Source of the DNA: Nitrosospira sp. Nsp2
Lineage (GTDB): Bacteria; Pseudomonadota; Gammaproteobacteria; Burkholderiales; Nitrosomonadaceae
Reading direction: 5' to 3'
Length of the DNA stretch: 64,000 nt
Assembly: GCF_003050965.1 (NCBI RefSeq)
Contig: NZ_QAOU01000003.1
Coordinates: forward strand, 62,001-126,000
In this document: positions 1 to 64,000 of the stretch, piece after piece
How the letters are laid out: every line of letters starts with the position of its first letter
Position numbering within the stretch: the first letter of the stretch is position 1
Notes under the pieces: model-generated
The model's database searches: none
What the model saw: the letters and a program-made list of their open reading frames with translations, nothing else
Told to the model about the DNA's origin: nothing
Translations under genes and position numbers: made by a program

Positions 1-2144
1 CCGCGGCTGACCATGCCCCCGATCAAGCGAGCACGGAAAGAACCGAGCAGACCTTTCTTTCTCCAGGCGGCCATGGAGCGCCGCAACTGATCTGCCTCGC
101 CCGAGGTAAAACCAGCCGCTTTTATTGCCAATTGCATGACCTGTTCCTGAAAAATAGGCACGCCGAGCGTACGCTTCAGGGCGGCTTCTACCCCTTCGCC
201 CGGATAGCTCACTTCCTCCAGCTTCTGGCGGCGGCGCAAATAGGGGTGCACCATGTCTCCCTGAATCGGGCCGGGACGTACGATGGCGACTTCTATCACC
301 AGATCGTAGAAGTTACGCGGTTTCAAACGCGGCAGCATGGACATTTGCGCGCGCGATTCGATCTGGAAGACGCCCACCGTATCGGCCTTGCAGATCATGT
401 CGTAGGTCTCTTCATCTTCCTTGGGAATATCCTGCATCCGGAACGGGATTCCCCGGCGGGCGGAAACCAGATCCAGTGCGCGGCGAATGGCCGAAAGCAT
501 GCCGAGCGCGAGCACGTCGATTTTCATCAGCCCTACCGCGTCCAGGTCGTCCTTGTCCCACTGGATGATGCGGCGGTCCGGCATGGCGGCATTTTCAATG
601 GGAACCATACGGCACAGCTTGTCGCGGGTAATGACGAAGCCACCAACATGCTGGGATAGATGACGCGGATAGCCATACAGGAGGGTGGTCAGCGCAATCA
701 GCTTCTGGATAACCGGGCTGTCGGGATCGAAGCCGTTTTCGGTCAGGCGCTGGCGGATTTCCGAGCTGTTGTCCCACCAGGCAAACGAGCCGGACAGCCG
801 CCTGACACGTTCGAGATCCAGGCCGAGAGCCTTGCCGATATCCTGGACCGCCGAACGGGTGCGGTAGGTGATGACCGTGGCGGCGATGGCGGCGCGGTCC
901 CGGCCATATTTCTCATAGATATACTGAATGACTTCTTCCCGGCGCTGATGCTCGAAATCGACGTCGATGTCCGGAACTTCGTTTCGCTCCCTGGACATGA
1001 ATCGCTCGAACAGCAAATTGCTGCACTCGGGGTCGATCTCGGTGATGCCCAGGCAATAGCAGACTGCGGAATTGGCCGCCGAGCCGCGGCCCTGGCACAG
1101 AATGCCTTGCGAACGGGCGTGCCTTACGATATCGAATACCGTCAGGAAATAGGGTTCATAGTTGAGTTCGGCAATCAGATCCAGTTCATGCTCAACCTGC
1201 TTCCTGACCTTGGCTGAAATGCCATGCGGAAAACGGGTGGCGATGCCCTCTTCCACCATGCGTCGCAGGTAAGCGGCATAGGTTTCGTCAGTGCCGGTCA
1301 ATTCATCGGGGTACTGGTAGCGCAGCTCATCCAGGGAAAAAGTGCAGCGGGCGGCAATGCTTACCGTTTCCGACAGGAGTTCCAGGGGATAAATTTGTTC
1401 CAGCTGCAATCTCGAGCGCAAGTACTGCTCAGCGTTGGGCTGCAGGGCATAACCGCATTCCGATAACGGCTTGCCCAGCCGGATTGCGGTCATCGTATCC
1501 TGCAGGGGTTTATGGGAAGCATCATGCATGCTGACATCGCCTGCGGCCACAAGCGGCATGGCCGTGGTATCCGCAGCCTGCCGTATTCTTCCGAACAGGA
1601 CATCTTCGGCAGCATGAAGCAAAAGCTCGACAGCGGTCCAGCAGCGTCCGGGGAAGACCGACAGCACCCAGCGCATGTCATCAAGCAAAGAGCGCTCTGC
1701 CTGGGCAGGATGAGGTATCAGCAAGACCAGGCAGTCTGGTAATAGCGCGAGATGAGGTGCATCCGGGCAGCTTTCGAAATCAGCGCGGCTGATGCGGTAA
1801 GCACCTTTTTCAGCGCGCCGCCGCGCCAGCGTGATGAGCTCGCACAGATTGCCGTAACCATTCCGGTTCATGGCCAGGCAAACCAGCCTCAATCCATCCT
1901 CGAGGATGAATTCGCTGCCGATCAGCAAATGCAGTCCTGTTTTTTTCGCTTCCGAATGGGCTCTCACCACCCCTGCCATGGAACACTCATCGGTGATGGC
2001 CAGCGCCGCATAGCCCAGGCTTGCCGCGTGCTCGACCAGATCTTCCGGCATGGAGGCGCCTTTCAGGAAACTGAAGCTGGAACGGCAGTGAAGTTCAGCG
2101 TAGGAGGGAACGAAAGAATTCATGGAATTCATGGGTAAGCTCAT
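1..2144 (-). CDS. dnaE2: Error-prone DNA polymerase DnaE2 (ImuC), 5' part; runs off the window
   Basis: This is a C-family DNA polymerase alpha subunit of the translesion type, working with ImuA and ImuB in SOS mutagenesis. About 714 codons are visible; family members are usually a little over 1000 residues, so the C-terminal third lies beyond position 1. The N-terminal PHP domain starts right after the initiator (AELHCRSSFSFLKGAS). The catalytic PDIDVDF motif is encoded near 945-965, and a typical GFTSGEADQLRRSMAAW stretch lies near 65-115. The start chosen is the ATG at 2144, twelve bases after the imuB stop; an in-frame ATG at 2132 is an alternative, and neither has a strong Shine-Dalgarno sequence, so translational coupling to imuB is likely. 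It is the last gene visible in the lexA2-imuA-imuB-dnaE2 operon. The identity is very secure; only the start and the missing end are uncertain. Confidence 0.95.
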   Translation of the reverse strand, partial: MSLPMNSMNSFVPSYAELHCRSSFSFLKGASMPEDLVEHAASLGYAALAITDECSMAGVVRAHSEAKKTGLHLLIGSEFILEDGLRLVCLAMNRNGYGNLCELITLARRRAEKGAYRISRADFESCPDAPHLALLPDCLVLLIPHPAQAERSLLDDMRWVLSVFPGRCWTAVELLLHAAEDVLFGRIRQAADTTAMPLVAAGDVSMHDASHKPLQDTMTAIRLGKPLSECGYALQPNAEQYLRSRLQLEQIYPLELLSETVSIAARCTFSLDELRYQYPDELTGTDETYAAYLRRMVEEGIATRFPHGISAKVRKQVEHELDLIAELNYEPYFLTVFDIVRHARSQGILCQGRGSAANSAVCYCLGITEIDPECSNLLFERFMSRERNEVPDIDVDFEHQRREEVIQYIYEKYGRDRAAIAATVITYRTRSAVQDIGKALGLDLERVRRLSGSFAWWDNSSEIRQRLTENGFDPDSPVIQKLIALTTLLYGYPRHLSQHVGGFVITRDKLCRMVPIENAAMPDRRIIQWDKDDLDAVGLMKIDVLALGMLSAIRRALDLVSARRGIPFRMQDIPKEDEETYDMICKADTVGVFQIESRAQMSMLPRLKPRNFYDLVIEVAIVRPGPIQGDMVHPYLRRRQKLEEVSYPGEGVEAALKRTLGVPIFQEQVMQLAIKAAGFTSGEADQLRRSMAAWRKKGLLGSFRARLIGGMVSR

Positions 2145-2156
2145 GATGAGCAATGG

Positions 2157-3680
2157 CTAGCCAAACAGTCCCTGCAAATACCAGCTCCAGTTTTTGGCCT
2201 CTGCGTTATGTTCGCTATGTTCGCGGTAGATCCACAACAGCTGGCCAAGGTCGTTCTCCGCAATGAAATAATCGCGCGCGACCAGCGCATCATCCCACCA
2301 GCCTGCTTCGATCCGTTCCGGTCCTGCAATCAGTTTTAACGGGGAACCATAAACAGGCTGCTGGCGTTGCAGCTTCAGCTCCAGCGGGGCTTCCATCAGC
2401 CAGGCAGGACGGGTCAATTCAGAAGGCATGACTTCCCGGTGTTTTTCCTGGCCTGGAACACTCTTTCTCCCATTCATCGCGCTTATTCCCGGCGTCTCGA
2501 ATCGCTGGCTGCGTTCCGGCCGGTGGTCAGGAATAACCTTCAAACCCATGACTGCCTGAGGCCCAAGGCGGGCGGAAAGCTTCTCGATAAACCGGTTCAA
2601 TGAAGTAGTTTCTGATTGCGCATGTGGGAACAGTTCAAGATTGGCATCCATCCCCGCTGCTATTTCATCCGCTGCCAGTGTCAGCTCGCAAACCGAAGCT
2701 GCCAGTTTTGTTCGCTCCAGGCGTTCACGCAGCAGGAGCATCAAATGTCCCGGCTCGCCGCTCTGTTCGGAAAGCTGTATATATACAGGCGTAGACCGGT
2801 GCGGCTGCCGGAGAGAATATTCGTGATGCAACACCAATGAGAAGGCGCAAACCGCTGCATGCCGTGAAGCCAGCCAGCCGCACATCTGATGGATCATTCT
2901 CTGTACGGGGATCAAGAGCAGTTCCACGCTTTCAATTTGAGCCATCAGCCTCATCTTTTGCTGAAATTGTTCCGGCGCCTTAAACCATTTCTGTGGATCG
3001 GGGGCCTCTCCGTAGGCGCGATCCATTTCCGCCGGCAGATCGGGGCCGAACCGCCGCGCTATTCCGCCGCGAGGCAATCGTCTCAGATCAGCCAGTGTCT
3101 TGCAGCCTATGCCGCGAATGACTTCAAGGTGAGGCTCGGCCGATTCCAGCAAAGCGACGGGGAGGGAATCGAGCAATAAGCGGAGTTTGGCACCCGCTCC
3201 ATTGATTATGGTTCCGGAGGGTGTCGATCGAGCCAGCAGCCACGCCCCCTTCGGGGTAGGAGCAACCCCCGCGCAGAGTTGCAGGCCTTGCGCGGACACT
3301 GCCTTTATCAGCAACTGGCACAACTTTTTCAGGCCGCCAAACAACTTCAGACTTGTGGAAACTTCCGCAACAAGGCCGCTGTGTTGCAAAACAATATTGG
3401 GCGTGAAACGTAACGCGGCATATGCGGCGTCGTGCAGCGCTTTCATCTCCTCATTCGGATCCTGTTCCATTACCACCAACTCGGAAAAAAGAGCCAGGGC
3501 GGTGGCAAGAGGTTGATGAGCCATTATTCCCCGCTCTTGCGCCAGCTTATTGGCCTGCTGGATATATATCCGGTTGCCTTTTCGCGCAGTTACCGCCATT
3601 GCCGGAATGAGCGCCACGGGAAACCGGCGCTCAATACAGTCAAGCGATAGTGCGGGACAATGAAGAGCGATCCACAGCAT
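2157..3680 (-). CDS. imuB: ImuB, catalytically inactive Y-family polymerase homologue
   Basis: This 507-residue protein is the Y-family-like hub of the SOS mutasome, known in other bacteria to link ImuA, DnaE2 and the beta clamp. The start is taken at the ATG at 3680 (MLWIALHCPALSLD), which matches how ImuB proteins begin. A longer open frame reaches 3830, but the extra 50 residues are a proline-rich antisense of imuA. The N-terminal strand has LWIALHC where true Y-family polymerases carry a catalytic Asp, as expected for an ImuB lacking polymerase activity. A helix-hairpin-helix-like region (EVIRGIGCKTLADLRRLP) lies near residue 190. A LELFP segment near residue 345 may be a clamp-binding motif, but this is inference. 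It overlaps the end of imuA by 41 bases and is followed after 12 bases by dnaE2. Confidence 0.93.
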   Translation of the reverse strand: MLWIALHCPALSLDCIERRFPVALIPAMAVTARKGNRIYIQQANKLAQERGIMAHQPLATALALFSELVVMEQDPNEEMKALHDAAYAALRFTPNIVLQHSGLVAEVSTSLKLFGGLKKLCQLLIKAVSAQGLQLCAGVAPTPKGAWLLARSTPSGTIINGAGAKLRLLLDSLPVALLESAEPHLEVIRGIGCKTLADLRRLPRGGIARRFGPDLPAEMDRAYGEAPDPQKWFKAPEQFQQKMRLMAQIESVELLLIPVQRMIHQMCGWLASRHAAVCAFSLVLHHEYSLRQPHRSTPVYIQLSEQSGEPGHLMLLLRERLERTKLAASVCELTLAADEIAAGMDANLELFPHAQSETTSLNRFIEKLSARLGPQAVMGLKVIPDHRPERSQRFETPGISAMNGRKSVPGQEKHREVMPSELTRPAWLMEAPLELKLQRQQPVYGSPLKLIAGPERIEAGWWDDALVARDYFIAENDLGQLLWIYREHSEHNAEAKNWSWYLQGLFG

Positions 3681-4410
3681 TGTGTTGGGCTGGAGCGGAT
3701 AAGGTGGATAGAGGCGCCGGTGTAGTGGAACCGGGTAAGTGCCTGGTCCAGGGGAAGGAGGTGAGGGCAATGCGAATGGGTAAGGCAGCGGGGGCGCCCC
3801 GGCGCCTGAGCAGGTACAAGGAAAGAGCATGCCTACGTGCCGAACCGAGCAATAATCTTAGGGGGGCTGCGGAAGTTTCGGATTGCGCGCCGGCTGGCCT
3901 GAGCAAAAAGACCAGCGCGGCGGCAGACCTTGCCAGGATTTGCAGTTTTCGCGTCGTTTGCTGGCTTACCTCGGGTAGCCAGCCGATAACTGCGCCAAAG
4001 GCAGCGCTCCTGATACCTTGTTCAAGCACCCATAACCGCTCGACAGGTTTGTAAACCCTGGCCATTACGATCCGCCGGCTATCGATATTCAGATTCTCCC
4101 ATGCATGCATATAAGGGAGATAAGGAGGGCCTACCAGCAGAATATTTCTTCCGTTATGAGTAGTCTCTGCAAGCGGCGGGCTCAATAAGCTTATTTCCCC
4201 CATCCCTGCCGCCGGTAGCAGCAACTCGGTCAGATTGCGGGTGGGCCATCCCCCTCCGGGCAACTCACCATCCAGTTCATCAAAGCCACTGGAAAGAACC
4301 GGCTCTGCGGAAGATCCCAGCGCATCGCCTCGCCATATTCTGCCCCTGAATCGAGCTTCGATTTGCAAAAGCGATAGCGGCGCCAAAGGTGGGGAAGCAG
4401 GCATCGGCAT
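3640..4410 (-). CDS. imuA: ImuA, RecA/SulA-like mutasome subunit
   Basis: This 256-residue protein is of the ImuA family (RecA-like fold), the first component of the SOS-induced ImuA-ImuB-DnaE2 mutasome. Recognisable features are the N-terminal FDELDGELPGGGWPTRNLTELL segment (broken here only by family-typical residues), an aromatic LVGPPYLPYMHAWE stretch, and a Pro/Arg-rich tail. It lies 15 bases downstream of lexA2 and its 3' end overlaps imuB, so the genes are translationally linked. The ATG at 4410 is used; an ATG at 4404 is equally possible. No strong ribosome binding site is visible. The call rests on both sequence pattern and the canonical gene order. Confidence 0.9.
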   Translation of the reverse strand: MPMPASPPLAPLSLLQIEARFRGRIWRGDALGSSAEPVLSSGFDELDGELPGGGWPTRNLTELLLPAAGMGEISLLSPPLAETTHNGRNILLVGPPYLPYMHAWENLNIDSRRIVMARVYKPVERLWVLEQGIRSAAFGAVIGWLPEVSQQTTRKLQILARSAAALVFLLRPAGAQSETSAAPLRLLLGSARRHALSLYLLRRRGAPAALPIRIALTSFPWTRHLPGSTTPAPLSTLSAPAQHNAVDRSSLSRTIA

Positions 4411-4425
4411 GGCAATAACTCATCA

Positions 4426-5049
4426 TTACCGGTTGGGGCCGACGCGGTGCCCGGAAGTGGAAGCTTTTCGAAACAGGCCGACATAAAACCCGTAGATTTC
4501 CAGTTCATGTCCGGGCCGGATGGGAGGGTAATCCTGGCTTTGTTTCTCGTTGCGTGCTTCCAGATAATAACCCTCCTTATCCCTGGCAAGGACCTTGAGG
4601 GTGAATTCATTATCTACGATTGCCAGCACGACCTGCCCTGGCGAGGCTGAATTGCTGCGTTCGATAATCACCATGTCTCCCTCAAGAATGCCCAGGTCGA
4701 TCATCGAGTCGCCTTTGACGGGAAAGAGAATGGTTTGAGAGGGTTTTTCGATCAGGTAATCGTCTATGCGCAGCAATTCCGGCTGAACGTCGGCAGCCTG
4801 TTGAGGCAGCCCCGCACGAACCGCGTGCCCGACCGTTCGCTCGAAAAAACGGGGTCCGGGGCGCAGCCGCCCGCCCGCCGCTGTTTCCAGAAAGTCTTCT
4901 TCCTTTAAGCGTTGCACGATCTGGTGTGTCCAGGAACGCGCCTTTACGTTCCACAGCATAGATAACTGCGTAGTTGAGGGAATGATTCTTTCCCGGGCAT
5001 AGTAATCCTGAAGCTTGCCAAGGTAAGAGAAAATGTCGAGCTGTTGCAT
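4426..5049 (-). CDS. lexA2: LexA2-like SOS repressor (S24 self-cleaving)
   Basis: This 207-residue protein has an N-terminal winged-helix-like DNA-binding part and a C-terminal S24 peptidase domain. The autocleavage site appears as Ala79-Gly80 (HAVRAGLPQ). The nucleophile is Ser115 in KGDSMI and the general base is Lys152 in FTLKVL, spaced as in LexA/UmuD. The N-terminus (LDIFSYLGKLQDYYARERIIPSTTQL) differs from classical E. coli LexA, fitting the second LexA type that heads imuA-imuB-dnaE2 operons. It is first in the operon, 15 bases before imuA. Two palindromic candidate operators sit within 55 bases upstream, so autoregulation is likely. Confidence 0.92.
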   Translation of the reverse strand: MQQLDIFSYLGKLQDYYARERIIPSTTQLSMLWNVKARSWTHQIVQRLKEEDFLETAAGGRLRPGPRFFERTVGHAVRAGLPQQAADVQPELLRIDDYLIEKPSQTILFPVKGDSMIDLGILEGDMVIIERSNSASPGQVVLAIVDNEFTLKVLARDKEGYYLEARNEKQSQDYPPIRPGHELEIYGFYVGLFRKASTSGHRVGPNR

Positions 5050-5062
5050 GAGAGAAAGGAAT

Positions 5063-5080
5063 TGAGAACAGTTGATCTCA
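5063..5080. promoter_or_regulatory. Candidate LexA2 operator, proximal
   Basis: An imperfect palindrome with five-base perfect arms (TGAGA ... TCTCA) lies about 14 bases upstream of the lexA2 start. It shares the GAGAACA half-site with the second palindrome 22 bases away. Position over the promoter or leader and the shared half-site suggest repressor binding; no footprint evidence is available. Confidence 0.5.
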
Positions 5081-5086
5081 TTATAG

Positions 5087-5100
5087 AGAACAATTGTTCT
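5087..5100. promoter_or_regulatory. Candidate LexA2 operator, distal (perfect palindrome)
   Basis: AGAACAATTGTTCT is a perfect 14-base inverted repeat, 38 bases upstream of the lexA2 start codon. It resembles the GAAC-N4-GTTC type of LexA box more than the E. coli CTGT-N8-ACAG type. It is the best operator candidate for SOS control of lexA2-imuA-imuB-dnaE2. Confidence 0.65.
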
Positions 5101-5143
5101 GAGTACAAATTAACAGGCGCCCAAAATCCCGGCTGCTATCAGC

Positions 5144-5173
5144 AAAAAAAACGGCCATCATTTTCGATGGCCG
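5144..5173 (-). terminator. Rho-independent terminator of the multicopper oxidase operon
   Basis: The stem CGGCCATC/GATGGCCG (8 perfect base pairs, 6-base loop, 5152-5173) is followed on the minus strand by eight T residues (complement of 5144-5151). It begins 28 bases after the stop codon of the downstream oxidase gene and separates that operon from lexA2. Confidence 0.87.
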
Positions 5174-5200
5174 CTGCCGAGGGTAAGTTTCAGGACTACA

Positions 5201-8086
5201 TCAGTGATGAGACGGGTTTCGTTGCGCAGGGGTGAGTTGGCTCTTCCATTCATCAGGCAGGTTCTTAACCCAGCTATTGTATACGTTGGGAATGGCAAGA
5301 ACTCCTTGCCCGCCATAGCCCGCCAGACCGCTGATGCGGTCATCAGTGTGGGTACTGCTGTTGCTTACGAGCGAAACCCGGCCTGCCACTTCCGCGTCGG
5401 ACACATTGCCGTCATTGTTGGGATCGACGTCAACGACAATAAGCTCATTGGAGAACTTGCTGGTGACATAGGCATAGTATCCCCCACCCTTTTTCGCACC
5501 AAAATTTGCTCCGTGGCAACCCGGATCGCAGGGAAGCATCTTCACCACGCGGTCGGTACGCGTGTCGATGACTATGATCGATTGACCCATATTAGCCACC
5601 ACTACTGCGCGACCATCCGGGGAAACGGGCAACTGAATCGGAAGGATGCCGACCGTTGCCAGTCCATCCCCATCGCGGTCCTGGATTGTTCCGTCAATGG
5701 GGTTATAGTCGGCAATAAGGTTGATGGTTTTTAGTAACGACCCATTCCTGTCGAGCACGCTCACGCTATGATGCAACAGGTTCGCCGCGTAGGCCTTGCT
5801 CGAATCAGGCATCATGCCGATAGCGATGGGGTGAGCGCCCGGGGCAGACCCTCCGGTGGAGGTTCTTTCCAGGATGACTCCGCTGTCGATGTCATAGAAG
5901 CCGACATCGTTAGTAAAGATATTTGGCGTAACCACCTGGTTTCCGTCCGCGCTGATCCAGTGCCCATGAGGATTTGTGGCAAGCTGGCCGGATTTCTGTG
6001 TAGGCATGATCTCCTTGACCTTGGTTGTGCCCGCCGGGATGATCGACACCCCATCTTCGCCGTTGTTGGTGACCGTGATGTCGTCATTGTCCGGGCGGGT
6101 CATGACATGGGCAGGGGCCTCGCCCACGCGGATGTTTTTGATCAGCTTGCCCGTCCTTTTATCGATCATCGTCAGTTTGTTGTCAAACCATTGCGTCTGA
6201 AAGACAATCGATTGATCCCTGTTGGTCCACATGTTATGGGGATTATTCATATTGATCTCCGGCAGGGCGATCTTGCGGGTTACTTTCCAGGTCGTGGTGT
6301 CAACGACGGAAATGGTGCCCGGTTTGCTCTTGCCCGCCGTTTTTTCAAACTGGGTATCGACCCATACCTCGCCCACCCCATGGATACGGGGCGGAACCGG
6401 CGGTGTCAAGACGGTGTTGTTGCCGTACCGGGCGATCAGCACTTCCGATAAATTCACGGAAGCTCCGCCGGTGATGCGGACCGAAACGTTGGGATACGTT
6501 ATGTTCCATGGCTTGCCGGAAGTGTAATCCTGCCAGTTGTTGGGAGCGGTGGCGACAAAGAAGGTTCTCAGCAGGAAAGTGGCCAAATCGCTGCTAGTGG
6601 GCAGGTTCTTTATGCCCGGGGCCAGATCGATGGTTTCGCCGAGATCAAGACCATCGGTGGCGGGATCGTCCACGATGACCGCGCCAAACATGTATGGATG
6701 CACCTTGCAGGTAAATACATATAGACCGGGTTTGGACAAATGTAGCAGCCCCCCGCCTTTATAGGCCCTGGCCTGGTCAAATGGCAGGTGCGGCGCTCCA
6801 CTGGGCCATATCAGGCTGGTAATCGAATGTACCGTGTTGGTGTCCGACATGATGAAATTGACGCTACCGCCGGGAGGCAGGACTTCCAGCGACCGGGTGC
6901 CGCCGGTAATGCCAAATATAGTGTCGGCGCGGGCGCTCCTGAACCAGCTGCTGGGTTGATCCGAAATTATGAAGGTGACGAGGCCGGGGTCGTTGCTGGT
7001 ATGGCCAAAAATAGCTCCATGGGGAGATGCACCGGCGATGCTGGTTCCCATTTGGGGGGAGCCTACGGGATCAACCCTGAAGCTGCCGTGCATCCCTGCT
7101 TCCATGTGGGAAAACAAATGGCAGTGGTACTGCCAGTTGCCTGGCCCCACGCCCGAACCTGCTTTAACCGTAAACACATGGCTATCGAAACGGTCGGCTA
7201 ACAGTTTCGTATCGATAATGCCAGGCGTGCCGCTGTGTTCAACGGTCCCTTTCGATAAATCGTGGTGGCGGTGATCATCGTCGTCATCTCCGTGCCGGTC
7301 GCCATCCCCATCTCTTCTGAAATGGGAGTAGTCATCCCTGTCCTTGTCATGCCGGGAAGCGCTATCCTTACCCTTTCTCGTTTCTGTAACTGGTTTGAGC
7401 CATCGGTGGGCATGCAAGTGAAAGGTGTGCCCCGGTCCCACCGACAGGATATGGAATCTCACAATGTCGTTATGAACGGCGCCCAGAGTGGGATTGGTCC
7501 ATAACGGTGTCTGTGTGCCGTCCTGGGAAATTTCCGTTCCCCAGAAGGTTGAGCCGACCATGAACAGGACTTGCTGCTTTTTGACGTCCTGTCGCTTCAC
7601 CGGAACAATGCGCCCGTCAGCGTCAAGGTAGCTCTCCACCTTCCCGTCGGGCCTGTCAACGACGATTGCGCCGAACAGGCCGGTAAGCCCCAGTTTCTCG
7701 TCGTGGTAGAGGTGGGTGCCCCGTGCGCTGGTATCTACGCTATAGTTTCCTGTTTGGCCCGGCGCGACCGTTCCGCCATGTGAAAGGCCGGGTACCTTGA
7801 AACCTACTTTTTCCTTGGTATTGTTGACGAGCTGCACGCTCACCGAGTCACCCTGCTTTACGAAAAGGGTCGGACCTGGGATGACGGCGGTACTGGGGTA
7901 GTGCGAGCCCTGGTTTCCACTATGGCTGACCATCTTGTAGCCAGGTTGCCCGTTAGGCAGTATTTCGGCTGACAATACAATGTTGTGGGAAGCAGCCAGG
8001 GCCATGGTTGAACCGAGTGGTATGGCTGCGATCAGCCCGAGTGCCATCGCAGTCAATAATTTCATTCTAAGTGTAAATTTGTTCAT
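5201..8086 (-). CDS. Secreted multicopper oxidase with extra cupredoxin and beta-propeller domains (subunit B)
   Basis: This 961-residue protein has a signal peptide ending near ALA-ASH (residue 32). The start is the ATG at 8086, which has AGAGGA seven bases upstream; a longer frame to 8134 would overlap the preceding gene. Domains: two oxidase-type cupredoxins (about 35-345), a third cupredoxin with His420, Cys460, His463 and Met466, then a YVTN/cytochrome d1-like beta-propeller (about 590-950). Domain 2 keeps all its ligands: H220, H223, H225, then H321-C322-H323, H327 and M332. Domain 1 has lost the first HxH (KVPG around residues 97-100) and the second is HDE (128-130). An Asp/His-rich insert lies at about 240-276. 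It follows the subunit A gene by 34 bases. Substrate is unknown; periplasmic copper-dependent oxidation or electron transfer is inferred. Confidence 0.88.
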   Translation of the reverse strand: MNKFTLRMKLLTAMALGLIAAIPLGSTMALAASHNIVLSAEILPNGQPGYKMVSHSGNQGSHYPSTAVIPGPTLFVKQGDSVSVQLVNNTKEKVGFKVPGLSHGGTVAPGQTGNYSVDTSARGTHLYHDEKLGLTGLFGAIVVDRPDGKVESYLDADGRIVPVKRQDVKKQQVLFMVGSTFWGTEISQDGTQTPLWTNPTLGAVHNDIVRFHILSVGPGHTFHLHAHRWLKPVTETRKGKDSASRHDKDRDDYSHFRRDGDGDRHGDDDDDHRHHDLSKGTVEHSGTPGIIDTKLLADRFDSHVFTVKAGSGVGPGNWQYHCHLFSHMEAGMHGSFRVDPVGSPQMGTSIAGASPHGAIFGHTSNDPGLVTFIISDQPSSWFRSARADTIFGITGGTRSLEVLPPGGSVNFIMSDTNTVHSITSLIWPSGAPHLPFDQARAYKGGGLLHLSKPGLYVFTCKVHPYMFGAVIVDDPATDGLDLGETIDLAPGIKNLPTSSDLATFLLRTFFVATAPNNWQDYTSGKPWNITYPNVSVRITGGASVNLSEVLIARYGNNTVLTPPVPPRIHGVGEVWVDTQFEKTAGKSKPGTISVVDTTTWKVTRKIALPEINMNNPHNMWTNRDQSIVFQTQWFDNKLTMIDKRTGKLIKNIRVGEAPAHVMTRPDNDDITVTNNGEDGVSIIPAGTTKVKEIMPTQKSGQLATNPHGHWISADGNQVVTPNIFTNDVGFYDIDSGVILERTSTGGSAPGAHPIAIGMMPDSSKAYAANLLHHSVSVLDRNGSLLKTINLIADYNPIDGTIQDRDGDGLATVGILPIQLPVSPDGRAVVVANMGQSIIVIDTRTDRVVKMLPCDPGCHGANFGAKKGGGYYAYVTSKFSNELIVVDVDPNNDGNVSDAEVAGRVSLVSNSSTHTDDRISGLAGYGGQGVLAIPNVYNSWVKNLPDEWKSQLTPAQRNPSHH

Positions 8087-8120
8087 CCTTTGTCCTCTGA
8101 TGTCCTGTTGGGGCGTTTTA

Positions 8121-9125
8121 TTATTGGGTGACATTAAAGTCGCCCCTCATGCCCATCAAACGATTTGAGAAATTTTTGTCGAGGTAATCTGTTGAATGTG
8201 AGGACTTGATGGTGAAAACGTGGTTTTCGAGCGGACCGATGTCGGCTCTGTCGATGAGGTTATTGGTTCCGGGATCAACCCATCTGTAACCTTTGAGCCT
8301 GAACTGATGCAGGTCGGTTCCCATCGCAATCAGATGAAACCTCACATTGTCCCCATGTTTTGCGGTCAAGGCAGGGTTGGTCCAGCGGGGCGTTTGCTGC
8401 TTGCTGACGCCATCTATCTCCGTTCCCCAAAAGGCATCATCGCCCAGGAAAAGCACATAATCCTTCTTGATGCTATCGACGGATACGTTCCGGATTCTGC
8501 CTTCGGCGCTTGCAGTAACTGTCCCTGATTCCGGGTTGACAATGAGGGCGCCGAACAGCCCCCGGTGTTCAGAGCCATTGTGCGTCGCGAAGTTGTGGTC
8601 GTGATACGGCCAGGTGCCCGCTGTGCCCGGCGCCACATCCCAAAGATAAGTATAAAAACCGACAGGGTAGGCGCCTTCATCTTCAACCTTGTTGATAACC
8701 TTCAGCGTGCCGTCGCTGAGGATCATGTAATGGACGCCGTGGGGATGGACGCTAACCTGCTGATCGGGCCGCATGGTTAAGCCATTGCGAATAGTGAGGA
8801 CCACCTTGTCCCCTTCGTTGAGAACAATCGTGGGACCTGGAACCGTAGCTTCGGTGCTGTAGCGGGATGTGATATCAGCGCCGTTGACGGTGTGCTGAAC
8901 CATCCGGTAGGCAAGCAATCCATCAGTGATTTCTTCCGCGGTCATTTGAATCCGGTGATCGGCGCTGACGCTTTCCCCAACGGGTAGAAAAAAAGCCGCG
9001 AGAAAGAGGGCTGACGGTATTATCAGGCCAGTGCGAAAGCGTCCGAATTGCGTCGAGATTGAGGTGTACCCGGCGTTATCAGAAGCACAAAACTCCCCGA
9101 TAGCATGGCTTCGTCGAAACTTCAT
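8121..9125 (-). CDS. Secreted two-domain multicopper oxidase-like protein lacking a type 1 site (subunit A)
   Basis: This 334-residue protein has a long N-terminal region and a hydrophobic segment (about 32-50), with likely signal cleavage after VSA (55). It aligns end to end with the first 340 residues of the downstream protein (shared GPT, GLFGA.IV and FWGTEI blocks). Domain 1 carries the full HPH (127-129) and HDH (175-177) motifs. In domain 2, H273 aligns with the T1 histidine of the paralogue, but the T2/T3 histidines are replaced by Arg276 and Lys278. The HCHxxxHxxxxM motif is absent, the corresponding end reading NRLMGMRGDF. Alone it could not form a complete oxidase centre. It is first in a two-gene operon; the start has GGGAG about 13 bases upstream, so the initiation site is only moderately certain. 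Confidence 0.85.
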   Translation of the reverse strand: MKFRRSHAIGEFCASDNAGYTSISTQFGRFRTGLIIPSALFLAAFFLPVGESVSADHRIQMTAEEITDGLLAYRMVQHTVNGADITSRYSTEATVPGPTIVLNEGDKVVLTIRNGLTMRPDQQVSVHPHGVHYMILSDGTLKVINKVEDEGAYPVGFYTYLWDVAPGTAGTWPYHDHNFATHNGSEHRGLFGALIVNPESGTVTASAEGRIRNVSVDSIKKDYVLFLGDDAFWGTEIDGVSKQQTPRWTNPALTAKHGDNVRFHLIAMGTDLHQFRLKGYRWVDPGTNNLIDRADIGPLENHVFTIKSSHSTDYLDKNFSNRLMGMRGDFNVTQ

Positions 9126-9526
9126 TTTTGGAAGGCTCCCTTGGTTGATGAGTTAGTTGACACGAAGCAGAGTCGGACGCGAATTGCCCGGCTTGAGCTG
9201 GTTCGCATTGATTCTTCAGCTGTTCAATCGGACAGTGCAGCGGCGCAACCCATTGCAGTGATCGTGGCTGACCATTTCTGACAGGAGAGTTGAAGTGCCG
9301 AGTGCCGCATTGACATTGAGGAGCCTTAAGTCAGGCTGCCCCGATGGCGCTATCTTTTGGTGGTGATTATGAGTTACTAAGGGAGGAAGGCCACGGGAGG
9401 GTTGTACTTATTTTCTTAAGAGGATGTACTTGTTTTTGGAGTTGTATCAGTACATTTGCCCCGAGACATGGAGGAGCGTAAAGAGGCGGAGAGGGTAGGT
9501 TCGGGTCCCTCCGCGCTTGAGCGGAG
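9126..9526. other. Intergenic region with TGTACTT repeats upstream of the oxidase operon
   Basis: This stretch of 401 bases has no convincing gene. Two direct copies of TGTACTT (9403-9409 and 9425-9431, 22 bases apart) and an inverted AGTACA (9449-9454) lie upstream of the oxidase genes and just after the response-regulator gene. They could be an operator, but this is pattern-based only. No clear terminator was found. Confidence 0.4.
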
Positions 9527-10225
9527 CTATAAGCCGTGGTTGGGGTGCGCCGAGCGCGGCTCGGTGATTCCTACGTCGCGGTGATGAAGTTTGGCAAACA
9601 TGAAAAGGTCAAAGCGGTTCGTGATCTCCAGCTTGCTGAAAATGGATGTCAGATGGTTTCTTAACGTTTGTTCGCTGATGCACAACTTTTGCGCGATTTT
9701 CTTATTGGAAGCGCCCGCTTCGTTTGCAAACGCGGTGACGATGGCACGCTCTTTTCGGGTAAGCGCACCGATTTTTTTGGTGATAGCGGTGGGCTTTTGG
9801 CCAGCACGAATAAAGTTGATAAAGATACGTCCTGTCGTGCTTCTGTCGAGCCAAAGTTCGCCAGCATGAACTTTCTCAATTGCCTTGAGTATGTTGTGCG
9901 TGGGCTCTTCTTTGAAGACTACGCCTCGCGCTCCATTCAGCACAGCTTCGTCGATGGCGGCCTGGTCGTGACACTCTGTGAAGATGATGATGTGAAATTG
10001 TCCTTCCCTGAGCAAATCCGGGATGAGGTTTCCGCTTTTTTCCACTCCAAGACAAAGGTCGAGTAAGAGAATATCCGGTTTTTTTTCCCTTGCCACGTGC
10101 GCGGCCTCAGGCCCGTTGGTCGCTTTGCCCACGACCTCCATGCTCGGCGACTCGGCGTTGATAAGTTTTTCCAGTCCCCACAGAACGATCTGATGACTGT
10201 TAATGAGCAGGACACGGATAGACAT
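9527..10225 (-). CDS. LuxR/NarL-type response regulator
   Basis: This 232-residue protein has an N-terminal receiver domain (MSIRVLLINSHQIVLWGLEKL) with the likely phospho-acceptor Asp in DILLLDLCLG. A C-terminal LuxR helix-turn-helix follows (LTRKERAIVTAFANE, then NKKIAQKLCISEQTLRNHLTS). The start is the ATG at 10225, where the receiver fold begins; a GTG 39 bases upstream (10264) would add MAKKKLTYISTFL. No sensor kinase gene is adjacent, so it is an orphan regulator here. It lies upstream of, and on the same strand as, the multicopper oxidase pair, and behind the divergent type II secretion operon. Its targets are unknown; the oxidase operon is the nearest candidate. Confidence 0.85.
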   Translation of the reverse strand: MSIRVLLINSHQIVLWGLEKLINAESPSMEVVGKATNGPEAAHVAREKKPDILLLDLCLGVEKSGNLIPDLLREGQFHIIIFTECHDQAAIDEAVLNGARGVVFKEEPTHNILKAIEKVHAGELWLDRSTTGRIFINFIRAGQKPTAITKKIGALTRKERAIVTAFANEAGASNKKIAQKLCISEQTLRNHLTSIFSKLEITNRFDLFMFAKLHHRDVGITEPRSAHPNHGL

Positions 10226-10690
10226 GAGGAACGTGGAGATGTAAGTTAATTTTTTTTTTGCCACGATTGGAAGTTAAAAAAAGCATAGTTTAAATTTCTA
10301 CATTACGCAAATAGGGTTATTCGTTTGCGCATGGTTAAAAGTTGGCTTTTTTTCAAGGCGTTACTAGGCGAATGTAACGGCGACGAGTATGGCAGTCCAA
10401 TTGGGATTCATTTCAAGATTTATAAGGATCGGTATGGTTGCGTCGTGCCCGAGGGGGAGATATTTACCGGAAAACGGCAGTCAATGTTTTTTCGCCATGA
10501 ATAATTCAGCGGTTCCCAGCTGGGCTTGACATTTGCTTCGATCCGCGATATTGCTTGCGACATTGTTGGGAAGCTAATATGATTCCCACGGATTCTCGGG
10601 GTCAAGCTCACCCGTTCCGTCATTTTTTGGTAACACCCAAGCTCTACACTCTACGTTTCAGGACGCTTGCGCTCCGTGCTGTGAAAGTCT
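10226..10690. other. Divergent intergenic region between the response regulator and gspG
   Basis: About 465 AT-richer bases separate two divergently transcribed units, so the promoters of both probably lie here. I could not pick a convincing -35/-10 pair or a gene; a 67-codon minus-strand frame at 10420-10623 has no recognisable features. Confidence 0.5.
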
Positions 10691-11149
10691 ATGAATAGAT
10701 TTCAAAATAGTGAAACGAAGTATCGTTGGCCGTTCCCACGCCGCCACTCGACGCAAGGATTTACGTTGCTCGAACTGCTGGTCGTGATGGTCATTATTGG
10801 ATTGCTGGCAGGCTATGTCGCTCCCAAGTATTTTTCTCAGGTGGGCAAGTCTGAGGTAAAAGTTGCGCAAGCGCAGATTGATGCCCTCGAAAAGGCTCTG
10901 GACCAGTACCGCCTGGACACCGGCCACTACCCGACTACGGAACTAGGGTTGACCGCATTAATGACACGTCCGGCGAACGAGCCAAAATGGCAGGGACCAT
11001 ACCTGAAAAAGGCGGCCCCACCGGATCCATGGGGGCGGCCGTATATTTACAAGTATCCGGGTGAACGCGGGGAGTACGATTTACATTCGTTGGGAAAGGA
11101 CGGTCAGCCCGGCGGTGCGGGCGAAGCGGCGGATATCACCAACTGGTAA
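10691..11149 (+). CDS. gspG: Type II secretion major pseudopilin GspG
   Basis: This 152-residue protein carries the type III prepilin signature GFTLLELLVVMVIIGLLAGYV around residues 23-43, with Glu at +5 of the mature protein. The GspG-typical tail follows: TELGLTALMTRP, GPYLKK, DPWGRPYIYKYPG and DLHSLGKDGQ. It would be cleaved at the Gly-Phe bond by a prepilin peptidase (not encoded in the window) and assembled into the pseudopilus. It opens an operon that continues without large gaps to 20450; gspF follows after 6 bases. The basic N-terminal extension before the cleavage site (about 22 residues) is longer than usual. Confidence 0.95.
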   Translation: MNRFQNSETKYRWPFPRRHSTQGFTLLELLVVMVIIGLLAGYVAPKYFSQVGKSEVKVAQAQIDALEKALDQYRLDTGHYPTTELGLTALMTRPANEPKWQGPYLKKAAPPDPWGRPYIYKYPGERGEYDLHSLGKDGQPGGAGEAADITNW

Positions 11150-11155
11150 GTTGCA

Positions 11156-12340
11156 ATGCGCTATCAAGTAAAAGCTGTGCTTGCCGGGCGAGGCACGGTA
11201 TTTCTTGAACTCGACGCCGATAGCGCGGAAGACGCACGTCTTCAGGTGCTGGCGCAAGGCGGGATGGTGCTGAATGTCAGGCGCCGTTTTTCAGGCTGGC
11301 TGCCGAAGCCGAGGCTGCGTTTTCCGCTGGCGCACTTCAGCCAGGAACTGCTTTCGCTGCTGGTAGCTGGACTCAGTCTGGTGGAGAGTATTGAAACACT
11401 GGCGGATAAAGAGCAGGACGCCGGCGTGCGTAAAATTATCGAGGAGCTGCTTGCACGGCTTTACGAGGGTGTTACGTTCTCTCGCGCATTGGAGTTTTTT
11501 CCGCAAGCATTCCCCCCGCTCTACGTCGCGACCGCAAGGGCAAGCGAGCGTACCGGCGACCTGCCTGAGGCGTTAACGCGTTTCATAAATTATCATACAC
11601 AGATGGATCTGGTCCGCAAGAAGCTGATCGGCGCTTCCATTTACCCTGTGCTTCTGTTGTTGATCGGGTTGCTCGTGGGGCTGTTTCTCCTGGTTTTTGT
11701 CGTGCCGAAGTTCAGCGCCATCTACGAGGATGTAGGCTCGGATTTGCCTTGGCTCTCCATGCTGCTTATTGAATGGGGGCATCTTGTGCAGGAACAGGGA
11801 TGGCAGATGGCGGGTGTCGCGGCAGCTGTGCTGGGGCTAACCGTTTATGGCATTACCCGTCCGGCATTCAGGGTGCGGTTGATCCAGCAGTTATGGCGTA
11901 TTCCAGCCATTGGGGAACGCATGCGGGTTTATCAGCTCGCTCGATTTTATAGGACATTAGGCATGCTGTTGCGCGGCGGCATCCCGGTGGTGAAAGCCTT
12001 GGAGATGGTGGACGGCCTGTTGCAACCGCACTTCCGACCAAGAGTGCGCGCCGCTGCCCTTCTGATCCGCGAAGGAAAGACCATCTCAAACGCAATGGAA
12101 GCTGAAGGGCTGACTACGGCGGTCGGCGACCGCATGTTGCGGGTGGGCGAAAGAACCGGTCTCATGGGCGAGATGATGGAGCGCATCGGCAATTTTCACG
12201 ATGAAGAAATCGCGCGCTGGGTAGAGTGGCTCACCAAGCTGATCGAACCGGTGCTGATGGCGGTGATCGGGGGCGTGATCGGGGGGATAATCATTCTTAT
12301 GTATATGCCTATATTTCAGTTGGCGGGAAGTGTCGGTTGA
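11156..12340 (+). CDS. gspF: Type II secretion inner-membrane platform protein GspF
   Basis: This 394-residue polytopic membrane protein has two T2SF repeats, each ending in hydrophobic segments: LIGASIYPVLLLLIGLLVGL near 160-180 and LIEPVLMAVIGGVIGGIIIL near the C-terminus. The motif ALxxFPxxFPPLYxA is typical of GspF/PilC. It forms the platform that couples the GspE ATPase to pseudopilus assembly. The stop codon overlaps a TTG that most likely starts gspE. Confidence 0.93.
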   Translation: MRYQVKAVLAGRGTVFLELDADSAEDARLQVLAQGGMVLNVRRRFSGWLPKPRLRFPLAHFSQELLSLLVAGLSLVESIETLADKEQDAGVRKIIEELLARLYEGVTFSRALEFFPQAFPPLYVATARASERTGDLPEALTRFINYHTQMDLVRKKLIGASIYPVLLLLIGLLVGLFLLVFVVPKFSAIYEDVGSDLPWLSMLLIEWGHLVQEQGWQMAGVAAAVLGLTVYGITRPAFRVRLIQQLWRIPAIGERMRVYQLARFYRTLGMLLRGGIPVVKALEMVDGLLQPHFRPRVRAAALLIREGKTISNAMEAEGLTTAVGDRMLRVGERTGLMGEMMERIGNFHDEEIARWVEWLTKLIEPVLMAVIGGVIGGIIILMYMPIFQLAGSVG

Positions 12341-14043
12341 ACCAGTTGATCGAAGCGGAGGTCCTTCAGACCGCAACAGGGACAGGACGTATTGATGCGC
12401 ATCAGCTTGCTGAGGCGCGCAGGGAGGCTTTTACGCGAGGCGTTCCGGTAATCGGTTTTCTGGAGGAAACATATGGCCTTGAGCCCGATCAACTGATAGC
12501 GGAACTGGGTCGGTTGCTGCGCATGCGTGTGCTGACAATGGAACGCCTGCGCGCATTTACCCCCGCATTCGAAGTGTTGCCTTTTAACGAAGCCGTTGCC
12601 GAGGAATGCGCGTTGTTCCGCAACGGCGAGGAATACATCCTTGCGGTCGCCAATCCGTTTTCGCCGAACTTGAGAGCCTGGGCGGAAGACCGTATCGACG
12701 TTCCAGCGGCATGGCATCTGGTTCATCCGGCGGACTTGGTCGCCTTTTTTGCCCAGCAGGAACAGACCATGCGCGCCATGGATACTTTGCTGCCCGCAGC
12801 GGCAAGCCGAGAAAAACAGGCGGGTGAGGAAGATCTTTCGCTCAAATCGATCAACGAAGGTACGAGCCCGGTGGTGCGTTTGGTACATTCCACCTTATAT
12901 GACGCGCATAAATCACAGGCAAGCGACATACATCTCGAAATGGTACCGGGCGCACTTTCGATCAAATACCGGATCGACGGCGTTCTGACCAGCATCGGAG
13001 TGGTGCAAGGCGCGGATTTGGCGGAACAGGTCATTTCACGCATCAAGGTGATGTCTGATCTGGATATTGCCGAACGGCGAGTGCCTCAGGACGGTCGTTT
13101 CAAGGTTTCCATCCAGGGAAGGGAGATTGACTTTCGCGTATCCATCATGCCCAGTATTTTTGGGGAAGACGCGGTGTTGCGTATTCTTGATCGGCAGGCG
13201 CTGGCCGATCATGTGGAGGGCCTCACGCTGGATCATCTTGGCTTCGAACCGGCCACAATGGCGAGTCTGCGCCGGCTCAGCGCCGAACCCTACGGTATGC
13301 TGCTGGTGACCGGGCCCACCGGCAGCGGGAAAACGACGACGCTTTATGCCGCCATTTCCGAAGTAAACACCGGCCACGATAAAATCATTACCATCGAAGA
13401 TCCAATCGAGTACCAGTTGCCCGGTGTCCTGCAGATACCCGTTAACGAGAAGAAGGGGCTGACCTTTGTGCGCGGTTTGCGCTCGATTCTGCGTCACGAC
13501 CCCGACAAAATAATGGTTGGAGAAATCCGCGATCCGGAGACGGCGCAAATTGCGATCCAGGCGGCATTGACCGGCCATCTGGTGTTTACCACCGTTCACG
13601 CGAATAACGTGTTCGATGTCATCGGGCGTTTCTCGCATATGGGGGTCGACCCCTACAGTTTCGTTTCGGCCCTGAACGGAATCGCCGCGCAGAGATTGGT
13701 CCGCCTGCTCTGCGCGCATTGCGCAGCCGAAGAGCGTCCGGACGAGCAATTGATAGCGGCATCCGGAATTACTCCGGAGCGGGCGGAAACCTTCCGGTTT
13801 CGCGCCGGAAAAGGCTGTGGCCAGTGCCGGGGCAGCGGTTATCGGGGACGAAGCGCGATTGCGGAGATGCTGATCTTGAATGATGAAATCCGCGAACTGA
13901 TCGTGGCGCGTGAACCCATACGGCAAATCAAGGAGGCAGCGAAGCGTAATGGCACTCGTTTCCTTCGGGACGCAGCGCTGGAGATGGTGCAGTCTGGGCA
14001 GACGAGCTTGCAGGAGGCCAATCGTGTCACCATTGTGGCGTGA
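12337..14043 (+). CDS. gspE: Type II secretion ATPase GspE
   Basis: This is a hexameric AAA-type assembly ATPase of about 568 residues. It has a Walker A motif (GPTGSGKTTT), an Asp box/Walker B region (GEIRDPETA), a His box (GHLVFTTVHAN), and a C-terminal zinc site formed by two CxxC pairs (CAHC and CGQC). The N-terminal T2SSE_N-like domain contains LEEARRE-type and GYxLxPDQL-type patterns. I place the start at the TTG at 12337, which overlaps the gspF stop as TTGA and gives MNQLIEAEVLQ. The longer frame from 12226 is antisense-like low-complexity sequence inside gspF. The next gene begins inside its last 20 bases. Confidence 0.94.
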   Translation: MNQLIEAEVLQTATGTGRIDAHQLAEARREAFTRGVPVIGFLEETYGLEPDQLIAELGRLLRMRVLTMERLRAFTPAFEVLPFNEAVAEECALFRNGEEYILAVANPFSPNLRAWAEDRIDVPAAWHLVHPADLVAFFAQQEQTMRAMDTLLPAAASREKQAGEEDLSLKSINEGTSPVVRLVHSTLYDAHKSQASDIHLEMVPGALSIKYRIDGVLTSIGVVQGADLAEQVISRIKVMSDLDIAERRVPQDGRFKVSIQGREIDFRVSIMPSIFGEDAVLRILDRQALADHVEGLTLDHLGFEPATMASLRRLSAEPYGMLLVTGPTGSGKTTTLYAAISEVNTGHDKIITIEDPIEYQLPGVLQIPVNEKKGLTFVRGLRSILRHDPDKIMVGEIRDPETAQIAIQAALTGHLVFTTVHANNVFDVIGRFSHMGVDPYSFVSALNGIAAQRLVRLLCAHCAAEERPDEQLIAASGITPERAETFRFRAGKGCGQCRGSGYRGRSAIAEMLILNDEIRELIVAREPIRQIKEAAKRNGTRFLRDAALEMVQSGQTSLQEANRVTIVA

Positions 14044-14848
14044 CCGGATGCAGGTTTTTCTTGCGCCCGAACGGGTCGATATGGCGCGGCTGCGCAAGGG
14101 TATAAAGCCGAAGCAGGCGGCTCGGGTTGCCGCCACGTGCGAACAGAAGCCGGGGTTGCCCGCGTGGGAGGCTCCGCTTGAGCAATTCGAGCGGATAACC
14201 GAACAGGCCGGCGGAGTGGACATAAGCATCACCATTTCGAACGCCTTCGTTCGCTACGTAGTACTGCCCGCTCAGCCATCGATTGCGACCCCGGCCGAAT
14301 TGCACGCCTATGCCGCGTTTCAGATGCGCGAGGTATTTGGCGACCGGGCCGCGACATGGGTCATCAGCGTAAGTGCGTGGGACCCGTGCAGCGGGGGGGT
14401 ATGTGCTGCGATTGAGCGTAGTTTTCTGGAACGGATGACCGAAGTCTGCTCGCAGCGCAAGGCGAGGCTGAAATATGTCGAACCCTATCTCACGGGCGCT
14501 TTTGATCACTGGTACAAGCGATTCAATAGCAACCGCTCATGGTTCGCATTGTTGGAAACCGGACGGGTTTGTATCGCCTTGCTGGAGAATGGCGCGTGGC
14601 AACGCATAAGTAACCAGCGGATCCTGCACGATGTGGAAGATGAACTGCTCTCGGTGCTTCATCAGGAGGCGATACTGTTCTCCGGAAGCAAGGAAGCGGA
14701 CGAGACGGTCTACCTGTTTGCGCCAGAGCATCAAGAATTCGCCTTGCCGGAGGACTGCGGATGGCGCATTGCTCCGCTGCAGACTGAAAGCATGCCTGCT
14801 CCGCCGCATTATCCAACCATTGCCGAAGTGACGGCCGGGGCAACCTGA
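14024..14848 (+). CDS. PilM/GspL-like cytoplasmic component of the secretion system
   Basis: This 274-residue protein of the secretion operon has weak resemblance to actin-like PilM/GspL N-terminal domains: an opening MQVFLAPERVDMARL and a DISITISNAFVRYVVLP segment. No transmembrane segment is evident, so it is probably cytoplasmic and docks GspE to the membrane proteins that follow. The GTG at 14024 is chosen as start because AGGAGG lies six bases upstream (14012-14017), overlapping the end of gspE; the ATG at 14048 is less well supported. Its stop overlaps the next start as ATGA. The functional assignment is from gene order and low similarity only. Confidence 0.75.
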   Translation: MSPLWRDRMQVFLAPERVDMARLRKGIKPKQAARVAATCEQKPGLPAWEAPLEQFERITEQAGGVDISITISNAFVRYVVLPAQPSIATPAELHAYAAFQMREVFGDRAATWVISVSAWDPCSGGVCAAIERSFLERMTEVCSQRKARLKYVEPYLTGAFDHWYKRFNSNRSWFALLETGRVCIALLENGAWQRISNQRILHDVEDELLSVLHQEAILFSGSKEADETVYLFAPEHQEFALPEDCGWRIAPLQTESMPAPPHYPTIAEVTAGAT

Positions 14849-15396
14849 TGCGCCGCCTTGGACTCAGATTTCCGGACACCGGCGGCGGGGCGGAGCGCGT
14901 GGGCTATATCATTATGTCGCTTGGCCTCATGATGTTGGGCGCTGTGTTGTATGAGTTCAATCTGGCCATGAACGAGGTGGCGTATTGGGATACCCGTATC
15001 GCCAGCGTTGAGCGGCGGGTTCAGCGCACCACGGCGCCCCAGGGCACTTCGTCTTCGTCATCGTCATCGTCGTCGTATGCCGGCCGCGACATGAAGCAGG
15101 AGGTAAAAAAAGCCAATGCGGTAATGAGCGAGCTTGATTTGCCGTGGCAAGCGCTTTTTGATTCGGTCGAATATGCCGCCAACCATGATGTGGCTCTGCT
15201 CTCCTTCCAGCCGGACCCTGCCGGCCGCATGATGCGTATCGGCGCGGAGGCAAAGAACATTGCGGCGATGCTGGATTTCGTCGGCGCGCTGGAACGTGAG
15301 CCGGTGCTTAAGGATGCCCACCTGCTCAAATATGAAATCAAGCGGGACGATCCTCATCGGCCCGTCATTTTTCTGTTGACCGCAATATGGGCCTAA
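14848..15396 (+). CDS. PilN/GspL-C-like membrane protein with poly-serine linker
   Basis: This 182-residue bitopic membrane protein has one N-terminal hydrophobic segment (GYIIMSLGLMMLGAVLYEFN, about 19-38) followed by a heptad-rich stretch. A run of nine serines (about 68-76) encoded by a TCN tract comes next, then a ferredoxin-like periplasmic domain with the ending LLKYEIKRDDPHRPVIF. This matches the layout of PilN or the periplasmic half of GspL. Start and stop overlap both neighbours (ATGA upstream, 10 bases downstream), so translation is coupled. Function is inferred from position between the PilM-like and PilO-like genes. Confidence 0.72.
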   Translation: MRRLGLRFPDTGGGAERVGYIIMSLGLMMLGAVLYEFNLAMNEVAYWDTRIASVERRVQRTTAPQGTSSSSSSSSSYAGRDMKQEVKKANAVMSELDLPWQALFDSVEYAANHDVALLSFQPDPAGRMMRIGAEAKNIAAMLDFVGALEREPVLKDAHLLKYEIKRDDPHRPVIFLLTAIWA

Positions 15397-15974
15397 GTTT
15401 TTTACAAAACGCCTGGCTGCGCATGCGCTGGCAAGCGGAACGGCTGGGTACCCCTGGAAAAATCGGCTTCGCGCTGTTTGTCTTTTCCGCAGCGTTTTTT
15501 TTCGCGGCAGTGTTACCGCGGCGCGCCGAGTCGAGCGCGCTTATGATCAAGGCGGAAACGATGCAGGCGCAATTGAAGGCCGAACCCGCGCGGACAAGCA
15601 CAAGCGGCTCAGGCATCCGGAAGGCGGTACAAGGACATGAAGGGCTGCAGGTATTTTACGAGTTTTTTCCGAGTTTTGATTCCACTCCGTTCTGGATTAA
15701 CGAGGTGGTACAGTCCGCGGCAGAGCACGCCGTAGAGATAAGCGGGACCGAGTACCGTCTGGTGCGGGAGAAGGAGGTGAAGCTCGCGCGCTATGAGATG
15801 CTGGTGCCGGTGCGGGGTAAATATTCCCAGGTGCGTGGTTTTATCGCCGGTGCGTTGCGTGCCGTTCCGCCAATGGCGCTGGTGGATGTTGCGATTAAAC
15901 GTGAAGGGGTGGACTCGGAGTTGCTGGACGCGAATCTCAAATTCAATCTCTATCTGAGCGAAGGCCCGGAATGA
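15387..15974 (+). CDS. PilO/GspM-like membrane protein
   Basis: This 195-residue bitopic protein has a cytoplasmic basic N-terminus, one transmembrane helix (GFALFVFSAAFFFAAVLP, about 27-44), then a short coil and a periplasmic PilO-like domain (FYEFFPSFDSTPFWINEVVQSA). It overlaps the gene before it and shares four bases (ATGA) with the next. With its neighbours it would form the inner-membrane alignment complex linking GspE/GspF to the secretin. The family is assigned by topology and order rather than a decisive motif. Confidence 0.72.
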   Translation: MGLSFLQNAWLRMRWQAERLGTPGKIGFALFVFSAAFFFAAVLPRRAESSALMIKAETMQAQLKAEPARTSTSGSGIRKAVQGHEGLQVFYEFFPSFDSTPFWINEVVQSAAEHAVEISGTEYRLVREKEVKLARYEMLVPVRGKYSQVRGFIAGALRAVPPMALVDVAIKREGVDSELLDANLKFNLYLSEGPE

Positions 15975-16519
15975 CAGGAGCGGGGGCACCAAGCGGGCGG
16001 CGCACATTATGGCTGGGGGTGGCATTGCTAGCCTCGCTTCTTGCCGCCCAATGGGTCAGTGGAGAGGATGGCACTGCGGATCTGGAGCAGGTTAAAGAAG
16101 AAGCAACTCCACGAAAACAGGCTCCTACGGCTGAAATTCGCTCGTCGAGCGAAAACGCGCGGGAAAATGAACTGCTTCGGCTCGATCGATTGGAGCGCAG
16201 GAAATTCAGCACCCAGGCCGGAGACATTTTTCGTGCTCAATCGTGGGCACCCCCTCCCCCTCCCCAATCTGAGGCCGAAAAAAATCAACCGCCTCCACCG
16301 CCGCCGCTTCAATTCAAATATCTCGGCAAGATTATTGAGGGTGAGGAAACCCAAGTATTCCTTGCGCTGGCTGAACGTAATTATATTGTCAAGCCAGGAG
16401 AGAAAATCAATAGCCAGTACCGCCTGGATGAGGTGAACGACCATGCAATCACCGTTACTTATCTTCCGCTCAATGCCAAGCAGATGCTTGCCACTGCACC
16501 GGTCGGAGAGATTCGATGA
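15971..16519 (+). CDS. PilP/GspC-like periplasmic linker protein
   Basis: This 182-residue protein has an N-terminal membrane anchor (LWLGVALLASLLAAQWVSG), an acidic/basic linker, two proline tracts (APPPPPQ and QPPPPPPLQ), and a compact beta domain beginning FKYLGKIIEGEETQVFLAL. The latter resembles the HR domain of GspC and PilP, which binds the secretin N0 domain. It is followed directly by gspD with an ATGA overlap. Role: coupling inner-membrane proteins to the outer-membrane secretin; inferred. Confidence 0.72.
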   Translation: MTGAGAPSGRRTLWLGVALLASLLAAQWVSGEDGTADLEQVKEEATPRKQAPTAEIRSSSENARENELLRLDRLERRKFSTQAGDIFRAQSWAPPPPPQSEAEKNQPPPPPPLQFKYLGKIIEGEETQVFLALAERNYIVKPGEKINSQYRLDEVNDHAITVTYLPLNAKQMLATAPVGEIR

Positions 16520-18768
16520 GGGCGGGAGCGGTTGTTCTGTTTGTCGCGTTCCTGGTCATGTTCGCGGGGTGCGCAACCAAGAAAGAGTTTACGGAAGGCA
16601 AACGCCTGATTGCCGAAGGCAAGATAGACATGGGGCTTGCCAGCCTCGAAGAGGCGGCAAGAAAGGAGCCGGATAATCTTGAAATCCGCACCATACTTGC
16701 GCGTCAGCGAGAGGCAGTAGCGGCGCGTCACCTGCTGGATGCAGATATTGCGCGCTCGAAAGGCGATGTCGCTGCTGCGGAGCAAGGCTATCGTCGCGCA
16801 CTGGAGATAAATCCACACAACGATCGCTCCCAGGAAGGCTTGGCCGGGCTGGACATGGACCGCCGCCACGGTGTGATACTGAAACAGGCGGAAGAACTGA
16901 TGGCGCGAAAAGATTATGTGGCCGCCGAACCGGAGCTCCGCACTGTTCTGCAGGAAAATCCGCAGCAGAAGGACGCCCGCCGTCTCCTACAACTCATCAC
17001 GGACATGGAGTTCCAGGCTGAAAAGGTCGGGCCGGTTCTGAAAACCGCGTATAAAAAGCCGGTTACGCTTGAGTTCCGCGACGCCGGTCTGAAATCCATC
17101 TTTGAAATAATGGCGCGCGCCGCGGGGATAAACGTCGTTTTCGACAAGGATGTCAGGCAGGATACTAAAACCAGCATTTTTGTGCGCGATACCAACGTTG
17201 AGGATGTGTTCAAGCTCTTGCTCATGACGAATCAGCTCACCCATAAGGTGCTTAACGAAAACTCGGTGCTGATCTATCCGAATACGCCCGCCAAGCAGAA
17301 GGAGTATCAGGAGTTGAGCGTCCGCAGTTTTTTCGTTGTGAACACCGATGTGAAGCAAATCGTCGCCATGGTCCGAGGACTGGTCAAAACCAAGGATATG
17401 CACGTCGACGAAAGGTTGAATTCGTTTGTCATGAAGGATACGCCGGATGCGATCCGCCTAGTCGAGCGACTGGTTGCCGTGAATGACCTCGCTGATCCGG
17501 AGGTCATGCTGGAAGTCGAAGTGCTCGAAATCAGACGCGATCTTCTGCGCAATCTCGGTTTCTTATACCCGGATCAGGTTCGGGTGAATATGCTGAACGC
17601 AGCCACGGCTGCTGCTGGTATTCCACCGCCAGATTTTCGAATAAGTTCCGCCGGAATCAATGGTGGCACCGGGGGCCTGGATAACCTGACGGCTATCATC
17701 CTCAACCCGGCATTGGTAATCAATCTCAAGCAAACCGAGGCAATTATCAACGTTCTAGCCAATCCCCGCATCCGGGTGAAAAACCGGGAGAAGGCAAAAA
17801 TTCTCATTGGCGATAAGGTTCCGGTAGTCACCACCACCGCGACCGCCAACGTCGGCGTGGCGTCCTCCGTGAGCTATCTCGAAGTGGGGCTCAAGCTGGA
17901 CGTGGAGTCCACAATCACCTTGCAGGACGAGGTCTCGATGAAAGTCAGCCTCGAGGTGAGTAATATTGTCAAAGAGGTGCCGATAGCAAATGGGGGCCTC
18001 GCCTATCAGGTAGGGACCCGTACCGCCGCCACCACGCTTGCGCTTAAGGATGGAGAAACACAGGTTCTCGCGGGATTGATCAGTGACGACGAACGCGCAG
18101 CGCTTACGAGAGTCCCGGGATTGGGTGAACTGCCATGGGTTGGGAAACTGTTTACGAACCAGAATTTCACGCGCAATAAGACTGAAATTGCGCTTCTGAT
18201 AACCCCCCGTATCGTCCGAAATATCTCCCGCCCGGCAAGAGCGGACAGTGATCTTCATTTTGGCACCGAGAACGCGGTAGGGGCGCGTCCCGTCACAATC
18301 AAAAAGAGCGCACCCAATTCGCTAGCAATGGCACCCACGGGGACCGGTGGTGGGGCTGGTTTGGCCGCCGAGTCTGCAGTTCCAACAGACGAGCCGAGGC
18401 CTTCCAGGGATGCTGCCCCTGCCGCCGATGGCGTTCCTGTCCTGATGCTGGTGGGACCCGAGCAAGTGCTTGCCGACAAGGAATTCGCGGTCAGCGTAAG
18501 CCTGGGCGGAGCCGACGCGCTGCCACCTGCAGAGCTGGAACTCAGCTACGACCCGAGCGTACTGGAATTGCTGGATGGAGGCGAGAAATCAGGATCACGG
18601 TCGTTGAAGCTGGGTAAGGGAGGAGGATTTGCGGAACTGCGATTCAAAGCGGTTGCACAAAAACCGGTCACAACCCAAGTCTCGATCAAGAGCCTCACCC
18701 TACAGGGCGAAAGCGCAGGTCTTCCGGAAGTTCCATTGCCGCCTGCCGTCAGTATTGATATCCGCTAA
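16516..18768 (+). CDS. gspD: Type II secretion secretin GspD with TPR-like N-terminus and cohesin-like C-terminus
   Basis: This 750-residue outer-membrane lipoprotein has its lipobox FAGC with Cys19. Residues about 25-160 are TPR-like helices (GKIDMGLASLEEAARKEPDN, DVAAAEQGYRRALEINPHN). N0/N1-type secretin domains (VTLEFRDAGLKSIFE) follow. The secretin core ends with VPGLGELPWVGKLF and TEIALLITPRIVR near 525-575. Residues about 640-750 form a cohesin-like beta domain (ELELSYDPSVLELLDG) after an Ala/Pro-rich linker. The fused TPR and cohesin domains mark this as a non-classical secretin, seen in nitrosomonad-type systems. The multimer forms the outer-membrane exit pore. Confidence 0.92.
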   Translation: MRAGAVVLFVAFLVMFAGCATKKEFTEGKRLIAEGKIDMGLASLEEAARKEPDNLEIRTILARQREAVAARHLLDADIARSKGDVAAAEQGYRRALEINPHNDRSQEGLAGLDMDRRHGVILKQAEELMARKDYVAAEPELRTVLQENPQQKDARRLLQLITDMEFQAEKVGPVLKTAYKKPVTLEFRDAGLKSIFEIMARAAGINVVFDKDVRQDTKTSIFVRDTNVEDVFKLLLMTNQLTHKVLNENSVLIYPNTPAKQKEYQELSVRSFFVVNTDVKQIVAMVRGLVKTKDMHVDERLNSFVMKDTPDAIRLVERLVAVNDLADPEVMLEVEVLEIRRDLLRNLGFLYPDQVRVNMLNAATAAAGIPPPDFRISSAGINGGTGGLDNLTAIILNPALVINLKQTEAIINVLANPRIRVKNREKAKILIGDKVPVVTTTATANVGVASSVSYLEVGLKLDVESTITLQDEVSMKVSLEVSNIVKEVPIANGGLAYQVGTRTAATTLALKDGETQVLAGLISDDERAALTRVPGLGELPWVGKLFTNQNFTRNKTEIALLITPRIVRNISRPARADSDLHFGTENAVGARPVTIKKSAPNSLAMAPTGTGGGAGLAAESAVPTDEPRPSRDAAPAADGVPVLMLVGPEQVLADKEFAVSVSLGGADALPPAELELSYDPSVLELLDGGEKSGSRSLKLGKGGGFAELRFKAVAQKPVTTQVSIKSLTLQGESAGLPEVPLPPAVSIDIR

Positions 18769-18780
18769 CCGTTGGAATCC

Positions 18781-19281
18781 ATGGCGACAAGAGAGTTCGT
18801 CGCAAGGCTAAAAGCCGAGAGCGGTTTTAGTCTCATCGAACTAACCATTGTGGTCGCAATTATGGCAGTGCTGGCCTCCTCGGCTGTTCCCTTGTATGAG
18901 CTGCATGTGAAGCGGGAAAAAGAACAGGAATTGCGGGTGGGACTGCGGCAGATCCGGGAAGCAATCGATGCGTACAAACGCGCGGTCAGTGACGGCCGGA
19001 TCGCCAGGAAAGCAGATGAATCGGAATACCCGCGCAAACTGGAGGATCTGATCACCGGCGTGCCGGACATCAAGGACCCGGAAAAGCGCAAAATCTATTT
19101 TTTACGCCGGTTGCCGCGCGATCCAATGTCAGAGGATCCTTCGTTATCCGATGCGGAAACGTGGGGGAAACGCGCTTACGAAAGTCCCCCGGATAATCCG
19201 CAGGAAGGCGACGACGTTTTTGATGTGTACTCGCGATCTCAAAAGACCGGCTTAAACGGTATCGCTTACGACAAATGGTGA
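18781..19281 (+). CDS. Type II secretion pseudopilin
   Basis: This 166-residue prepilin-like protein has the signature SGFSLIELTIVVAIMAVLAS near residues 12-31, then a helical stalk (REKEQELRVGLRQIREAID) typical of pseudopilins. It ends in an Asp/Pro-rich globular part with LPRDPMSED and a terminal YDKW. The ATG at 18781 is used; a TTG at 18772 in the same frame would add three residues. It lies 12 bases after gspD. It is probably a minor pseudopilin (GspH/I/J-like), but the exact class cannot be given. Confidence 0.87.
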   Translation: MATREFVARLKAESGFSLIELTIVVAIMAVLASSAVPLYELHVKREKEQELRVGLRQIREAIDAYKRAVSDGRIARKADESEYPRKLEDLITGVPDIKDPEKRKIYFLRRLPRDPMSEDPSLSDAETWGKRAYESPPDNPQEGDDVFDVYSRSQKTGLNGIAYDKW

Positions 19282-19336
19282 GCAGCGTTAGGAAAACTTC
19301 TTAGTAAGCCTGCCATACGGCTCCGGGGACTTAATC

Positions 19337-19753
19337 ATGCAGAACAGGCAGGGGGAAAATCAAAGCGGCGCATTAATCCCTGACAAGGGCTATCGCGGCT
19401 TTACCCTGGTCGAACTACTGGTCGTGATGGCAATCATCGCGACCCTGCTCAGCATTGTTGCGCCTAAATATTTCAATTCGCTGGACCGGTCAAAGGAAAC
19501 AGTGCTTCGCCAGGATCTGAATGTCATGCGCGACTCCATCGACAAGTTTTACAGCGATACCGGCAAATATCCGGCCGATCTCGCCGAGTTGGTGGAGAAG
19601 CGGTATTTACGCGCCGTTCCGGTTGACCCTCTTACTGAAAGCGCGGATACATGGATCGCAGTTCCTCCCGCGGACGGGTCGGGGGGCTTGTACGATGTCC
19701 AAAGCGGCGCGCCAGGACAGGCGAAGAACGGAACATATTACGGCGCCTGGTAG
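19337..19753 (+). CDS. Second GspG-like pseudopilin
   Basis: This 138-residue protein has the prepilin signature RGFTLVELLVVMAIIATLLS (about 20-39) followed by VAPKYFNSLDRSKETVLRQDL, closely resembling the GspG at the start of the operon. It is shorter at the C-terminus and ends in NGTYYGAW. It is separated from the preceding pseudopilin gene by 55 bases. It may form a heterologous pseudopilus subunit or replace GspG under some conditions; this is inference. Confidence 0.87.
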   Translation: MQNRQGENQSGALIPDKGYRGFTLVELLVVMAIIATLLSIVAPKYFNSLDRSKETVLRQDLNVMRDSIDKFYSDTGKYPADLAELVEKRYLRAVPVDPLTESADTWIAVPPADGSGGLYDVQSGAPGQAKNGTYYGAW

Positions 19754-19775
19754 CTGAAAGATGGAAAGGTGTCGC

Positions 19776-20450
19776 ATGTCTAGCATGTGCAATGAAAAAG
19801 GTTATACCTTCATCTGGATAATGTTCGTAGTTGCGTTCGCCGGCATTGCGCTGGCTGGCGCGGGGCAGGTGTGGAAAACCGAAGCGCGGCGTGAGAAGGA
19901 AAAAGAGCTTTTATTCGTCGGAGAACAGTTCAGGCTCGCGATTGGATCGTACTACGAGAATTCTCCCGGCGCCAAGCGCTATCCGGATTCCCTCGAAAAA
20001 TTGCTTCTCGACAATCGCTTCCCCACCGCCACCCGGCATTTGCGCAAGATTTTTCATGACCCGATGACTGGCGTTGCCGAATGGGGATTGATCAGCCGGC
20101 CTGGCGTCGGGATTACCGGGGTACACAGTCTCTCGGCTCATAAACCCCTTAAAAAGGCAAATTTTCACGAGCGCTACAAGTCTTTCGCAGAAGCGGACAG
20201 CTATCGCGAATGGAAGTTTATTTATTTGCCGGGCGAGGCGGGAGGCGGAGCCTCCCAGCCGCAGGCCCAGCCTCAGAATCAGACCAACTCCCCTTTCGAT
20301 CAAAAACAACCCGCTCAACCACAGGCTGATCAACAGCAGCAAACTCAACCCGGTTCGTCCATGTTTCCGGCTTCACCAGACCCATCGGGCGAGAATGATT
20401 CCTTGTTCCGTCGGCGGGAGCCACCACGTGAAGGCGTAAACCCGGGCTGA
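19776..20450 (+). CDS. Atypical pseudopilin with Gln/Pro-rich tail
   Basis: This 224-residue protein carries a degenerate prepilin signature (KGYTFIWIMFVVAFAGIALAG): the usual Glu at mature position 5 is replaced by Trp. That is unusual but reminiscent of tip pseudopilins such as GspK, which lack this Glu. The stalk REKEKELLFVGEQFRLAIGSYYE follows. The last ~70 residues are low-complexity Gln/Pro/Ser (QPQAQPQNQT, QADQQQQTQPG). The ATG at 19776 is preferred because GGAAAGG ends six bases before it; an ATG at 19761 is possible. It is the last gene of the secretion operon. Confidence 0.82.
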   Translation: MSSMCNEKGYTFIWIMFVVAFAGIALAGAGQVWKTEARREKEKELLFVGEQFRLAIGSYYENSPGAKRYPDSLEKLLLDNRFPTATRHLRKIFHDPMTGVAEWGLISRPGVGITGVHSLSAHKPLKKANFHERYKSFAEADSYREWKFIYLPGEAGGGASQPQAQPQNQTNSPFDQKQPAQPQADQQQQTQPGSSMFPASPDPSGENDSLFRRREPPREGVNPG

Positions 20451-20604
20451 TACGTAGCCCCCGTCGCACTATCGCTTGTCATATTGCACAGGCGATGGCA
20501 ACGGGAACGCGTGTGGACAAGGTTGCAGCCCGAGTTCCAGTCACGGGAAAACAAATGCCAAAGCCGGTGCCATGAGCTTTTCCGCCTACGCCATATTCAC
20601 GTAG

Positions 20605-21507
20605 ATGACACATGATCTTAATGTTTCTGTCATGCGAACGTCCGAGAATGCTACGGTTGATAGAAGTTCAAAAAAAAACCGTGTGCCCAAGATTGTGACC
20701 GGGGACGCGCATAACATAAAGCCGGGCATGAGAGACACTGAAAGGTTTATTGCTCTGACGGAACGAGAAATCGAGTATCTGTTCCGGATTATAGATTCAT
20801 CTACTTGCATAACGCAGCGACATCAATTTTTTTTGTGGGCACAGGGGGAGGTACAGAGTCTCCTGCCACATGTCATGCTCGTTTGCATATTCGACGACGG
20901 GTCTGAAGAATCCATCAGTATCGAAAAGTTTAGCCGCACGGAATTTTGCGCGGCCAAATTTTCCGACCTTTGCCGTGCGGAGGGCGGAATCATTTTCCGC
21001 CTCATGTCCGCCTGGAGCGCGGACGAAAATCAGCCGTTGCTGCTGTGCCCGAGTAAGCCTCAGGCCATTGCGTACCGCCAATTCGCCAACGACCTCAAGC
21101 GTGACGCTCTGGATCGCATTGCAGCGCACGGAATGCATGACACCAGCGGCCGTACAAGCAGTTTTTTCGCCTTCACACAGTTTTCCGTCCCCTTGACCGA
21201 GCGCCATGCGTATTTCCTCGAATTATTGATGCCTCACATGCACACGGCATTAGTGCGGATGCTGTTCCATGAACGGCATCGGAAGGACGGGGCTGTTACG
21301 GGGAAAAACAGGAAACTCATTACTGATCGCGAAACCGAAATCTTGCGCCATGTTCAGTCCGGCAAGAACAATCAGGAAATTGCGCAGTCGCTCAATATCA
21401 GCCCTCTTACCGTAAAAAACCATATCCAGAAAATCTTGCGCAAGCTGGATGTCAATAACCGTGCGCACGCCGTGGCTAAAGCAATGGCATTGAAGATCAC
21501 GCTCTAG
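20605..21507 (+). CDS. EpsA-like LuxR-family transcriptional regulator (PEP-CTERM/exopolysaccharide associated)
   Basis: This protein of up to 300 residues has an N-terminal sensor-like domain (LTEREIEYLFRIIDSSTCI, QHFFLWAQGEVQ-type block) and a C-terminal LuxR helix-turn-helix (LITDRETEILRHVQSGKNN then IAQSLNISPLTVKNHIQ). There is no receiver Asp motif. The pattern fits the EpsA regulators found with exosortase/PEP-CTERM loci in betaproteobacteria. A start at 20728 (MRDTERFIALT) would give about 259 residues, closer to the family length; neither start has a clear ribosome binding site. It stands alone between the type II secretion operon and a riboswitch-controlled PEP-CTERM gene, both plausible targets. 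Confidence 0.82.
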   Translation: MTHDLNVSVMRTSENATVDRSSKKNRVPKIVTGDAHNIKPGMRDTERFIALTEREIEYLFRIIDSSTCITQRHQFFLWAQGEVQSLLPHVMLVCIFDDGSEESISIEKFSRTEFCAAKFSDLCRAEGGIIFRLMSAWSADENQPLLLCPSKPQAIAYRQFANDLKRDALDRIAAHGMHDTSGRTSSFFAFTQFSVPLTERHAYFLELLMPHMHTALVRMLFHERHRKDGAVTGKNRKLITDRETEILRHVQSGKNNQEIAQSLNISPLTVKNHIQKILRKLDVNNRAHAVAKAMALKITL

Positions 21508-21990
21508 GGGCATCGTCATAGGACCTCCCCACGGTCGCAGCCTTCCAACCGCCTTACGCTGCAACCAGTGGCCGGCCCGGCAGTGAGGTTCCGCATCGCC
21601 ACCGTTTGAAAAGCATATTTCCCGTTATCCGTCATCGCATCTCACGCTCCAGTCATTATCTCTCACATAGTCCACCTCCCGGTTCTTTCCCGCCTGAAGC
21701 ATAGTCGTCTAGAAAATCGCCGTCAGCAGCATCGCCGGCCTTTGTAACCTCGCGCTCTACCGTATAGTCCGAACGCTCCATGAAAAGCGAGTCGTGCTAA
21801 CGATATACCGTCACATCCCATCATTACCATTCGGAGGCGGAATGGAACAGCGATCGCATTGCTGAGCCGTGACGACAGGCACAGAAAAATAGCCGGAAAG
21901 TATCACGAAAAGCAAGACAGCCCTTCACAAGCGCTTAACGGTGTTTTCATACACTGGCGGCGGCCGGTAAGAAGTGTTTGCGATGGTCAG
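21508..21990. other. Non-coding region upstream of the c-di-GMP riboswitch
   Basis: Nearly 500 bases without a supportable gene. The promoter driving the riboswitch transcript should lie here, probably in the last 100 bases, but no consensus promoter is clear. No terminator with a T tract was seen after the EpsA-like gene. Confidence 0.5.
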
Positions 21991-22069
21991 GGATAAAGCC
22001 AAACCCGTTGCGAAGCGGGGACGGAAAGCTACGGGTCTCCCATAAGGGGAGGCAGCCGGGTTGCTCCAA
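21991..22069 (+). promoter_or_regulatory. Cyclic di-GMP-I (GEMM-I) riboswitch
   Basis: The sequence matches the class I c-di-GMP aptamer core. GCCAAACCC is followed by a six-pair hairpin (CCCGTT/AGCGGG) with a GCGA GNRA tetraloop (22004-22019). Then come GGGACGGAAAGCTACGGG, a second hairpin (CTCCC/GGGAG with an ATAA-containing loop), and the closing GGCAGCCGGGTTGC receptor strand. The PEP-CTERM gene starts about 105 bases downstream, leaving room for an expression platform. No obvious T-tract terminator follows, so control could be translational or through an unrecognised terminator. The family call is strong; the sign of regulation is unknown. Confidence 0.9.
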
Positions 22070-22173
22070 AGATGTTAGATGTTGACCGAAGAGACTTGGA
22101 CATATCGACCCATGGTCGACTGGCCTGGTCAGATCTCAGGCAACTCATTAATTCATTTAAGGGAGCATCAGCA

Positions 22174-23046
22174 ATGAAAATAGAATTAAAACTCAAGGCA
22201 CTCGCAGTCGCGGCAATCATGGCCGCGGGAACCCCCGCCTTTGCGGCCATCGACGGCGGTCCGAGCGGCAACGGCGAACTCTTGCTCAACGTACGCTACT
22301 ACGGTGGCGATTCCGCTACCACCGGCGGTGACGACATATCTGGCCTGTTCGATCTCGGCTTCAAGATGGACGATATGATCGCAGCGAACGGCCAGGCCGG
22401 CTATACCAAAAGCTGGGATCTTAAGACGGGCGATTACGGCGCATCCTGGAGCCAGCTGACCAGCTTTGTTGGTGCGTCTAATCTTGGTAAGATGGAATTC
22501 AACGTAATCGCGCTGGATGATACCGATCGGAATCTTAAAGGCGGTTCACGTTACCTGACCACGGGCAACGTTGACGCATTCCCGAGCCAGGGCAATGCCA
22601 ACGTGAAAACCATGAACGGCATGGACAAGTATGTCGATGCCAACAACAGCCGTGGCACCCATGGCACCGTCGCTAATGGCGCCAGCGTTGCCACCGCGAC
22701 GGACCCTTCCGATACCTTCTTCGGCGCGATTAACGGCTTTGGGCAGGGCGATACCTGGCTTCAGAAGACGACCGTCGACACCACACAAGCTGTGGGTACA
22801 GATCAGAATTTCTGGTTTCTGACCACCTCTTCCACTTCGAACTTGGCCCAGGCCACCAAGACCCCCTTCGGTTTTGACCTGAACCACGACGGCACCATCG
22901 GTGCTGGCGAATTCACCAAAGTTTCGTTAAGCGAGGCAGGTGTTCTTACCATCACCAGTCCCGTGCCTGAAGCCGAGACCTGGGCCATGCTGCTCGCCGG
23001 CCTGGGGATGCTCAGCATGATCGTCCGCCGCCGTACGGGCGTCTAA
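22174..23046 (+). CDS. PEP-CTERM sorting-domain secreted protein
   Basis: This 290-residue exported protein has a signal peptide ending AFA-AIDG (about residue 25). Its C-terminal PEP-CTERM anchor reads VPEAETWAMLLAGLGMLSMI followed by VRRRT. The body is rich in Asn, Gly, Thr and Asp, like many PEP-CTERM matrix proteins, and contains an EF-hand-like DLNHDGTIGAGEF. The ATG at 22174 is preceded by GGGAG; the longer frame from 22072 would start inside the riboswitch leader. Exosortase cleavage is expected, but exosortase is not encoded in this window. Expression is probably c-di-GMP controlled. Confidence 0.9.
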   Translation: MKIELKLKALAVAAIMAAGTPAFAAIDGGPSGNGELLLNVRYYGGDSATTGGDDISGLFDLGFKMDDMIAANGQAGYTKSWDLKTGDYGASWSQLTSFVGASNLGKMEFNVIALDDTDRNLKGGSRYLTTGNVDAFPSQGNANVKTMNGMDKYVDANNSRGTHGTVANGASVATATDPSDTFFGAINGFGQGDTWLQKTTVDTTQAVGTDQNFWFLTTSSTSNLAQATKTPFGFDLNHDGTIGAGEFTKVSLSEAGVLTITSPVPEAETWAMLLAGLGMLSMIVRRRTGV

Positions 23047-23134
23047 TCGTAAATCCGCTGAAGCTTTCCTCTATCTCAGAAAAGAAAGCGCAGGGATTTG
23101 TTGCAGTATTCAATCAGTTAAAAAAGGACATAAA

Positions 23135-24631
23135 ATGAAAATGAAACTGAGTAAAATCGCCCTGGCCATCGCATCGCTGGGCACGGCTCCGGTTGCTTTC
23201 GCGCTGACTCCCGCTCAGATCGCCGCCGGCCCAACCACTTACGTGTGGCTGTCCGGCGCATCTGCGCCCACCAATGCAGTGTTCCGCAGCGTGATGTCGC
23301 TTTGCAACGGCTTGGCCGGCAACGGCGGCACCAATGATGCGCACATGTATCTGGAAGCCGCCGGTACCGAACCAGGCAAGAGCAGTGGAGACCGCGTGGC
23401 GTATGCCTGTACCATGAGTTCAGCCGCCGGTTCGCTGGCCGGAAAGAAAGTCGTGGTATACCACACGGTTGAGGGCGGTTCGTTCAACGCCTACGCACCG
23501 CATCTGAGCATGGCCGCCGAGCCCAATCCCAACGGCTACCTGCCGGGTAATCTGAAGCGTATCAACAATCTGGCGTTGCTCGGTGCCGGGGGCAAGTGCG
23601 CCGGGGGTGCGGCTGGCTCGACGAGTGTGACCTTGAACGGTGTAGCCTATAACATCGGCCGCTACAACAACTGCGCCGACGTCGTTACCAAGACCTTCAC
23701 CGCTTCGGTCAAGGGTGATGCATCCGCCCTTCCCGGGCAAAGCTATCCCGACGGCGGCTTTTCCGATACCGAGTATCTGATTAACAAGCAGAACCTGGCT
23801 ATCCGGGCGGAACTCGGCGAGATCGGTTCAGAGGTGGCGACCAACATCGGCCAGGCCTTCGGCGTAGCGGTAAGCTACCCCCTGTACCACCAATTGCAGA
23901 AGAATGATGTTACGGCCGGGTTGTTGGCTGCCACTTGCGATGATGGTTCCGCAACCGCCCCCAATCTCACCCCTGCCTGCCAGCCCAGCATGCCCGCCCA
24001 GCGCTATACCTCTATCGCCTCCCAGGGCACCATCGGCAGCGTGGACGGTAGCCTGTTCGGCGGGCCTGCCGGTTCGATAGTAAACCTGGCGCGCCGCGTC
24101 CCAACCTCCGGCACTCAGTCGGCGTCCAATATACGTTTCCTGGATAAGCCTTGTGCCACGGGGACGTCCCAGGGTGCGCTGGAACCGGCACGCGCCACTG
24201 ACAGCACCGGCACCGCGATTGTCACCGAGCAGTCCAGCACAGGCGGCGTGAAAACCGCGCTCAACACGGCGACGGGTGCAAACCAGTTTGGCTTGGGCGT
24301 AATGTCGATGGAAAACACGCCGGCCCCGACCGCTACCGCTGATCGGTGGGCGTTCGTCAAGCTGAATCGTGCCTCCCCCAACACCGACGCCCAACAGCGC
24401 GCGGAAGCGATGGATGGCTCCTACGACTTCTGGTTTGAACTCGCAGCGTTCACTGCCGGGGGCTCCGTCAGTCCCGCCAGTGCCTCGGGGGCGGCCCTGA
24501 TCTCGGCCGTAACCACCACGCTGGGTGAAAGCGATCTGAAGGGTATATTCGCCACACCGGTGGCCGGTTCCAGTGGTCCCACCGGCAAGGGCGCACGTCT
24601 CGGCAATTCCTGCCAGCCTGCGTTCCAGTAG
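23135..24631 (+). CDS. Secreted solute-binding-like protein of unknown function
   Basis: This 498-residue protein has a signal peptide (MKMKLSKIALAIASLGTAPVAFA). The opening TTYVWLSGASAPTNAVF, the middle GQAFGVAVSYPLYHQLQ and TPACQPSMP resemble a family of periplasmic phosphate-binding-like proteins in betaproteobacteria, but I cannot name a ligand. Several Cys pairs suggest disulfides. AAGGA lies seven bases before the ATG. No ABC transporter genes are nearby; instead it sits between a PEP-CTERM gene (88 bases upstream) and a two-partner secretion pair, and has its own terminator-like hairpin. A role in surface matrix or adhesion is possible but unproven. Confidence 0.8.
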   Translation: MKMKLSKIALAIASLGTAPVAFALTPAQIAAGPTTYVWLSGASAPTNAVFRSVMSLCNGLAGNGGTNDAHMYLEAAGTEPGKSSGDRVAYACTMSSAAGSLAGKKVVVYHTVEGGSFNAYAPHLSMAAEPNPNGYLPGNLKRINNLALLGAGGKCAGGAAGSTSVTLNGVAYNIGRYNNCADVVTKTFTASVKGDASALPGQSYPDGGFSDTEYLINKQNLAIRAELGEIGSEVATNIGQAFGVAVSYPLYHQLQKNDVTAGLLAATCDDGSATAPNLTPACQPSMPAQRYTSIASQGTIGSVDGSLFGGPAGSIVNLARRVPTSGTQSASNIRFLDKPCATGTSQGALEPARATDSTGTAIVTEQSSTGGVKTALNTATGANQFGLGVMSMENTPAPTATADRWAFVKLNRASPNTDAQQRAEAMDGSYDFWFELAAFTAGGSVSPASASGAALISAVTTTLGESDLKGIFATPVAGSSGPTGKGARLGNSCQPAFQ

Positions 24632-24679
24632 GCTTTTCACGTTATCAGGACGGTGCAACGCTGTCCCGACCCTGTGAAA

Positions 24680-24710
24680 GGGACAGCCCATCCCGGGCTG
24701 TCCCGTTTTG
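24680..24710 (+). terminator. Terminator-like hairpin after the secreted solute-binding-like gene
   Basis: GGGACAGCCC/GGGCTGTCCC is a perfect 10-pair stem with a five-base loop, followed by GTTTTG. The T tract is short, so it may be a weak or partial terminator. It lies between the 23135 gene and the FhaC-like gene and argues that the latter starts downstream, at 24734. Confidence 0.65.
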
Positions 24711-24733
24711 CGCTTATAAGAACAAAAATAAGA

Positions 24734-26329
24734 ATGCTTCAGTTGAGCTCTCAAATCGTGCGAATGGCGAAAAAAGCGCTGTGTGCAAGCTGCATGTTGT
24801 GCTTGATCGGCCTCATGCCTATGTCGAGCGCATATGCACAAAATTCACAGTTTGATGTATTCGAATACCGCGTCGAAGGCGCCACGTTATTGCCTGTTGC
24901 GGTGATCGAAGAAGCAGTTTATCCGCACCTTGGCGAAGCAAGAACCCTCGACGATGTGGAGCGGGCGCGCGACGCGCTGGAGCGTGCGTACCACGCCGCG
25001 GGCTACCTGACCGTGCTGGTGACGATTCCCCAGCAAAAAGTGGAAGATGCGGTTGTGCGGCTGGCGGTCACGGAAGCGCCAGTGAAGCGCTTGCGTGTGG
25101 TGGATTCGCGCTATTTCAGTCCCGCTGATATTAAAGCCACGATACCCGAGTTGGCCGAGGGGAAGGTTCCAAACTTTCCGGAAATGCAAAAACAGCTGGC
25201 GAGCCTGAATCGTTCCGCCGATCGCCGCGTCACGCCGGTCCTCCGAGCGGGAAAGACGCCGGGTACGGTGGAAGTCGATTTGAAAGTGAAGGATCAGCTT
25301 CCTCTGCACGGCAGTATCGAACTGAACAGCCGCCAGATCCCGAATACAACACTTACCCGGCTCAGTGCAAATGTAAGTTGGGACAACCTTTGGCACCGGC
25401 AGCATAGCCTTGGCCTCACCGGCCTTGTTGCACCGCAGAATCCGGACGAAAGCAAGGTATTTTCCGCCAATTACACAATGCCGGTTCCGACCGGCGGCTT
25501 CCTCGCCTTATACAGCGTCTATTCTGATTCCAACGTAGCGTCAGTGGGGGCGCTTAATGTGCTGGGCAACGGCGTAATTGTCGGTGGGCGCTATATCCTT
25601 CCCCTGCCGGGCGTCGATGGATTCTTCCATACCGCCACCCTGGGTGTCGACTACAAGGACTTCGGGCAGACAGTCAATCTGATTGAGGGCGGTAATTTCA
25701 ACACGCCCATCACGTATATGCCATTCACTGTCGGATGGGATGGCACCTGGGTTGGCGGCCGAAGTGCCACCAAGCTTGGACTCTCGCTGAATTTTCACCT
25801 GCGCGACGTGGTAGGAAGTGAAGCCGAATTTGCCAACAAGCGTTTCAAGGCACATTCAAACTATATGTTTCTGCGTGGTAATTTTTCCCATACCCACACC
25901 ATGCCCGGGGGGTGGGGATGGACGGGGCGTGCGACTTGGCAGATTGCAGCGCAGCCGCTTATCAACAACGAGCAGTCCATCGTCGGCGGGATAAATACGG
26001 TGCGCGGCTACCTCGAAGTTGCGGCCTTGGGCGACGACAGCGCAACCGGACAATTTGAAGTCTTTACCCCCAACTACGCCGCCTATCTGATCAGGCCAAT
26101 CGACGAGTTTCGCTTGGTGGTTTTTATCGATGGCGGGGTCGTGCGCGTGCAGCAGCCCTTGCCCGGCCAGATAGACCGGTTCGACCTGGCGGGTACCGGC
26201 ATGGGATTTCATCTCAAAGCATGGAAGGGAGCGTCCGCTGACTTTAGCTGGGCGCTTGCGCTGGAGGACGTTAACAGGACCAAGGCGGGAGACAAACGGG
26301 TGCATTTCCTGGTGCGGCAAGCGTGGTGA
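24734..26329 (+). CDS. Two-partner secretion outer-membrane transporter (ShlB/FhaC/HecB family)
   Basis: This is a protein of 531 residues with a signal peptide ending SSAYA-QNS. It has POTRA domains (FDVFEYRVEGATLLP, LEEAVYPHLGEARTLDDVERARDAL-type pattern) and a 16-strand barrel containing the TpsB-type VRGY motif (GGINTVRGYLE). It ends in a terminal aromatic residue (FLVRQAW), as expected for BamA-dependent insertion. The ATG at 24734 is used because a 10-pair hairpin precedes it; the open frame continues to 24653. It would secrete the giant exoprotein encoded 132 bases downstream. Confidence 0.92.
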   Translation: MLQLSSQIVRMAKKALCASCMLCLIGLMPMSSAYAQNSQFDVFEYRVEGATLLPVAVIEEAVYPHLGEARTLDDVERARDALERAYHAAGYLTVLVTIPQQKVEDAVVRLAVTEAPVKRLRVVDSRYFSPADIKATIPELAEGKVPNFPEMQKQLASLNRSADRRVTPVLRAGKTPGTVEVDLKVKDQLPLHGSIELNSRQIPNTTLTRLSANVSWDNLWHRQHSLGLTGLVAPQNPDESKVFSANYTMPVPTGGFLALYSVYSDSNVASVGALNVLGNGVIVGGRYILPLPGVDGFFHTATLGVDYKDFGQTVNLIEGGNFNTPITYMPFTVGWDGTWVGGRSATKLGLSLNFHLRDVVGSEAEFANKRFKAHSNYMFLRGNFSHTHTMPGGWGWTGRATWQIAAQPLINNEQSIVGGINTVRGYLEVAALGDDSATGQFEVFTPNYAAYLIRPIDEFRLVVFIDGGVVRVQQPLPGQIDRFDLAGTGMGFHLKAWKGASADFSWALALEDVNRTKAGDKRVHFLVRQAW

Positions 26330-26461
26330 TGAGATCGAGCTGGCGCTCGAATACATCGCCCCAACGCCCGATCGAAACCGGGTTTAAACAGAATAACGTG
26401 ATAACGCAAGGTGGGATGAGGCGGGATATCAAGGCTTCCCGTCCGGGCGCAGGTGGAAAAA

Positions 26462-29400
26462 ATGAATCGTAAACTATACAAATTAGTTTTCAACACGACC
26501 TTGGGCATGCTGGTTCCGGCGGCAGAATCGGCACGGGGCTGTCGCAAGGCGGCCGGTAGTAAGGGGCTTCTGTTGACAATTTTGCTGATAGGGACAACTG
26601 CGCAGGCTGAGTTGCCCGTGCCGTGCGCTGGCGGCAGTTGCGGTGGCGGGATACCGGATTTTGTCACGTCGGGTCAGGCAAATTATCACGTCCATGACCA
26701 TCAGGCCATCGTCAACCAGGTGGGTGACAAAGCCATTCTCAATTGGGAAAGCTTTAACGTCAGCCCGGGCCATTCGGTGCAATTCAGTCAAGTGGAGAGT
26801 CTTGTCGAGCAGAACCTGGTGCAGGGCGCCAACTTCACTACCCTTAATCGGGTCTGGGACAACGATCCCAGCGTTATCGCCGGCATCATCAGCCAGGCCA
26901 CGGGGCAGAAGGCGAATATCATTCTAGTCAATACGAATGGCATTGCATTCATGGGCTCGTCCCAGGTGAATCTCAACAGCTTTACCGCCAGCAGCCTGGA
27001 TATCAAGGATAACTTCATTCTGAATGCGTTTCTTACCCCCGAGAAGACAAGCCCGCAATTCGAAGGCTCGGGAGGCTTCGTCAAGGTGTTCGAGGGCGCG
27101 CGCATCACCGCCGGCAGCCAGGGCCGCGTCATGCTGATCGCGCCCACCGTCATCAATAAAGGCAGGGTGGAGGCGGCAGACGGCCAGGTGGTTGCGGCGG
27201 CGGGCACCAAGGTGTTTTTGCGTTCGGCTTCTGCGCAGCCCACAGATGCGAACGTGCGCGGACTGCTGGTGGAGGTGGATAGTCCGGTTGGCTTGAGTGA
27301 CTTCGAAACCGCCAACACGGGTGTCAAGGATGGCAAGCTCGATGGTCAAACCGTCGCGCTCAAGGATGCTGCACGCGACAAGCTCGGCCACGTCACCAAT
27401 CTGGGCGAACTGAGCACGCCGCGTGGCAATGTCACCATGGTGGGGTACGCGGTAAACCAGCAAGGCATCGCGCGCGCGACCACTTCGGTGGTCGCTAACG
27501 GTTCGATATATCTGATGGCGCAGGATGCGGCCACGGCACAGGATAGTTCGACCCGCGGCGGCCACGCGGTCCTCGGCACGGGCAGCCTGACCGAAATATT
27601 GCCAGACGTATCCGACAAGACCGGCGTGCCGGATGGGCTGACAGGCACCGGCCTCGTGCTTCCGTCGCAGGTAAAGGTGGTGGGACAGGACGTCCGGATG
27701 GAAAATGGTGCGATGATCAACGCGCCGGCCGGCGAAGTGAATTTCATCGCGATCGACAATCCCAGCTTGCTATTTACCGATGATCCAGTCAGGGAGGTAT
27801 TTAATGCGCCTGTCTCGGCTGCTGCCCGGGTTCATATAGCGAGCGGTGCGGGCATCAATGTCGCTGGACTGGAAAACGTGGCAATTTCCGCAGCCCGTAA
27901 TGGCGTGGAAATCGAACTGCGCGGGGATGAGCTGAAAGACTCGCCGGTGAATCGTGATGGGCCGCTGCGCAGCCAGAAGGTTTTTGTCGATATTAACCGC
28001 GCTTTAGCCAATGCCACCGCGGGCGAGCCCACACTGATTGCCAAGGACAGTCTCGAATCCCACCAGGCGCGTCTGGAGCGCGGCGTGGCTGAACGCTCCA
28101 CCCAGGGTGGTACGGTGCGCGTGAGCTCGCAAGGAGAGAGCATCATCGAAGCCGGCGCCGCAATCGATCTCTCGGGCGGCAGCCTCCGCTATTCGCCGGC
28201 AAGCGTCCCCACCACGCTGATTATGTCGCGTGGGATTTTGACCGACATCGCCGATGCGCGCGCCGATGTGCGCTATGACGGCATCGCTACGCGTTATGTG
28301 CAGGATTACGGACGCTGGAATGTGAAAGAGGTGATCGACCTCGGGCAGAGCTTCAATTACGATCCCGGCTATACCGAGGGCAGGAATGCAGGCGCGCTGG
28401 AAGTCATTGGTTTGCGCGCGAACGTGATGCAGGCTGATATCCAGGGCCGCACTGTCGTGGGCGAGGTACAGCGCGACGCAGGCATCATGCCTGCTGGCGC
28501 CCGGCTGACAGTTGGCAACGACCCTGTGGCTAACCCCCTTCTCAGCGCCGGAGTCGACCACAAGCTCAACCAAGTGGTCGAGCTGGGTGGCGCCGGCGTT
28601 GCCCTGCCGGCGGGGTTCAAGTTTGGCGATACGCTTTCGTCCGATCTCGTCAGTACTTTAACCCTTAACCCTTCGCTGCTGGGCAAGGATAAGATCGCCA
28701 ATCTGGAGATATTCAGCAACTATGCTGCGTCCGTGCGCGAGGCTTTGCGTGCTCCGCTGGGAGGCAGCGTGCATATTGCCGCGCAGGGGCTGACAGTCGA
28801 CGGCGATATCGAGGCCAGGGGCGGTTCGATTGTACTCAACTCAGCAAGAAACGATGTCAATATCGCGTCCGCGCCAGTGAATTTGACTGTAGCGGATGGC
28901 GTGACGCTGTCGGCACGCGGGGCCTGGGTGAACGAATTGCCGGGCATGCCGCCGGGCTCCGGCGAGGTCGCGCTGGTGCATGGCGGCAAAGTCGCGCTTA
29001 GCGCGGGAGACAACGTCGCCTTGGGGCAGAACACGCTGCTGGACGTCACCGGTGGCGGCCGGCTCAGGGTGGACGGGGAAGGCAGAGTCATCCCCGGCAA
29101 TGGCGGTGAAATCAGCATTTCCGGCAACGCCGTATCGGGCGTTGCCGACAATTTGCGCGGCTATGGGGTCGATAGCGGCAGCGGGGGCACGCTTACCGTG
29201 TCCAGCAATAAGATCCAGATCGGCGGCGTGCCGGACAATACGCCGGGCACGCTCAACCTGGACGCGGAATTTTTCCAACGCGGCGGATTTTCCAACATCC
29301 ATCTTGCGGGGCTGGATAAACTGACCGTGTCGTCAGGCACAAAGGTTACGCCTACCACCCTCAGCCTGGAATTGCAGCCGGACTATACCCTGCGGCCGAG

Positions 29401-32400
29401 TGGCAGTCGGCTGGAGGATTTCACGCGCCAGGTAAAGCTGGATGACCTGATCCGCCACCCGCTGAATTTGAGTCTTACCGCCAAAAATCCCGCCGATGGG
29501 GCGGGCCACTTGCTGATCGGCGCTGGCGCGCGCATCGCGGCCGATCCAAGGGCAAACGTGACGCTCGCGGCGGCGCAGTTGCTGGAGATACAGGGCCGCA
29601 TCAGCGCGCCCGGCGGCACCATTTCGGCAACGCTTGATCACGGCCTCGAAGCCCAAGAGGCATTTGATCCTGCTCACGGTCTCTGGCTGGGCAAGCAGGC
29701 GGTCCTCGATGTATCGGGCATGGCGCTGACTTTTCTGGACAGCAATCGCCTTACCCAGGGCGAAGCGCTGAATGGGGGTAAAGTCGCCTTGCATGCTCAA
29801 TATGGTTATGTCGTGACCGAGGCCGGTTCGAAAATCGAGCTATCGGGTGCCACACCGGTTCGTCTTGATATCCTGAATGAAGCGGGAGGACTGGGGCAGT
29901 GGATCGGCAGCGACGCCGGGTCGCTACGCATCAGCGCGCGCGAAGGTGGGCTGCTGGACGGCGCTTTCGCGGCATATGCGGGCAGCGGCTCAAGTCGCGG
30001 CGGTGTATTCGATCTGGTGCTGGGCAATAACTTCACTGCCCCGGACCCAAGTCTTGGATATCCTGTTGGGGAGCGCGTGCTGAGCCTGGCGCCAATTGTG
30101 GCACCGCAGGTGGGTGACCTGACTCCAGGCGCGGCTATACCAAGCGGGTTGAACGGGCAGGCCAGGGTCGGCTCTGCAGTGCTGGAGGCTGCAGGCTTCG
30201 ATCGCGTCGCGCTTAAAAGCATTGATGCGATCCGGCTGGAAAACGGCTTGAATGTGGGGGCGAACCGGACGCTGCCCTTGAATGAGCTGGTGCTCGATGC
30301 CGCGCGTATCGAAATGGCAGGGGGTGCAGCGACGTTGAAGGCGCAAACCCTTCGGCTGGGCAATTACGACATAAACCGGGTGGAAGTGGTCAACACACCG
30401 GTTGCCGGCGACGGCGTTCTCAAGACGGATTCGCAACTGCTGGAACTGGCGGGCAACCTGACCTTGAGCGGCATGGCGCGCGCAGAACTGAATGGGACCG
30501 AGGAAGTCAGGCTGCAAGGAATAAGCAGCACCGGCGTACAGCGTCCCACCAGCATGCTCGCCAGCGCCGGAGACTTGGCCTTCAGCGGTGCGGTTGTTGC
30601 TCCCACCACCTATAGCCAGTTCAGCATCCAGGCACCGGGACAGACGGTTTCTTTCACCCGCAATAGCCTGCAGCCAGCTCAACCTCTGTCCGCCCTGGGC
30701 AGTCTTTCCGTGACGGCGGCGGATATCGTGCAGGGCGGCAATGTGTGGGCGCCGTTCGGCCAACTGAATTTCAACGCTACCAATTCCGTCGCCTTCAAGG
30801 ATGGCAGCATGACTTCCGTGGCGGCCGCACCCAGCAGCATGGTTCCCTTTGGCATGCTGGTGAACGGGCGTAGCTGGGTTTACAGGCCGGATGCGTTCGA
30901 GATTCCGCAGCTTGCGTTTAACGAAAAATCCATCCGCATGGATGCGGCGAATATCGACATGCAGACGGGCGCCGCGCTCGACCTCGCCGGGGGTGGAGAT
31001 TTGCAGGCCTATGAGTTCAGCGTGGGACCAGGTGGGTCGCGCGACATTCTCAACGACGCCGGAACCTATGCCATCCTCCCAGGCAATAGGGGCGGGTTCG
31101 CCCCCGGCGACAGGCAGGAGAATGTGGGTTTCGACCGTGCCTCGGGAGATGCAGTGTATCTTTCCGGGATACCGGGCCTGCCGGCGGGCGTGTATACGCT
31201 GCTGCCCGGGCACTATGCGCTGCTGCCGGGTGCTTACGCTGTCAGCCCGAATATGGATGTGCCCAATCTGCTGCCGGGCCAAGCCTATAGCAAGCAGGAT
31301 GGCAGCCAGGTTGTGCCCGGCTATGTTACCGACAGCCGGGCATCCGCGGGCGGCCCGCGCGATGCTTTATGGCACGGCTTTGAAGTGCTGACCCGCGACC
31401 AGGTTCTGCAACGCTCAGAAATCACTCTCACCCGGGCCTCCGAGTTCTTTGCCGCAGGGGTCAGCCGTCCGCAGGACGCGGGCTTGCTATCCCTGGATAC
31501 GACTGCGGGGCTCAAGCTGGATGCCATCTACAAACTCGCGGCGGGCGTGGGGGGCCGGGGCGCTGCGGTCGACATCAGCGCGCCTAAAATCGCCATCACC
31601 AGCCAGCCAGGTTCCATAATTCTCGGCGTCGATCCGCTTGCCACCCGCATTGCGGTCACCACGCTCAATAGCATCGGCGCGGCCAGCCTGTTCATCGGCG
31701 GCACGCGTAGTGCCGGGGCTACGGTCGGCGCAAGCACGACGCTCAATGTAGGGACGGACGAAGTAACGTTGGCTAACGACACCGATCATGCCTTGAAGGG
31801 CGAGGAAATCATCCTGGCCGCAAAGGATACGCTCACGCTCAAGTCTGGCAGTGCCATCGACGCGCAAGGCAAGGCAAATACTACCGGCGCCGGCTACAGC
31901 ACGGAGGGAAATGGAGCGCTGGTGCGGGCCGCCTCCACCCATGCCGCCTTTTCCCGTACCGGGAGCCCGGGTCGTAGCGAGGGTGCCCTGATCGGTGAAG
32001 CCGGGAGCACGATCCGCTCAGTAAACTCGGTCACGCTGGACGCCACGAAACAGAATGCCTTTGCGGGTACAACCAGTTTTGCCAACGATAGGAATAATCC
32101 CGTCGCGGGTAATTTGACGGTTGGTGCGACGCGCGTCAATTTTGGGAACGCGCCGTCCGGTTCCGAGGGTCTGATTCTCAGCCAGGGCGAACTGGACGCG
32201 CTGGATCGCCTGAACTCGCTGACGCTGACAAGCTATACCACTTTTGACCTGTACGGCGATGTGGATGTCGGAGGGGTAAACTCTGCCGGCAAGCCGACCC
32301 TGCAAGCCCTGAACCTGTTAGGTGGCGGGCTGGCCGGACTGAGCAATGTCGGTAAAACCGCCAATTTGCGTGCCGCTGCCATCACGCTTTCCAATCCGGC

Positions 32401-35400
32401 TGCGGTGGCATTCACCGCCGGAGGTACGCTCGGCACCGGTACGCTGGCGATACAGGCAGATAAGCTGGTGCTCGGCGAAGGCGCCAAAGCGATCGAAGGA
32501 TTTTCCCAGGTCGATGTTCGGGCAAATGAGCTTATCGGACGCGGCTCAGGAACTACTGATATTGTAGCCAATGCAGCAAACATGAGCATTGCGCGTATCA
32601 GCGGCGAGCAAAGTGCCAGCCAGAGCCTGACCGCAGGCGGCACCCTCAACTTCGCCGATACTGCGGCGGATCGTGCGCTCGCGGCGGTAAATGCGCTTGG
32701 AGCGAAATGGGCGCTGTCGGGCACGGAGGTGATGTTGGATACCGAGGCGATTCTGCCCTCTGGACAGCTCAGACTTACCGCGACGTCCGCTGATCTTACA
32801 CTGGGCGCAAATGCAGTCGTGGACGTAGCCGGACGGTCGGTGGCTTTCTTCGACGTGCAACGCGGGTCGCCAGGCGGCAGCGCCGAACTGGTCAGCGATA
32901 ACCGCAATGTGGTGGTGACCGAGGGCGCAAAGGTCGACGTGTCCGCCCCCTTGGGGGCGGATGCAGGAAAGGTGAACGTACGCGCACCGAAAGGTGCGGT
33001 GACCTTGCCGGCTGGGAGCTTGCAGGGCTCAACCGTGAAGGACGGCAATGGCGCCAAAGGCAACGGCGGGCGCTTCGAACTGGATGTGGCCACGCTGCCG
33101 GACTTCTCCGCTCTCAACACCATGCTCAACCAGGGCGAATTCGATGGCGCGAGGACGGTGCGGGTACGCACCGGCGATGTCAGCGTTGCTGCGTCAGACA
33201 CGGTCAAGGCGAAGGAGGTGCATATTGCGGCGGACGGGGGAAAACTGGATGTCGCGGGTCATGTCGATGCCTCGGGCAAGGATGCGGGCAACATCCATCT
33301 TCATGCGAAGAACGATGTGGCGGTATTGGCTGGGGGGAAGCTCGACGCCGTTTCCACCGGTAGCGGTGAGAGTGGCGGTGAAGTGGAGATCGGCACTGCC
33401 GTGGGCAGCCTGAACCTCGCGCAAGGCAGCGCGATCGACGTGCAGGGCGGTAACAACGGACACGGGGGGAAAGTAGTGCTGCGCGCACCGCGCACCGGGA
33501 GCGGCGCGGGCACTGACGTGGCAGTCGGCGGTATCGGCGGCAGCATCAGCGGCGCCGGGTCGGTAGCGGTGGAAGCGGTCAAGGTTTACGACAACATTAC
33601 GACGCTGACCGCTTCCGGCGCAGGGAGTGGCACCCTCAGCCTTGATACGGTGAACACCGACAATACCAGCTTTGCATCCAACGCCGGCACGATTGCGTCG
33701 CGTCTGGGCAAGGCTGGTGATGCCGTTTTCCACGTGCGCGGCGGGGTTGAAGTGCGCTCGGCCGGCGATCTTGCGCTCAGCAATGACTGGAATCTCGCTA
33801 CCCGGCCCGCGGGACAAGAACCTGGCGTGCTGACCCTGAGGGCGGCAGGCAACCTCAATCTTGATAACAACCTCTCGGACGGCTTCAACGTGGCGACGCC
33901 TTTCAGTAGCGGCACCACGCCCGCCACCCTGCTTGAAGGAGATTCATGGGGCTACCGGCTGGTTGCAGGCGCGGATGCCGATGCTGCCGATCCGCTGGCA
34001 GTGAAGGCAGGCAGCGGCGACATCACCCTCGCAGCCGGCAAGTTGGTGCGCACCGGCACCGGCGACATTCGTCTCGCCGCAGGCGGCGACATAAAACTGG
34101 CCGATAACAAGTCCGCGATTTATACCGCCGGACGGATATCCGATACCGCCGCCGGTTTTGTCGTTCCCGTCAATAGCCAGTTCAGCCAGGGCGGAGGGGA
34201 TGTCAGCCTGGTGGCGATGGGCAATATTACCGGCGCGCCCTCGGCGCAACTCTATTCCAACTGGCTGTTCCGCCAGGGGGCAGTGAACGCATCCACCGGG
34301 GAGTACACCCGCCAACCCGCCTGGTGGGTACGCTTCGACCAGTTCCAGCAAGGCGTCGGCGCGCTGGGCGGGGGCAATGTAACGCTGCAGGCCCGCGGCA
34401 ACGTGGAAAACGTTTCCGCCAGCGCCCCAACGCAGGCACGCATGACCGCCGCTGCGCCGGATGCGACAAAACTGGTGACGACCGGCGGCGGCGACGTGAG
34501 GGTGACAACCGGGGGCGACCTGCTGGGCGGCCAATACTATGCCGACCGTGGCGATGTCGTTATAACAGCAGGTGGCTCGGTGAGCAGCGGGCAGACTGTA
34601 GCCGGCAATCCACTCTACACCATTCTGGCCCTGGGCGATGCGCGGGCGTTAGTGCGCGCGCAAGGGGATGTCAATATTCAAACCGTGCTAAATCCCCATC
34701 TGGTTGTCCAGTCTTCCGGCACCGGCGCCGCGTTTAACGTCAACAATGCCACCAGCCCAAGCTGGAGCCTTTTTTCGACCTACAGTAAGGACAGTGGTGT
34801 AGATATGCAGAGCCTGAGTGGCAAGGTGACGATGCACAATGGCGGGGGGGGAAGTGCAAATATACCCGAAGCTTATCGAAAGACCCAGGGCATCAATGGC
34901 CCCGGGCTCAACTTCACTATTTCGGGCCAACGGTACCAACCAGACCTGTTTTCCCTTTTGCCGCCGAATCTATCGGCAACGGCTTTTCAGAATGATATTG
35001 TCATGAATGATGGTCCTACCGACATCGTGCTGAGCCCCTCGCCACGCGCGCAGTTGACGCTATTGGCGACGAACTCCGTCAATATCCCCGCGGTTATATC
35101 CATGAGCGACCGCGATCCAGCGCTGATCCCGAGTGGGATCCGGCCAGGATCGACGTATACCCAATTTCCGACCACCTCAGTGAGGGCTGCGGACGTGGTG
35201 CTTGTTCATGCCGCCGTTCCCGTGCATACCGGAGATACTCAGCCGGCGCGAGTTTATGCTGTAGCTGGGGATATTCGGGGCAACATTGAGGGCCTCCCAA
35301 ACCTGGATTTATCGAAGGCCGTTCGGGTACGTGCGGGACAGGATGTTCGCGATCTCGGGATTGTGGCGCAGCACGTCAGCAAGGGGGATATCAGCCGGGT

Positions 35401-36691
35401 GGAAGCAGGCCGGGATGTTGCCTTTACCTCCGGAAATAGCCGAATAGATACCGCGAAAATCTGGGTTGGCGGTTTGGGGCGGTTGGAGGTGACCGCGGGG
35501 CGTAATGTGGACCTGGGCACCTCCGCTGGAATCGTCAGCCGCGGTGACCTCGATAATGCGGAATTGCCCGCCGGGGGCGCCGATATTCATGTGGCGGCCG
35601 GGGTGGGGGCGCAAGGGATCGATTACACCGGGGCTGTCAACCGGCTGGCTGCGGAATTGGAAAAGGCGGGGGGGAACCCGACTGATGTCCTGTTGTGGCA
35701 GGCGCGTTGGCTGGTGAAGAACGATAACTTGGAAGGTCCTGATGCCTTGCAGGCGGTGAAAGCGGTACAGGCGCTGAATGCGGACGTGCAGCAGGGCATG
35801 GTGCGGGCGATGATATATTCCGCCTTGCTGGTCACCGGACGCGATTCCAACAATCCGGACAGCCCGTTTGCCGCCGACTATGAACGCGGCTATGCGGCGT
35901 TGGAGCTGGTGTTCCCGGGATTGCGCGAGAAGAATGAGGATGGCACCTTTAAAAATTACCAGGGAGAAGTCAATCTGTTTGCCAGCCGTATAAAGACCGA
36001 GCGCGGCGGGAATATCGAGTTCATGGTGCCGGGCGGGGACTTGATTGTCGGTCTCACCAATACCCCCGCAATACTGGTAGACGTGGGCAACGATGTCCTT
36101 GGAATGCTGACCGTCGCCGAAGGTGACGTGCGCGGTTTTGCTCGTAACAATATCACCGTCAATCAGTCGCGCATTCTCACGGTGGGCGGTGGAGACGTCC
36201 TGCTGTGGTCGAGCGAAGGCGATATTGATGCGGGTAAAGGCAAGAAGAGTGCAACCGCGGTGCCTCCGCCGATCATCAAAGTCGATGCCCAAGGTAACGT
36301 GACGCAGGAATTGCAAGGCGCGGCTTCGGGCAGCGGGATAGGTGCCCTTTCCAGCGGCGGGAAGCCCGCTGGCGACATCGACCTGGTTGCGCCCACCGGC
36401 ACGGTGAACGCGGGGGATGCTGGTATTCGGGCCGGCAATCTCAATATTGCCGCCCAGGTCGTGCTGGGCGCGGATAATATCGCCGTTGCCGGCACATCCA
36501 CCGGCACCCCGGTGGCGGATGCCAGCGCGGTCACCGCCACCACTTCCGGTTCCACATCTCAGGGAGATGACGTATCCAAGGCAACAGCCGCTTTATCGCA
36601 GAATTTGTCAGATGCCGCGCGCACGTCCGATTCAATGAAAAAACTTAAACCCACCTTTATTTCTACCGAGGTAATCGGGCACGGCGAGTAG
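26462..36691 (+). CDS. Giant filamentous haemagglutinin-family exoprotein (TpsA)
   Basis: This is a 3409-residue exoprotein. It has an extended signal region (MNRKLYKLVFNTTLGMLVPA, then a hydrophobic core ending TTAQA) and a TPS/haemagglutination activity domain (SGQANYHV, GHSVQFSQ, NIILVNTNGIAFMG near 150-165). Thousands of residues of beta-helix repeats follow, rich in Gly, Ala, Asp and Asn. The motif LPAGVYTLLPGHYALLPGAY near residue 1575 and the ending FISTEVIGHGE are characteristic of the FHA family with the DUF3739 C-terminal region. There is no recognisable toxin tip, VENN motif or immunity gene. ATG at 26462 is used; a GTG nine bases upstream is in frame. It is probably a surface adhesin exported by the FhaC-like partner. 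Confidence 0.92.
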   Translation: MNRKLYKLVFNTTLGMLVPAAESARGCRKAAGSKGLLLTILLIGTTAQAELPVPCAGGSCGGGIPDFVTSGQANYHVHDHQAIVNQVGDKAILNWESFNVSPGHSVQFSQVESLVEQNLVQGANFTTLNRVWDNDPSVIAGIISQATGQKANIILVNTNGIAFMGSSQVNLNSFTASSLDIKDNFILNAFLTPEKTSPQFEGSGGFVKVFEGARITAGSQGRVMLIAPTVINKGRVEAADGQVVAAAGTKVFLRSASAQPTDANVRGLLVEVDSPVGLSDFETANTGVKDGKLDGQTVALKDAARDKLGHVTNLGELSTPRGNVTMVGYAVNQQGIARATTSVVANGSIYLMAQDAATAQDSSTRGGHAVLGTGSLTEILPDVSDKTGVPDGLTGTGLVLPSQVKVVGQDVRMENGAMINAPAGEVNFIAIDNPSLLFTDDPVREVFNAPVSAAARVHIASGAGINVAGLENVAISAARNGVEIELRGDELKDSPVNRDGPLRSQKVFVDINRALANATAGEPTLIAKDSLESHQARLERGVAERSTQGGTVRVSSQGESIIEAGAAIDLSGGSLRYSPASVPTTLIMSRGILTDIADARADVRYDGIATRYVQDYGRWNVKEVIDLGQSFNYDPGYTEGRNAGALEVIGLRANVMQADIQGRTVVGEVQRDAGIMPAGARLTVGNDPVANPLLSAGVDHKLNQVVELGGAGVALPAGFKFGDTLSSDLVSTLTLNPSLLGKDKIANLEIFSNYAASVREALRAPLGGSVHIAAQGLTVDGDIEARGGSIVLNSARNDVNIASAPVNLTVADGVTLSARGAWVNELPGMPPGSGEVALVHGGKVALSAGDNVALGQNTLLDVTGGGRLRVDGEGRVIPGNGGEISISGNAVSGVADNLRGYGVDSGSGGTLTVSSNKIQIGGVPDNTPGTLNLDAEFFQRGGFSNIHLAGLDKLTVSSGTKVTPTTLSLELQPDYTLRPSGSRLEDFTRQVKLDDLIRHPLNLSLTAKNPADGAGHLLIGAGARIAADPRANVTLAAAQLLEIQGRISAPGGTISATLDHGLEAQEAFDPAHGLWLGKQAVLDVSGMALTFLDSNRLTQGEALNGGKVALHAQYGYVVTEAGSKIELSGATPVRLDILNEAGGLGQWIGSDAGSLRISAREGGLLDGAFAAYAGSGSSRGGVFDLVLGNNFTAPDPSLGYPVGERVLSLAPIVAPQVGDLTPGAAIPSGLNGQARVGSAVLEAAGFDRVALKSIDAIRLENGLNVGANRTLPLNELVLDAARIEMAGGAATLKAQTLRLGNYDINRVEVVNTPVAGDGVLKTDSQLLELAGNLTLSGMARAELNGTEEVRLQGISSTGVQRPTSMLASAGDLAFSGAVVAPTTYSQFSIQAPGQTVSFTRNSLQPAQPLSALGSLSVTAADIVQGGNVWAPFGQLNFNATNSVAFKDGSMTSVAAAPSSMVPFGMLVNGRSWVYRPDAFEIPQLAFNEKSIRMDAANIDMQTGAALDLAGGGDLQAYEFSVGPGGSRDILNDAGTYAILPGNRGGFAPGDRQENVGFDRASGDAVYLSGIPGLPAGVYTLLPGHYALLPGAYAVSPNMDVPNLLPGQAYSKQDGSQVVPGYVTDSRASAGGPRDALWHGFEVLTRDQVLQRSEITLTRASEFFAAGVSRPQDAGLLSLDTTAGLKLDAIYKLAAGVGGRGAAVDISAPKIAITSQPGSIILGVDPLATRIAVTTLNSIGAASLFIGGTRSAGATVGASTTLNVGTDEVTLANDTDHALKGEEIILAAKDTLTLKSGSAIDAQGKANTTGAGYSTEGNGALVRAASTHAAFSRTGSPGRSEGALIGEAGSTIRSVNSVTLDATKQNAFAGTTSFANDRNNPVAGNLTVGATRVNFGNAPSGSEGLILSQGELDALDRLNSLTLTSYTTFDLYGDVDVGGVNSAGKPTLQALNLLGGGLAGLSNVGKTANLRAAAITLSNPAAVAFTAGGTLGTGTLAIQADKLVLGEGAKAIEGFSQVDVRANELIGRGSGTTDIVANAANMSIARISGEQSASQSLTAGGTLNFADTAADRALAAVNALGAKWALSGTEVMLDTEAILPSGQLRLTATSADLTLGANAVVDVAGRSVAFFDVQRGSPGGSAELVSDNRNVVVTEGAKVDVSAPLGADAGKVNVRAPKGAVTLPAGSLQGSTVKDGNGAKGNGGRFELDVATLPDFSALNTMLNQGEFDGARTVRVRTGDVSVAASDTVKAKEVHIAADGGKLDVAGHVDASGKDAGNIHLHAKNDVAVLAGGKLDAVSTGSGESGGEVEIGTAVGSLNLAQGSAIDVQGGNNGHGGKVVLRAPRTGSGAGTDVAVGGIGGSISGAGSVAVEAVKVYDNITTLTASGAGSGTLSLDTVNTDNTSFASNAGTIASRLGKAGDAVFHVRGGVEVRSAGDLALSNDWNLATRPAGQEPGVLTLRAAGNLNLDNNLSDGFNVATPFSSGTTPATLLEGDSWGYRLVAGADADAADPLAVKAGSGDITLAAGKLVRTGTGDIRLAAGGDIKLADNKSAIYTAGRISDTAAGFVVPVNSQFSQGGGDVSLVAMGNITGAPSAQLYSNWLFRQGAVNASTGEYTRQPAWWVRFDQFQQGVGALGGGNVTLQARGNVENVSASAPTQARMTAAAPDATKLVTTGGGDVRVTTGGDLLGGQYYADRGDVVITAGGSVSSGQTVAGNPLYTILALGDARALVRAQGDVNIQTVLNPHLVVQSSGTGAAFNVNNATSPSWSLFSTYSKDSGVDMQSLSGKVTMHNGGGGSANIPEAYRKTQGINGPGLNFTISGQRYQPDLFSLLPPNLSATAFQNDIVMNDGPTDIVLSPSPRAQLTLLATNSVNIPAVISMSDRDPALIPSGIRPGSTYTQFPTTSVRAADVVLVHAAVPVHTGDTQPARVYAVAGDIRGNIEGLPNLDLSKAVRVRAGQDVRDLGIVAQHVSKGDISRVEAGRDVAFTSGNSRIDTAKIWVGGLGRLEVTAGRNVDLGTSAGIVSRGDLDNAELPAGGADIHVAAGVGAQGIDYTGAVNRLAAELEKAGGNPTDVLLWQARWLVKNDNLEGPDALQAVKAVQALNADVQQGMVRAMIYSALLVTGRDSNNPDSPFAADYERGYAALELVFPGLREKNEDGTFKNYQGEVNLFASRIKTERGGNIEFMVPGGDLIVGLTNTPAILVDVGNDVLGMLTVAEGDVRGFARNNITVNQSRILTVGGGDVLLWSSEGDIDAGKGKKSATAVPPPIIKVDAQGNVTQELQGAASGSGIGALSSGGKPAGDIDLVAPTGTVNAGDAGIRAGNLNIAAQVVLGADNIAVAGTSTGTPVADASAVTATTSGSTSQGDDVSKATAALSQNLSDAARTSDSMKKLKPTFISTEVIGHGE

Positions 36692-36798
36692 GAAGATGGG
36701 TCTGGAAATACGGACCTGCTAACGGGGTAGTGGCGGTTTGGGAAAATCACTACAGGTGATCGGTTCTTTTCGTCATTAGGGCCGGATTGTCATCGCGT

Positions 36799-37245
36799 TT
36801 ACGCATCCGGTGCTACGCTCAAGCATCGTTTTTTATTACGGCGGCGGGCCACGCAGCCCATCAGGCTGAGTCCTGACACCAGCATGGCGTACACCTCGCG
36901 TTCCGGGACAGGTGATATGAATGTCACGTCATCAGCACCAATCCTTGGCCGCCGAGCGAAAGCGAACGAAGTCGGCCGTAGATCGGGTGATGCCAAAGAA
37001 GATCCCCGAATTAAGGCTATCGTCGAGTGGTCGACCTCAACGGTATATGATTCGAGCACTTGCTGGTCCTTACCCAAAACTCTGATGAGTATGGGGCCGC
37101 CATCGAAACTGTTGAGGAAGGCTCCGGCGGCGGTCATACCATTGGCGAAGGTAAAATTGAGCGCGTCGCTGATGTCGGTTGCGGCAAAGTGGTTGCCCGG
37201 GCAAGGAAATCGCGGCCGACAGCTGAGACGCCCCTTGGGGCTGGA
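36799..37245 (-). pseudogene. PEP-CTERM protein remnant or read-through extension
   Basis: On the minus strand the frame is open from directly after the GDPD stop (TAA at 37248-37246) to 36799. It encodes about 148 codons without an early ATG; the first Met is at 37137. The product contains FPCPGNHFAATDISDALNF, TAAGAFLNSFDGGPILIRV and a C-terminal VPEREVYAMLVSGLSLMG followed by VARRRNKK, a PEP-CTERM anchor. It is in the same frame as the upstream phosphodiesterase. It is either the truncated 3' end of another PEP-CTERM gene, or a C-terminal extension cut off by one nonsense codon. A short protein from 37137 would lack a signal peptide. Confidence 0.65.
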
Positions 37246-38574
37246 TTATCTAATGTTCATGCAATTAGCATAGTAGCTCACGGTCGCTGGCCAATCGCTG
37301 AATATGCCGCGGATACCGACGTTGCGGGCAAGGACATCCAGGACCTTCATCTTATCGCCCTCACGCCTGATGGCGGAATCGAAGGTCTGGTAATAGAAGT
37401 CGTTGTTGCCGTCGGCCAGAATGCCGGAACGCTCCAGGGTCCAGATAATGATGTCGAGTCCTGCATTCTTGGCATCGCGGGCGTACCTGGAGGGGACGAC
37501 GTTGCCGCTGTCATTGACATCCAGCAGTGCAAATATGGGGGGAGCGACGATATTGATGCCCTCTGCCTTGTAAGCAGCGAGTTGGGCAGCCGTGGGTAGC
37601 TCTGCAACCACGCTGGCGTCGTCCAGATAAACCGCCTGTTTACCAAACTCCGGTTCTTTGGCGATCCAGTAGCGTATATCGCCAATGTCGAACGACTGGG
37701 GAAAAACATTTCGGGGCCTGACGTCTTCGGCCTTGTATTCATCAATCATTTGCTGCGTGTAGTTTTGCTGCGTGTAATCCCCGGTGCCGTCGCCATCGCT
37801 GTCGTAAGGCATGGCCACGCTGGCACTCTTGAGTTCGGGTGTCATTTTCACGCCGAGTTTCTTGAACAATCGAATACTCTCTTTGTGCGTAAGCAGGGTA
37901 CCGCTGGTGGCTCCTGCGTAGAGGTCGGTGCGCCAACTGGGGTTACCGCCCAGGTAGGCCGCGGCGCTGGTTGCGGCGGGGTCGAAGCTATCCATCTTGC
38001 CTCTTAGCGTCTTGAATTCGTCCAGAGTAAGGTCGCTGGCGCAGCATTGTGCCGAGGCTGCCTGAACAAGATTTCCCGCTGCATCAAGCTGGGCGGGCCT
38101 GAAAGGCTGGGTGCACTTTTCAGCCAGCGGCGTTTCGAGGATATTCGTGGTGGTATGCAGGTCGCATTGGGAATGGCGGCAAACCAGTTCCTTGTCTTTG
38201 GTGAAGGTCACATCGCACTCTACGATGCCGGCACCCATGCGCGCTGCGGCCACGTAGGATTCTTTCGTATGCTCGGGAAACTGCAACGCGGCCCCTCGGT
38301 GAGCGATGGAAAAATCAGTTTTGTAAAATGGGCCGTTCCCGCAATGCTTCAGCTTGCTTTTAAGGGCGCCGCTCCGCATGTCATTGACGAGGAAGTAAGG
38401 ACGGGGCCCAAGCTGGATATTCATGCCGTTTCCCCGATTATCTCCGACGTCATAATGGTCGGTTTCCTCATCGTCACCATTTCTGCTTGCGGACGACATG
38501 GTCGTCGCCATCGACAGGCCCGTCAGTAGCACCAAAATTGACAGTCGCGTTAATGCTGATCGATTTTTAAGCAT
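37246..38574 (-). CDS. Secreted glycerophosphodiester phosphodiesterase
   Basis: This 442-residue exported enzyme of the GDPD TIM-barrel family hydrolyses glycerophosphodiesters to glycerol-3-phosphate and an alcohol. It has a signal peptide ([20 protein letters not shown]) and catalytic/metal motifs [18 protein letters not shown] (HRG, E) and [16 protein letters not shown] (ECD...H). The C-terminal [18 protein letters not shown] is typical of the family. The ATG at 38574 is supported by GGGGAG eight bases upstream; a longer frame to 38649 is not needed. An unusual feature is that the frame stays open for 148 codons after the stop, into a PEP-CTERM tail. It may scavenge phosphate or process phospholipid headgroups. 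Confidence 0.9.
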
Positions 38575-38871
38575 TGGAACATCTCCCCTTTGGAATTTAG
38601 TTACATACAGAGCGGGCCATGCCCCAACGCTACTCTCCTTCTTTTTCATTTCAATGAGGCGCTACTGATCCGAACAGATTAGCGCAACCAGCGGCAGTGT
38701 TGGGGTCAGAACGCCCGGATCTGCTCCATGGTTACATCCTCGCACTGTCAAATCATGGTGTCCGCCGCGAGGCTGCGGCGTAATCATCAGTCATGTCGCT
38801 CCACTTTTGTTTGCGGCGAGAATAGTGATCTGTTCGGCTCATGGTTACTGCTAATGGCTGTAATCTGATCC
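38575..38871. other. Divergent promoter region with spaced inverted and direct repeats
   Basis: Between the divergent GDPD and DUF2341 genes lies a 14-base inverted repeat: TGATCCGAACAGAT at 38666-38679, and its near-complement at 38828-38841. A recurring ATCTG...CATGG.TA pattern occurs at about 38719, 38828 and 38863. These may be regulator sites. No small gene is supported. Confidence 0.4.
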
Positions 38872-40563
38872 ATGGATAATCGCACCAAATTCATTCAGAT
38901 AACCTCCATGCGCGTCTTTGCTTCTCTATTGGCTTTACTGTTATGCACGTTTTCCCTGTCGAGCCATGCTTGGTGGAATAACGAATGGACCAGCCGAAAG
39001 AAAGTTACCTTGAGCAGCCCGGTTGCCGAGGTCGTGGATGCACCGATACTGCTCCGGCTGCATACCGGAAATTTCGATTTTCTTTCAACCAACGACGATG
39101 GCGGCGATTTGCGTCTGATCGCGGAAGATGATGCGACAGAACTGAAATTTAATGTTGAAAAATGGGATGGCGCAAATCAGTTGGCGCTAGTCTGGGTAAA
39201 AGTCCCCAAACTCTCATCCAAAACAGAAATACTCCTTTATTTCGGCAACGAGAATGCGGTATCTGCCTCCGATCCGAAAGGGACCTACGATGCTAGCAGC
39301 GCCATCTACCATTTTGCAGAGCCGGAGGGAAATCCTCAGGACAGCGGACCTCATGGTCTGCACGCGCAATCTTCCGCAACGCGTATAGCGGCATCTTTCT
39401 CTAATGGGGGGGTGGGGTTTGACGGCGCCCGAAGCGTATTGCTGCCCGCAGTAAGCGCACGCAATGGCTACAGCTTTTCGATATGGGTGAAGCCTTCCTC
39501 CCTGGATGGCGTCTTGCTCCAGTCAGATGGCCTCGCGGTATCGCTGGAGGCCGGTGCGGTCCGGGCGAAATCCGGCAGAGCGAACGTCGTCTCGAACACG
39601 GCGCTTAGCGCAGGAAAATGGCACCACCTTGGATTGACGCTTTCTGACGGGCTTCGCATATATCTCGATGGTAAAGCCGTGGGCGACGCTACTGGCGCCG
39701 CCTTCCCGACCGGGACCATGACGCTGGGTGCGGGGTTCAAGGGCGAAATGGACGAGGTGCAGGTCTCTGGTGTGGCGCGCGCCATGGAATGGATGGCCGT
39801 ACAGGCCGCCCTGGCGCCGGATGCCAAGCTGGTCGCAGTGGGTGAAGAGGAGACCGCTGAAGGGGGTCCGGAGGCATCGCACCTGGGCATCATCCTGAAG
39901 TCGCTAACCGTTGACGGGTGGGTTGCCATAGGGTTCCTCGCGATCATGCTATTGATTGCGATCTGGGTCATGTACAGCAAGGCGATCTACATCAACCGAG
40001 TTGATAAATCCAATAACCGCTTCATGCACAGGTTTCGCGAACTGTCCACAGACCTCGCAATGATCGACAAGAGCGGGGGATTGGATAAGGACTTCAAGCA
40101 TTCTTCCCTATATCGCATTTATCACATTGGGGCGGTCGAACTGGCGCATCGGTTTGACAACACCGATGCGACGCAAATCAACAAGTCTTTATCTCCGCAG
40201 TCGCTCGACGCCATTCGTGCCAGCCTGGACGCGGGTTTGGTGGAAGAAATCCAGCGCATGAACAAGTTCATGGTGCTGCTCACCATTGCCATTTCCGGCG
40301 GACCTTTCATCGGGCTCCTCGGCACGGTCATGGGTGTAATGATCACCTTCGCAGCGATTGCGGCGGCGGGTGATGTCAATGTTAACGCCATCGCACCGGG
40401 TATTGCCGCAGCACTCGCGGCTACCGTGGCGGGAATGTCGGTCGCGATCCCCTCGTTGTTTGGGTACAACTACCTTGCATCGCGCATCAAGGCCATCGTC
40501 TCCAGGATGCATATTTTTGTAGATGAATTCATCACCAAGCTTGCCGAAAACTATAGCCGCTGA
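38872..40563 (+). CDS. DUF2341/LamG-like protein fused to an ExbB/TolQ/MotA proton channel
   Basis: This 563-residue protein has a signal-like N-terminus (MRVFASLLALLLCTFSLSSHA), then a DUF2341 domain starting WWNNEWTSRKKVTL (about 35-130). A concanavalin/LamG-like domain follows (GYSFSIWVKPSSLDG, KWHHLGLTLSDG; about 190-310), then a transmembrane helix near 350, and an ExbB-type channel domain with GPFIGLLGTVMGVMITFAAI and PGIAAALAATVAGMSVAIP (about 450-550). The extracytoplasmic carbohydrate-binding-like part attached to a proton channel is distinctive. The start is uncertain: ATG 38872 is the longest and ATG 38908 is possible; neither has a clear ribosome binding site. It heads an operon with exbD, a TonB-like gene and a porin. 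Confidence 0.88.
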   Translation: MDNRTKFIQITSMRVFASLLALLLCTFSLSSHAWWNNEWTSRKKVTLSSPVAEVVDAPILLRLHTGNFDFLSTNDDGGDLRLIAEDDATELKFNVEKWDGANQLALVWVKVPKLSSKTEILLYFGNENAVSASDPKGTYDASSAIYHFAEPEGNPQDSGPHGLHAQSSATRIAASFSNGGVGFDGARSVLLPAVSARNGYSFSIWVKPSSLDGVLLQSDGLAVSLEAGAVRAKSGRANVVSNTALSAGKWHHLGLTLSDGLRIYLDGKAVGDATGAAFPTGTMTLGAGFKGEMDEVQVSGVARAMEWMAVQAALAPDAKLVAVGEEETAEGGPEASHLGIILKSLTVDGWVAIGFLAIMLLIAIWVMYSKAIYINRVDKSNNRFMHRFRELSTDLAMIDKSGGLDKDFKHSSLYRIYHIGAVELAHRFDNTDATQINKSLSPQSLDAIRASLDAGLVEEIQRMNKFMVLLTIAISGGPFIGLLGTVMGVMITFAAIAAAGDVNVNAIAPGIAAALAATVAGMSVAIPSLFGYNYLASRIKAIVSRMHIFVDEFITKLAENYSR

Positions 40564-40574
40564 CCGGGAATGGC

Positions 40575-40979
40575 ATGAAAGTACAGGAAGATAACGAGCT
40601 ATACGACGAGATCAACGTGGTGCCCATGCTGGATCTCGCCTATGTGCTGCTGGTGATCTTCATAATAATGACGACAGCATCGGTGCAGGGAATAAAAGTC
40701 AACCTGCCCAAGGCCAGCAATTCGCCCAGTCTGGCCAAACCTCAGACCAAGGCGGTTACGATCAACGAAAGCGGTCAGATTTTCCTCGACGCCTATCCGG
40801 TGACGCTGGACGAATTGCGGACGCGTTTAGGTCAGCTGAAAGCCGCTAATCCGGAACTTCCCGTCGTGGTCAAGGGAGATACAGTGGTGCAATACGGCAA
40901 GGTGATGGAGGTTCTCGAATTACTGGGCCAACTGGATATTACCCAGTTGGGCCTAGTGACCCAGCGCCTAGTGAAGTAA
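40575..40979 (+). CDS. exbD: ExbD/TolR-type biopolymer transport protein
   Basis: This 134-residue bitopic protein has the ExbD signature EINVVPMLDLAYVLLVIFIIM near residues 10-30, including the proton-path Asp in the helix. A periplasmic domain (AVTINESGQIFLDAYPVTLDEL) follows. It completes a proton-motive-force motor with the DUF2341-ExbB protein encoded 11 bases upstream. The TonB-like gene follows after 4 bases. Confidence 0.93.
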   Translation: MKVQEDNELYDEINVVPMLDLAYVLLVIFIIMTTASVQGIKVNLPKASNSPSLAKPQTKAVTINESGQIFLDAYPVTLDELRTRLGQLKAANPELPVVVKGDTVVQYGKVMEVLELLGQLDITQLGLVTQRLVK

Positions 40980-40983
40980 TGCG

Positions 40984-41649
40984 ATGGAAGAACAGGAGCG
41001 ACCAGCCTGGATGCGCTGGGGGGGCGTCTTACTCTGCCTGGCTGGGGCGGTCACGCTGGGATTGTGGCTGAAAGATTTTCTCGGCAGTGACGAGCCCCCA
41101 AAAAAAAATCAGTCGCTCCAGCAGATCACCTTGATTAAGCCGCCCCCTCCTCCACCGCCACCCGAGCAGAAACCGCCGGAACCGATAGTTAAGGAAGAAA
41201 TAAAGATATCTGAACCTGACCCTGAGCCTATGGATCAGGCCGATGAGCCGCCGCCCGGGCCGGACTTGGGTGTCGATGCGGAAGGAGCTGGAAGTGGTGA
41301 CGCATTTGGTCTGGTGGGAAAAAAAGGTGGATCCGACCTGATTGGGGGCGGCCGAGGAGGAAATCCCTGGGCCTGGTATGACGGAATAGTAAACGACGCG
41401 TTGAACTCGGCCTTTCAGGATGCGCTCTCGCGCGAACAAGCGCTAAAGGACAAGGCCTACAAGGTGGTAGTGAAGGTATGGATCGATGTCCGGGGACAGA
41501 TATCGCAAGTGATCCTGGCTGACACAACGGGTGATGCCAAGGTCGACGAGTTGTTGAAAGATGTGCTGCAAAATTTACGGGCCCTACGCGAGGCTCCGCC
41601 GGCCGACATGCCGCAACCAATAAAAATACGGGTGACCTCGCGCGCCTGA
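40984..41649 (+). CDS. TonB-like energy transducer
   Basis: This 221-residue protein has an N-terminal membrane helix (WGGVLLCLAGAVTLGLWL) and a proline/glutamate-rich periplasmic spacer (KPPPPPPPPEQKPPEP, EPDPEPMDQADEP). After a Gly-rich hinge, the C-terminal TonB-like domain includes YKVVVKVWIDVRGQISQVIL. It is linked to ExbD and the DUF2341-ExbB fusion. No TonB-dependent receptor is encoded in the window; the next gene is a porin, which suggests an unusual outer-membrane partner. Confidence 0.87.
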   Translation: MEEQERPAWMRWGGVLLCLAGAVTLGLWLKDFLGSDEPPKKNQSLQQITLIKPPPPPPPPEQKPPEPIVKEEIKISEPDPEPMDQADEPPPGPDLGVDAEGAGSGDAFGLVGKKGGSDLIGGGRGGNPWAWYDGIVNDALNSAFQDALSREQALKDKAYKVVVKVWIDVRGQISQVILADTTGDAKVDELLKDVLQNLRALREAPPADMPQPIKIRVTSRA

Positions 41650-41670
41650 TGGCTGGAGAAATGTAACGAA

Positions 41671-43356
41671 ATGAATATTAGTTTGATGCTCGCGAGCGCG
41701 GCGCTGGCGATGGCATTTGCGGGGGCGGCACAGGCAGGAACCAGCGAGCGGGAAAAGGTTGAGGTCCTGTATGAAACTACCTTGAATCTGATTCAGCTTC
41801 TGGTTGAGCAAGGAGTGATCAAGCAGGAAGTCGCCGATGAAATGATCCGTAAAGCGGAAGCAAAGGCGAAGGCTTCCCAGCAGCAGGCGCAGGAGAAAAA
41901 CGGGCCCCCTGAAACTGGGGAACCGAAGAAGGGCGAAGTACGGGTGACCTACGTGCCCGAGCATGTCAAGCGCGAAATCCGCGACCAGTTACGCTCGGAA
42001 GTGGTAAGCCAGGCCAAGCAGGAGCGCTGGGGGGACGTAAACACGGTTCCCGAGTGGCTCAGTCGCTTCAAGATGGAAGGTGACATACGGTTGCGTGAGC
42101 AACTCGATTTCTATGCCGACGGTAACGCCCCTGCCGCCAATTTCCAAGCAATAGGGCAGCAAATCGACAACACGACCGAAGACGGCAACCGAGAACGGGT
42201 CCGCATGCGCCTGGGAATCAACGCGAATGTTACCAAAGGAGTGGACCTTGGGTTGCGCCTTACTACCGGGAATGTGAATGGTGCCGGCGTCACTGGTGAT
42301 CTGGTGGGAATAGGTTCCCCGGTATCCACGTTGCAGACATTCGGCACATACAACAGTAAATTCAGCTTTGTCCTAGATCAGGTTTTTCTCAAGCTCGCTC
42401 CGTGGAACGCGCTGACGGTATCCGCCGGACGTTTCCCCAATCCCTTCTTCGTAGGGACGGTGGGGAATATATATACTGGCCCCCTTCCGAAAGGGCCGCA
42501 TACGATTCCCACCGCCGGAGTGGTGCATACAGACCTGATATGGGACGTTGACTTGAACTTTGAAGGCCTGGCAGTCAATCTCAATCCCTGGATGAAGGAA
42601 GATCGTGTTATCAAGCCGTTCTTCAACGCTGGCATATTCCCTTTGCAGCAAGTCAACCAGAGCGAGACTGTCAAAGCCAAGGATAAATGGTTTTATGGAG
42701 CGCAGGCGGGGTTCGAGTGGGCACCCACCGATACAGATACTACAGTCAGGGTCGGCGCTGCGTATTATGACTACCGCAACATCAGCGGCATCCGCAACCC
42801 CAATTTCGGCGACACACTATACGACCAGAGCGCTCCCCTGTTCCGGCAAAAAGGCAACAGTCTTTTCAATATTGATAACGACGGCAATCCCACCACCAAC
42901 CTCTGGGCGCTGGCGGCAGACTATAAAATCGCCAATTTAACCGTGGTGGCGGACTATGCCAGATTCAGACCGATTCACATTATCGGTGCCCTCGACTTCG
43001 CGCGCAACGTCGGTTACGACGAAGGTAAAATCCTCGCTCGCACAGGACAGAATATCAAGCCGGAAGTCAACGCCTATCAGGCGCGTCTGACCGTCGGCTA
43101 TCCTGTCATATCTGAACGCAACCAATGGCAGGTAATGGGGTTTTACCGCCGATCTGAGCGCGATTCAATGCTCGATGCCTTCACCGATTCAAATTATCTG
43201 CTTGGGGGCACCAATCACAAGGGATATACCCTCCAGGCTCTGTATGGAGTTGCGCACAATACCTGGCTGGGGGTTCGTTATATGTCCTACGATAACATTA
43301 GCGGCCTGCCCCTCGGCATCGACACGGTCAACTTCGACTTGAATGCCAGATTCTAA
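41671..43356 (+). CDS. Putative outer-membrane porin with N-terminal coiled coil
   Basis: This 561-residue protein has a signal peptide ending AAQAG and an N-terminal helical/coiled segment (residues about 30-80, VEVLYETTLNLIQLLVEQGVI then KAEAKAKASQQQAQEKN). A beta-barrel follows, beginning around RFKMEGDIRLREQLDFYADG and ending with Phe (FDLNARF). The long N-terminal helix resembles the oligomerising S-layer-homology-like part of some large porins. It lies 21 bases downstream of the TonB-like gene, in the same operon. A substrate cannot be assigned. Confidence 0.83.
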   Translation: MNISLMLASAALAMAFAGAAQAGTSEREKVEVLYETTLNLIQLLVEQGVIKQEVADEMIRKAEAKAKASQQQAQEKNGPPETGEPKKGEVRVTYVPEHVKREIRDQLRSEVVSQAKQERWGDVNTVPEWLSRFKMEGDIRLREQLDFYADGNAPAANFQAIGQQIDNTTEDGNRERVRMRLGINANVTKGVDLGLRLTTGNVNGAGVTGDLVGIGSPVSTLQTFGTYNSKFSFVLDQVFLKLAPWNALTVSAGRFPNPFFVGTVGNIYTGPLPKGPHTIPTAGVVHTDLIWDVDLNFEGLAVNLNPWMKEDRVIKPFFNAGIFPLQQVNQSETVKAKDKWFYGAQAGFEWAPTDTDTTVRVGAAYYDYRNISGIRNPNFGDTLYDQSAPLFRQKGNSLFNIDNDGNPTTNLWALAADYKIANLTVVADYARFRPIHIIGALDFARNVGYDEGKILARTGQNIKPEVNAYQARLTVGYPVISERNQWQVMGFYRRSERDSMLDAFTDSNYLLGGTNHKGYTLQALYGVAHNTWLGVRYMSYDNISGLPLGIDTVNFDLNARF

Positions 43357-43360
43357 CGTA

Positions 43361-44131
43361 ATGGTGCGTTTGACCCGGATTGCCGATTACCTGACGCAGC
43401 GGTGTGAATTGGCAGGTGCATACGGACGGCAACTGTTGAGCATTTGTGGTTTGTTCAGGGTGTTGCATGCAGAATTCCTGGACGAGCAACGAAAAAGACA
43501 AAAGACGTCGGGACTCTTCTGCCTGGGGGTGGCGGTTGTTTTTCTGATAACCTGCTGGCAGCCTGGTCCTACTATGGCCGCCGCCACCAAGGATCAAAAA
43601 AGAGAGCGGCAGGCCCTGCGGCGCATGCAGCAACAATTGACTGAGGTTCAGCAGCAGAAGTCGGCGGCGGAGCAGGAAACAACAGCGCTGGAGGAAGCGT
43701 TGAAAAAGACCTACAACGAAGTCGAAACGCACAAGCGATCCACGGCGAGCGCGGTGGCGAAAGCCCGCGAGCTTGAGAAGGATATTGAAGCTGCCAATAT
43801 GGAAAAGATCGAATTGCGTGCGCGTCTGGATGAGGCGGCCAAACAAAATCAGGCCGTATCCGCCCAGCGTGACCAATTGGAACAGGATCTGAAGAATACC
43901 GGCAGTGTCCTGGCGAAGGAGAATGAGCAAAGAAAGCTTTGCGAGGCCAATAATAGCGAGCTCTATCGTATAGGCCGCCAATTGGTCGAGTGGTACGGTA
44001 ACAAGGGCGCTTTCAATGCGATTCTCGAGGCTGAGCCGTTTACCCGAATGAAGGGTGTGGAAATGGAAAACCTTCTTGAAAATTACCGCGAGAAGCTTGA
44101 GGGCCAGCGCCTGGAGCCCGTCACTCGTTAA
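43361..44131 (+). CDS. Membrane-anchored coiled-coil protein of unknown function
   Basis: This is a protein of about 256 residues with a hydrophobic segment (SGLFCLGVAVVFLITCWQPG), then a long coiled coil of Gln/Glu/Lys/Ala heptads from about residue 75 to 205 (RMQQQLTEVQQQKSAAEQET). It ends in a short conserved-looking part (RKLCEANNSELYRIGRQLVEW, VEMENLLENYREKLE). An ATG at 43343 overlapping the porin stop would add six residues. It sits last in the DUF2341-ExbB-ExbD-TonB-porin operon and may be a periplasmic spacer or accessory of that complex; inferred from context only. Confidence 0.75.
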   Translation: MVRLTRIADYLTQRCELAGAYGRQLLSICGLFRVLHAEFLDEQRKRQKTSGLFCLGVAVVFLITCWQPGPTMAAATKDQKRERQALRRMQQQLTEVQQQKSAAEQETTALEEALKKTYNEVETHKRSTASAVAKARELEKDIEAANMEKIELRARLDEAAKQNQAVSAQRDQLEQDLKNTGSVLAKENEQRKLCEANNSELYRIGRQLVEWYGNKGAFNAILEAEPFTRMKGVEMENLLENYREKLEGQRLEPVTR

Positions 44132-44308
44132 TATGACCCCGCAGCGTTCATCGTCGGCAATGGAAAAACGACCACAAAGCAGCCCGATTCAGGTCATATC
44201 CTTGTGGAACGGCCCTTTGCATTAAACGTACGAAACGAATTGGCAACAGATATAAAAGTACTATACTTCCCACGAGTGTGATCCCGATTGATTCCAGGAG
44301 AACAAAAC

Positions 44309-44785
44309 ATGACAACAACATCACGCAAGGCGCGTGTCGAATTGAATGCCAGCAAGGGAGATGAGGAAGCCGTGGCGCCGCGAAAACGAACGCGTAATCC
44401 GGCGCCCAAACAGAACAAGGCGGTGGCTGCCAAGAGTTCTGAATCAAAAGCCCCAGTAAAGAGCAGTCAAAGCGTCCCGGAGAATGAAAAGCCGCCCAGG
44501 CCCGTGAGACAGGCGAAAGTGGCGAGTGAGTCAGCCAAGGGAAATAAGGCAGATAAGTCAGATAAAGCGGCGGCCAATACCGCGATGGCACCAAAGAAAA
44601 CTAAACTGCAGCGCGACAGTTACTCGATTCCCGAAAGCGAGCACAAGCAGCTTGTTGCGCTTAAAAAGCGTTGCATCGATCAGGGCACGCCGATAAAAAA
44701 GAGTTACCTGCTGCGCGCGGGAATACAGGTACTGGCGCTGATGGATGACGACGAACTCCTCGCAGCGATTGAGCGTGTTAAATAA
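44309..44785 (+). CDS. Histone H1-like Lys/Ala/Pro-rich protein with ribbon-helix-helix-like C-terminus
   Basis: This 158-residue protein has CAGGAG nine bases upstream of its ATG. Residues about 1-100 are low-complexity Lys/Ala/Ser/Pro (for example KADKSDKAAANTAMAPKKTK), resembling H1-type nucleoid proteins. The last 55 residues (RDSYSIPESEHKQLVALKKR followed by a helical KKSYLLRAGIQVLALMDDDEL) look like a compact folded domain, possibly ribbon-helix-helix. A DNA-binding architectural role is plausible but not demonstrated. It is monocistronic, with trpG about 280 bases downstream. Confidence 0.75.
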   Translation: MTTTSRKARVELNASKGDEEAVAPRKRTRNPAPKQNKAVAAKSSESKAPVKSSQSVPENEKPPRPVRQAKVASESAKGNKADKSDKAAANTAMAPKKTKLQRDSYSIPESEHKQLVALKKRCIDQGTPIKKSYLLRAGIQVLALMDDDELLAAIERVK

Positions 44786-45063
44786 ACCGCAACGCCTGCG
44801 CTTTCTCCCTCTTCTCGCGCGCAAGACCTGCCTCGCAGGTAGGGTAATCTAAAAAACAAAGACAGCAATGTTCTCATGCAGGGGCGGATTGCGCATCCGC
44901 ACGGGGAGTGCCCCGCCATTTTCGAGCGCCCGTGTCCAGTTTCTTTACCCTTGCCCGGGCGCCTGCGAGCAGGGATAATATCGGATTCCTCGCGGTTACC
45001 CGTATTCGCAAACTTCACGGGTATAAGCAGGACCTCGGTACCCGTGCTCTCGCTATCTCGCCT

Positions 45064-45627
45064 ATGCTGCTGATGATCGATAATTACGATTCCTTCACCT
45101 ACAATCTGGTTCAGTATTTCGGCGAACTGGGGGAGGATGTGGTCGTATTTCGGAACGATGAGATTACGTCCGACGAGGTCGTGCGGCTGAAGCCGGCTCG
45201 CATTGTCATTTCCCCCGGTCCATGCACACCAAGTAAAGCAGGCATCTCGATGCCGGTTATCGCATCGTATAATCGTGAAATTCCCATATTGGGCATTTGT
45301 CTCGGCCACCAGAGCATCGGCCAGGCTTTTGGCGGTAGGATCGTTCATGCGAAACAGGTCATGCACGGTAAAACTTCTCCCATCTTTCATTCGGGTGCCG
45401 GCCTGTTTCGCGGTCTGCCAAATCCGTTTACCGCAACCCGTTATCATTCGCTTGTTATCGAGCGGGACAGTCTTCCCGATTCCCTGGAAATAACTGCATG
45501 GACCGAAGATGGCGAGATAATGGGCATTCGTCATAAAATCCGGGCCATAGAAGGAGTTCAGTTTCATCCCGAATCCATACTGACCGAGTATGGTCACAAA
45601 TTGCTCACGAATTTCCTGAATCAATAA
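45064..45627 (+). CDS. trpG: Anthranilate synthase glutamine amidotransferase subunit
   Basis: This 187-residue class I glutamine amidotransferase supplies ammonia to TrpE (or to PabB, since such subunits are often shared). It has the N-terminal [20 protein letters not shown] and the nucleophilic Cys in [15 protein letters not shown]. The catalytic His-Glu pair is in [14 protein letters not shown]. The ATG at 45064 fits the family start; the frame extends to 44908 but that segment is not conserved-looking. trpD and trpC follow; trpE is not in the window. Confidence 0.95.
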
Positions 45628-45701
45628 AAAATTGATTTCGGCGGCGGAGCTGAAACATACCGAGAAAGGACTGGTTGATACAGTCCCCGAAAGGACCCCA
45701 C

Positions 45702-46745
45702 ATGAAACCGCAGGAAGCGCTGGCACGTATCATTGAGCACCGTGAAATCTTGCACGACGAGATGCTGTCGCTCATGCGACAGATCATGCGGGGGGAACTA
45801 TCGCCCACGCTGATATCCGCAATCCTCACCGGGCTGCGCGTCAAAAAGGAGACGATCGGCGAGATCGCTGCCGCTGCCCAGGTGATGCGAGAATTTGCCA
45901 CCCCGATGGAGGTGCTGGATGACCGCCATCTTGTGGATACGTGCGGCACCGGCGGAGATTCGGCTCATACCTTCAATATATCCACGACGGCGGCCTTTGT
46001 CGCCGCCGCGGCCGGCGCCCATGTGGCGAAGCATGGCGGCCGCTCGGTATCCAGCAAGTCGGGGAGCGCGGATGTGCTTGAGGCCCTTGGCGTTAATCTT
46101 AATCAGACGCCGGTGGAAATTGCGGAGAATATAAAAAATACGGGCCTCGGCTTCATGTTTGCGCCCAACTTCCACAGTGCAATGCGGCACGCGGCGCCAG
46201 TAAGGCGAGAGCTGGGCGTGCGTACCCTTTTTAATATCCTGGGGCCGCTAACGAATCCCGCGGGCGCAAAAAACCAGCTTCTGGGCGTATTTCACCCCGA
46301 TCTCGTCGGTCTCCTCACGCGAGTGCTACAACGCTTGGGCAGCCATCATGTTATGGTGGTGCATGGCACGACCGGGCAAGGCGGTCTGGACGAAATAACG
46401 ATCGCTGGCGATACACGTATAAGTGAGCTCAGACACGGCGATGTGGTTGAATACACCATCACCCCGGAAGACTTCGGCATGAGGCGTTCCGCTATCGAAA
46501 CGATTCAAGCCCGAGACAGCGCTCACTCCAGAGAAATGCTGATATCCGTCCTGGAAAATCAGCCCGGGCCCGCTTTGGATATCGTAGCTCTTAACGCAGG
46601 CGCGGCAATTTATGTCGCGGGTGCAGCAGGTTCCTTGGAGCAAGGCATAACAAAAGCCCGGGCAGCGATAGAAAGTGGCGCGGCAAGGGCTAAGCTGCGT
46701 CAGTTCGTCGAATTCTCCAACCGCGATAGAGTCGCTCTGGAGTAG
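45702..46745 (+). CDS. trpD: Anthranilate phosphoribosyltransferase
   Basis: This 347-residue enzyme joins anthranilate and PRPP in the second step of tryptophan synthesis. Motifs seen are [41 protein letters not shown], and [20 protein letters not shown], all characteristic of TrpD. The ATG at 45702 has AAAGGA about seven bases upstream. It lies 74 bases after trpG and 3 bases before trpC. Confidence 0.96.
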
Positions 46746-46748
46746 TCG

Positions 46749-47639
46749 ATGGCTAACATATTGCGAGAGATTCTAGCCGTCAAGCAACAGGAGATTGCGA
46801 CTGCGAAGGCGGCATGCGGCCTCTCTACGCTTCGCCGTGCGGCGGAATCTGTTGCACCACCTAGAGATTTCGCTGGAGCCCTGCGAAAAAAAATTGACGC
46901 GGGTTTGCCGGCCGTTATCGCCGAAATCAAGAAAGCGAGTCCAAGCAAGGGCGTTTTGCGCATGCAGTTTGATCCGGCTGCCATTGCCCTGAGCTATGCG
47001 CAGAACGGCGCAGCCTGTCTCTCCGTGTTAACCGATGAGCAATTTTTCAGCGGGAGCGCGGAATATTTGAAACTGGCGCGATCTGTCTGTGATTTGGCGG
47101 TTCTGCGCAAGGATTTTCTGATTGACGAATATCAGGTGGTCGAAGCCCGGACAATGGGCGCAGACTGCATCCTGATTATCGTGGCTGCTTTCCGCAATCC
47201 CTCTGGCCCGGCGGGAGAGAATTGGGGAGATGAGGAAGCCGTCTCCCGGATGCTCAAGCTGGAATCATGCGCCCGCATGCTCGGGATGGCAGTGCTGGTT
47301 GAGGTCCACGATAGTGCCGAACTGGAACTTGCATTGCAATTGGCTTCCCCCTTGATCGGAATCAATAACCGCAATCTGCACACGTTTGAAACGAGGCTGG
47401 ATACAACCTTGCAATTGCTAAAAAGGATTCCTGCGGGACGAACCGTCATCACCGAGAGCGGCATACTCGCTCCAGCCGATGTGACCCTCATGCGTGCTCA
47501 TCAGGTCCATGCTTTCCTCGTAGGCGAGGCGTTCATGCGGGCCGCTGATCCAGGCATCGAGCTGGCCCGATTATTTGGGGTGTCGTCTGACCCAAGCGGA
47601 GGCGCCGCACCGCGAAGCAAAGCCGGCGCATCCATTTGA
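46749..47639 (+). CDS. trpC: Indole-3-glycerol phosphate synthase
   Basis: This 296-residue TIM-barrel enzyme carries out the fourth step of tryptophan synthesis. Motifs: [15 protein letters not shown] (active-site Glu-Lys), [26 protein letters not shown] (catalytic Lys), [12 protein letters not shown], and VITESGI. It closes the trpG-trpD-trpC operon. Slightly long at the C-terminus, with about 20 extra residues of low complexity ([17 protein letters not shown]). Confidence 0.95.
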
Positions 47640-47713
47640 ATCCCGAGCCGAAAGTATTTGTTGCAAAAAAGCAACACATACCTCTTCCATATCCCGAAAC
47701 TCTCTTTATTTCC

Positions 47714-47742
47714 TTGCTAGGTGTAGCCGCGTTAGGCACAAT
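47714..47742 (+). promoter_or_regulatory. Candidate sigma-70 promoter of the porin gene
   Basis: TTGCTA and CACAAT, each four of six matches to consensus, are separated by 17 bases. Transcription would start near 47750 and give a leader of about 100 bases. That leader contains a CCTCTC/GAGAGG hairpin (47751-47767). This is a weak, pattern-only call. Confidence 0.35.
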
Positions 47743-47847
47743 CTCTCAACCCTCTCATTTAGAGAGGTCCAAGCAGCGGGATAAACTCCACCGAAATAGG
47801 GTCGGTGAGAGGCCCCCACCGTTTCAACTTTAAAGGAGATTTTCCAC

Positions 47848-49107
47848 ATGAAAAAGAAACTGATTGCACTCGCCGTCGCTGGTGCACTCGCGGCCCCGGT
47901 GGTTGCATCCGCTCAGGGGACTAACGTCACGATTTTTGGTCGGGTACAAGCTGAATACAGCCTCGTCGACTTTGCCAGCCAACCTAGCCAAGGGTCGCTC
48001 CAAGATAACTCCCGCTCCTCCCGTTGGGGTCTGCACATTACTGAAGATCTGGGGAACGGCTTGAAAGCGAATGCTCGTCTGGAAATGGGTCTGAACGCCG
48101 GCTCCGGTTCCGCCACGACTCCCCGTGAGCAGTGGGTCGGGCTGTCCAGCAATCAGTGGGGCGATGTTAAATTCGGCCGTGTTCAATCTCCCTTCAAGGA
48201 TTTCGCCGGCGGCATGACGATTGATCCGTTTGCCTATACCACCCTGCAAGCCAATGGCGCGGGCGGCACGATGTCCGGGGGCGCCAACGGTATGGGTTCG
48301 GGTGCTAACGGTTTTGTCAACAGCGCGATCCGTTTCGATTCCGCAACCATCGAAGGCTTCTCCTTTGCAGCCATCCTGATGCCTGGCGATGCGAATAGTC
48401 TCAATCCGCTTCAACAGGGAAGCATCATCTCCGGCTTTGCACCTGGTGGCTTGGGTAGCAATGGCAACACCGGCGGCAGAAACGGTGAATTCGACGGCCA
48501 GGCTGCAGCTAAATACCATGTGGATTTCATGGGCATGGGATTCGACATCTTCGGCGGCTACTCTCGCGATAATGCCAATAACATTCAAAAAAGCATAGGG
48601 CTCCGGACTGAAGAAGTATGGCGTGTTGGCGCTGCATGGGTCTGGGAAAACTTCAAGCTTTCCGGTCAATATGAAAACATCAACAATGCCATTGGCTCTG
48701 CAACCTGTACCACCGCTTCTTCGTTGACCGCCAACCCGCTCGACACCGGCCTCGTCTCCGGCCAGTGTAATTCTGCGATGAACTGGGGTGCCGACGGTAA
48801 CATTTGGCATGCTGGCGCGCAGTACAGATGGGGCAATACCACCCTGGTCGCTCAAGGCGGTATGACCAAGGCCCATGCGGGTGGTGTCAATTCCGCGGCT
48901 GCACGTAACGCGGATAGCTTTACCGTCGGTGCGATTCACAACCTGAGCAAGCGCACCAGCGTCTTCGGTGGTTATCAGCACGTGTATGTGGATAACCCGA
49001 ACGGTGCCGCCGTGAATAATCTGGGTGCTGGAACCGGTTTCACTGCGCCGAATTATGCAACGGGTAGCCGCGCAACCTACACAATCGGTGTTCGTCACAA
49101 CTTTTAA
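47848..49107 (+). CDS. Gram-negative trimeric porin
   Basis: This 419-residue porin of the betaproteobacterial general-porin type has a signal peptide (MKKKLIALAVAGALAAPVVASAQ). Mature start is TNVTIFGRVQAEYS, and it has the typical SRWGLHITEDLGNGLKANARLE and REQWVGLSSNQWGDVKFGR motifs. The last residue is Phe (TIGVRHNF). AAAGGAGA lies nine bases upstream of the ATG. It is monocistronic, with its own candidate promoter and a strong terminator. It likely gives general small-solute permeability. Confidence 0.94.
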   Translation: MKKKLIALAVAGALAAPVVASAQGTNVTIFGRVQAEYSLVDFASQPSQGSLQDNSRSSRWGLHITEDLGNGLKANARLEMGLNAGSGSATTPREQWVGLSSNQWGDVKFGRVQSPFKDFAGGMTIDPFAYTTLQANGAGGTMSGGANGMGSGANGFVNSAIRFDSATIEGFSFAAILMPGDANSLNPLQQGSIISGFAPGGLGSNGNTGGRNGEFDGQAAAKYHVDFMGMGFDIFGGYSRDNANNIQKSIGLRTEEVWRVGAAWVWENFKLSGQYENINNAIGSATCTTASSLTANPLDTGLVSGQCNSAMNWGADGNIWHAGAQYRWGNTTLVAQGGMTKAHAGGVNSAAARNADSFTVGAIHNLSKRTSVFGGYQHVYVDNPNGAAVNNLGAGTGFTAPNYATGSRATYTIGVRHNF

Positions 49108-49127
49108 TTGAGACGTGACAGTTAAGA

Positions 49128-49155
49128 ATGGGGCGCTGAGGCGCCCCATTTTTTT
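49128..49155 (+). terminator. Rho-independent terminator of the porin gene
   Basis: ATGGGGCGC/GCGCCCCAT is a perfect nine-pair stem with a TGAG loop, followed directly by seven T residues. It starts 20 bases after the porin stop codon. Confidence 0.9.
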
Positions 49156-49612
49156 AGGTTCTTTTTCGGCAATATTCAATGTTCATATATCAAAACCCCA
49201 AGATCTTTTGCGCCAGGAGATTCTGTTGCGGTTGTTTTTTTACAACTTCAGAATGAGTTTTTCATTGCTTGGAAGGATTGAGCGCGGCCTTTAACCTCGG
49301 AGAGGTTGTGTGTTTAGTTTGCCGGGTAGACATGCTAATATGCTGACGCGTCGCAAGTGTTTCACCAAAAAAATGGAGAATGGGTATAACGCCGTCTGTC
49401 GGTAATGGCATGACAGTCGGATAAGACGGCCCATTAATGCCCGGATTGAATGTGTTATTGGTAGATTCCTAACTGCCTTTACGTGGATCAGGTCGTCGCC
49501 GGTATCGCAGTACGGAAGTGTCCGGGATATAGAGGTTAATCAAAAAACGAGAAACCGGGCGGTTATCGTCCGCCATTAATCAGTGTATTGAAGTTTTCTG
49601 GAGGGTTTGCAC
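49156..49612. other. Intergenic region upstream of the hopanoid genes
   Basis: About 455 bases with no supportable gene. The hopanoid gene hpnH follows, so its promoter should be here, but no convincing promoter or operator was identified. Confidence 0.5.
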
Positions 49613-50722
49613 ATGGGAGTTCCTTTACGTCAACAGATCGCGGTAGGCACTTATCTGCTGAAGCAGAAGTTGCGAGGAGTAAAAAAATATCCTATGGTTT
49701 TAATGCTGGAACCGCTGTTCAAATGTAATTTGGCTTGCACAGGCTGCGGCAAAATAGATTATCCCGACCATATCCTCGACCAGCGCCTGTCCTTTCAACA
49801 GTGTATGGATGCCGTTGATGAATGTGACGCGCCCATGGTCTCCATTCCCGGCGGCGAGCCGCTAATACACAAGGAGATGCCTCAAATCGTTGAGGGAATC
49901 ATCGCCCGGAAGAAATATGTGTACCTCTGCACGAATGCGCTTTTGTTGAAGAAGAGGATCGACGACTATACCCCATCTCCTTATTTAACTTTTTCCATCC
50001 ATCTGGACGGCCTGAAAGAGCGCCATGATGCCTCGGTTGCCCAGGATGGAGTATTTGAGCGGGCGGTAGAGGCGATAAAACTGGCGGTGGCGAAAGGGTT
50101 TCGAGTCACCGTGAACTGTACCCTCTTTCAGGGGGAAACCGCGGAAGATGTGGCAGAGTTTCTCGACTACGCCATGGAGCTGGGTATTGAAGGCGCGACC
50201 ATCGCGCCCGGATTCAGCTATGAACGCGCACCGAGGCAGGATATCTTTATTAAAGGAAAAGATACCAAGAATCTATTCCGGGGGATTTTCAAGATCGGAA
50301 AGACGCGCAATTGGAAATTGAACCATTCTTCGCTTTATCTTGATTTTCTCGCCGGCAACCAGAACTATCAATGTACCCCATGGGGCAACCCCACGCGTAA
50401 CATCTTCGGGTGGCAAAAACCCTGCTATCTGCTCTCGGATGAAGGCTATGCCGCGACCTTTAAGGAACTGCTGGAGGATACGCCATGGGACAAATACGGA
50501 AACAGTAGTAATCCTAAATGTGCACAATGCATGGCCCATTGCGGTTACGAAGCCACTGCCGTTGAAGACATGATGCAGCACCCGGTAAAGGCGTTGCTCA
50601 CCTCCATCCGTGGTCCAAAAACGACTGGCCCGATGGTCGCCGAGCCTTCACCGGCTTGGGAAAACGAAGAGCCGAAACTCCCGAAAACGCTTGCGGGTAT
50701 TCCAGTTAAGGTTCAACGATAA
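49613..50722 (+). CDS. hpnH: Adenosyl-hopene transferase (radical SAM) HpnH
   Basis: This 369-residue radical SAM enzyme adds a 5'-deoxyadenosyl group to diploptene, the first side-chain step of C35 hopanoid synthesis. The cluster motif CNLACTGCGK is near residue 42. SIPGGEPLIHKE matches the GGEP SAM-binding motif. Additional Cys residues near the C-terminus (CAQCMAHCG) are typical of HpnH. The ATG at 49613 has GGAGGG at 49600-49605. It is 90 bases from the next gene. Confidence 0.95.
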   Translation: MGVPLRQQIAVGTYLLKQKLRGVKKYPMVLMLEPLFKCNLACTGCGKIDYPDHILDQRLSFQQCMDAVDECDAPMVSIPGGEPLIHKEMPQIVEGIIARKKYVYLCTNALLLKKRIDDYTPSPYLTFSIHLDGLKERHDASVAQDGVFERAVEAIKLAVAKGFRVTVNCTLFQGETAEDVAEFLDYAMELGIEGATIAPGFSYERAPRQDIFIKGKDTKNLFRGIFKIGKTRNWKLNHSSLYLDFLAGNQNYQCTPWGNPTRNIFGWQKPCYLLSDEGYAATFKELLEDTPWDKYGNSSNPKCAQCMAHCGYEATAVEDMMQHPVKALLTSIRGPKTTGPMVAEPSPAWENEEPKLPKTLAGIPVKVQR

Positions 50723-50812
50723 CGGCGCTGCATTTATGTTTCAAAGCGCTGGGTGTAGTAGCTTGCCACGGCTTTGATGGCGATGAGCGCACTTGTTTGA
50801 AAGGCTTTCACT

Positions 50813-51445
50813 ATGAGGATTCTGCGCTTAATCAAGTCCGTATTTCAACTTTCGATACTGGTAGTGATGCTACTGGTCGTGCCAGCCTCATGGGCTGAAG
50901 CGCAGGAGCGACCAGGCCCGGAGCAGGTGGTGAATTACCTGCAAGAGTCACTGATCAAGTCGATGCGTGAGGGCGGGAAACTGGGTTACCGAGGCCGTTT
51001 CGATTTGCTGGCTAAGGCGGTTGACCAAACTCACGATCTCGACTTTATTGCCCGGACCACGCTTGGAGCCAATTGGACCCAGCTTAGCGCCGAGGAGCAG
51101 CGCGTCTTCACTGATGTTTTTCGGAAACTCAGCATTGGCACCTATGCAGGCTGGTTTAAAAGTCATGAGGGTGAGCGTTTCGAATTTATCGAGCAACAGG
51201 ATATGCCTCGCGATCAGGTCATGGTGCGTACCCGATTCGTCCAGTCGGGTCGGGAGCCGCCCGTACGTTTCGATTATGTCCTCCGCCAAACGAAAGACGG
51301 GTGGCGTATCGTCAATGTCCTTGCTGATGGGGTCAGCGATCTTGCGCTAAAACGGGTGGAATACCGCGCCATCCTTCAGCGCGACGGCTTTCAGGGGCTA
51401 ATCGATATGCTCAAGGAAAAAGTCGCCCAGACCGAACAAGATTAG
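50813..51445 (+). CDS. hpnM: HpnM/MlaC-family periplasmic lipid-binding protein
   Basis: This 210-residue secreted protein of the MlaC/Ttg2D superfamily is commonly found as HpnM in hopanoid clusters. It has a signal peptide (LSILVVMLLVVPASWAEAQ) and an NTF2-like lipid-binding fold with ARTTLGANWTQLSAEEQRVF and the ending GWRIVNVLADGVSDLALKR. It probably ferries hopanoids or phospholipids across the periplasm together with HpnN and the MlaA-like lipoprotein encoded downstream. Confidence 0.88.
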   Translation: MRILRLIKSVFQLSILVVMLLVVPASWAEAQERPGPEQVVNYLQESLIKSMREGGKLGYRGRFDLLAKAVDQTHDLDFIARTTLGANWTQLSAEEQRVFTDVFRKLSIGTYAGWFKSHEGERFEFIEQQDMPRDQVMVRTRFVQSGREPPVRFDYVLRQTKDGWRIVNVLADGVSDLALKRVEYRAILQRDGFQGLIDMLKEKVAQTEQD

Positions 51446-51603
51446 ACAATTATGACGCTCAACCCGACTTCTCGGGTGGGGCCGACAATTGCCTCCCAGG
51501 AGGATCGCCAAGCGCTTTGCCTTTTGCCCGTCACATCCCTTAAAGCTGCTGTCGCGCATACAGCGCATACATAGAGCTTATTCAAAAAGCTTGTACTTGC
51601 GTC

Positions 51604-54297
51604 ATGGATCGATCGTTTCGAATTGCTTCCCAAGGCATGACCACACCCACCAAAGCTTCTCCCAGCCGCACTTATGAAATTTTTGCGCGCTGGTCTACCA
51701 TTTCCTACCGTCACGGCGCCTGGGTTCTTCTTGCGGCCCTGCTGGTCGCGGTTGCCTGCGGCATATACGTCTCGCGCAACCTCGGGATGAATACCGATAC
51801 CACAGACATGCTATCCGAGCACTTGCCGTTTCGGGTCAACATGAAGCATTACAACGAAACATTTCCGCAGGATATCGACACCATGCTCCTGGTGGTGGAG
51901 GCCCCCACACCCGAGCAAGCTCGCACGACGGCTCAACGTCTCACTGAGCGGCTGAAGACAGACACCACAAATTTTCACGATATCTACGCGCCAACGGCCG
52001 AGGATTTCTTTGTACGAAATGGCTTGCTCTACGAAAGTATTCCGGAGCTGGCGCAAATTACTGATCGCATTGCCGCGGCACAGCCGCTTATTGCCCATAT
52101 CGCTCGCGATCCCACCTTGCCGGCTTTTGCTGACGTGCTTATGCGCGCAGTTGACGAGATGAATAAGGGACGCAGCATGGAACTCCGCCCCGTCATGGGA
52201 GGAGTAAGTGCAACGTTGGATGCGCGCATTGAAGGATCGTCCAGAGCCTTGTCATGGCAATCGCTATTCAATGACGAAGCACAAAAGAACAAATACAAGC
52301 AAATAATCGTCGTTAAGCCAAAACTCGACTTCTCTCAGCTACTTCCAGCCGAGCAATCCACGACCGCCTTGCACGCCGCGGCGCGAGATGTTGGCATAAC
52401 GGAAGGTGGGCCGATCCGATTGCATATTACGGGCGAGGCAGCGTTAGCCGGCGAAGAACTCAAAAGCTCCCTGAGCGGAATGGAAATCGCGGGAATAATT
52501 ACATTCGTGATGGTGGGGATGGTGCTTTACTTTGCCATGCGAACCGGTGGGCTGATCATCAACGTGTTGGTCTGCCTGACGATGGGTTTGCTGCTTACAG
52601 CGGCGTTTGCCACCGCGGCAGTTGGTCACCTGAACGTGATTTCCATCGCCTTCGCGGTGCTCTATATCGGTTTGGGCGCGGACTTCGCCATACATTTTCT
52701 GCTGCGGTATCGTGAGGTCCTTGAAGGCGGTCCACCGCCAGATGAGGCCATACGGGTTTCCGGCGGTGATGCAGGCGCCGCACTAACGGCCTGTACCATT
52801 ACCAACGCGATCGGCTTCTATGCATTTATACCCACCGATTTTAGCGGCGTTGCAGAGTTGGGTATTATCTCTGGCACGGGCATGATAATAAGTCTCCTGG
52901 TTACCTTGACCATCGGGCCGGCGCTGCTGCGGTGCCTGCCGCAACCAAAGTTCAAGGAATCGATGCCCAAGAGTTCTGTCGGAAAGGTGCTTGAACTGTC
53001 CCTGAAATGGCACAGGGTAACCTACGCCGCCACCGTCGCGGCTGCCCTTGCCGCGCTTGTGATCTTGCCTCAGGTGAGGTTTGATTACAACCTGCTAAAT
53101 ATGCAGGACCCCACCGGAGATGCGGTGCAGGCGTTCCGTGAGCTTATCGCCGAAGCTGAGGATTCACCCTGGCACTCGATTGCGCTGGTGAAGGAGCGCA
53201 AGGAAGCCGAAGATTTAGCCCCGCGCCTCGCCAAGCTTCCGGAAGTAAGCAAGGTGATTACAATCCAGGATTTTGTGCCGCCGGAACAAGAGGAAAAACT
53301 CCTGCTTATCGAGGAAATGGCACTTACGATGGGACCAATAGCGATTTCGCCCCGGCCCGAACCGCCCCCTGGCGACATCGCGGCACGGCAGCGTCATGCA
53401 CTAAATGCGTTGGCTGCGGCACTGGATCGGTTTATTAAAGCGCATCCTGATCATTCCGCGACAGAAACCGCACGCAAGCTGAAATCATCGCTTGCCAGCC
53501 TATTTACACGGCTGGACATCGCCAGCAAGGACGAGCAGGGCAAACTGCTTAATTCGGTGGAAGATGACCTGCTCGTAACGTTACCCACCGCCCTGCAGAG
53601 CCTCCGTCTTGCAACTGAAGCTGCCCCGTTCGGAGAGGACGACCTGCCCGTGGAGTTGATCAACCGCTGGCATAGCCCGACCACTGGAGAATACCGGGTA
53701 GCGATCTACCCGGCGGAAGATCTCAACGATAACGACGCGTTACGGCGTTTTGTACGGTCCGTCCAGCAAGTGGCCCCTAACGCCACCGGTGCGCCCATGG
53801 TGAGTCTGGAAGCAGGAGAGGCTGTGGTGAAGGCGTTTGTGCAGGCCTTCCTGCTGGCACTCGTCGGCATTATCATAATATTGCTAATATTGCTGCGCAG
53901 TTTAAAATATACCATCTTAGTGCTGCTGCCGCTTTTGCTATCCAGTTTATTCACCGCATCGTTCACCGTCCTGCTGGGTGTGCCATTCAACTTCGCCAAT
54001 ATCATTGCATTACCATTGTTGCTTGGTCTCGGTATCGATAGTAGCTTGCATATGGTGCACCGCAGTCTGAATAACGAGATGGTGAGCGAGGTTCTGATTC
54101 ACACCAGCACTGCGCGTGCCATTTTCTACAGTGCCTTGACTGCCCTGGTCGACTTCGCCAGCCTGATGTTTTCGTCGCATCAGGGAACCGCCAGCATGGG
54201 GATAATGCTCACCGTAGGGCTGACTTTTACCCTGGTCTGCACGCTTGCGATATTGCCCGTATTGCTGCGGACGCCGGCACAAGGGGTCAGAGCATGA
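51604..54297 (+). CDS. hpnN: Hopanoid transporter HpnN (MMPL/RND family)
   Basis: This is an 897-residue RND-type exporter with about 12 predicted membrane helices in two halves, each with a large periplasmic loop. Recognisable parts are GAWVLLAALLVAVACG (first helix), SIAFAVLYIGLGADFAIHFL with the RND Asp region, and LLGLGIDSSLHMVHRS in the second half. HpnN moves hopanoids to the outer membrane in other bacteria. The start at 51604 is the longest; ATG 51637 (MTTPTKASP) is an alternative. It lies in the hopanoid gene group. Confidence 0.92.
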   Translation: MDRSFRIASQGMTTPTKASPSRTYEIFARWSTISYRHGAWVLLAALLVAVACGIYVSRNLGMNTDTTDMLSEHLPFRVNMKHYNETFPQDIDTMLLVVEAPTPEQARTTAQRLTERLKTDTTNFHDIYAPTAEDFFVRNGLLYESIPELAQITDRIAAAQPLIAHIARDPTLPAFADVLMRAVDEMNKGRSMELRPVMGGVSATLDARIEGSSRALSWQSLFNDEAQKNKYKQIIVVKPKLDFSQLLPAEQSTTALHAAARDVGITEGGPIRLHITGEAALAGEELKSSLSGMEIAGIITFVMVGMVLYFAMRTGGLIINVLVCLTMGLLLTAAFATAAVGHLNVISIAFAVLYIGLGADFAIHFLLRYREVLEGGPPPDEAIRVSGGDAGAALTACTITNAIGFYAFIPTDFSGVAELGIISGTGMIISLLVTLTIGPALLRCLPQPKFKESMPKSSVGKVLELSLKWHRVTYAATVAAALAALVILPQVRFDYNLLNMQDPTGDAVQAFRELIAEAEDSPWHSIALVKERKEAEDLAPRLAKLPEVSKVITIQDFVPPEQEEKLLLIEEMALTMGPIAISPRPEPPPGDIAARQRHALNALAAALDRFIKAHPDHSATETARKLKSSLASLFTRLDIASKDEQGKLLNSVEDDLLVTLPTALQSLRLATEAAPFGEDDLPVELINRWHSPTTGEYRVAIYPAEDLNDNDALRRFVRSVQQVAPNATGAPMVSLEAGEAVVKAFVQAFLLALVGIIIILLILLRSLKYTILVLLPLLLSSLFTASFTVLLGVPFNFANIIALPLLLGLGIDSSLHMVHRSLNNEMVSEVLIHTSTARAIFYSALTALVDFASLMFSSHQGTASMGIMLTVGLTFTLVCTLAILPVLLRTPAQGVRA

Positions 54298-54429
54298 TTA
54301 CTTGCGAAGTTGTGCGCTAGTTTAGCAATTTGTTTATACTTCGCACCTTGTGATGATTTACCACGTCGATAAATTCGTTTTTTCGCAGGATCATTAGATT
54401 ATCAAGGTTTGTACTACCTCTTATCCATC

Positions 54430-55209
54430 ATGACGCGCAACGCGACAATCGGCCTGTTTTTAGCCAGCGCTCTATTATTTACTGGTTGCGCCTCCATGCA
54501 CCCGGCCGACCCTGGCGTTGATCCGGTCGATCCAAACGAAAAAACGAATCGTAAGTTTTATGATTTTACGGATAAGGTCGATCGGGCAGTTCTGGCGCCG
54601 GTTGCAGACGTCTATGTAAAGTACGTTCCCAACCGCATGCAACGCTCGATCGGAAATTTTTATGACAATTTAGCCTACCCCAACGTTATTCTTAACGCTT
54701 TTTTGCAGGGAAAAGTCCGACAGGGATTTGAGGACAGTCTGCGGTTTGTCGTCAATTCCACGATCGGCCTGGGCGGGCTCTTTGATATGGCGGCCCCCAT
54801 GGGACTACCGCAACATGATGAAGACTTTGGCCAGACCTTGGGGGTGTGGGGGGTCAATACCGGATCTTACTTATTCGTGCCATTGATCGGGCCGAGCACA
54901 TATCGTGATGCGCCCGGTATTCCGGTAAGTGTTTTCAGCAATCTTTTGTTTTATGCGGGGTCGGTTGCAGGCTCTGCTGTCGTGGCGCCCGTCACAGTTT
55001 TAAGCATTATTGACAGGCGGGCTAGATTGTCCGGCCCTATGCGAATCCGCGACCAGGCTGCCCTGGACCCTTATTTATTTGTGCGAGAGGGATATTTGCA
55101 ACAACGCAAGCATTTGATCTATGACGGCGATCCGCCGCCCGAAAATTACGATGACCCAGTAGAAGCTGATTCCGTTCAAGGCGAACGGACGGTTAAACCA
55201 CCGTCGTAA
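54430..55209 (+). CDS. MlaA/VacJ-family outer-membrane lipoprotein
   Basis: This 259-residue lipoprotein has the lipobox LFTGC and family motifs DPNEKTNRKFYDFTDKVD, FYDNLAYPNVILNAFLQGK, and HDEDFGQTLGVWGV. MlaA proteins remove phospholipids from the outer leaflet. Here, next to hpnM and hpnN, it may take part in hopanoid trafficking. The ATG at 54430 is used; a TTG at 54409 is in frame but would extend the signal peptide awkwardly. Confidence 0.9.
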   Translation: MTRNATIGLFLASALLFTGCASMHPADPGVDPVDPNEKTNRKFYDFTDKVDRAVLAPVADVYVKYVPNRMQRSIGNFYDNLAYPNVILNAFLQGKVRQGFEDSLRFVVNSTIGLGGLFDMAAPMGLPQHDEDFGQTLGVWGVNTGSYLFVPLIGPSTYRDAPGIPVSVFSNLLFYAGSVAGSAVVAPVTVLSIIDRRARLSGPMRIRDQAALDPYLFVREGYLQQRKHLIYDGDPPPENYDDPVEADSVQGERTVKPPS

Positions 55210-55427
55210 GGCTAGCAATTATTTTAATAAGGGCAATAATCGAACTGGTTAGAGAGCATGATCGCGTTTTTTTGATAGGAAGTTTGTATGGTTAAGGACC
55301 GTAACTTGGGCCACTCATCCGCCCGGTACGCGATCTGCAGAATAAAAACGTAGCTGGCAGCATTTATTCTGATGACCATATGGATAGGTTGCATCCTGAT
55401 TCACCCGCAAGGAACGTAGGTAAAAAA

Positions 55428-57374
55428 ATGAAAAGATTCGAAGGTGCTGCGATGTTGTCTTCGCAAGATCGGTACCCGGATTCAACGGGTACCACAATGC
55501 TGGAAAACGGATTGGCTGCCGCGCGCGATGCTTTGCTTTCGTTACAAAATGAAGACGGGCATTGGTGTTTCCCGCTGGAGGCGGACTGCTCAATACCCGC
55601 CGAGTACGTGTTGATGATGCACTTCATGGATGACGTGGATGCGGACCTTGAGATCAGGCTCGCCCGGTTTATTCGTGAAAAGCAGGATCTTGAGCATGGC
55701 GGCTGGCCATTATACTACGGGGGCGCATTCGACCTGAGTTGTACTATAAAGGCGTATTACGCCCTCAAGATTGTCGGAGACTCGCCAGATGCGCCCCATA
55801 TGCTGCGTGCTCGTGCAGCCATTATCCAACATGGAGGCGCAGCACGGGCGAACGTGTTTACCCGCATATTGCTTGCGATGTATGGTCAGATCCCGTGGCG
55901 CGGCGTTCCATTCGTGCCGGTGGAGATCATTTTGTTGCCTCGGTGGTTTCCATTTCACATCAGCAAGGTTGCGTACTGGTCTCGCGCCGTAATGGTACCG
56001 CTTTCCATCCTGTGCAGCTTGAAAGCGCGCGCGGTCAATCCGCGCCAGGTACATATTCAGGAACTGTTTACGACCCCACCCGAGGAAGAGCGGGACTATT
56101 TCCCGGTGCGCACTCGCCTGAATCGGCTGTTTTTGATCATCGAGCGTACCGCTTCATTATTTGAACCGCTCATCCCAAAGCCGCTGCGTCGTTACGCGCT
56201 ACGCCGCGCGGAAAGCTGGACCATTGAGCGGCTGAACGGAGATTCCGGCCTGGGTGGAATCTTTCCCGCGATAGTCAACGCGGGGGAGGCGCTGGCATTG
56301 CTGGGCTATCCATATGAGCATCCATATCGGGAGCAATGCCGCGGCGCCCTGCGTAAACTGCTGGTGGACGAAGGCGAGCGTGTCTGGTGCCAGCCCTGTG
56401 CATCACCAGTGTGGGATACTGTCCTCGCGTGCCTCGCATTACAAGAAGGTATCAATGCGGATCAGAAGCCGATCCGAAAGGCGCTAGATTGGCTTATACC
56501 TAATCAGATACTTGATGCACCTGCGGACTGGCAGGTAGAGCATCCTGGACTTTTGGGAGGAGGTTGGGCATTTCAATACACCAATCCCCATTACCCCGAT
56601 CTGGACGATACCGCGGCGGTAGCATGGTCTCTGCAGCAAGCGGATCCCGCAGCCTATAACCAAAGCATTGTCCGAGCTGCGGACTGGCTAGCCGGGATGC
56701 AGTCGCGTGATGGTGGTTTTGCCGCATTTGACTCCGACAATACTTATTACTACCTGAATGAAATTCCGTTTGCGGATCATGGTGCCCTGCTCGATCCGCC
56801 GACCAGCGACGTGACGGCAAGATGTACCGGTTTCCTGGCCTTGCATGGAGAGTCCCGGCACAAGGAGGCAGTACAGAGAGGCCTTGCCTATCTGTACGCG
56901 GAACAGGAACCCAACGGCGCATGGTTTGGGCGCTGGGGAAGCAACTATATTTACGGCACTTGGTCGGTGCTCGAAGCTTTCCGGTTGGTTGGTGTTGATA
57001 CGGGTCATCTCGCCATTCGCCGCGCCGCACTTTGGCTTAAGTCGGTGCAACGGGATGATGGAGGCTGGGGCGAAAGCAACGATACATATTTCGAACCGCA
57101 GCAGGCAGGCCAGTTCAAGACGAGCACTTCATTTCAAACCGCGTGGGCGCTCCTGGGTCTGATGGCAGCAGGCGAAGCGAACTGTCAGGAAGTGAACCGG
57201 GGTATCGCATACTTGCTGAACACCCAGGACGCTGACGGACTGTGGCACGACCCGTGGTTTACCGCGCCAGGCTTCCCCCGCGTTTTTTACCTCAGATACT
57301 ACGGGTATGCAAAATACTTCCCCTTGTGGGCTTTGACCAGATACCATGCGCTGACCCGGAAAGCATTTACGTGA
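55428..57374 (+). CDS. shc: Squalene-hopene cyclase
   Basis: This 648-residue enzyme cyclises squalene to hopene/hopanol at the membrane. It contains the catalytic DLDDTA motif near residue 391, several QW repeats (QNEDGHWCFPL, QRDDGGWGES, NTQDADGLWHDPWFT) and the typical C-terminal AKYFPLWALTRY. The ATG at 55428 is favoured because TAGGT precedes it by seven bases; a longer start at 55380 would add 16 residues. Its stop overlaps the GTG start of hpnG (GTGA). Confidence 0.95.
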   Translation: MKRFEGAAMLSSQDRYPDSTGTTMLENGLAAARDALLSLQNEDGHWCFPLEADCSIPAEYVLMMHFMDDVDADLEIRLARFIREKQDLEHGGWPLYYGGAFDLSCTIKAYYALKIVGDSPDAPHMLRARAAIIQHGGAARANVFTRILLAMYGQIPWRGVPFVPVEIILLPRWFPFHISKVAYWSRAVMVPLSILCSLKARAVNPRQVHIQELFTTPPEEERDYFPVRTRLNRLFLIIERTASLFEPLIPKPLRRYALRRAESWTIERLNGDSGLGGIFPAIVNAGEALALLGYPYEHPYREQCRGALRKLLVDEGERVWCQPCASPVWDTVLACLALQEGINADQKPIRKALDWLIPNQILDAPADWQVEHPGLLGGGWAFQYTNPHYPDLDDTAAVAWSLQQADPAAYNQSIVRAADWLAGMQSRDGGFAAFDSDNTYYYLNEIPFADHGALLDPPTSDVTARCTGFLALHGESRHKEAVQRGLAYLYAEQEPNGAWFGRWGSNYIYGTWSVLEAFRLVGVDTGHLAIRRAALWLKSVQRDDGGWGESNDTYFEPQQAGQFKTSTSFQTAWALLGLMAAGEANCQEVNRGIAYLLNTQDADGLWHDPWFTAPGFPRVFYLRYYGYAKYFPLWALTRYHALTRKAFT

Positions 57375-58108
57375 GGGGCGTCGGCATTGTCACGGCAATG
57401 CGAGTCGAAGCTCGCTGCATTACCCGTCGCCGCCTGCCGTTCAATGCACCGATTGGCCTTGGGGAGAATGGAGCGATATGGCTTTCCGGAATGGGCGCAG
57501 ACGCAGCGCGCAAGGCTGCGGAGGGATTGAGGACCTCCGGCGCCACTGCCTTGATGAGTTTTGGATTTGCAGGTGCCCTGGAGCCAGGCTTAAACCCAGG
57601 GGATTTAGTCTTACCGGAATTCATTCACGCTGGTCGTCTGCTGGAGGTTGACTTGAGTTGGCGTGAGAGCCTGCGGCAGCGGTTGCCTGGGCACCTGAGT
57701 ATCACTGGGGGTATATTGGCTGCTAGCCCCAACGTACTGACATCGGGCACGGCAAAACGTGAATTGGCGAGAGCTACCGGGGCCTGCGCGGTGGACATGG
57801 AAAGCGGAGCGGTAGCGGAGGCTGCGGCTTATGCGGGGATCCCATTTCTGGCAATTCGGGCAATCTCCGATCCCGTGGAATTTTCCCCTCCGCCAGTTTT
57901 GCTTGGTGCGGTCCGCCCCGATGGCAGGGCTGATCTGGCGCGGCTGCTGCCATTGTTATTGGGTCGAGCGTTAACTGTTGGCATGCTGCTGCGTCTTGCG
58001 GCGGATTCTCGGGCCGCATGTACCACGTTGTCAAATGTCGCACGATTTGCCGGGATGCAAATGGGGATCGCTTCACAGCGCTCCTCCTCATCTCTTGCAA
58101 GCTTCTAA
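57371..58108 (+). CDS. hpnG: Hopanoid-associated phosphorylase HpnG
   Basis: This 245-residue protein of the nucleoside phosphorylase superfamily releases adenine from adenosylhopane, giving ribosylhopane. It begins with GTG at 57371, overlapping the cyclase stop by four bases. Motifs: MSFGFAGALEPGLNPGDLVLP and ACAVDMESGAVAEAAAYAG (the ME/D signature). The open frame upstream to 57242 lies inside shc and is not used. Order shc-hpnG is common in hopanoid producers. Confidence 0.92.
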   Translation: MRGVGIVTAMRVEARCITRRRLPFNAPIGLGENGAIWLSGMGADAARKAAEGLRTSGATALMSFGFAGALEPGLNPGDLVLPEFIHAGRLLEVDLSWRESLRQRLPGHLSITGGILAASPNVLTSGTAKRELARATGACAVDMESGAVAEAAAYAGIPFLAIRAISDPVEFSPPPVLLGAVRPDGRADLARLLPLLLGRALTVGMLLRLAADSRAACTTLSNVARFAGMQMGIASQRSSSSLASF

Positions 58109-58365
58109 ACGAGGGGCGCCGGCGTCGCACTTGGCCCGCTCAAGCACTCATCAGTCATTTTAACCATTGGGGTAAACAGGAGATTGGCGGCTTGCCACCA
58201 TGGCCGCCAGTTATTGCTTCGTTTCATGTTTAGGTGCAGTCTCGGCTACAGCTTCCGCTCGACGTCTTTAGCCTCAGCATGAAATAAAATATAACATTAC
58301 TTGAGCGTTGAGCATGTTAAAGGTTAAAATGTCGCCCTTTCGCATCAGGTGTAATGGAGAGTAGC

Positions 58366-58635
58366 ATGGCAGTCACAACCGATCAAAAAGCACAGGTAGT
58401 ACGCGACTACCAACGAGCCGCTGGAGATACGGGTTCTCCCGAAGTGCAAGTGGCGTTGTTGACCGTACGGATTAACGACCTGGCCACTCATTTCAAGGCC
58501 CACGTCAAGGATCACCATTCCCGCCGCGGGCTTTTGCGCATGGTGAGCCGTCGCCGCAAGCTGCTGGATTATCTGAAAAGCAGCAGCGCCGATAGTTATC
58601 GCACGTTAATAGAGCGTCTTGGCTTGCGCAAATAG
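58366..58635 (+). CDS. rpsO: 30S ribosomal protein S15
   Basis: This 89-residue S15 is complete: [59 protein letters not shown]. The start at 58366 (MAVTTDQ) has GGAG close upstream; an ATG 12 bases earlier is possible. It binds 16S rRNA and nucleates assembly of the central domain. It precedes pnp by 110 bases, the classic order. Confidence 0.97.
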
Positions 58636-58745
58636 CATATAGAGCCCTGATTGAGATAGTGGGACGTGAATGAGCATGTCAGGTTTCACTTGTACCGGCT
58701 GACCCGAAGCGGAACTGAAATGTTTTTATCGAAAAGGGTAGTTAA

Positions 58746-60851
58746 TTGAAAATCAAGAAAAGTATAACGTATGGGTCTCATCAACTAACGCTCGAAACCG
58801 GAGAAATAGCAAGGCAAGCACACGGAGCAGTAATCGTATCCATGGACGATACTGTGGTTCTGGTTACCGTGGTGGGTGCAAAACATGCCAAGCACGGGCA
58901 AGACTTCTTCCCTCTAACTGTGGATTATCAGGAGCGCACCTACGCGGCCGGTAGAATACCGGGGAGTTTTTTCAAGCGCGAGGGCCGACCGTCCGAAAAG
59001 GAAATCCTCACTTCCCGTCTGATTGATCGTCCTATCCGGCCGCTGTTTCCGGATCATTTTTACAACGAAGTACAAATTGTGGCTACGGTCCTGTCATCCG
59101 ATAACGAGGTGGATGCGGACGTACCTGCCATGCTAGGCGCCTCTGCGGCGCTCGTGCTATCCGGCATTCCCTTTAATGGTCCGATTGGCGCGGCCCGTGT
59201 TGGCTACATCGATGGTGAATATGTCCTGAACCCCACCACGACCGTATTGAAACAGACCCAATTGAATTTGGTAGTAGCAGGTACGCAGCAAGCAGTTCTA
59301 ATGGTGGAATCCGAAGCCAACGAGCTAAGCGAAGACATCATGCTGGGCGCCATTCTTTATGGGCATCAGCAAATGCAGGTCGCGATTGATGCCATTAATG
59401 AGTTGGCTGATGAAGCCGGCGTCACCGCATGGGACTGGGTACCACCGTCGCGAGAAGCCACGCTGGCTGAAAAAATTGCAAGTCTGGCGGAAGCCGATCT
59501 ACGGGCGGCATTCCAAATAAAGGAGAAACAGCTTCGATCGGAAACCATAGACAATATATGGACGAGAGTTTTCTCTGAGGTGGGCGTCGGTACAGAGGAT
59601 GGGCCAGATGCGCAAGCGGTCAAGGAGGATTGTTTCGCTCTGGAATCCAAAATCGTGCGTTCTCAGATTCTCGATGGCGAACCACGTATAGACGGCCGCG
59701 ACACGCGTACCGTACGTCCCATTACCATTCGCCACGGGCTATTACCGCGAACCCATGGCTCTACCCTCTTTACCCGTGGTGAAACCCAGGCACTCGTGGT
59801 GGCGACATTAGGTACTGGCCGCGACGAACAAAAAATCGACGCCCTGCAAGGCGACTATTCCGAGCGCTTCATGCTTCACTACAACATGCCGCCGTATGCT
59901 ACGGGTGAGACAGGTCGTGTGGGCACGCCTAAGCGCCGGGAAATCGGCCATGGCCGACTTGCCAAGCGGGCTCTGGTTGCGGTATTGCCGTCTCCTGAAG
60001 AGTTTGGTTATTCGTTGCGGGTCGTGTCCGAGATTACCGAATCCAACGGTTCGAGTTCCATGGCCTCGGTCTGTGGCGGTTGCCTTGCATTGATGGACGC
60101 GGGTGTGCCATTAAAGGCGCATGTGGCGGGCATTGCCATGGGCCTGATCAAGGAAGGCAACAGATTTGCCGTTCTGACGGATATTCTCGGTGACGAAGAT
60201 CACCTTGGCGATATGGATTTCAAGGTGGCCGGCACCGAAAAAGGTATTACAGCTCTACAAATGGATATCAAGATCCAGGGAATTACCAAGGATATCTTGC
60301 ACGCTGCACTTATCCAGGCGCAGGAAGGGCGCATGCATATTCTTCGCATCATGAAAGAGGCCATGCCCGCAAAGCGCGAGGAAATTTCGGAACACGCGCC
60401 GCGTATCATTAAAATAAAGATCAATCCCGAGAAAATAAGGGATGTGATAGGAAAAGGCGGGGCGGTAATTCGGGCGCTGACTGAAGAGACCGGTACCACT
60501 ATCGATATCACCGACGATGGCACCGTTATGATAGCCTGCATCAACGCCGAAGGTGGCGAGCTGGCGAGAAAGCGGATCGAAGATATCACCGCTGAGGTAG
60601 AGGTCGGGAAAATATACCAAGGGATCGTATTAAAGCTTCTCGATTTTGGCGCCATTGTCAGCGTGCTACCCGGCAAGGACGGATTGTTGCACATCTCCCA
60701 GATTGCCAATGAGCGAGTCAACAACGTTGCTGACCATCTCAAGGAAGGTCAGACGGTGCGCGTAAAAGTCCTGGAAGCTGACGATAAGGGTCGCTTACGT
60801 TTGAGTATGAAGGCAGTTTCGGCGGAGACGACAGACAGCACAGAGACTTAG
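58746..60851 (+). CDS. pnp: Polynucleotide phosphorylase
   Basis: This is a 701-residue 3'-5' exoribonuclease of the degradosome. Two RNase PH domains are present (first at [20 protein letters not shown]; second containing [20 protein letters not shown] and [20 protein letters not shown]). A KH domain ([20 protein letters not shown]) and an S1 domain ([20 protein letters not shown]) follow. The start is a TTG at 58746 with AAGGG upstream, an uncommon initiation codon that may damp translation. It follows rpsO and may share transcripts with it. Confidence 0.96.
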
Positions 60852-60918
60852 CCGCAGATGATACGAACTCGAACAGAGGGCCTTGCAGCCAAGTAAATCC
60901 CTAAGACTTTGTCAGCCA

Positions 60919-60950
60919 AAAAAGCAAAAGCCCCAATGAAAGGCCGGGGC
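60919..60950 (-). terminator. Likely terminator of dksA (and convergent boundary with pnp)
   Basis: On the minus strand GCCCC...GGGGC forms a stem followed by TTTTGCTTTTTT. A second perfect nine-pair hairpin (AGGTGATCC/GGATCACCT, 60961-60982) lies between it and the dksA stop, and has its A/T tract on the wrong side to act alone for pnp. Terminator role is inferred from position and T tract. Confidence 0.6.
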
Positions 60951-60998
60951 ATATAAATGAAGGTGATCCGTCAGGATCACCTAAAAAAAGACAGTAGG

Positions 60999-61421
60999 TT
61001 ATTTAGCGACCTGCTTTTCTCTTATCTCGTCGAGTGTCTTGCAATCTATGCAAAGGGTAGCTGTGGGACGGGCCTCCAGGCGTTTCAGGCCGATTTCGAT
61101 GCCGCAACTTTCGCAATAGCCATAATCGCCAGTATCGATTTTTGCAATAGTCTCATCAATCTTCTTGATCAGCTTGCGCTCGCGGTCGCGGTTGCGTAAT
61201 TCCAACGCCATATCCGACTCCTGGCTGGCGCGATCATTAGGATCCGCAAAAATGGTGGCCTCATCTTGCATGGTGTGCACCGTGCGATCTATGTCCTGGC
61301 CCAACTCGACTTTAATCCCTTCCAGTATATTGCGAAAATGCATGAGCTGCTTTGGGCTCATGTAATTTTCCCCTTTCTTCGGCTTATACGGGGCGGTTTG
61401 CTTATACAGTTCTTGCGGCAT
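60999..61421 (-). CDS. dksA: RNA polymerase-binding transcription factor DksA
   Basis: This 140-residue DksA has the coiled-coil region ([20 protein letters not shown] and following heptads) with Asp residues near its tip ([13 protein letters not shown]). The C-terminal zinc finger has four Cys (CESCG ... CIDC). It acts with ppGpp at RNA polymerase's secondary channel to adjust rRNA and amino-acid promoters. The gene is convergent with pnp and monocistronic. Confidence 0.95.
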
Positions 61422-61887
61422 GTTTAGTATTCCTCTTCCAATTCCGTTACAGATGACGCTAAAAAAAACTGATTATACAGTAACTGATCTGTGGTTCTTT
61501 TTGACCCATTGATAAAAAGTGTGGGACATCATCATCCTTCTGCATTCAAAGGCCCTAAATAAAAATGCCGGCTTAACTCGGATGTTAGCTAACTCCATAA
61601 AGGCTGGGTTGATGTTGTGCTCATATATAAGAATTTCCAGAACTTCTGTCAACTCATTTGCATGCCATCCGGACAAGGCAGCACGAATTCTTGCAGAATT
61701 CTTACCGCTTGAATACCCCCTCAATAAAAATAAATGCCCGTCTTTATTAAATGATTTGAGTGCACCGATTTAGGCAATGTTGTTCCAGTTAACGAATGCC
61801 GTGGTCCGCTTTTCGACGTGCCATGAATCGTCCCGCCGTCACCAAATTGTGACATAATATTTTTTCCACAGTTGAGGAGAACGTACC
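61422..61887. other. AT-rich intergenic region between dksA and the RiPP-like operon
   Basis: About 465 bases. Two overlapping small frames are open on opposite strands (61473-61724 minus, TTG start; 61519-61773 plus). Neither has recognisable motifs or a good ribosome binding site, so no gene is called. The minus frame has the more natural codon pattern. The dksA promoter and that of the EF-hand gene probably lie within this region. Confidence 0.45.
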
Positions 61888-62304
61888 GTGCGCCACCATA
61901 AATCTATGATCTCAATCGCGGTTGGGTCCGTCTTTGCCACCAGCCTGGGTGCGGCTTTCGTCGTCAATGCGGCTGATGATGCGGCAACCGCCAATAATCC
62001 GTTTGCCCTGCAGTCCTTAGACAAGGGCTATATGATAGCCTATGCTGATCGGGCCGATCCCGGCAAATACGGCATGGGCGCAAAAGGGGGCATGGGCGCA
62101 AAAGCGGGAGAGGGAAAATGCGGCATGTCGCTGGCGGACACAAACAAGGACGGAAAGGTCACTAAAGAGGAATTTCTGAAGCATCACGAGATCATCTTCG
62201 ACCAGATTGATGCCAATCACGATGGTTCTGTCGACAAAACCGAAGCCGATAATTTCGGGGGGGGAAAGTCGAACCCCGGTTCACCCGCTCCGATGAAGAA
62301 GTAA
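61888..62304 (+). CDS. EF-hand RiPP-like (bufferin/HvfA-type) precursor, secreted
   Basis: This 138-residue protein has a signal peptide (cleavage likely after VVNA, residue 28). It then has a Gly/Lys/Met-rich segment (YGMGAKGGMGAKAG) leading to a single EGKCG motif (Cys78), the site type modified by MNIO enzymes in bufferins. Two canonical EF-hand loops follow: D84-E95 and D108-E119, both with full calcium-ligand patterns. The start is GTG at 61888, with GAGGAG about seven bases upstream. It is followed by DUF692 and DUF2063 genes, the maturation pair of such peptides. Combining the modified-Cys motif with EF-hands suggests binding of two kinds of metal, possibly copper plus calcium. Confidence 0.8.
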   Translation: MRHHKSMISIAVGSVFATSLGAAFVVNAADDAATANNPFALQSLDKGYMIAYADRADPGKYGMGAKGGMGAKAGEGKCGMSLADTNKDGKVTKEEFLKHHEIIFDQIDANHDGSVDKTEADNFGGGKSNPGSPAPMKK

Positions 62305-62315
62305 CTCGTGGCGCA

Positions 62316-63170
62316 ATGGAGCCCCTAGGTGTCTCCAGCGTGGGGCTGGGTTTTCGGCAGGAATTGATTCCTGCGCTGAAGAGTCATGTCCCAGCCGTCA
62401 TCGATTTTTTCGAGGTCGCCCCCGAAAACTGGATCGGTCTTGGCGGAAGGCATGGGCGTGATTTGCGCAGTTTCACTGAGAGCTATCCATTTGTTTGCCA
62501 TGGTCTCTCCCTCTCGATTGGCGGCTCTGCGCCGCTGAACGTAACCCTGTTGCATTCGATTCGTCAGTTCCTGGATCAGCACGGAATTGTTTTATATACA
62601 GAACATCTCTCCTATTGTTCTGACGACAGCGGCTACCTGTACGATCTACTTCCAATACCGTTTACCGAAGAAGCCGTAAAATATGTTGCTGCGCGTGTAC
62701 GTCAGGTTCAGGATATTCTGGAGCGCCGCATCGCGCTGGAAAATGCCTCGTACTACGTGCAGGCTCCTGTTGCGGATATGAGCGAAATGGATTTTGTTCG
62801 TGCGGTACTGACCGAAGCGGATTGTGACCTGCATCTCGACGTTAATAATGTCTACGTCAACAGTGTTAATCACGGCTACGATCCCGTCGAATTTATCCGA
62901 GCCATGCCGGCGGAGCGTATCGTTTATATGCATATCGCGGGCCACCATCATGAAGGCGAGAATTTGATCATTGATACCCACGGAGCGAACGTCATTGACT
63001 CCGTATGGACATTATTGGATCAAGCCTATGAAATCCATGGCATAAGGCCCACGTTGCTGGAGCGCGACTTCAATATTCCCCCTCTTGATGAGCTGGTGCG
63101 GGAAATCCAACGCATAGAGGTCACCCAAAGCCAACACGCCAATCAAGGCCATGTCGTCGCCTCTTCCTGA
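62316..63170 (+). CDS. DUF692/MNIO-family peptide-modifying oxidase (BufB/HvfB-like)
   Basis: This is a 284-residue TIM-barrel multinuclear non-haem iron oxidative enzyme. Metal-ligand segments: CHGLSLSIGG, TEHLSY, LENASYY, DVNNVYVNS, HIAGHHHEG, and LERDFNIPP. Relatives convert Cys residues of precursor peptides to oxazolone-thioamide or thiooxazole groups. The adjacent upstream gene encodes the presumed substrate; the downstream DUF2063 start overlaps by 20 bases. Only one Cys-containing motif is visible in the substrate, so a single modification is expected. Confidence 0.9.
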   Translation: MEPLGVSSVGLGFRQELIPALKSHVPAVIDFFEVAPENWIGLGGRHGRDLRSFTESYPFVCHGLSLSIGGSAPLNVTLLHSIRQFLDQHGIVLYTEHLSYCSDDSGYLYDLLPIPFTEEAVKYVAARVRQVQDILERRIALENASYYVQAPVADMSEMDFVRAVLTEADCDLHLDVNNVYVNSVNHGYDPVEFIRAMPAERIVYMHIAGHHHEGENLIIDTHGANVIDSVWTLLDQAYEIHGIRPTLLERDFNIPPLDELVREIQRIEVTQSQHANQGHVVASS

Positions 63171-63954
63171 GTTTCAACGCTTCCAGTATGCATTCGCCGC
63201 CCATCTCCGCGATCCGTACTCCAGCCCCTGTCCCGTTGGCGTTGAGACGCATCGCATGGCGGTCTACACGAGACTTGTTTACAACAACCTCGAAAGTTTT
63301 CTTCTGCCATGCTTTCCGGTCCTCAGAGAGGTGCTGGGGACGCAGCAGTGGGCGCGACTCGTAAGAAGCTTTCTGGCCACCCATGGCAGCCGCTCGCCTT
63401 TCTTCCGTCAGATTCCGGATGAGTTTATCCAATTCCTTCAAACTGAGGAGGCCGTACCCGCTACTTACCCCCCGTTCTTGCTGGAACTCGCGCACTATGA
63501 GTGGATTGAACTGGTGCTTTCCATATCGAGCCGAGTCCCGGACTGGGAGGCGATTGAACCCGAAGGCGACTTGTTGCTCCATCGCCCCGTACTAAATCCG
63601 GTGCTTGCCAACCTGAGTTATCGCTGGCCGGTGCACCGTATCGGCCAAGGTGAAGTTCAACCCGCAACGACCCACTTGCTGGTATTTCGCGGCCCGTCCG
63701 ACGAAGTGCAATTTACCGAGATAAACGCCTATACTGCGCGCCTGATTAACCTGCTTGAATCTGGCGAATACAGCGGTCAAGCAGCGCTTGAAATAGTCGC
63801 TGAAGAAAGCAACCATCCCATGCCGCAGCTAGTAATAAAGGGTGGACTGGACATTATGCATGACCTGCAGGCACGCGGCGCACTACTGGGGGTAATGAAG
63901 CCAGTGATTTCGCTCCTTGGGGCGCCCCCGGAAACCTGGGACAACCCCGATTAA
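63151..63954 (+). CDS. DUF2063 partner protein (BufC/HvfC-like)
   Basis: This 267-residue protein of the DUF2063 family is the standard partner of DUF692 enzymes, thought to deliver the precursor peptide. Family features: QRFQYAFAAHLRDP at the N-terminus, RMAVYTRLVYNNLESFLLPCFPVL, PPFLLELAHYEWIELVLSIS, and the C-terminal LLVFRGPSDEVQF domain. It overlaps the end of the DUF692 gene by 20 bases, indicating translational coupling. It is the last gene of the three-gene set; the window ends 46 bases later. Confidence 0.9.
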   Translation: MSSPLPEFQRFQYAFAAHLRDPYSSPCPVGVETHRMAVYTRLVYNNLESFLLPCFPVLREVLGTQQWARLVRSFLATHGSRSPFFRQIPDEFIQFLQTEEAVPATYPPFLLELAHYEWIELVLSISSRVPDWEAIEPEGDLLLHRPVLNPVLANLSYRWPVHRIGQGEVQPATTHLLVFRGPSDEVQFTEINAYTARLINLLESGEYSGQAALEIVAEESNHPMPQLVIKGGLDIMHDLQARGALLGVMKPVISLLGAPPETWDNPD

Positions 63955-64000
63955 GTAAAGCTGCCGGACAGGAGGACGGGGTGAAAACGTTTTGATGAAC

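Follow-up and report, generated by a model that had tools for sequence, protein, structure and literature searches.

Two adjacent multicopper oxidase-like proteins of ammonia oxidisers have lost opposite copper ligands and very probably share one trinuclear site

Can two neighbouring genes, each encoding a multicopper oxidase-like protein with half of an active site, specify one enzyme between them? Ammonia and methane oxidisers carry out copper and nitrogen redox reactions in the periplasm for which some enzymes are still unassigned. In this study, we examined a window of 64,000 nucleotides from a Nitrosospira-type ammonia oxidiser, in which the open reading frames of two such proteins, A and B, were both intact. 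Subunit A (8121..9125; all features of this locus lie on the reverse strand) has 334 residues and two cupredoxin domains; it has kept the ligands of domain 1 and lost those of domain 2, and its hydrophobic N-terminus suggests that it is exported. Subunit B (5201..8086) has 961 residues and consists of a dead domain 1, a live domain 2, a type-1-like cupredoxin domain 3 and a 7-bladed propeller. The first in-frame ATG of B is at 8134, upstream of the Met at 8086. Since the latter is the only Met invariant in 29 aligned rows and is preceded by a purine-rich stretch, 8086 is probably the start, as the initial annotation had chosen, and the gap between the genes is then 34 nt. Residue numbers of B refer to the 977-residue frame; subtracting 16 gives those of the 961-residue form.

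The ligands of A were read from its translation and compared across 69 A rows. Domain 1 contains HPH (H127 and H129; 8739..8747) and HDH (H175 and H177; 8595..8603), and all four trinuclear histidines of this domain were kept in 69/69 rows, as was the Asp of the SDGT motif. In domain 2, R276 and K278 of HQFRLK (8292..8309) stand at the places of the T3 and T2 histidines, a search of the A translation gave no HCHxxxH motif, and none of the four cluster histidines was left in 68 of the 69 rows (1/4 in the remaining row). B was the mirror image in its translation and in 68 B rows. In its domain 1, KVP (7790..7798) replaces the first HxH and HDE (7697..7705) the second, with 0-1 of 4 cluster histidines left. 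Domain 2 contains HTFHLHAH (7406..7429), which provides the type-1 histidine H236 and the HxH pair H239 and H241, and the HCHxxxHxxxxM block HCHLFSHMEAGM (H337, C338, H339, H343 and M348; 7091..7126); all four cluster histidines and the type-1 ligands were present in 68/68 rows. A His/Asp-rich insertion in this domain (7235..7399) had low confidence in the structure model. A and B are paralogues, sharing 32% identity in an alignment of 268 residues (E 4e-34). Neither chain carries all eight trinuclear histidines by itself, and the ligands of the two chains sum to eight (A 4 + 0, B 0-1 + 4). The ligand losses, the paralogy and this sum thus agreed with the initial annotation. As the reciprocal pattern recurs across the 69 A and 68 B rows, it is not due to chance.

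For these counts, A-type frames below 290 or above 399 residues, B-type frames below 851 and methanotroph-type oxidase frames below 280 were excluded, and identical sequences were collapsed. B rows were also required to have a recognisable HCH motif, a rule that could favour the figure of 68/68; however, the 67 relatives within the length limit all entered the alignment, so none was removed by it. In a less filtered alignment of 43 B-type frames and the window's B, with stand-alone propeller proteins and broken frames included, His was found at 337 and 339 in 40/44 rows and Cys at 338 in 42/44.

We then compared the pair with known systems. Both proteins matched the Pfam family Cu-oxidase_3 (PF07732; A 47.1 and B 37.8 bits against a gathering score of 21). 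In the PDB, the proteins closest in sequence to A and to the oxidase part of B were type-B small laccases, which were also matched in fold. Type-B two-domain multicopper oxidases (SLAC, Ssl1, CjMCO) have a pair of cupredoxin domains with the small-laccase fold, as do A and B, and their type-1 copper is in domain 2 as in B, whereas A retained only 1-2 of the 4 type-1 ligands in its 69 rows. The MnxEFG manganese oxidase is heteromeric in composition, but its complete oxidase site lies within one chain, MnxG, unlike that proposed for A and B. As a heteromeric multicopper oxidase complex, judged by the title of 9bxa, MnxEFG resembles the proposed A-B complex. Three entries among the fold or sequence matches of B, 9cck (a Nitrosopumilus maritimus multicopper oxidase with a C-terminal cupredoxin) and the three-domain copper nitrite reductases 2dv6 and 6hbe, carry an extra cupredoxin on a two-domain core as B does; judged by their listed titles and lengths, they differ from B in having no propeller or second subunit. 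In the part of PMC13151041 that was available, type-B oxidases are described as homotrimers in which each chain carries both halves of the ligand set, in contrast to A and B with half each, and the cluster is placed where domain 1 of a monomer meets domain 2 of its neighbour. The A-B pair is a new variant of this type.

A trinuclear site shared between A and B is the best explanation of these data, and we consider it very probable. Together, A and B would be the subunits of a single type-B-like multicopper oxidase in the periplasm, in which H127, H129, H175 and H177 of A domain 1 and H239, H241, H337 and H339 of B domain 2 form the predicted cluster. Once loaded with copper, the type-1 site of B domain 2 (H236, C338, H343, M348) would pass electrons through the Cys-His bridge to this A-B cluster, where O2 would be reduced. 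Along with the conserved reciprocal loss, the complementation first proposed from the window alone is strongly supported by the co-occurrence, the adjacency and the complete one-gene relatives described below, and by co-variation: the evolutionary distances of A domain 1 and B domain 2 were the most strongly correlated among 15 domain pairs. Such correlation is partly expected, since operon partners have a common history. In addition, each of these two domains evolves more slowly than the other oxidase domain of its chain.

The initial annotation had modelled the assembly as an A3B3 ring, which we set aside because of the geometry of the known trimer. If the cluster forms between domain 1 and the domain 2 of a neighbour, exactly one interface is complete in a mixed trimer, whether A2B or AB2; by our reasoning from this geometry rather than from a computed model, a ring of six subunits would have to curve differently. 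One A-B interface, in such a trimer or in a dimer, is therefore more natural than A3B3. An AlphaFold model of an artificial A-B fusion had a pLDDT of 62 and a pTM of 0.61, with low confidence in the cluster loops. Over the whole chain, this low-confidence model gave an rmsd of 17-23 A and a query TM of 0.22-0.26 against six-domain oxidases, and 11.9 A and 0.34 against the best three-domain oxidase, ascorbate oxidase 1aoz. With VIA and Foldseek, only domains 1 and 2 of B were clearly matched, and one structure search gave no three- or six-domain chain among the best 50 matches listed. The large rmsd and low TM values indicate that the fusion model does not contain the expected A-B interface, and it does not settle the placement of A and B.

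Among the matches listed, strong A and strong B matches occurred in the identical 72 of 125 genomes of the bacterial family, with A taken at E 3.2e-61 or better and B-type assigned from identity and reading frame. In two genomes (G060, G079), partial B-type pieces that had no strong A beside them were left out of the B count, and in two others (G039, G065) the best A and best B matches sit on separate contigs. B adjoined A for 72/75 distinct A frames read. No intact A or B standing alone with the same losses was found in the lists compared; the lone copies seen were all contig-end or broken pieces. In a phylum sample of 398 genomes, A-type proteins were found in 2, both from the same bacterial family and one of them the window's own genome, and 12 pattern matches in viral contigs included no relatives. 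Among the genomes sampled, members of the protein family occurred in ammonia oxidisers and in further genomes, most of which encode a methane/ammonia monooxygenase; such a gene was carried by 18 of the 22 genomes outside the bacterial family.

Could A and B interact without a trinuclear cluster? Domain 1 of A might bind one copper, as a store, a chaperone or a nitrite-reductase-like type-2 site, and B might transfer electrons via its type-1 sites. B does keep two type-1-like sites, and the site of A could bind metal by itself. However, H239, H241, H337 and H339 of B, none of them a type-1 ligand, were kept in every B row, A retains exactly the complementary four together with the SDGT Asp, and mirror patterns are not expected from loss without complementation; we consider this reading improbable. 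Decay of both proteins into pseudoenzymes retained for structural or regulatory reasons would agree with the lack of the pair in 53 of the 125 genomes, among the matches listed, and with the occurrence of broken copies, but it is very improbable because the kept ligands are invariant while the lost ones drift, and because the open frames are long throughout the family. Least probable is that B domain 2 completes its cluster with a domain 1 supplied by some other multicopper oxidase, while A has a different partner, since the two further PF07732 proteins of the window's genome (a Nitrosomonas relative, G014, has five) resemble copper nitrite reductases and showed none of the laccase-type HxH pairs when their translations were read by eye, and since A and B are adjacent and, among the matches listed, share one set of genomes.

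Returning to the shared site, we examined the remainder of B, where the third cupredoxin and the beta-propeller reported earlier were both present. Domain 3 has a type-1-like site of its own, which the initial annotation had not described, with H436 (6827..6829) and C476, H479 and M482 of CKVHPYM (6689..6709), each found in 101/103 rows; it would probably deliver electrons, with either an outside donor or the propeller as their source. The propeller (5252..6376), of the YVTN/lactonase type by domain and fold matches, contains histidines also absent from that description. H633 (6236..6238), H676 (6107..6109), H723 and H725 of an HGH motif (5960..5968) and H874 (5513..5515) were invariant in 103/103 rows, and H768 (5831..5833) was His in 66/68 B and 18/18 solo proteins and Ile or Val in 17 of the methanotroph type. 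The neighbourhoods of the solo cupredoxin-propeller genes that were inspected indicated no function.

It is conceivable, though rather unlikely, that the whole assembly is a three-stage copper machine, in which propeller copper oxidises a small nitrogen or other inorganic substrate and electrons pass through domain 3 and the type-1 copper of domain 2 to the interface cluster, where O2 is reduced. The candidate propeller copper site in this reading consists of H633, H676, H723, H725, H874 and usually H768. NosZ and thiocyanate dehydrogenase hold copper in a 7-bladed propeller, bound by histidines in the central channel; in the propeller of B, which has invariant histidines and a fold match, such a site is a candidate. 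Neither enzyme was among the 9 matches of a cupredoxin-propeller profile search at E 0.01, the score for clade III lactonase-type nitrous oxide reductase (L-NosZ, NF052460) was 41.6 bits, far from the curated cut-off of 700 bits, and in a fold search many non-copper propellers scored equal to or above copper propellers. If the three-stage reading is true, the literature searched would hold no earlier example of a natural multicopper oxidase with an O2 site that reciprocal loss has divided between two gene products.

How might such a pair have arisen? At 19/20 methanotroph-type loci, including one on the Methylocystis rosea plasmid NZ_CP044330, a single oxidase (M) and a separate cupredoxin-propeller protein (P) were found in a matching operon. 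All ligands were present in 19/20 M proteins, and the odd row (L181) is a truncated frame. The M-P operon resembles A-B in gene order and in its homologous cupredoxin-propeller partner, and M is 40-46% identical to A; it differs in having one complete oxidase gene and a propeller protein without oxidase domains. These findings fit a history of duplication and reciprocal loss in which one copy was fused to the propeller, and we regard this as the most likely origin from sequence comparison. The ancestor may have had a complete two-domain oxidase gene beside a cupredoxin-propeller gene, as in present methanotroph-type genomes; the oxidase gene would then have duplicated, one copy joining the propeller gene and the two shedding opposite halves of the site. 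In the tree, the branching order of A, B and M had a support of only 31, and the outgroup attached to B through long branches. Apparently the pair shows cleanly, and in nature, how a homomeric enzyme became an obligate heteromer through reciprocal active-site loss following duplication, and since the one-gene form survives in relatives, this transition can be tested experimentally. Annotating A or B singly as a multicopper oxidase is misleading.

The flanks of the operon were also inspected. A terminator-like hairpin (5150..5175; 11 pairs and a T tail, a consensus match only) lies 25 nt past the B stop, and 9 such sites were found in the window against 6.4 expected from shuffles. A LuxR-type response regulator (9527..10264) is encoded upstream on the same strand. 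Its homologues were near A in 36/89 loci, the window counted and many loci having short flanks, and near the oxidase in 0/20 methanotroph-type loci.

Among the listings of the open-access PMC literature searched, we found no description of a multicopper oxidase with a cluster split between two gene products, and the pair is not mentioned in the available parts of PMC11849493, PMC5960693, PMC13003922, PMC6189053 and PMC9456337. NE1543 shares an operon with a TonB receptor according to the accessible text of PMC10781756; we did not equate it with A or B, as no TonB receptor gene was seen by eye in the N. europaea stretch, where the contig ends 1.5 kb past B. Without attributing them to M, A or B, we note from the portions available that plasmid-borne multicopper oxidases of Methylocystis SC2 were raised under high ammonium (PMC9600857), and that two N. 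europaea multicopper oxidase genes were induced almost equally in late phage infection (LFC 6.16 and 6.14; PMC13356812).

Subunit A (8121-9125, minus strand) and subunit B (5201-8086, minus strand) form a pair in which A is the upstream gene and B follows after a 34 nt gap. The copper-ligand motifs listed for both proteins in the initial annotation were all confirmed by translation. We then compared length-filtered frames with identical sequences collapsed, giving 69 A and 68 B rows. The four domain-1 cluster histidines were all present in 69/69 A rows, and the domain-2 four were all missing from 68/69; the residues at the lost A positions drift (including K, Q, R, E, T, S and N, P, D, E). Domain 2 of B was complete in 68/68 rows, with four cluster histidines and four type-1 ligands; domain 1 of B kept no cluster histidine in 31 rows and one in 37. 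Every A row has the acidic residue in the SDGT loop, which every B row has lost; the final histidine of HLHAH was retained in every B row and was Tyr in every A row. Second-shell residues are thus split between A and B like the ligands. Against columns invariant in 19 complete relatives, with "held" meaning conservation of at least 90%, A held 44 and B 16 of the 60 domain-1 columns, and A held 22 and B 41 of the 67 domain-2 columns. Because of the ligand table, the ligand pattern is more than chance. Domain 2 of B in the window also carries a His/Asp-rich insertion (7235-7399, minus strand; low-confidence model), almost missing from two other B rows compared, which might be a copper-collecting loop.

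The B frame is open up to an earlier ATG at 8134, but the Met at 8086 was invariant in 29 rows. A putative terminator-like hairpin, a consensus match only, lies after B (5175-5150, minus strand). A LuxR-type response regulator is encoded upstream of A, with homologues at 36/89 loci, which suggests regulated expression of the pair. Beyond the regulator, on the opposite strand to A, an ORF run (10691-18768, plus strand) resembles by eye a type II (general) secretion cluster; homologues of several of its ORFs lie near A in a few other loci.

The initial annotation had asked whether A-like and B-like genes always co-occur. Among the matches listed, strong A matches were found in 72/125 Nitrosomonadaceae genomes and strong B matches in the same 72. 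In the loci read, a B-type frame lay directly downstream on the same strand for 72/75 distinct A-type frames; the other three were two at contig ends and one broken. Also among the matches listed, six genomes that carry A two or three times (G028, G048, G064, G071, G076, G089) had equally many copies of B; in G051 the numbers differed. There, a second A-type gene (L074/L135) breaks off near residue 277, its frame continuing into an RNA 2',3'-cyclic phosphodiesterase domain; B was not detected beside it in that stretch, and this looks like decay by deletion. Two genomes without a strong A match had, respectively, a fragment of B at the edge of a contig (G060) and a propeller-only remnant (G079). 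An A or B alone with the same losses, which had been expected to count against a joint enzyme, was seen, among the matches listed, only as broken or cut copies. A contig scan gave 68 loci, mainly from Nitrosomonadaceae; a few were labelled Chromatiales, Pseudomonadales, Nitrospirae or a higher group only, and the contig of the Nitrospirae-labelled locus stops just past A.

The genome containing the window (3.46 Mb) was placed as a Nitrosospira-type ammonia oxidiser, since it carries an AMO/pMMO subunit A family gene and the closest named relatives in the contig scan were Nitrosospira, Nitrosovibrio and Nitrosomonas. Homologues of A were also found on Methylocystis rosea plasmid NZ_CP044330 and in genomes G373 and G146; in the order of G373 they occurred in 21/151 genomes, G373 counted. 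In 19 of the 20 such one-gene homologues (M) that we read, both halves had their ligands; the remaining homologue was truncated. At 19/20 of these methanotroph-type loci, the next frame, in the same orientation, was a cupredoxin-propeller frame lacking oxidase domains (604-732 aa by our ORF rule in 17 loci, two more being cut by contig ends); the single locus without it is that of the truncated oxidase. Divergently upstream of the oxidase in 9/20 loci (L166, L168, L169, L175, L177-L181) is a winged-helix regulator that has Cys in its C-terminus and a V4R match below the V4R cut-off.

Outside Nitrosomonadaceae, with M. rosea excluded, 18/22 carrier genomes had an AMO/pMMO subunit A gene; the others were G146 (rated 100% complete), G499, G527 and G568. 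The gene was also found in 7/10 non-carrier genomes tested. Therefore, A, B and M genes accompany methane and ammonia oxidisers, being neither universal there nor strictly tied to the marker. In class samples, the cupredoxin-propeller profile matched 4/340 genomes and the A profile 4/369, the same four genomes; a phylum sample gave A matches in 2/398.

We examined co-variation among the domains of 56 non-redundant operons. Correlations between the distance matrices of the domains, which are inflated by shared descent and by the slow rates of A domain 1 (A1) and B domain 2 (B2), were highest of all 15 domain pairs for A1-B2 (0.845), with the same-chain pairs lower (A1-A2, 0.784; B1-B2, 0.718). 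A1-B2 lay above each of nine pairs tested in 500/500 subsamples; the maximum reached with length-matched propeller columns was 0.714. These results support, without proving, that A1 and B2 belong together.

In type-B two-domain oxidases, as described in PMC13151041, the cluster lies where two neighbouring monomers meet, domain 1 coming from one and domain 2 from the other, and the type-1 sites point toward a central tunnel. By analogy, the sole complete junction in a mixed A/B ring would be that between B2 and A1, so that a trimer of composition A2B or AB2 would have a single cluster. A dimer of A and B is a possible alternative assembly. A3B3 as initially proposed, in one ring, does not follow from the geometry known for these oxidases. 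A multicopper oxidase with its cluster divided between two gene products was not found described in the open-access literature searched. Late in phage infection of N. europaea, two multicopper oxidase genes rise near-equally (LFC 6.16 and 6.14; PMC13356812); they could be the A/B pair, the main text leaving the genes unidentified.

A, B and M each formed one clade (SH-aLRT 100, 99 and 99, respectively), consistent with a single split in the sampled sequences. The closeness of A versus B to M had a support of only 31, and the outgroup attaches to B via long branches. In a cupredoxin-propeller tree, whose midpoint root served only for drawing, the stand-alone proteins of ammonia oxidisers grouped with B, apart from the methanotroph ones, with support 100. 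In the simplest history that we infer, a complete oxidase gene would have stood beside a propeller partner gene; the oxidase gene would then have been duplicated and one copy fused to the propeller gene, and the two copies would finally have lost reciprocal halves of the site. The reverse, in which two halves merged into one gene in methanotrophs, is less likely because both Streptomyces outgroup proteins possess both halves.

The stand-alone cupredoxin-propeller paralogue (about 615 aa) occurs in many Nitrosomonadaceae genomes, some without A and B (L072:3142-5079, L073:3039-4877, L185-L199). By eye, an acidic protein of about 220 aa is encoded downstream in 8/17 of these loci, and an ECF-sigma-like gene lies near some. 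Elsewhere in the window, a ShlB/FhaC-type transporter (24653-26329, plus strand) precedes a 3412-aa two-partner-secretion exoprotein with an ESPR signal, a TPS domain and DUF3739 (26453-36691, plus strand). Other contigs of the same genome carry two near-alike genes (C7:760-1086 and C4:55383-55709; loci L002 and L004) that by eye resemble copper nitrite reductase.
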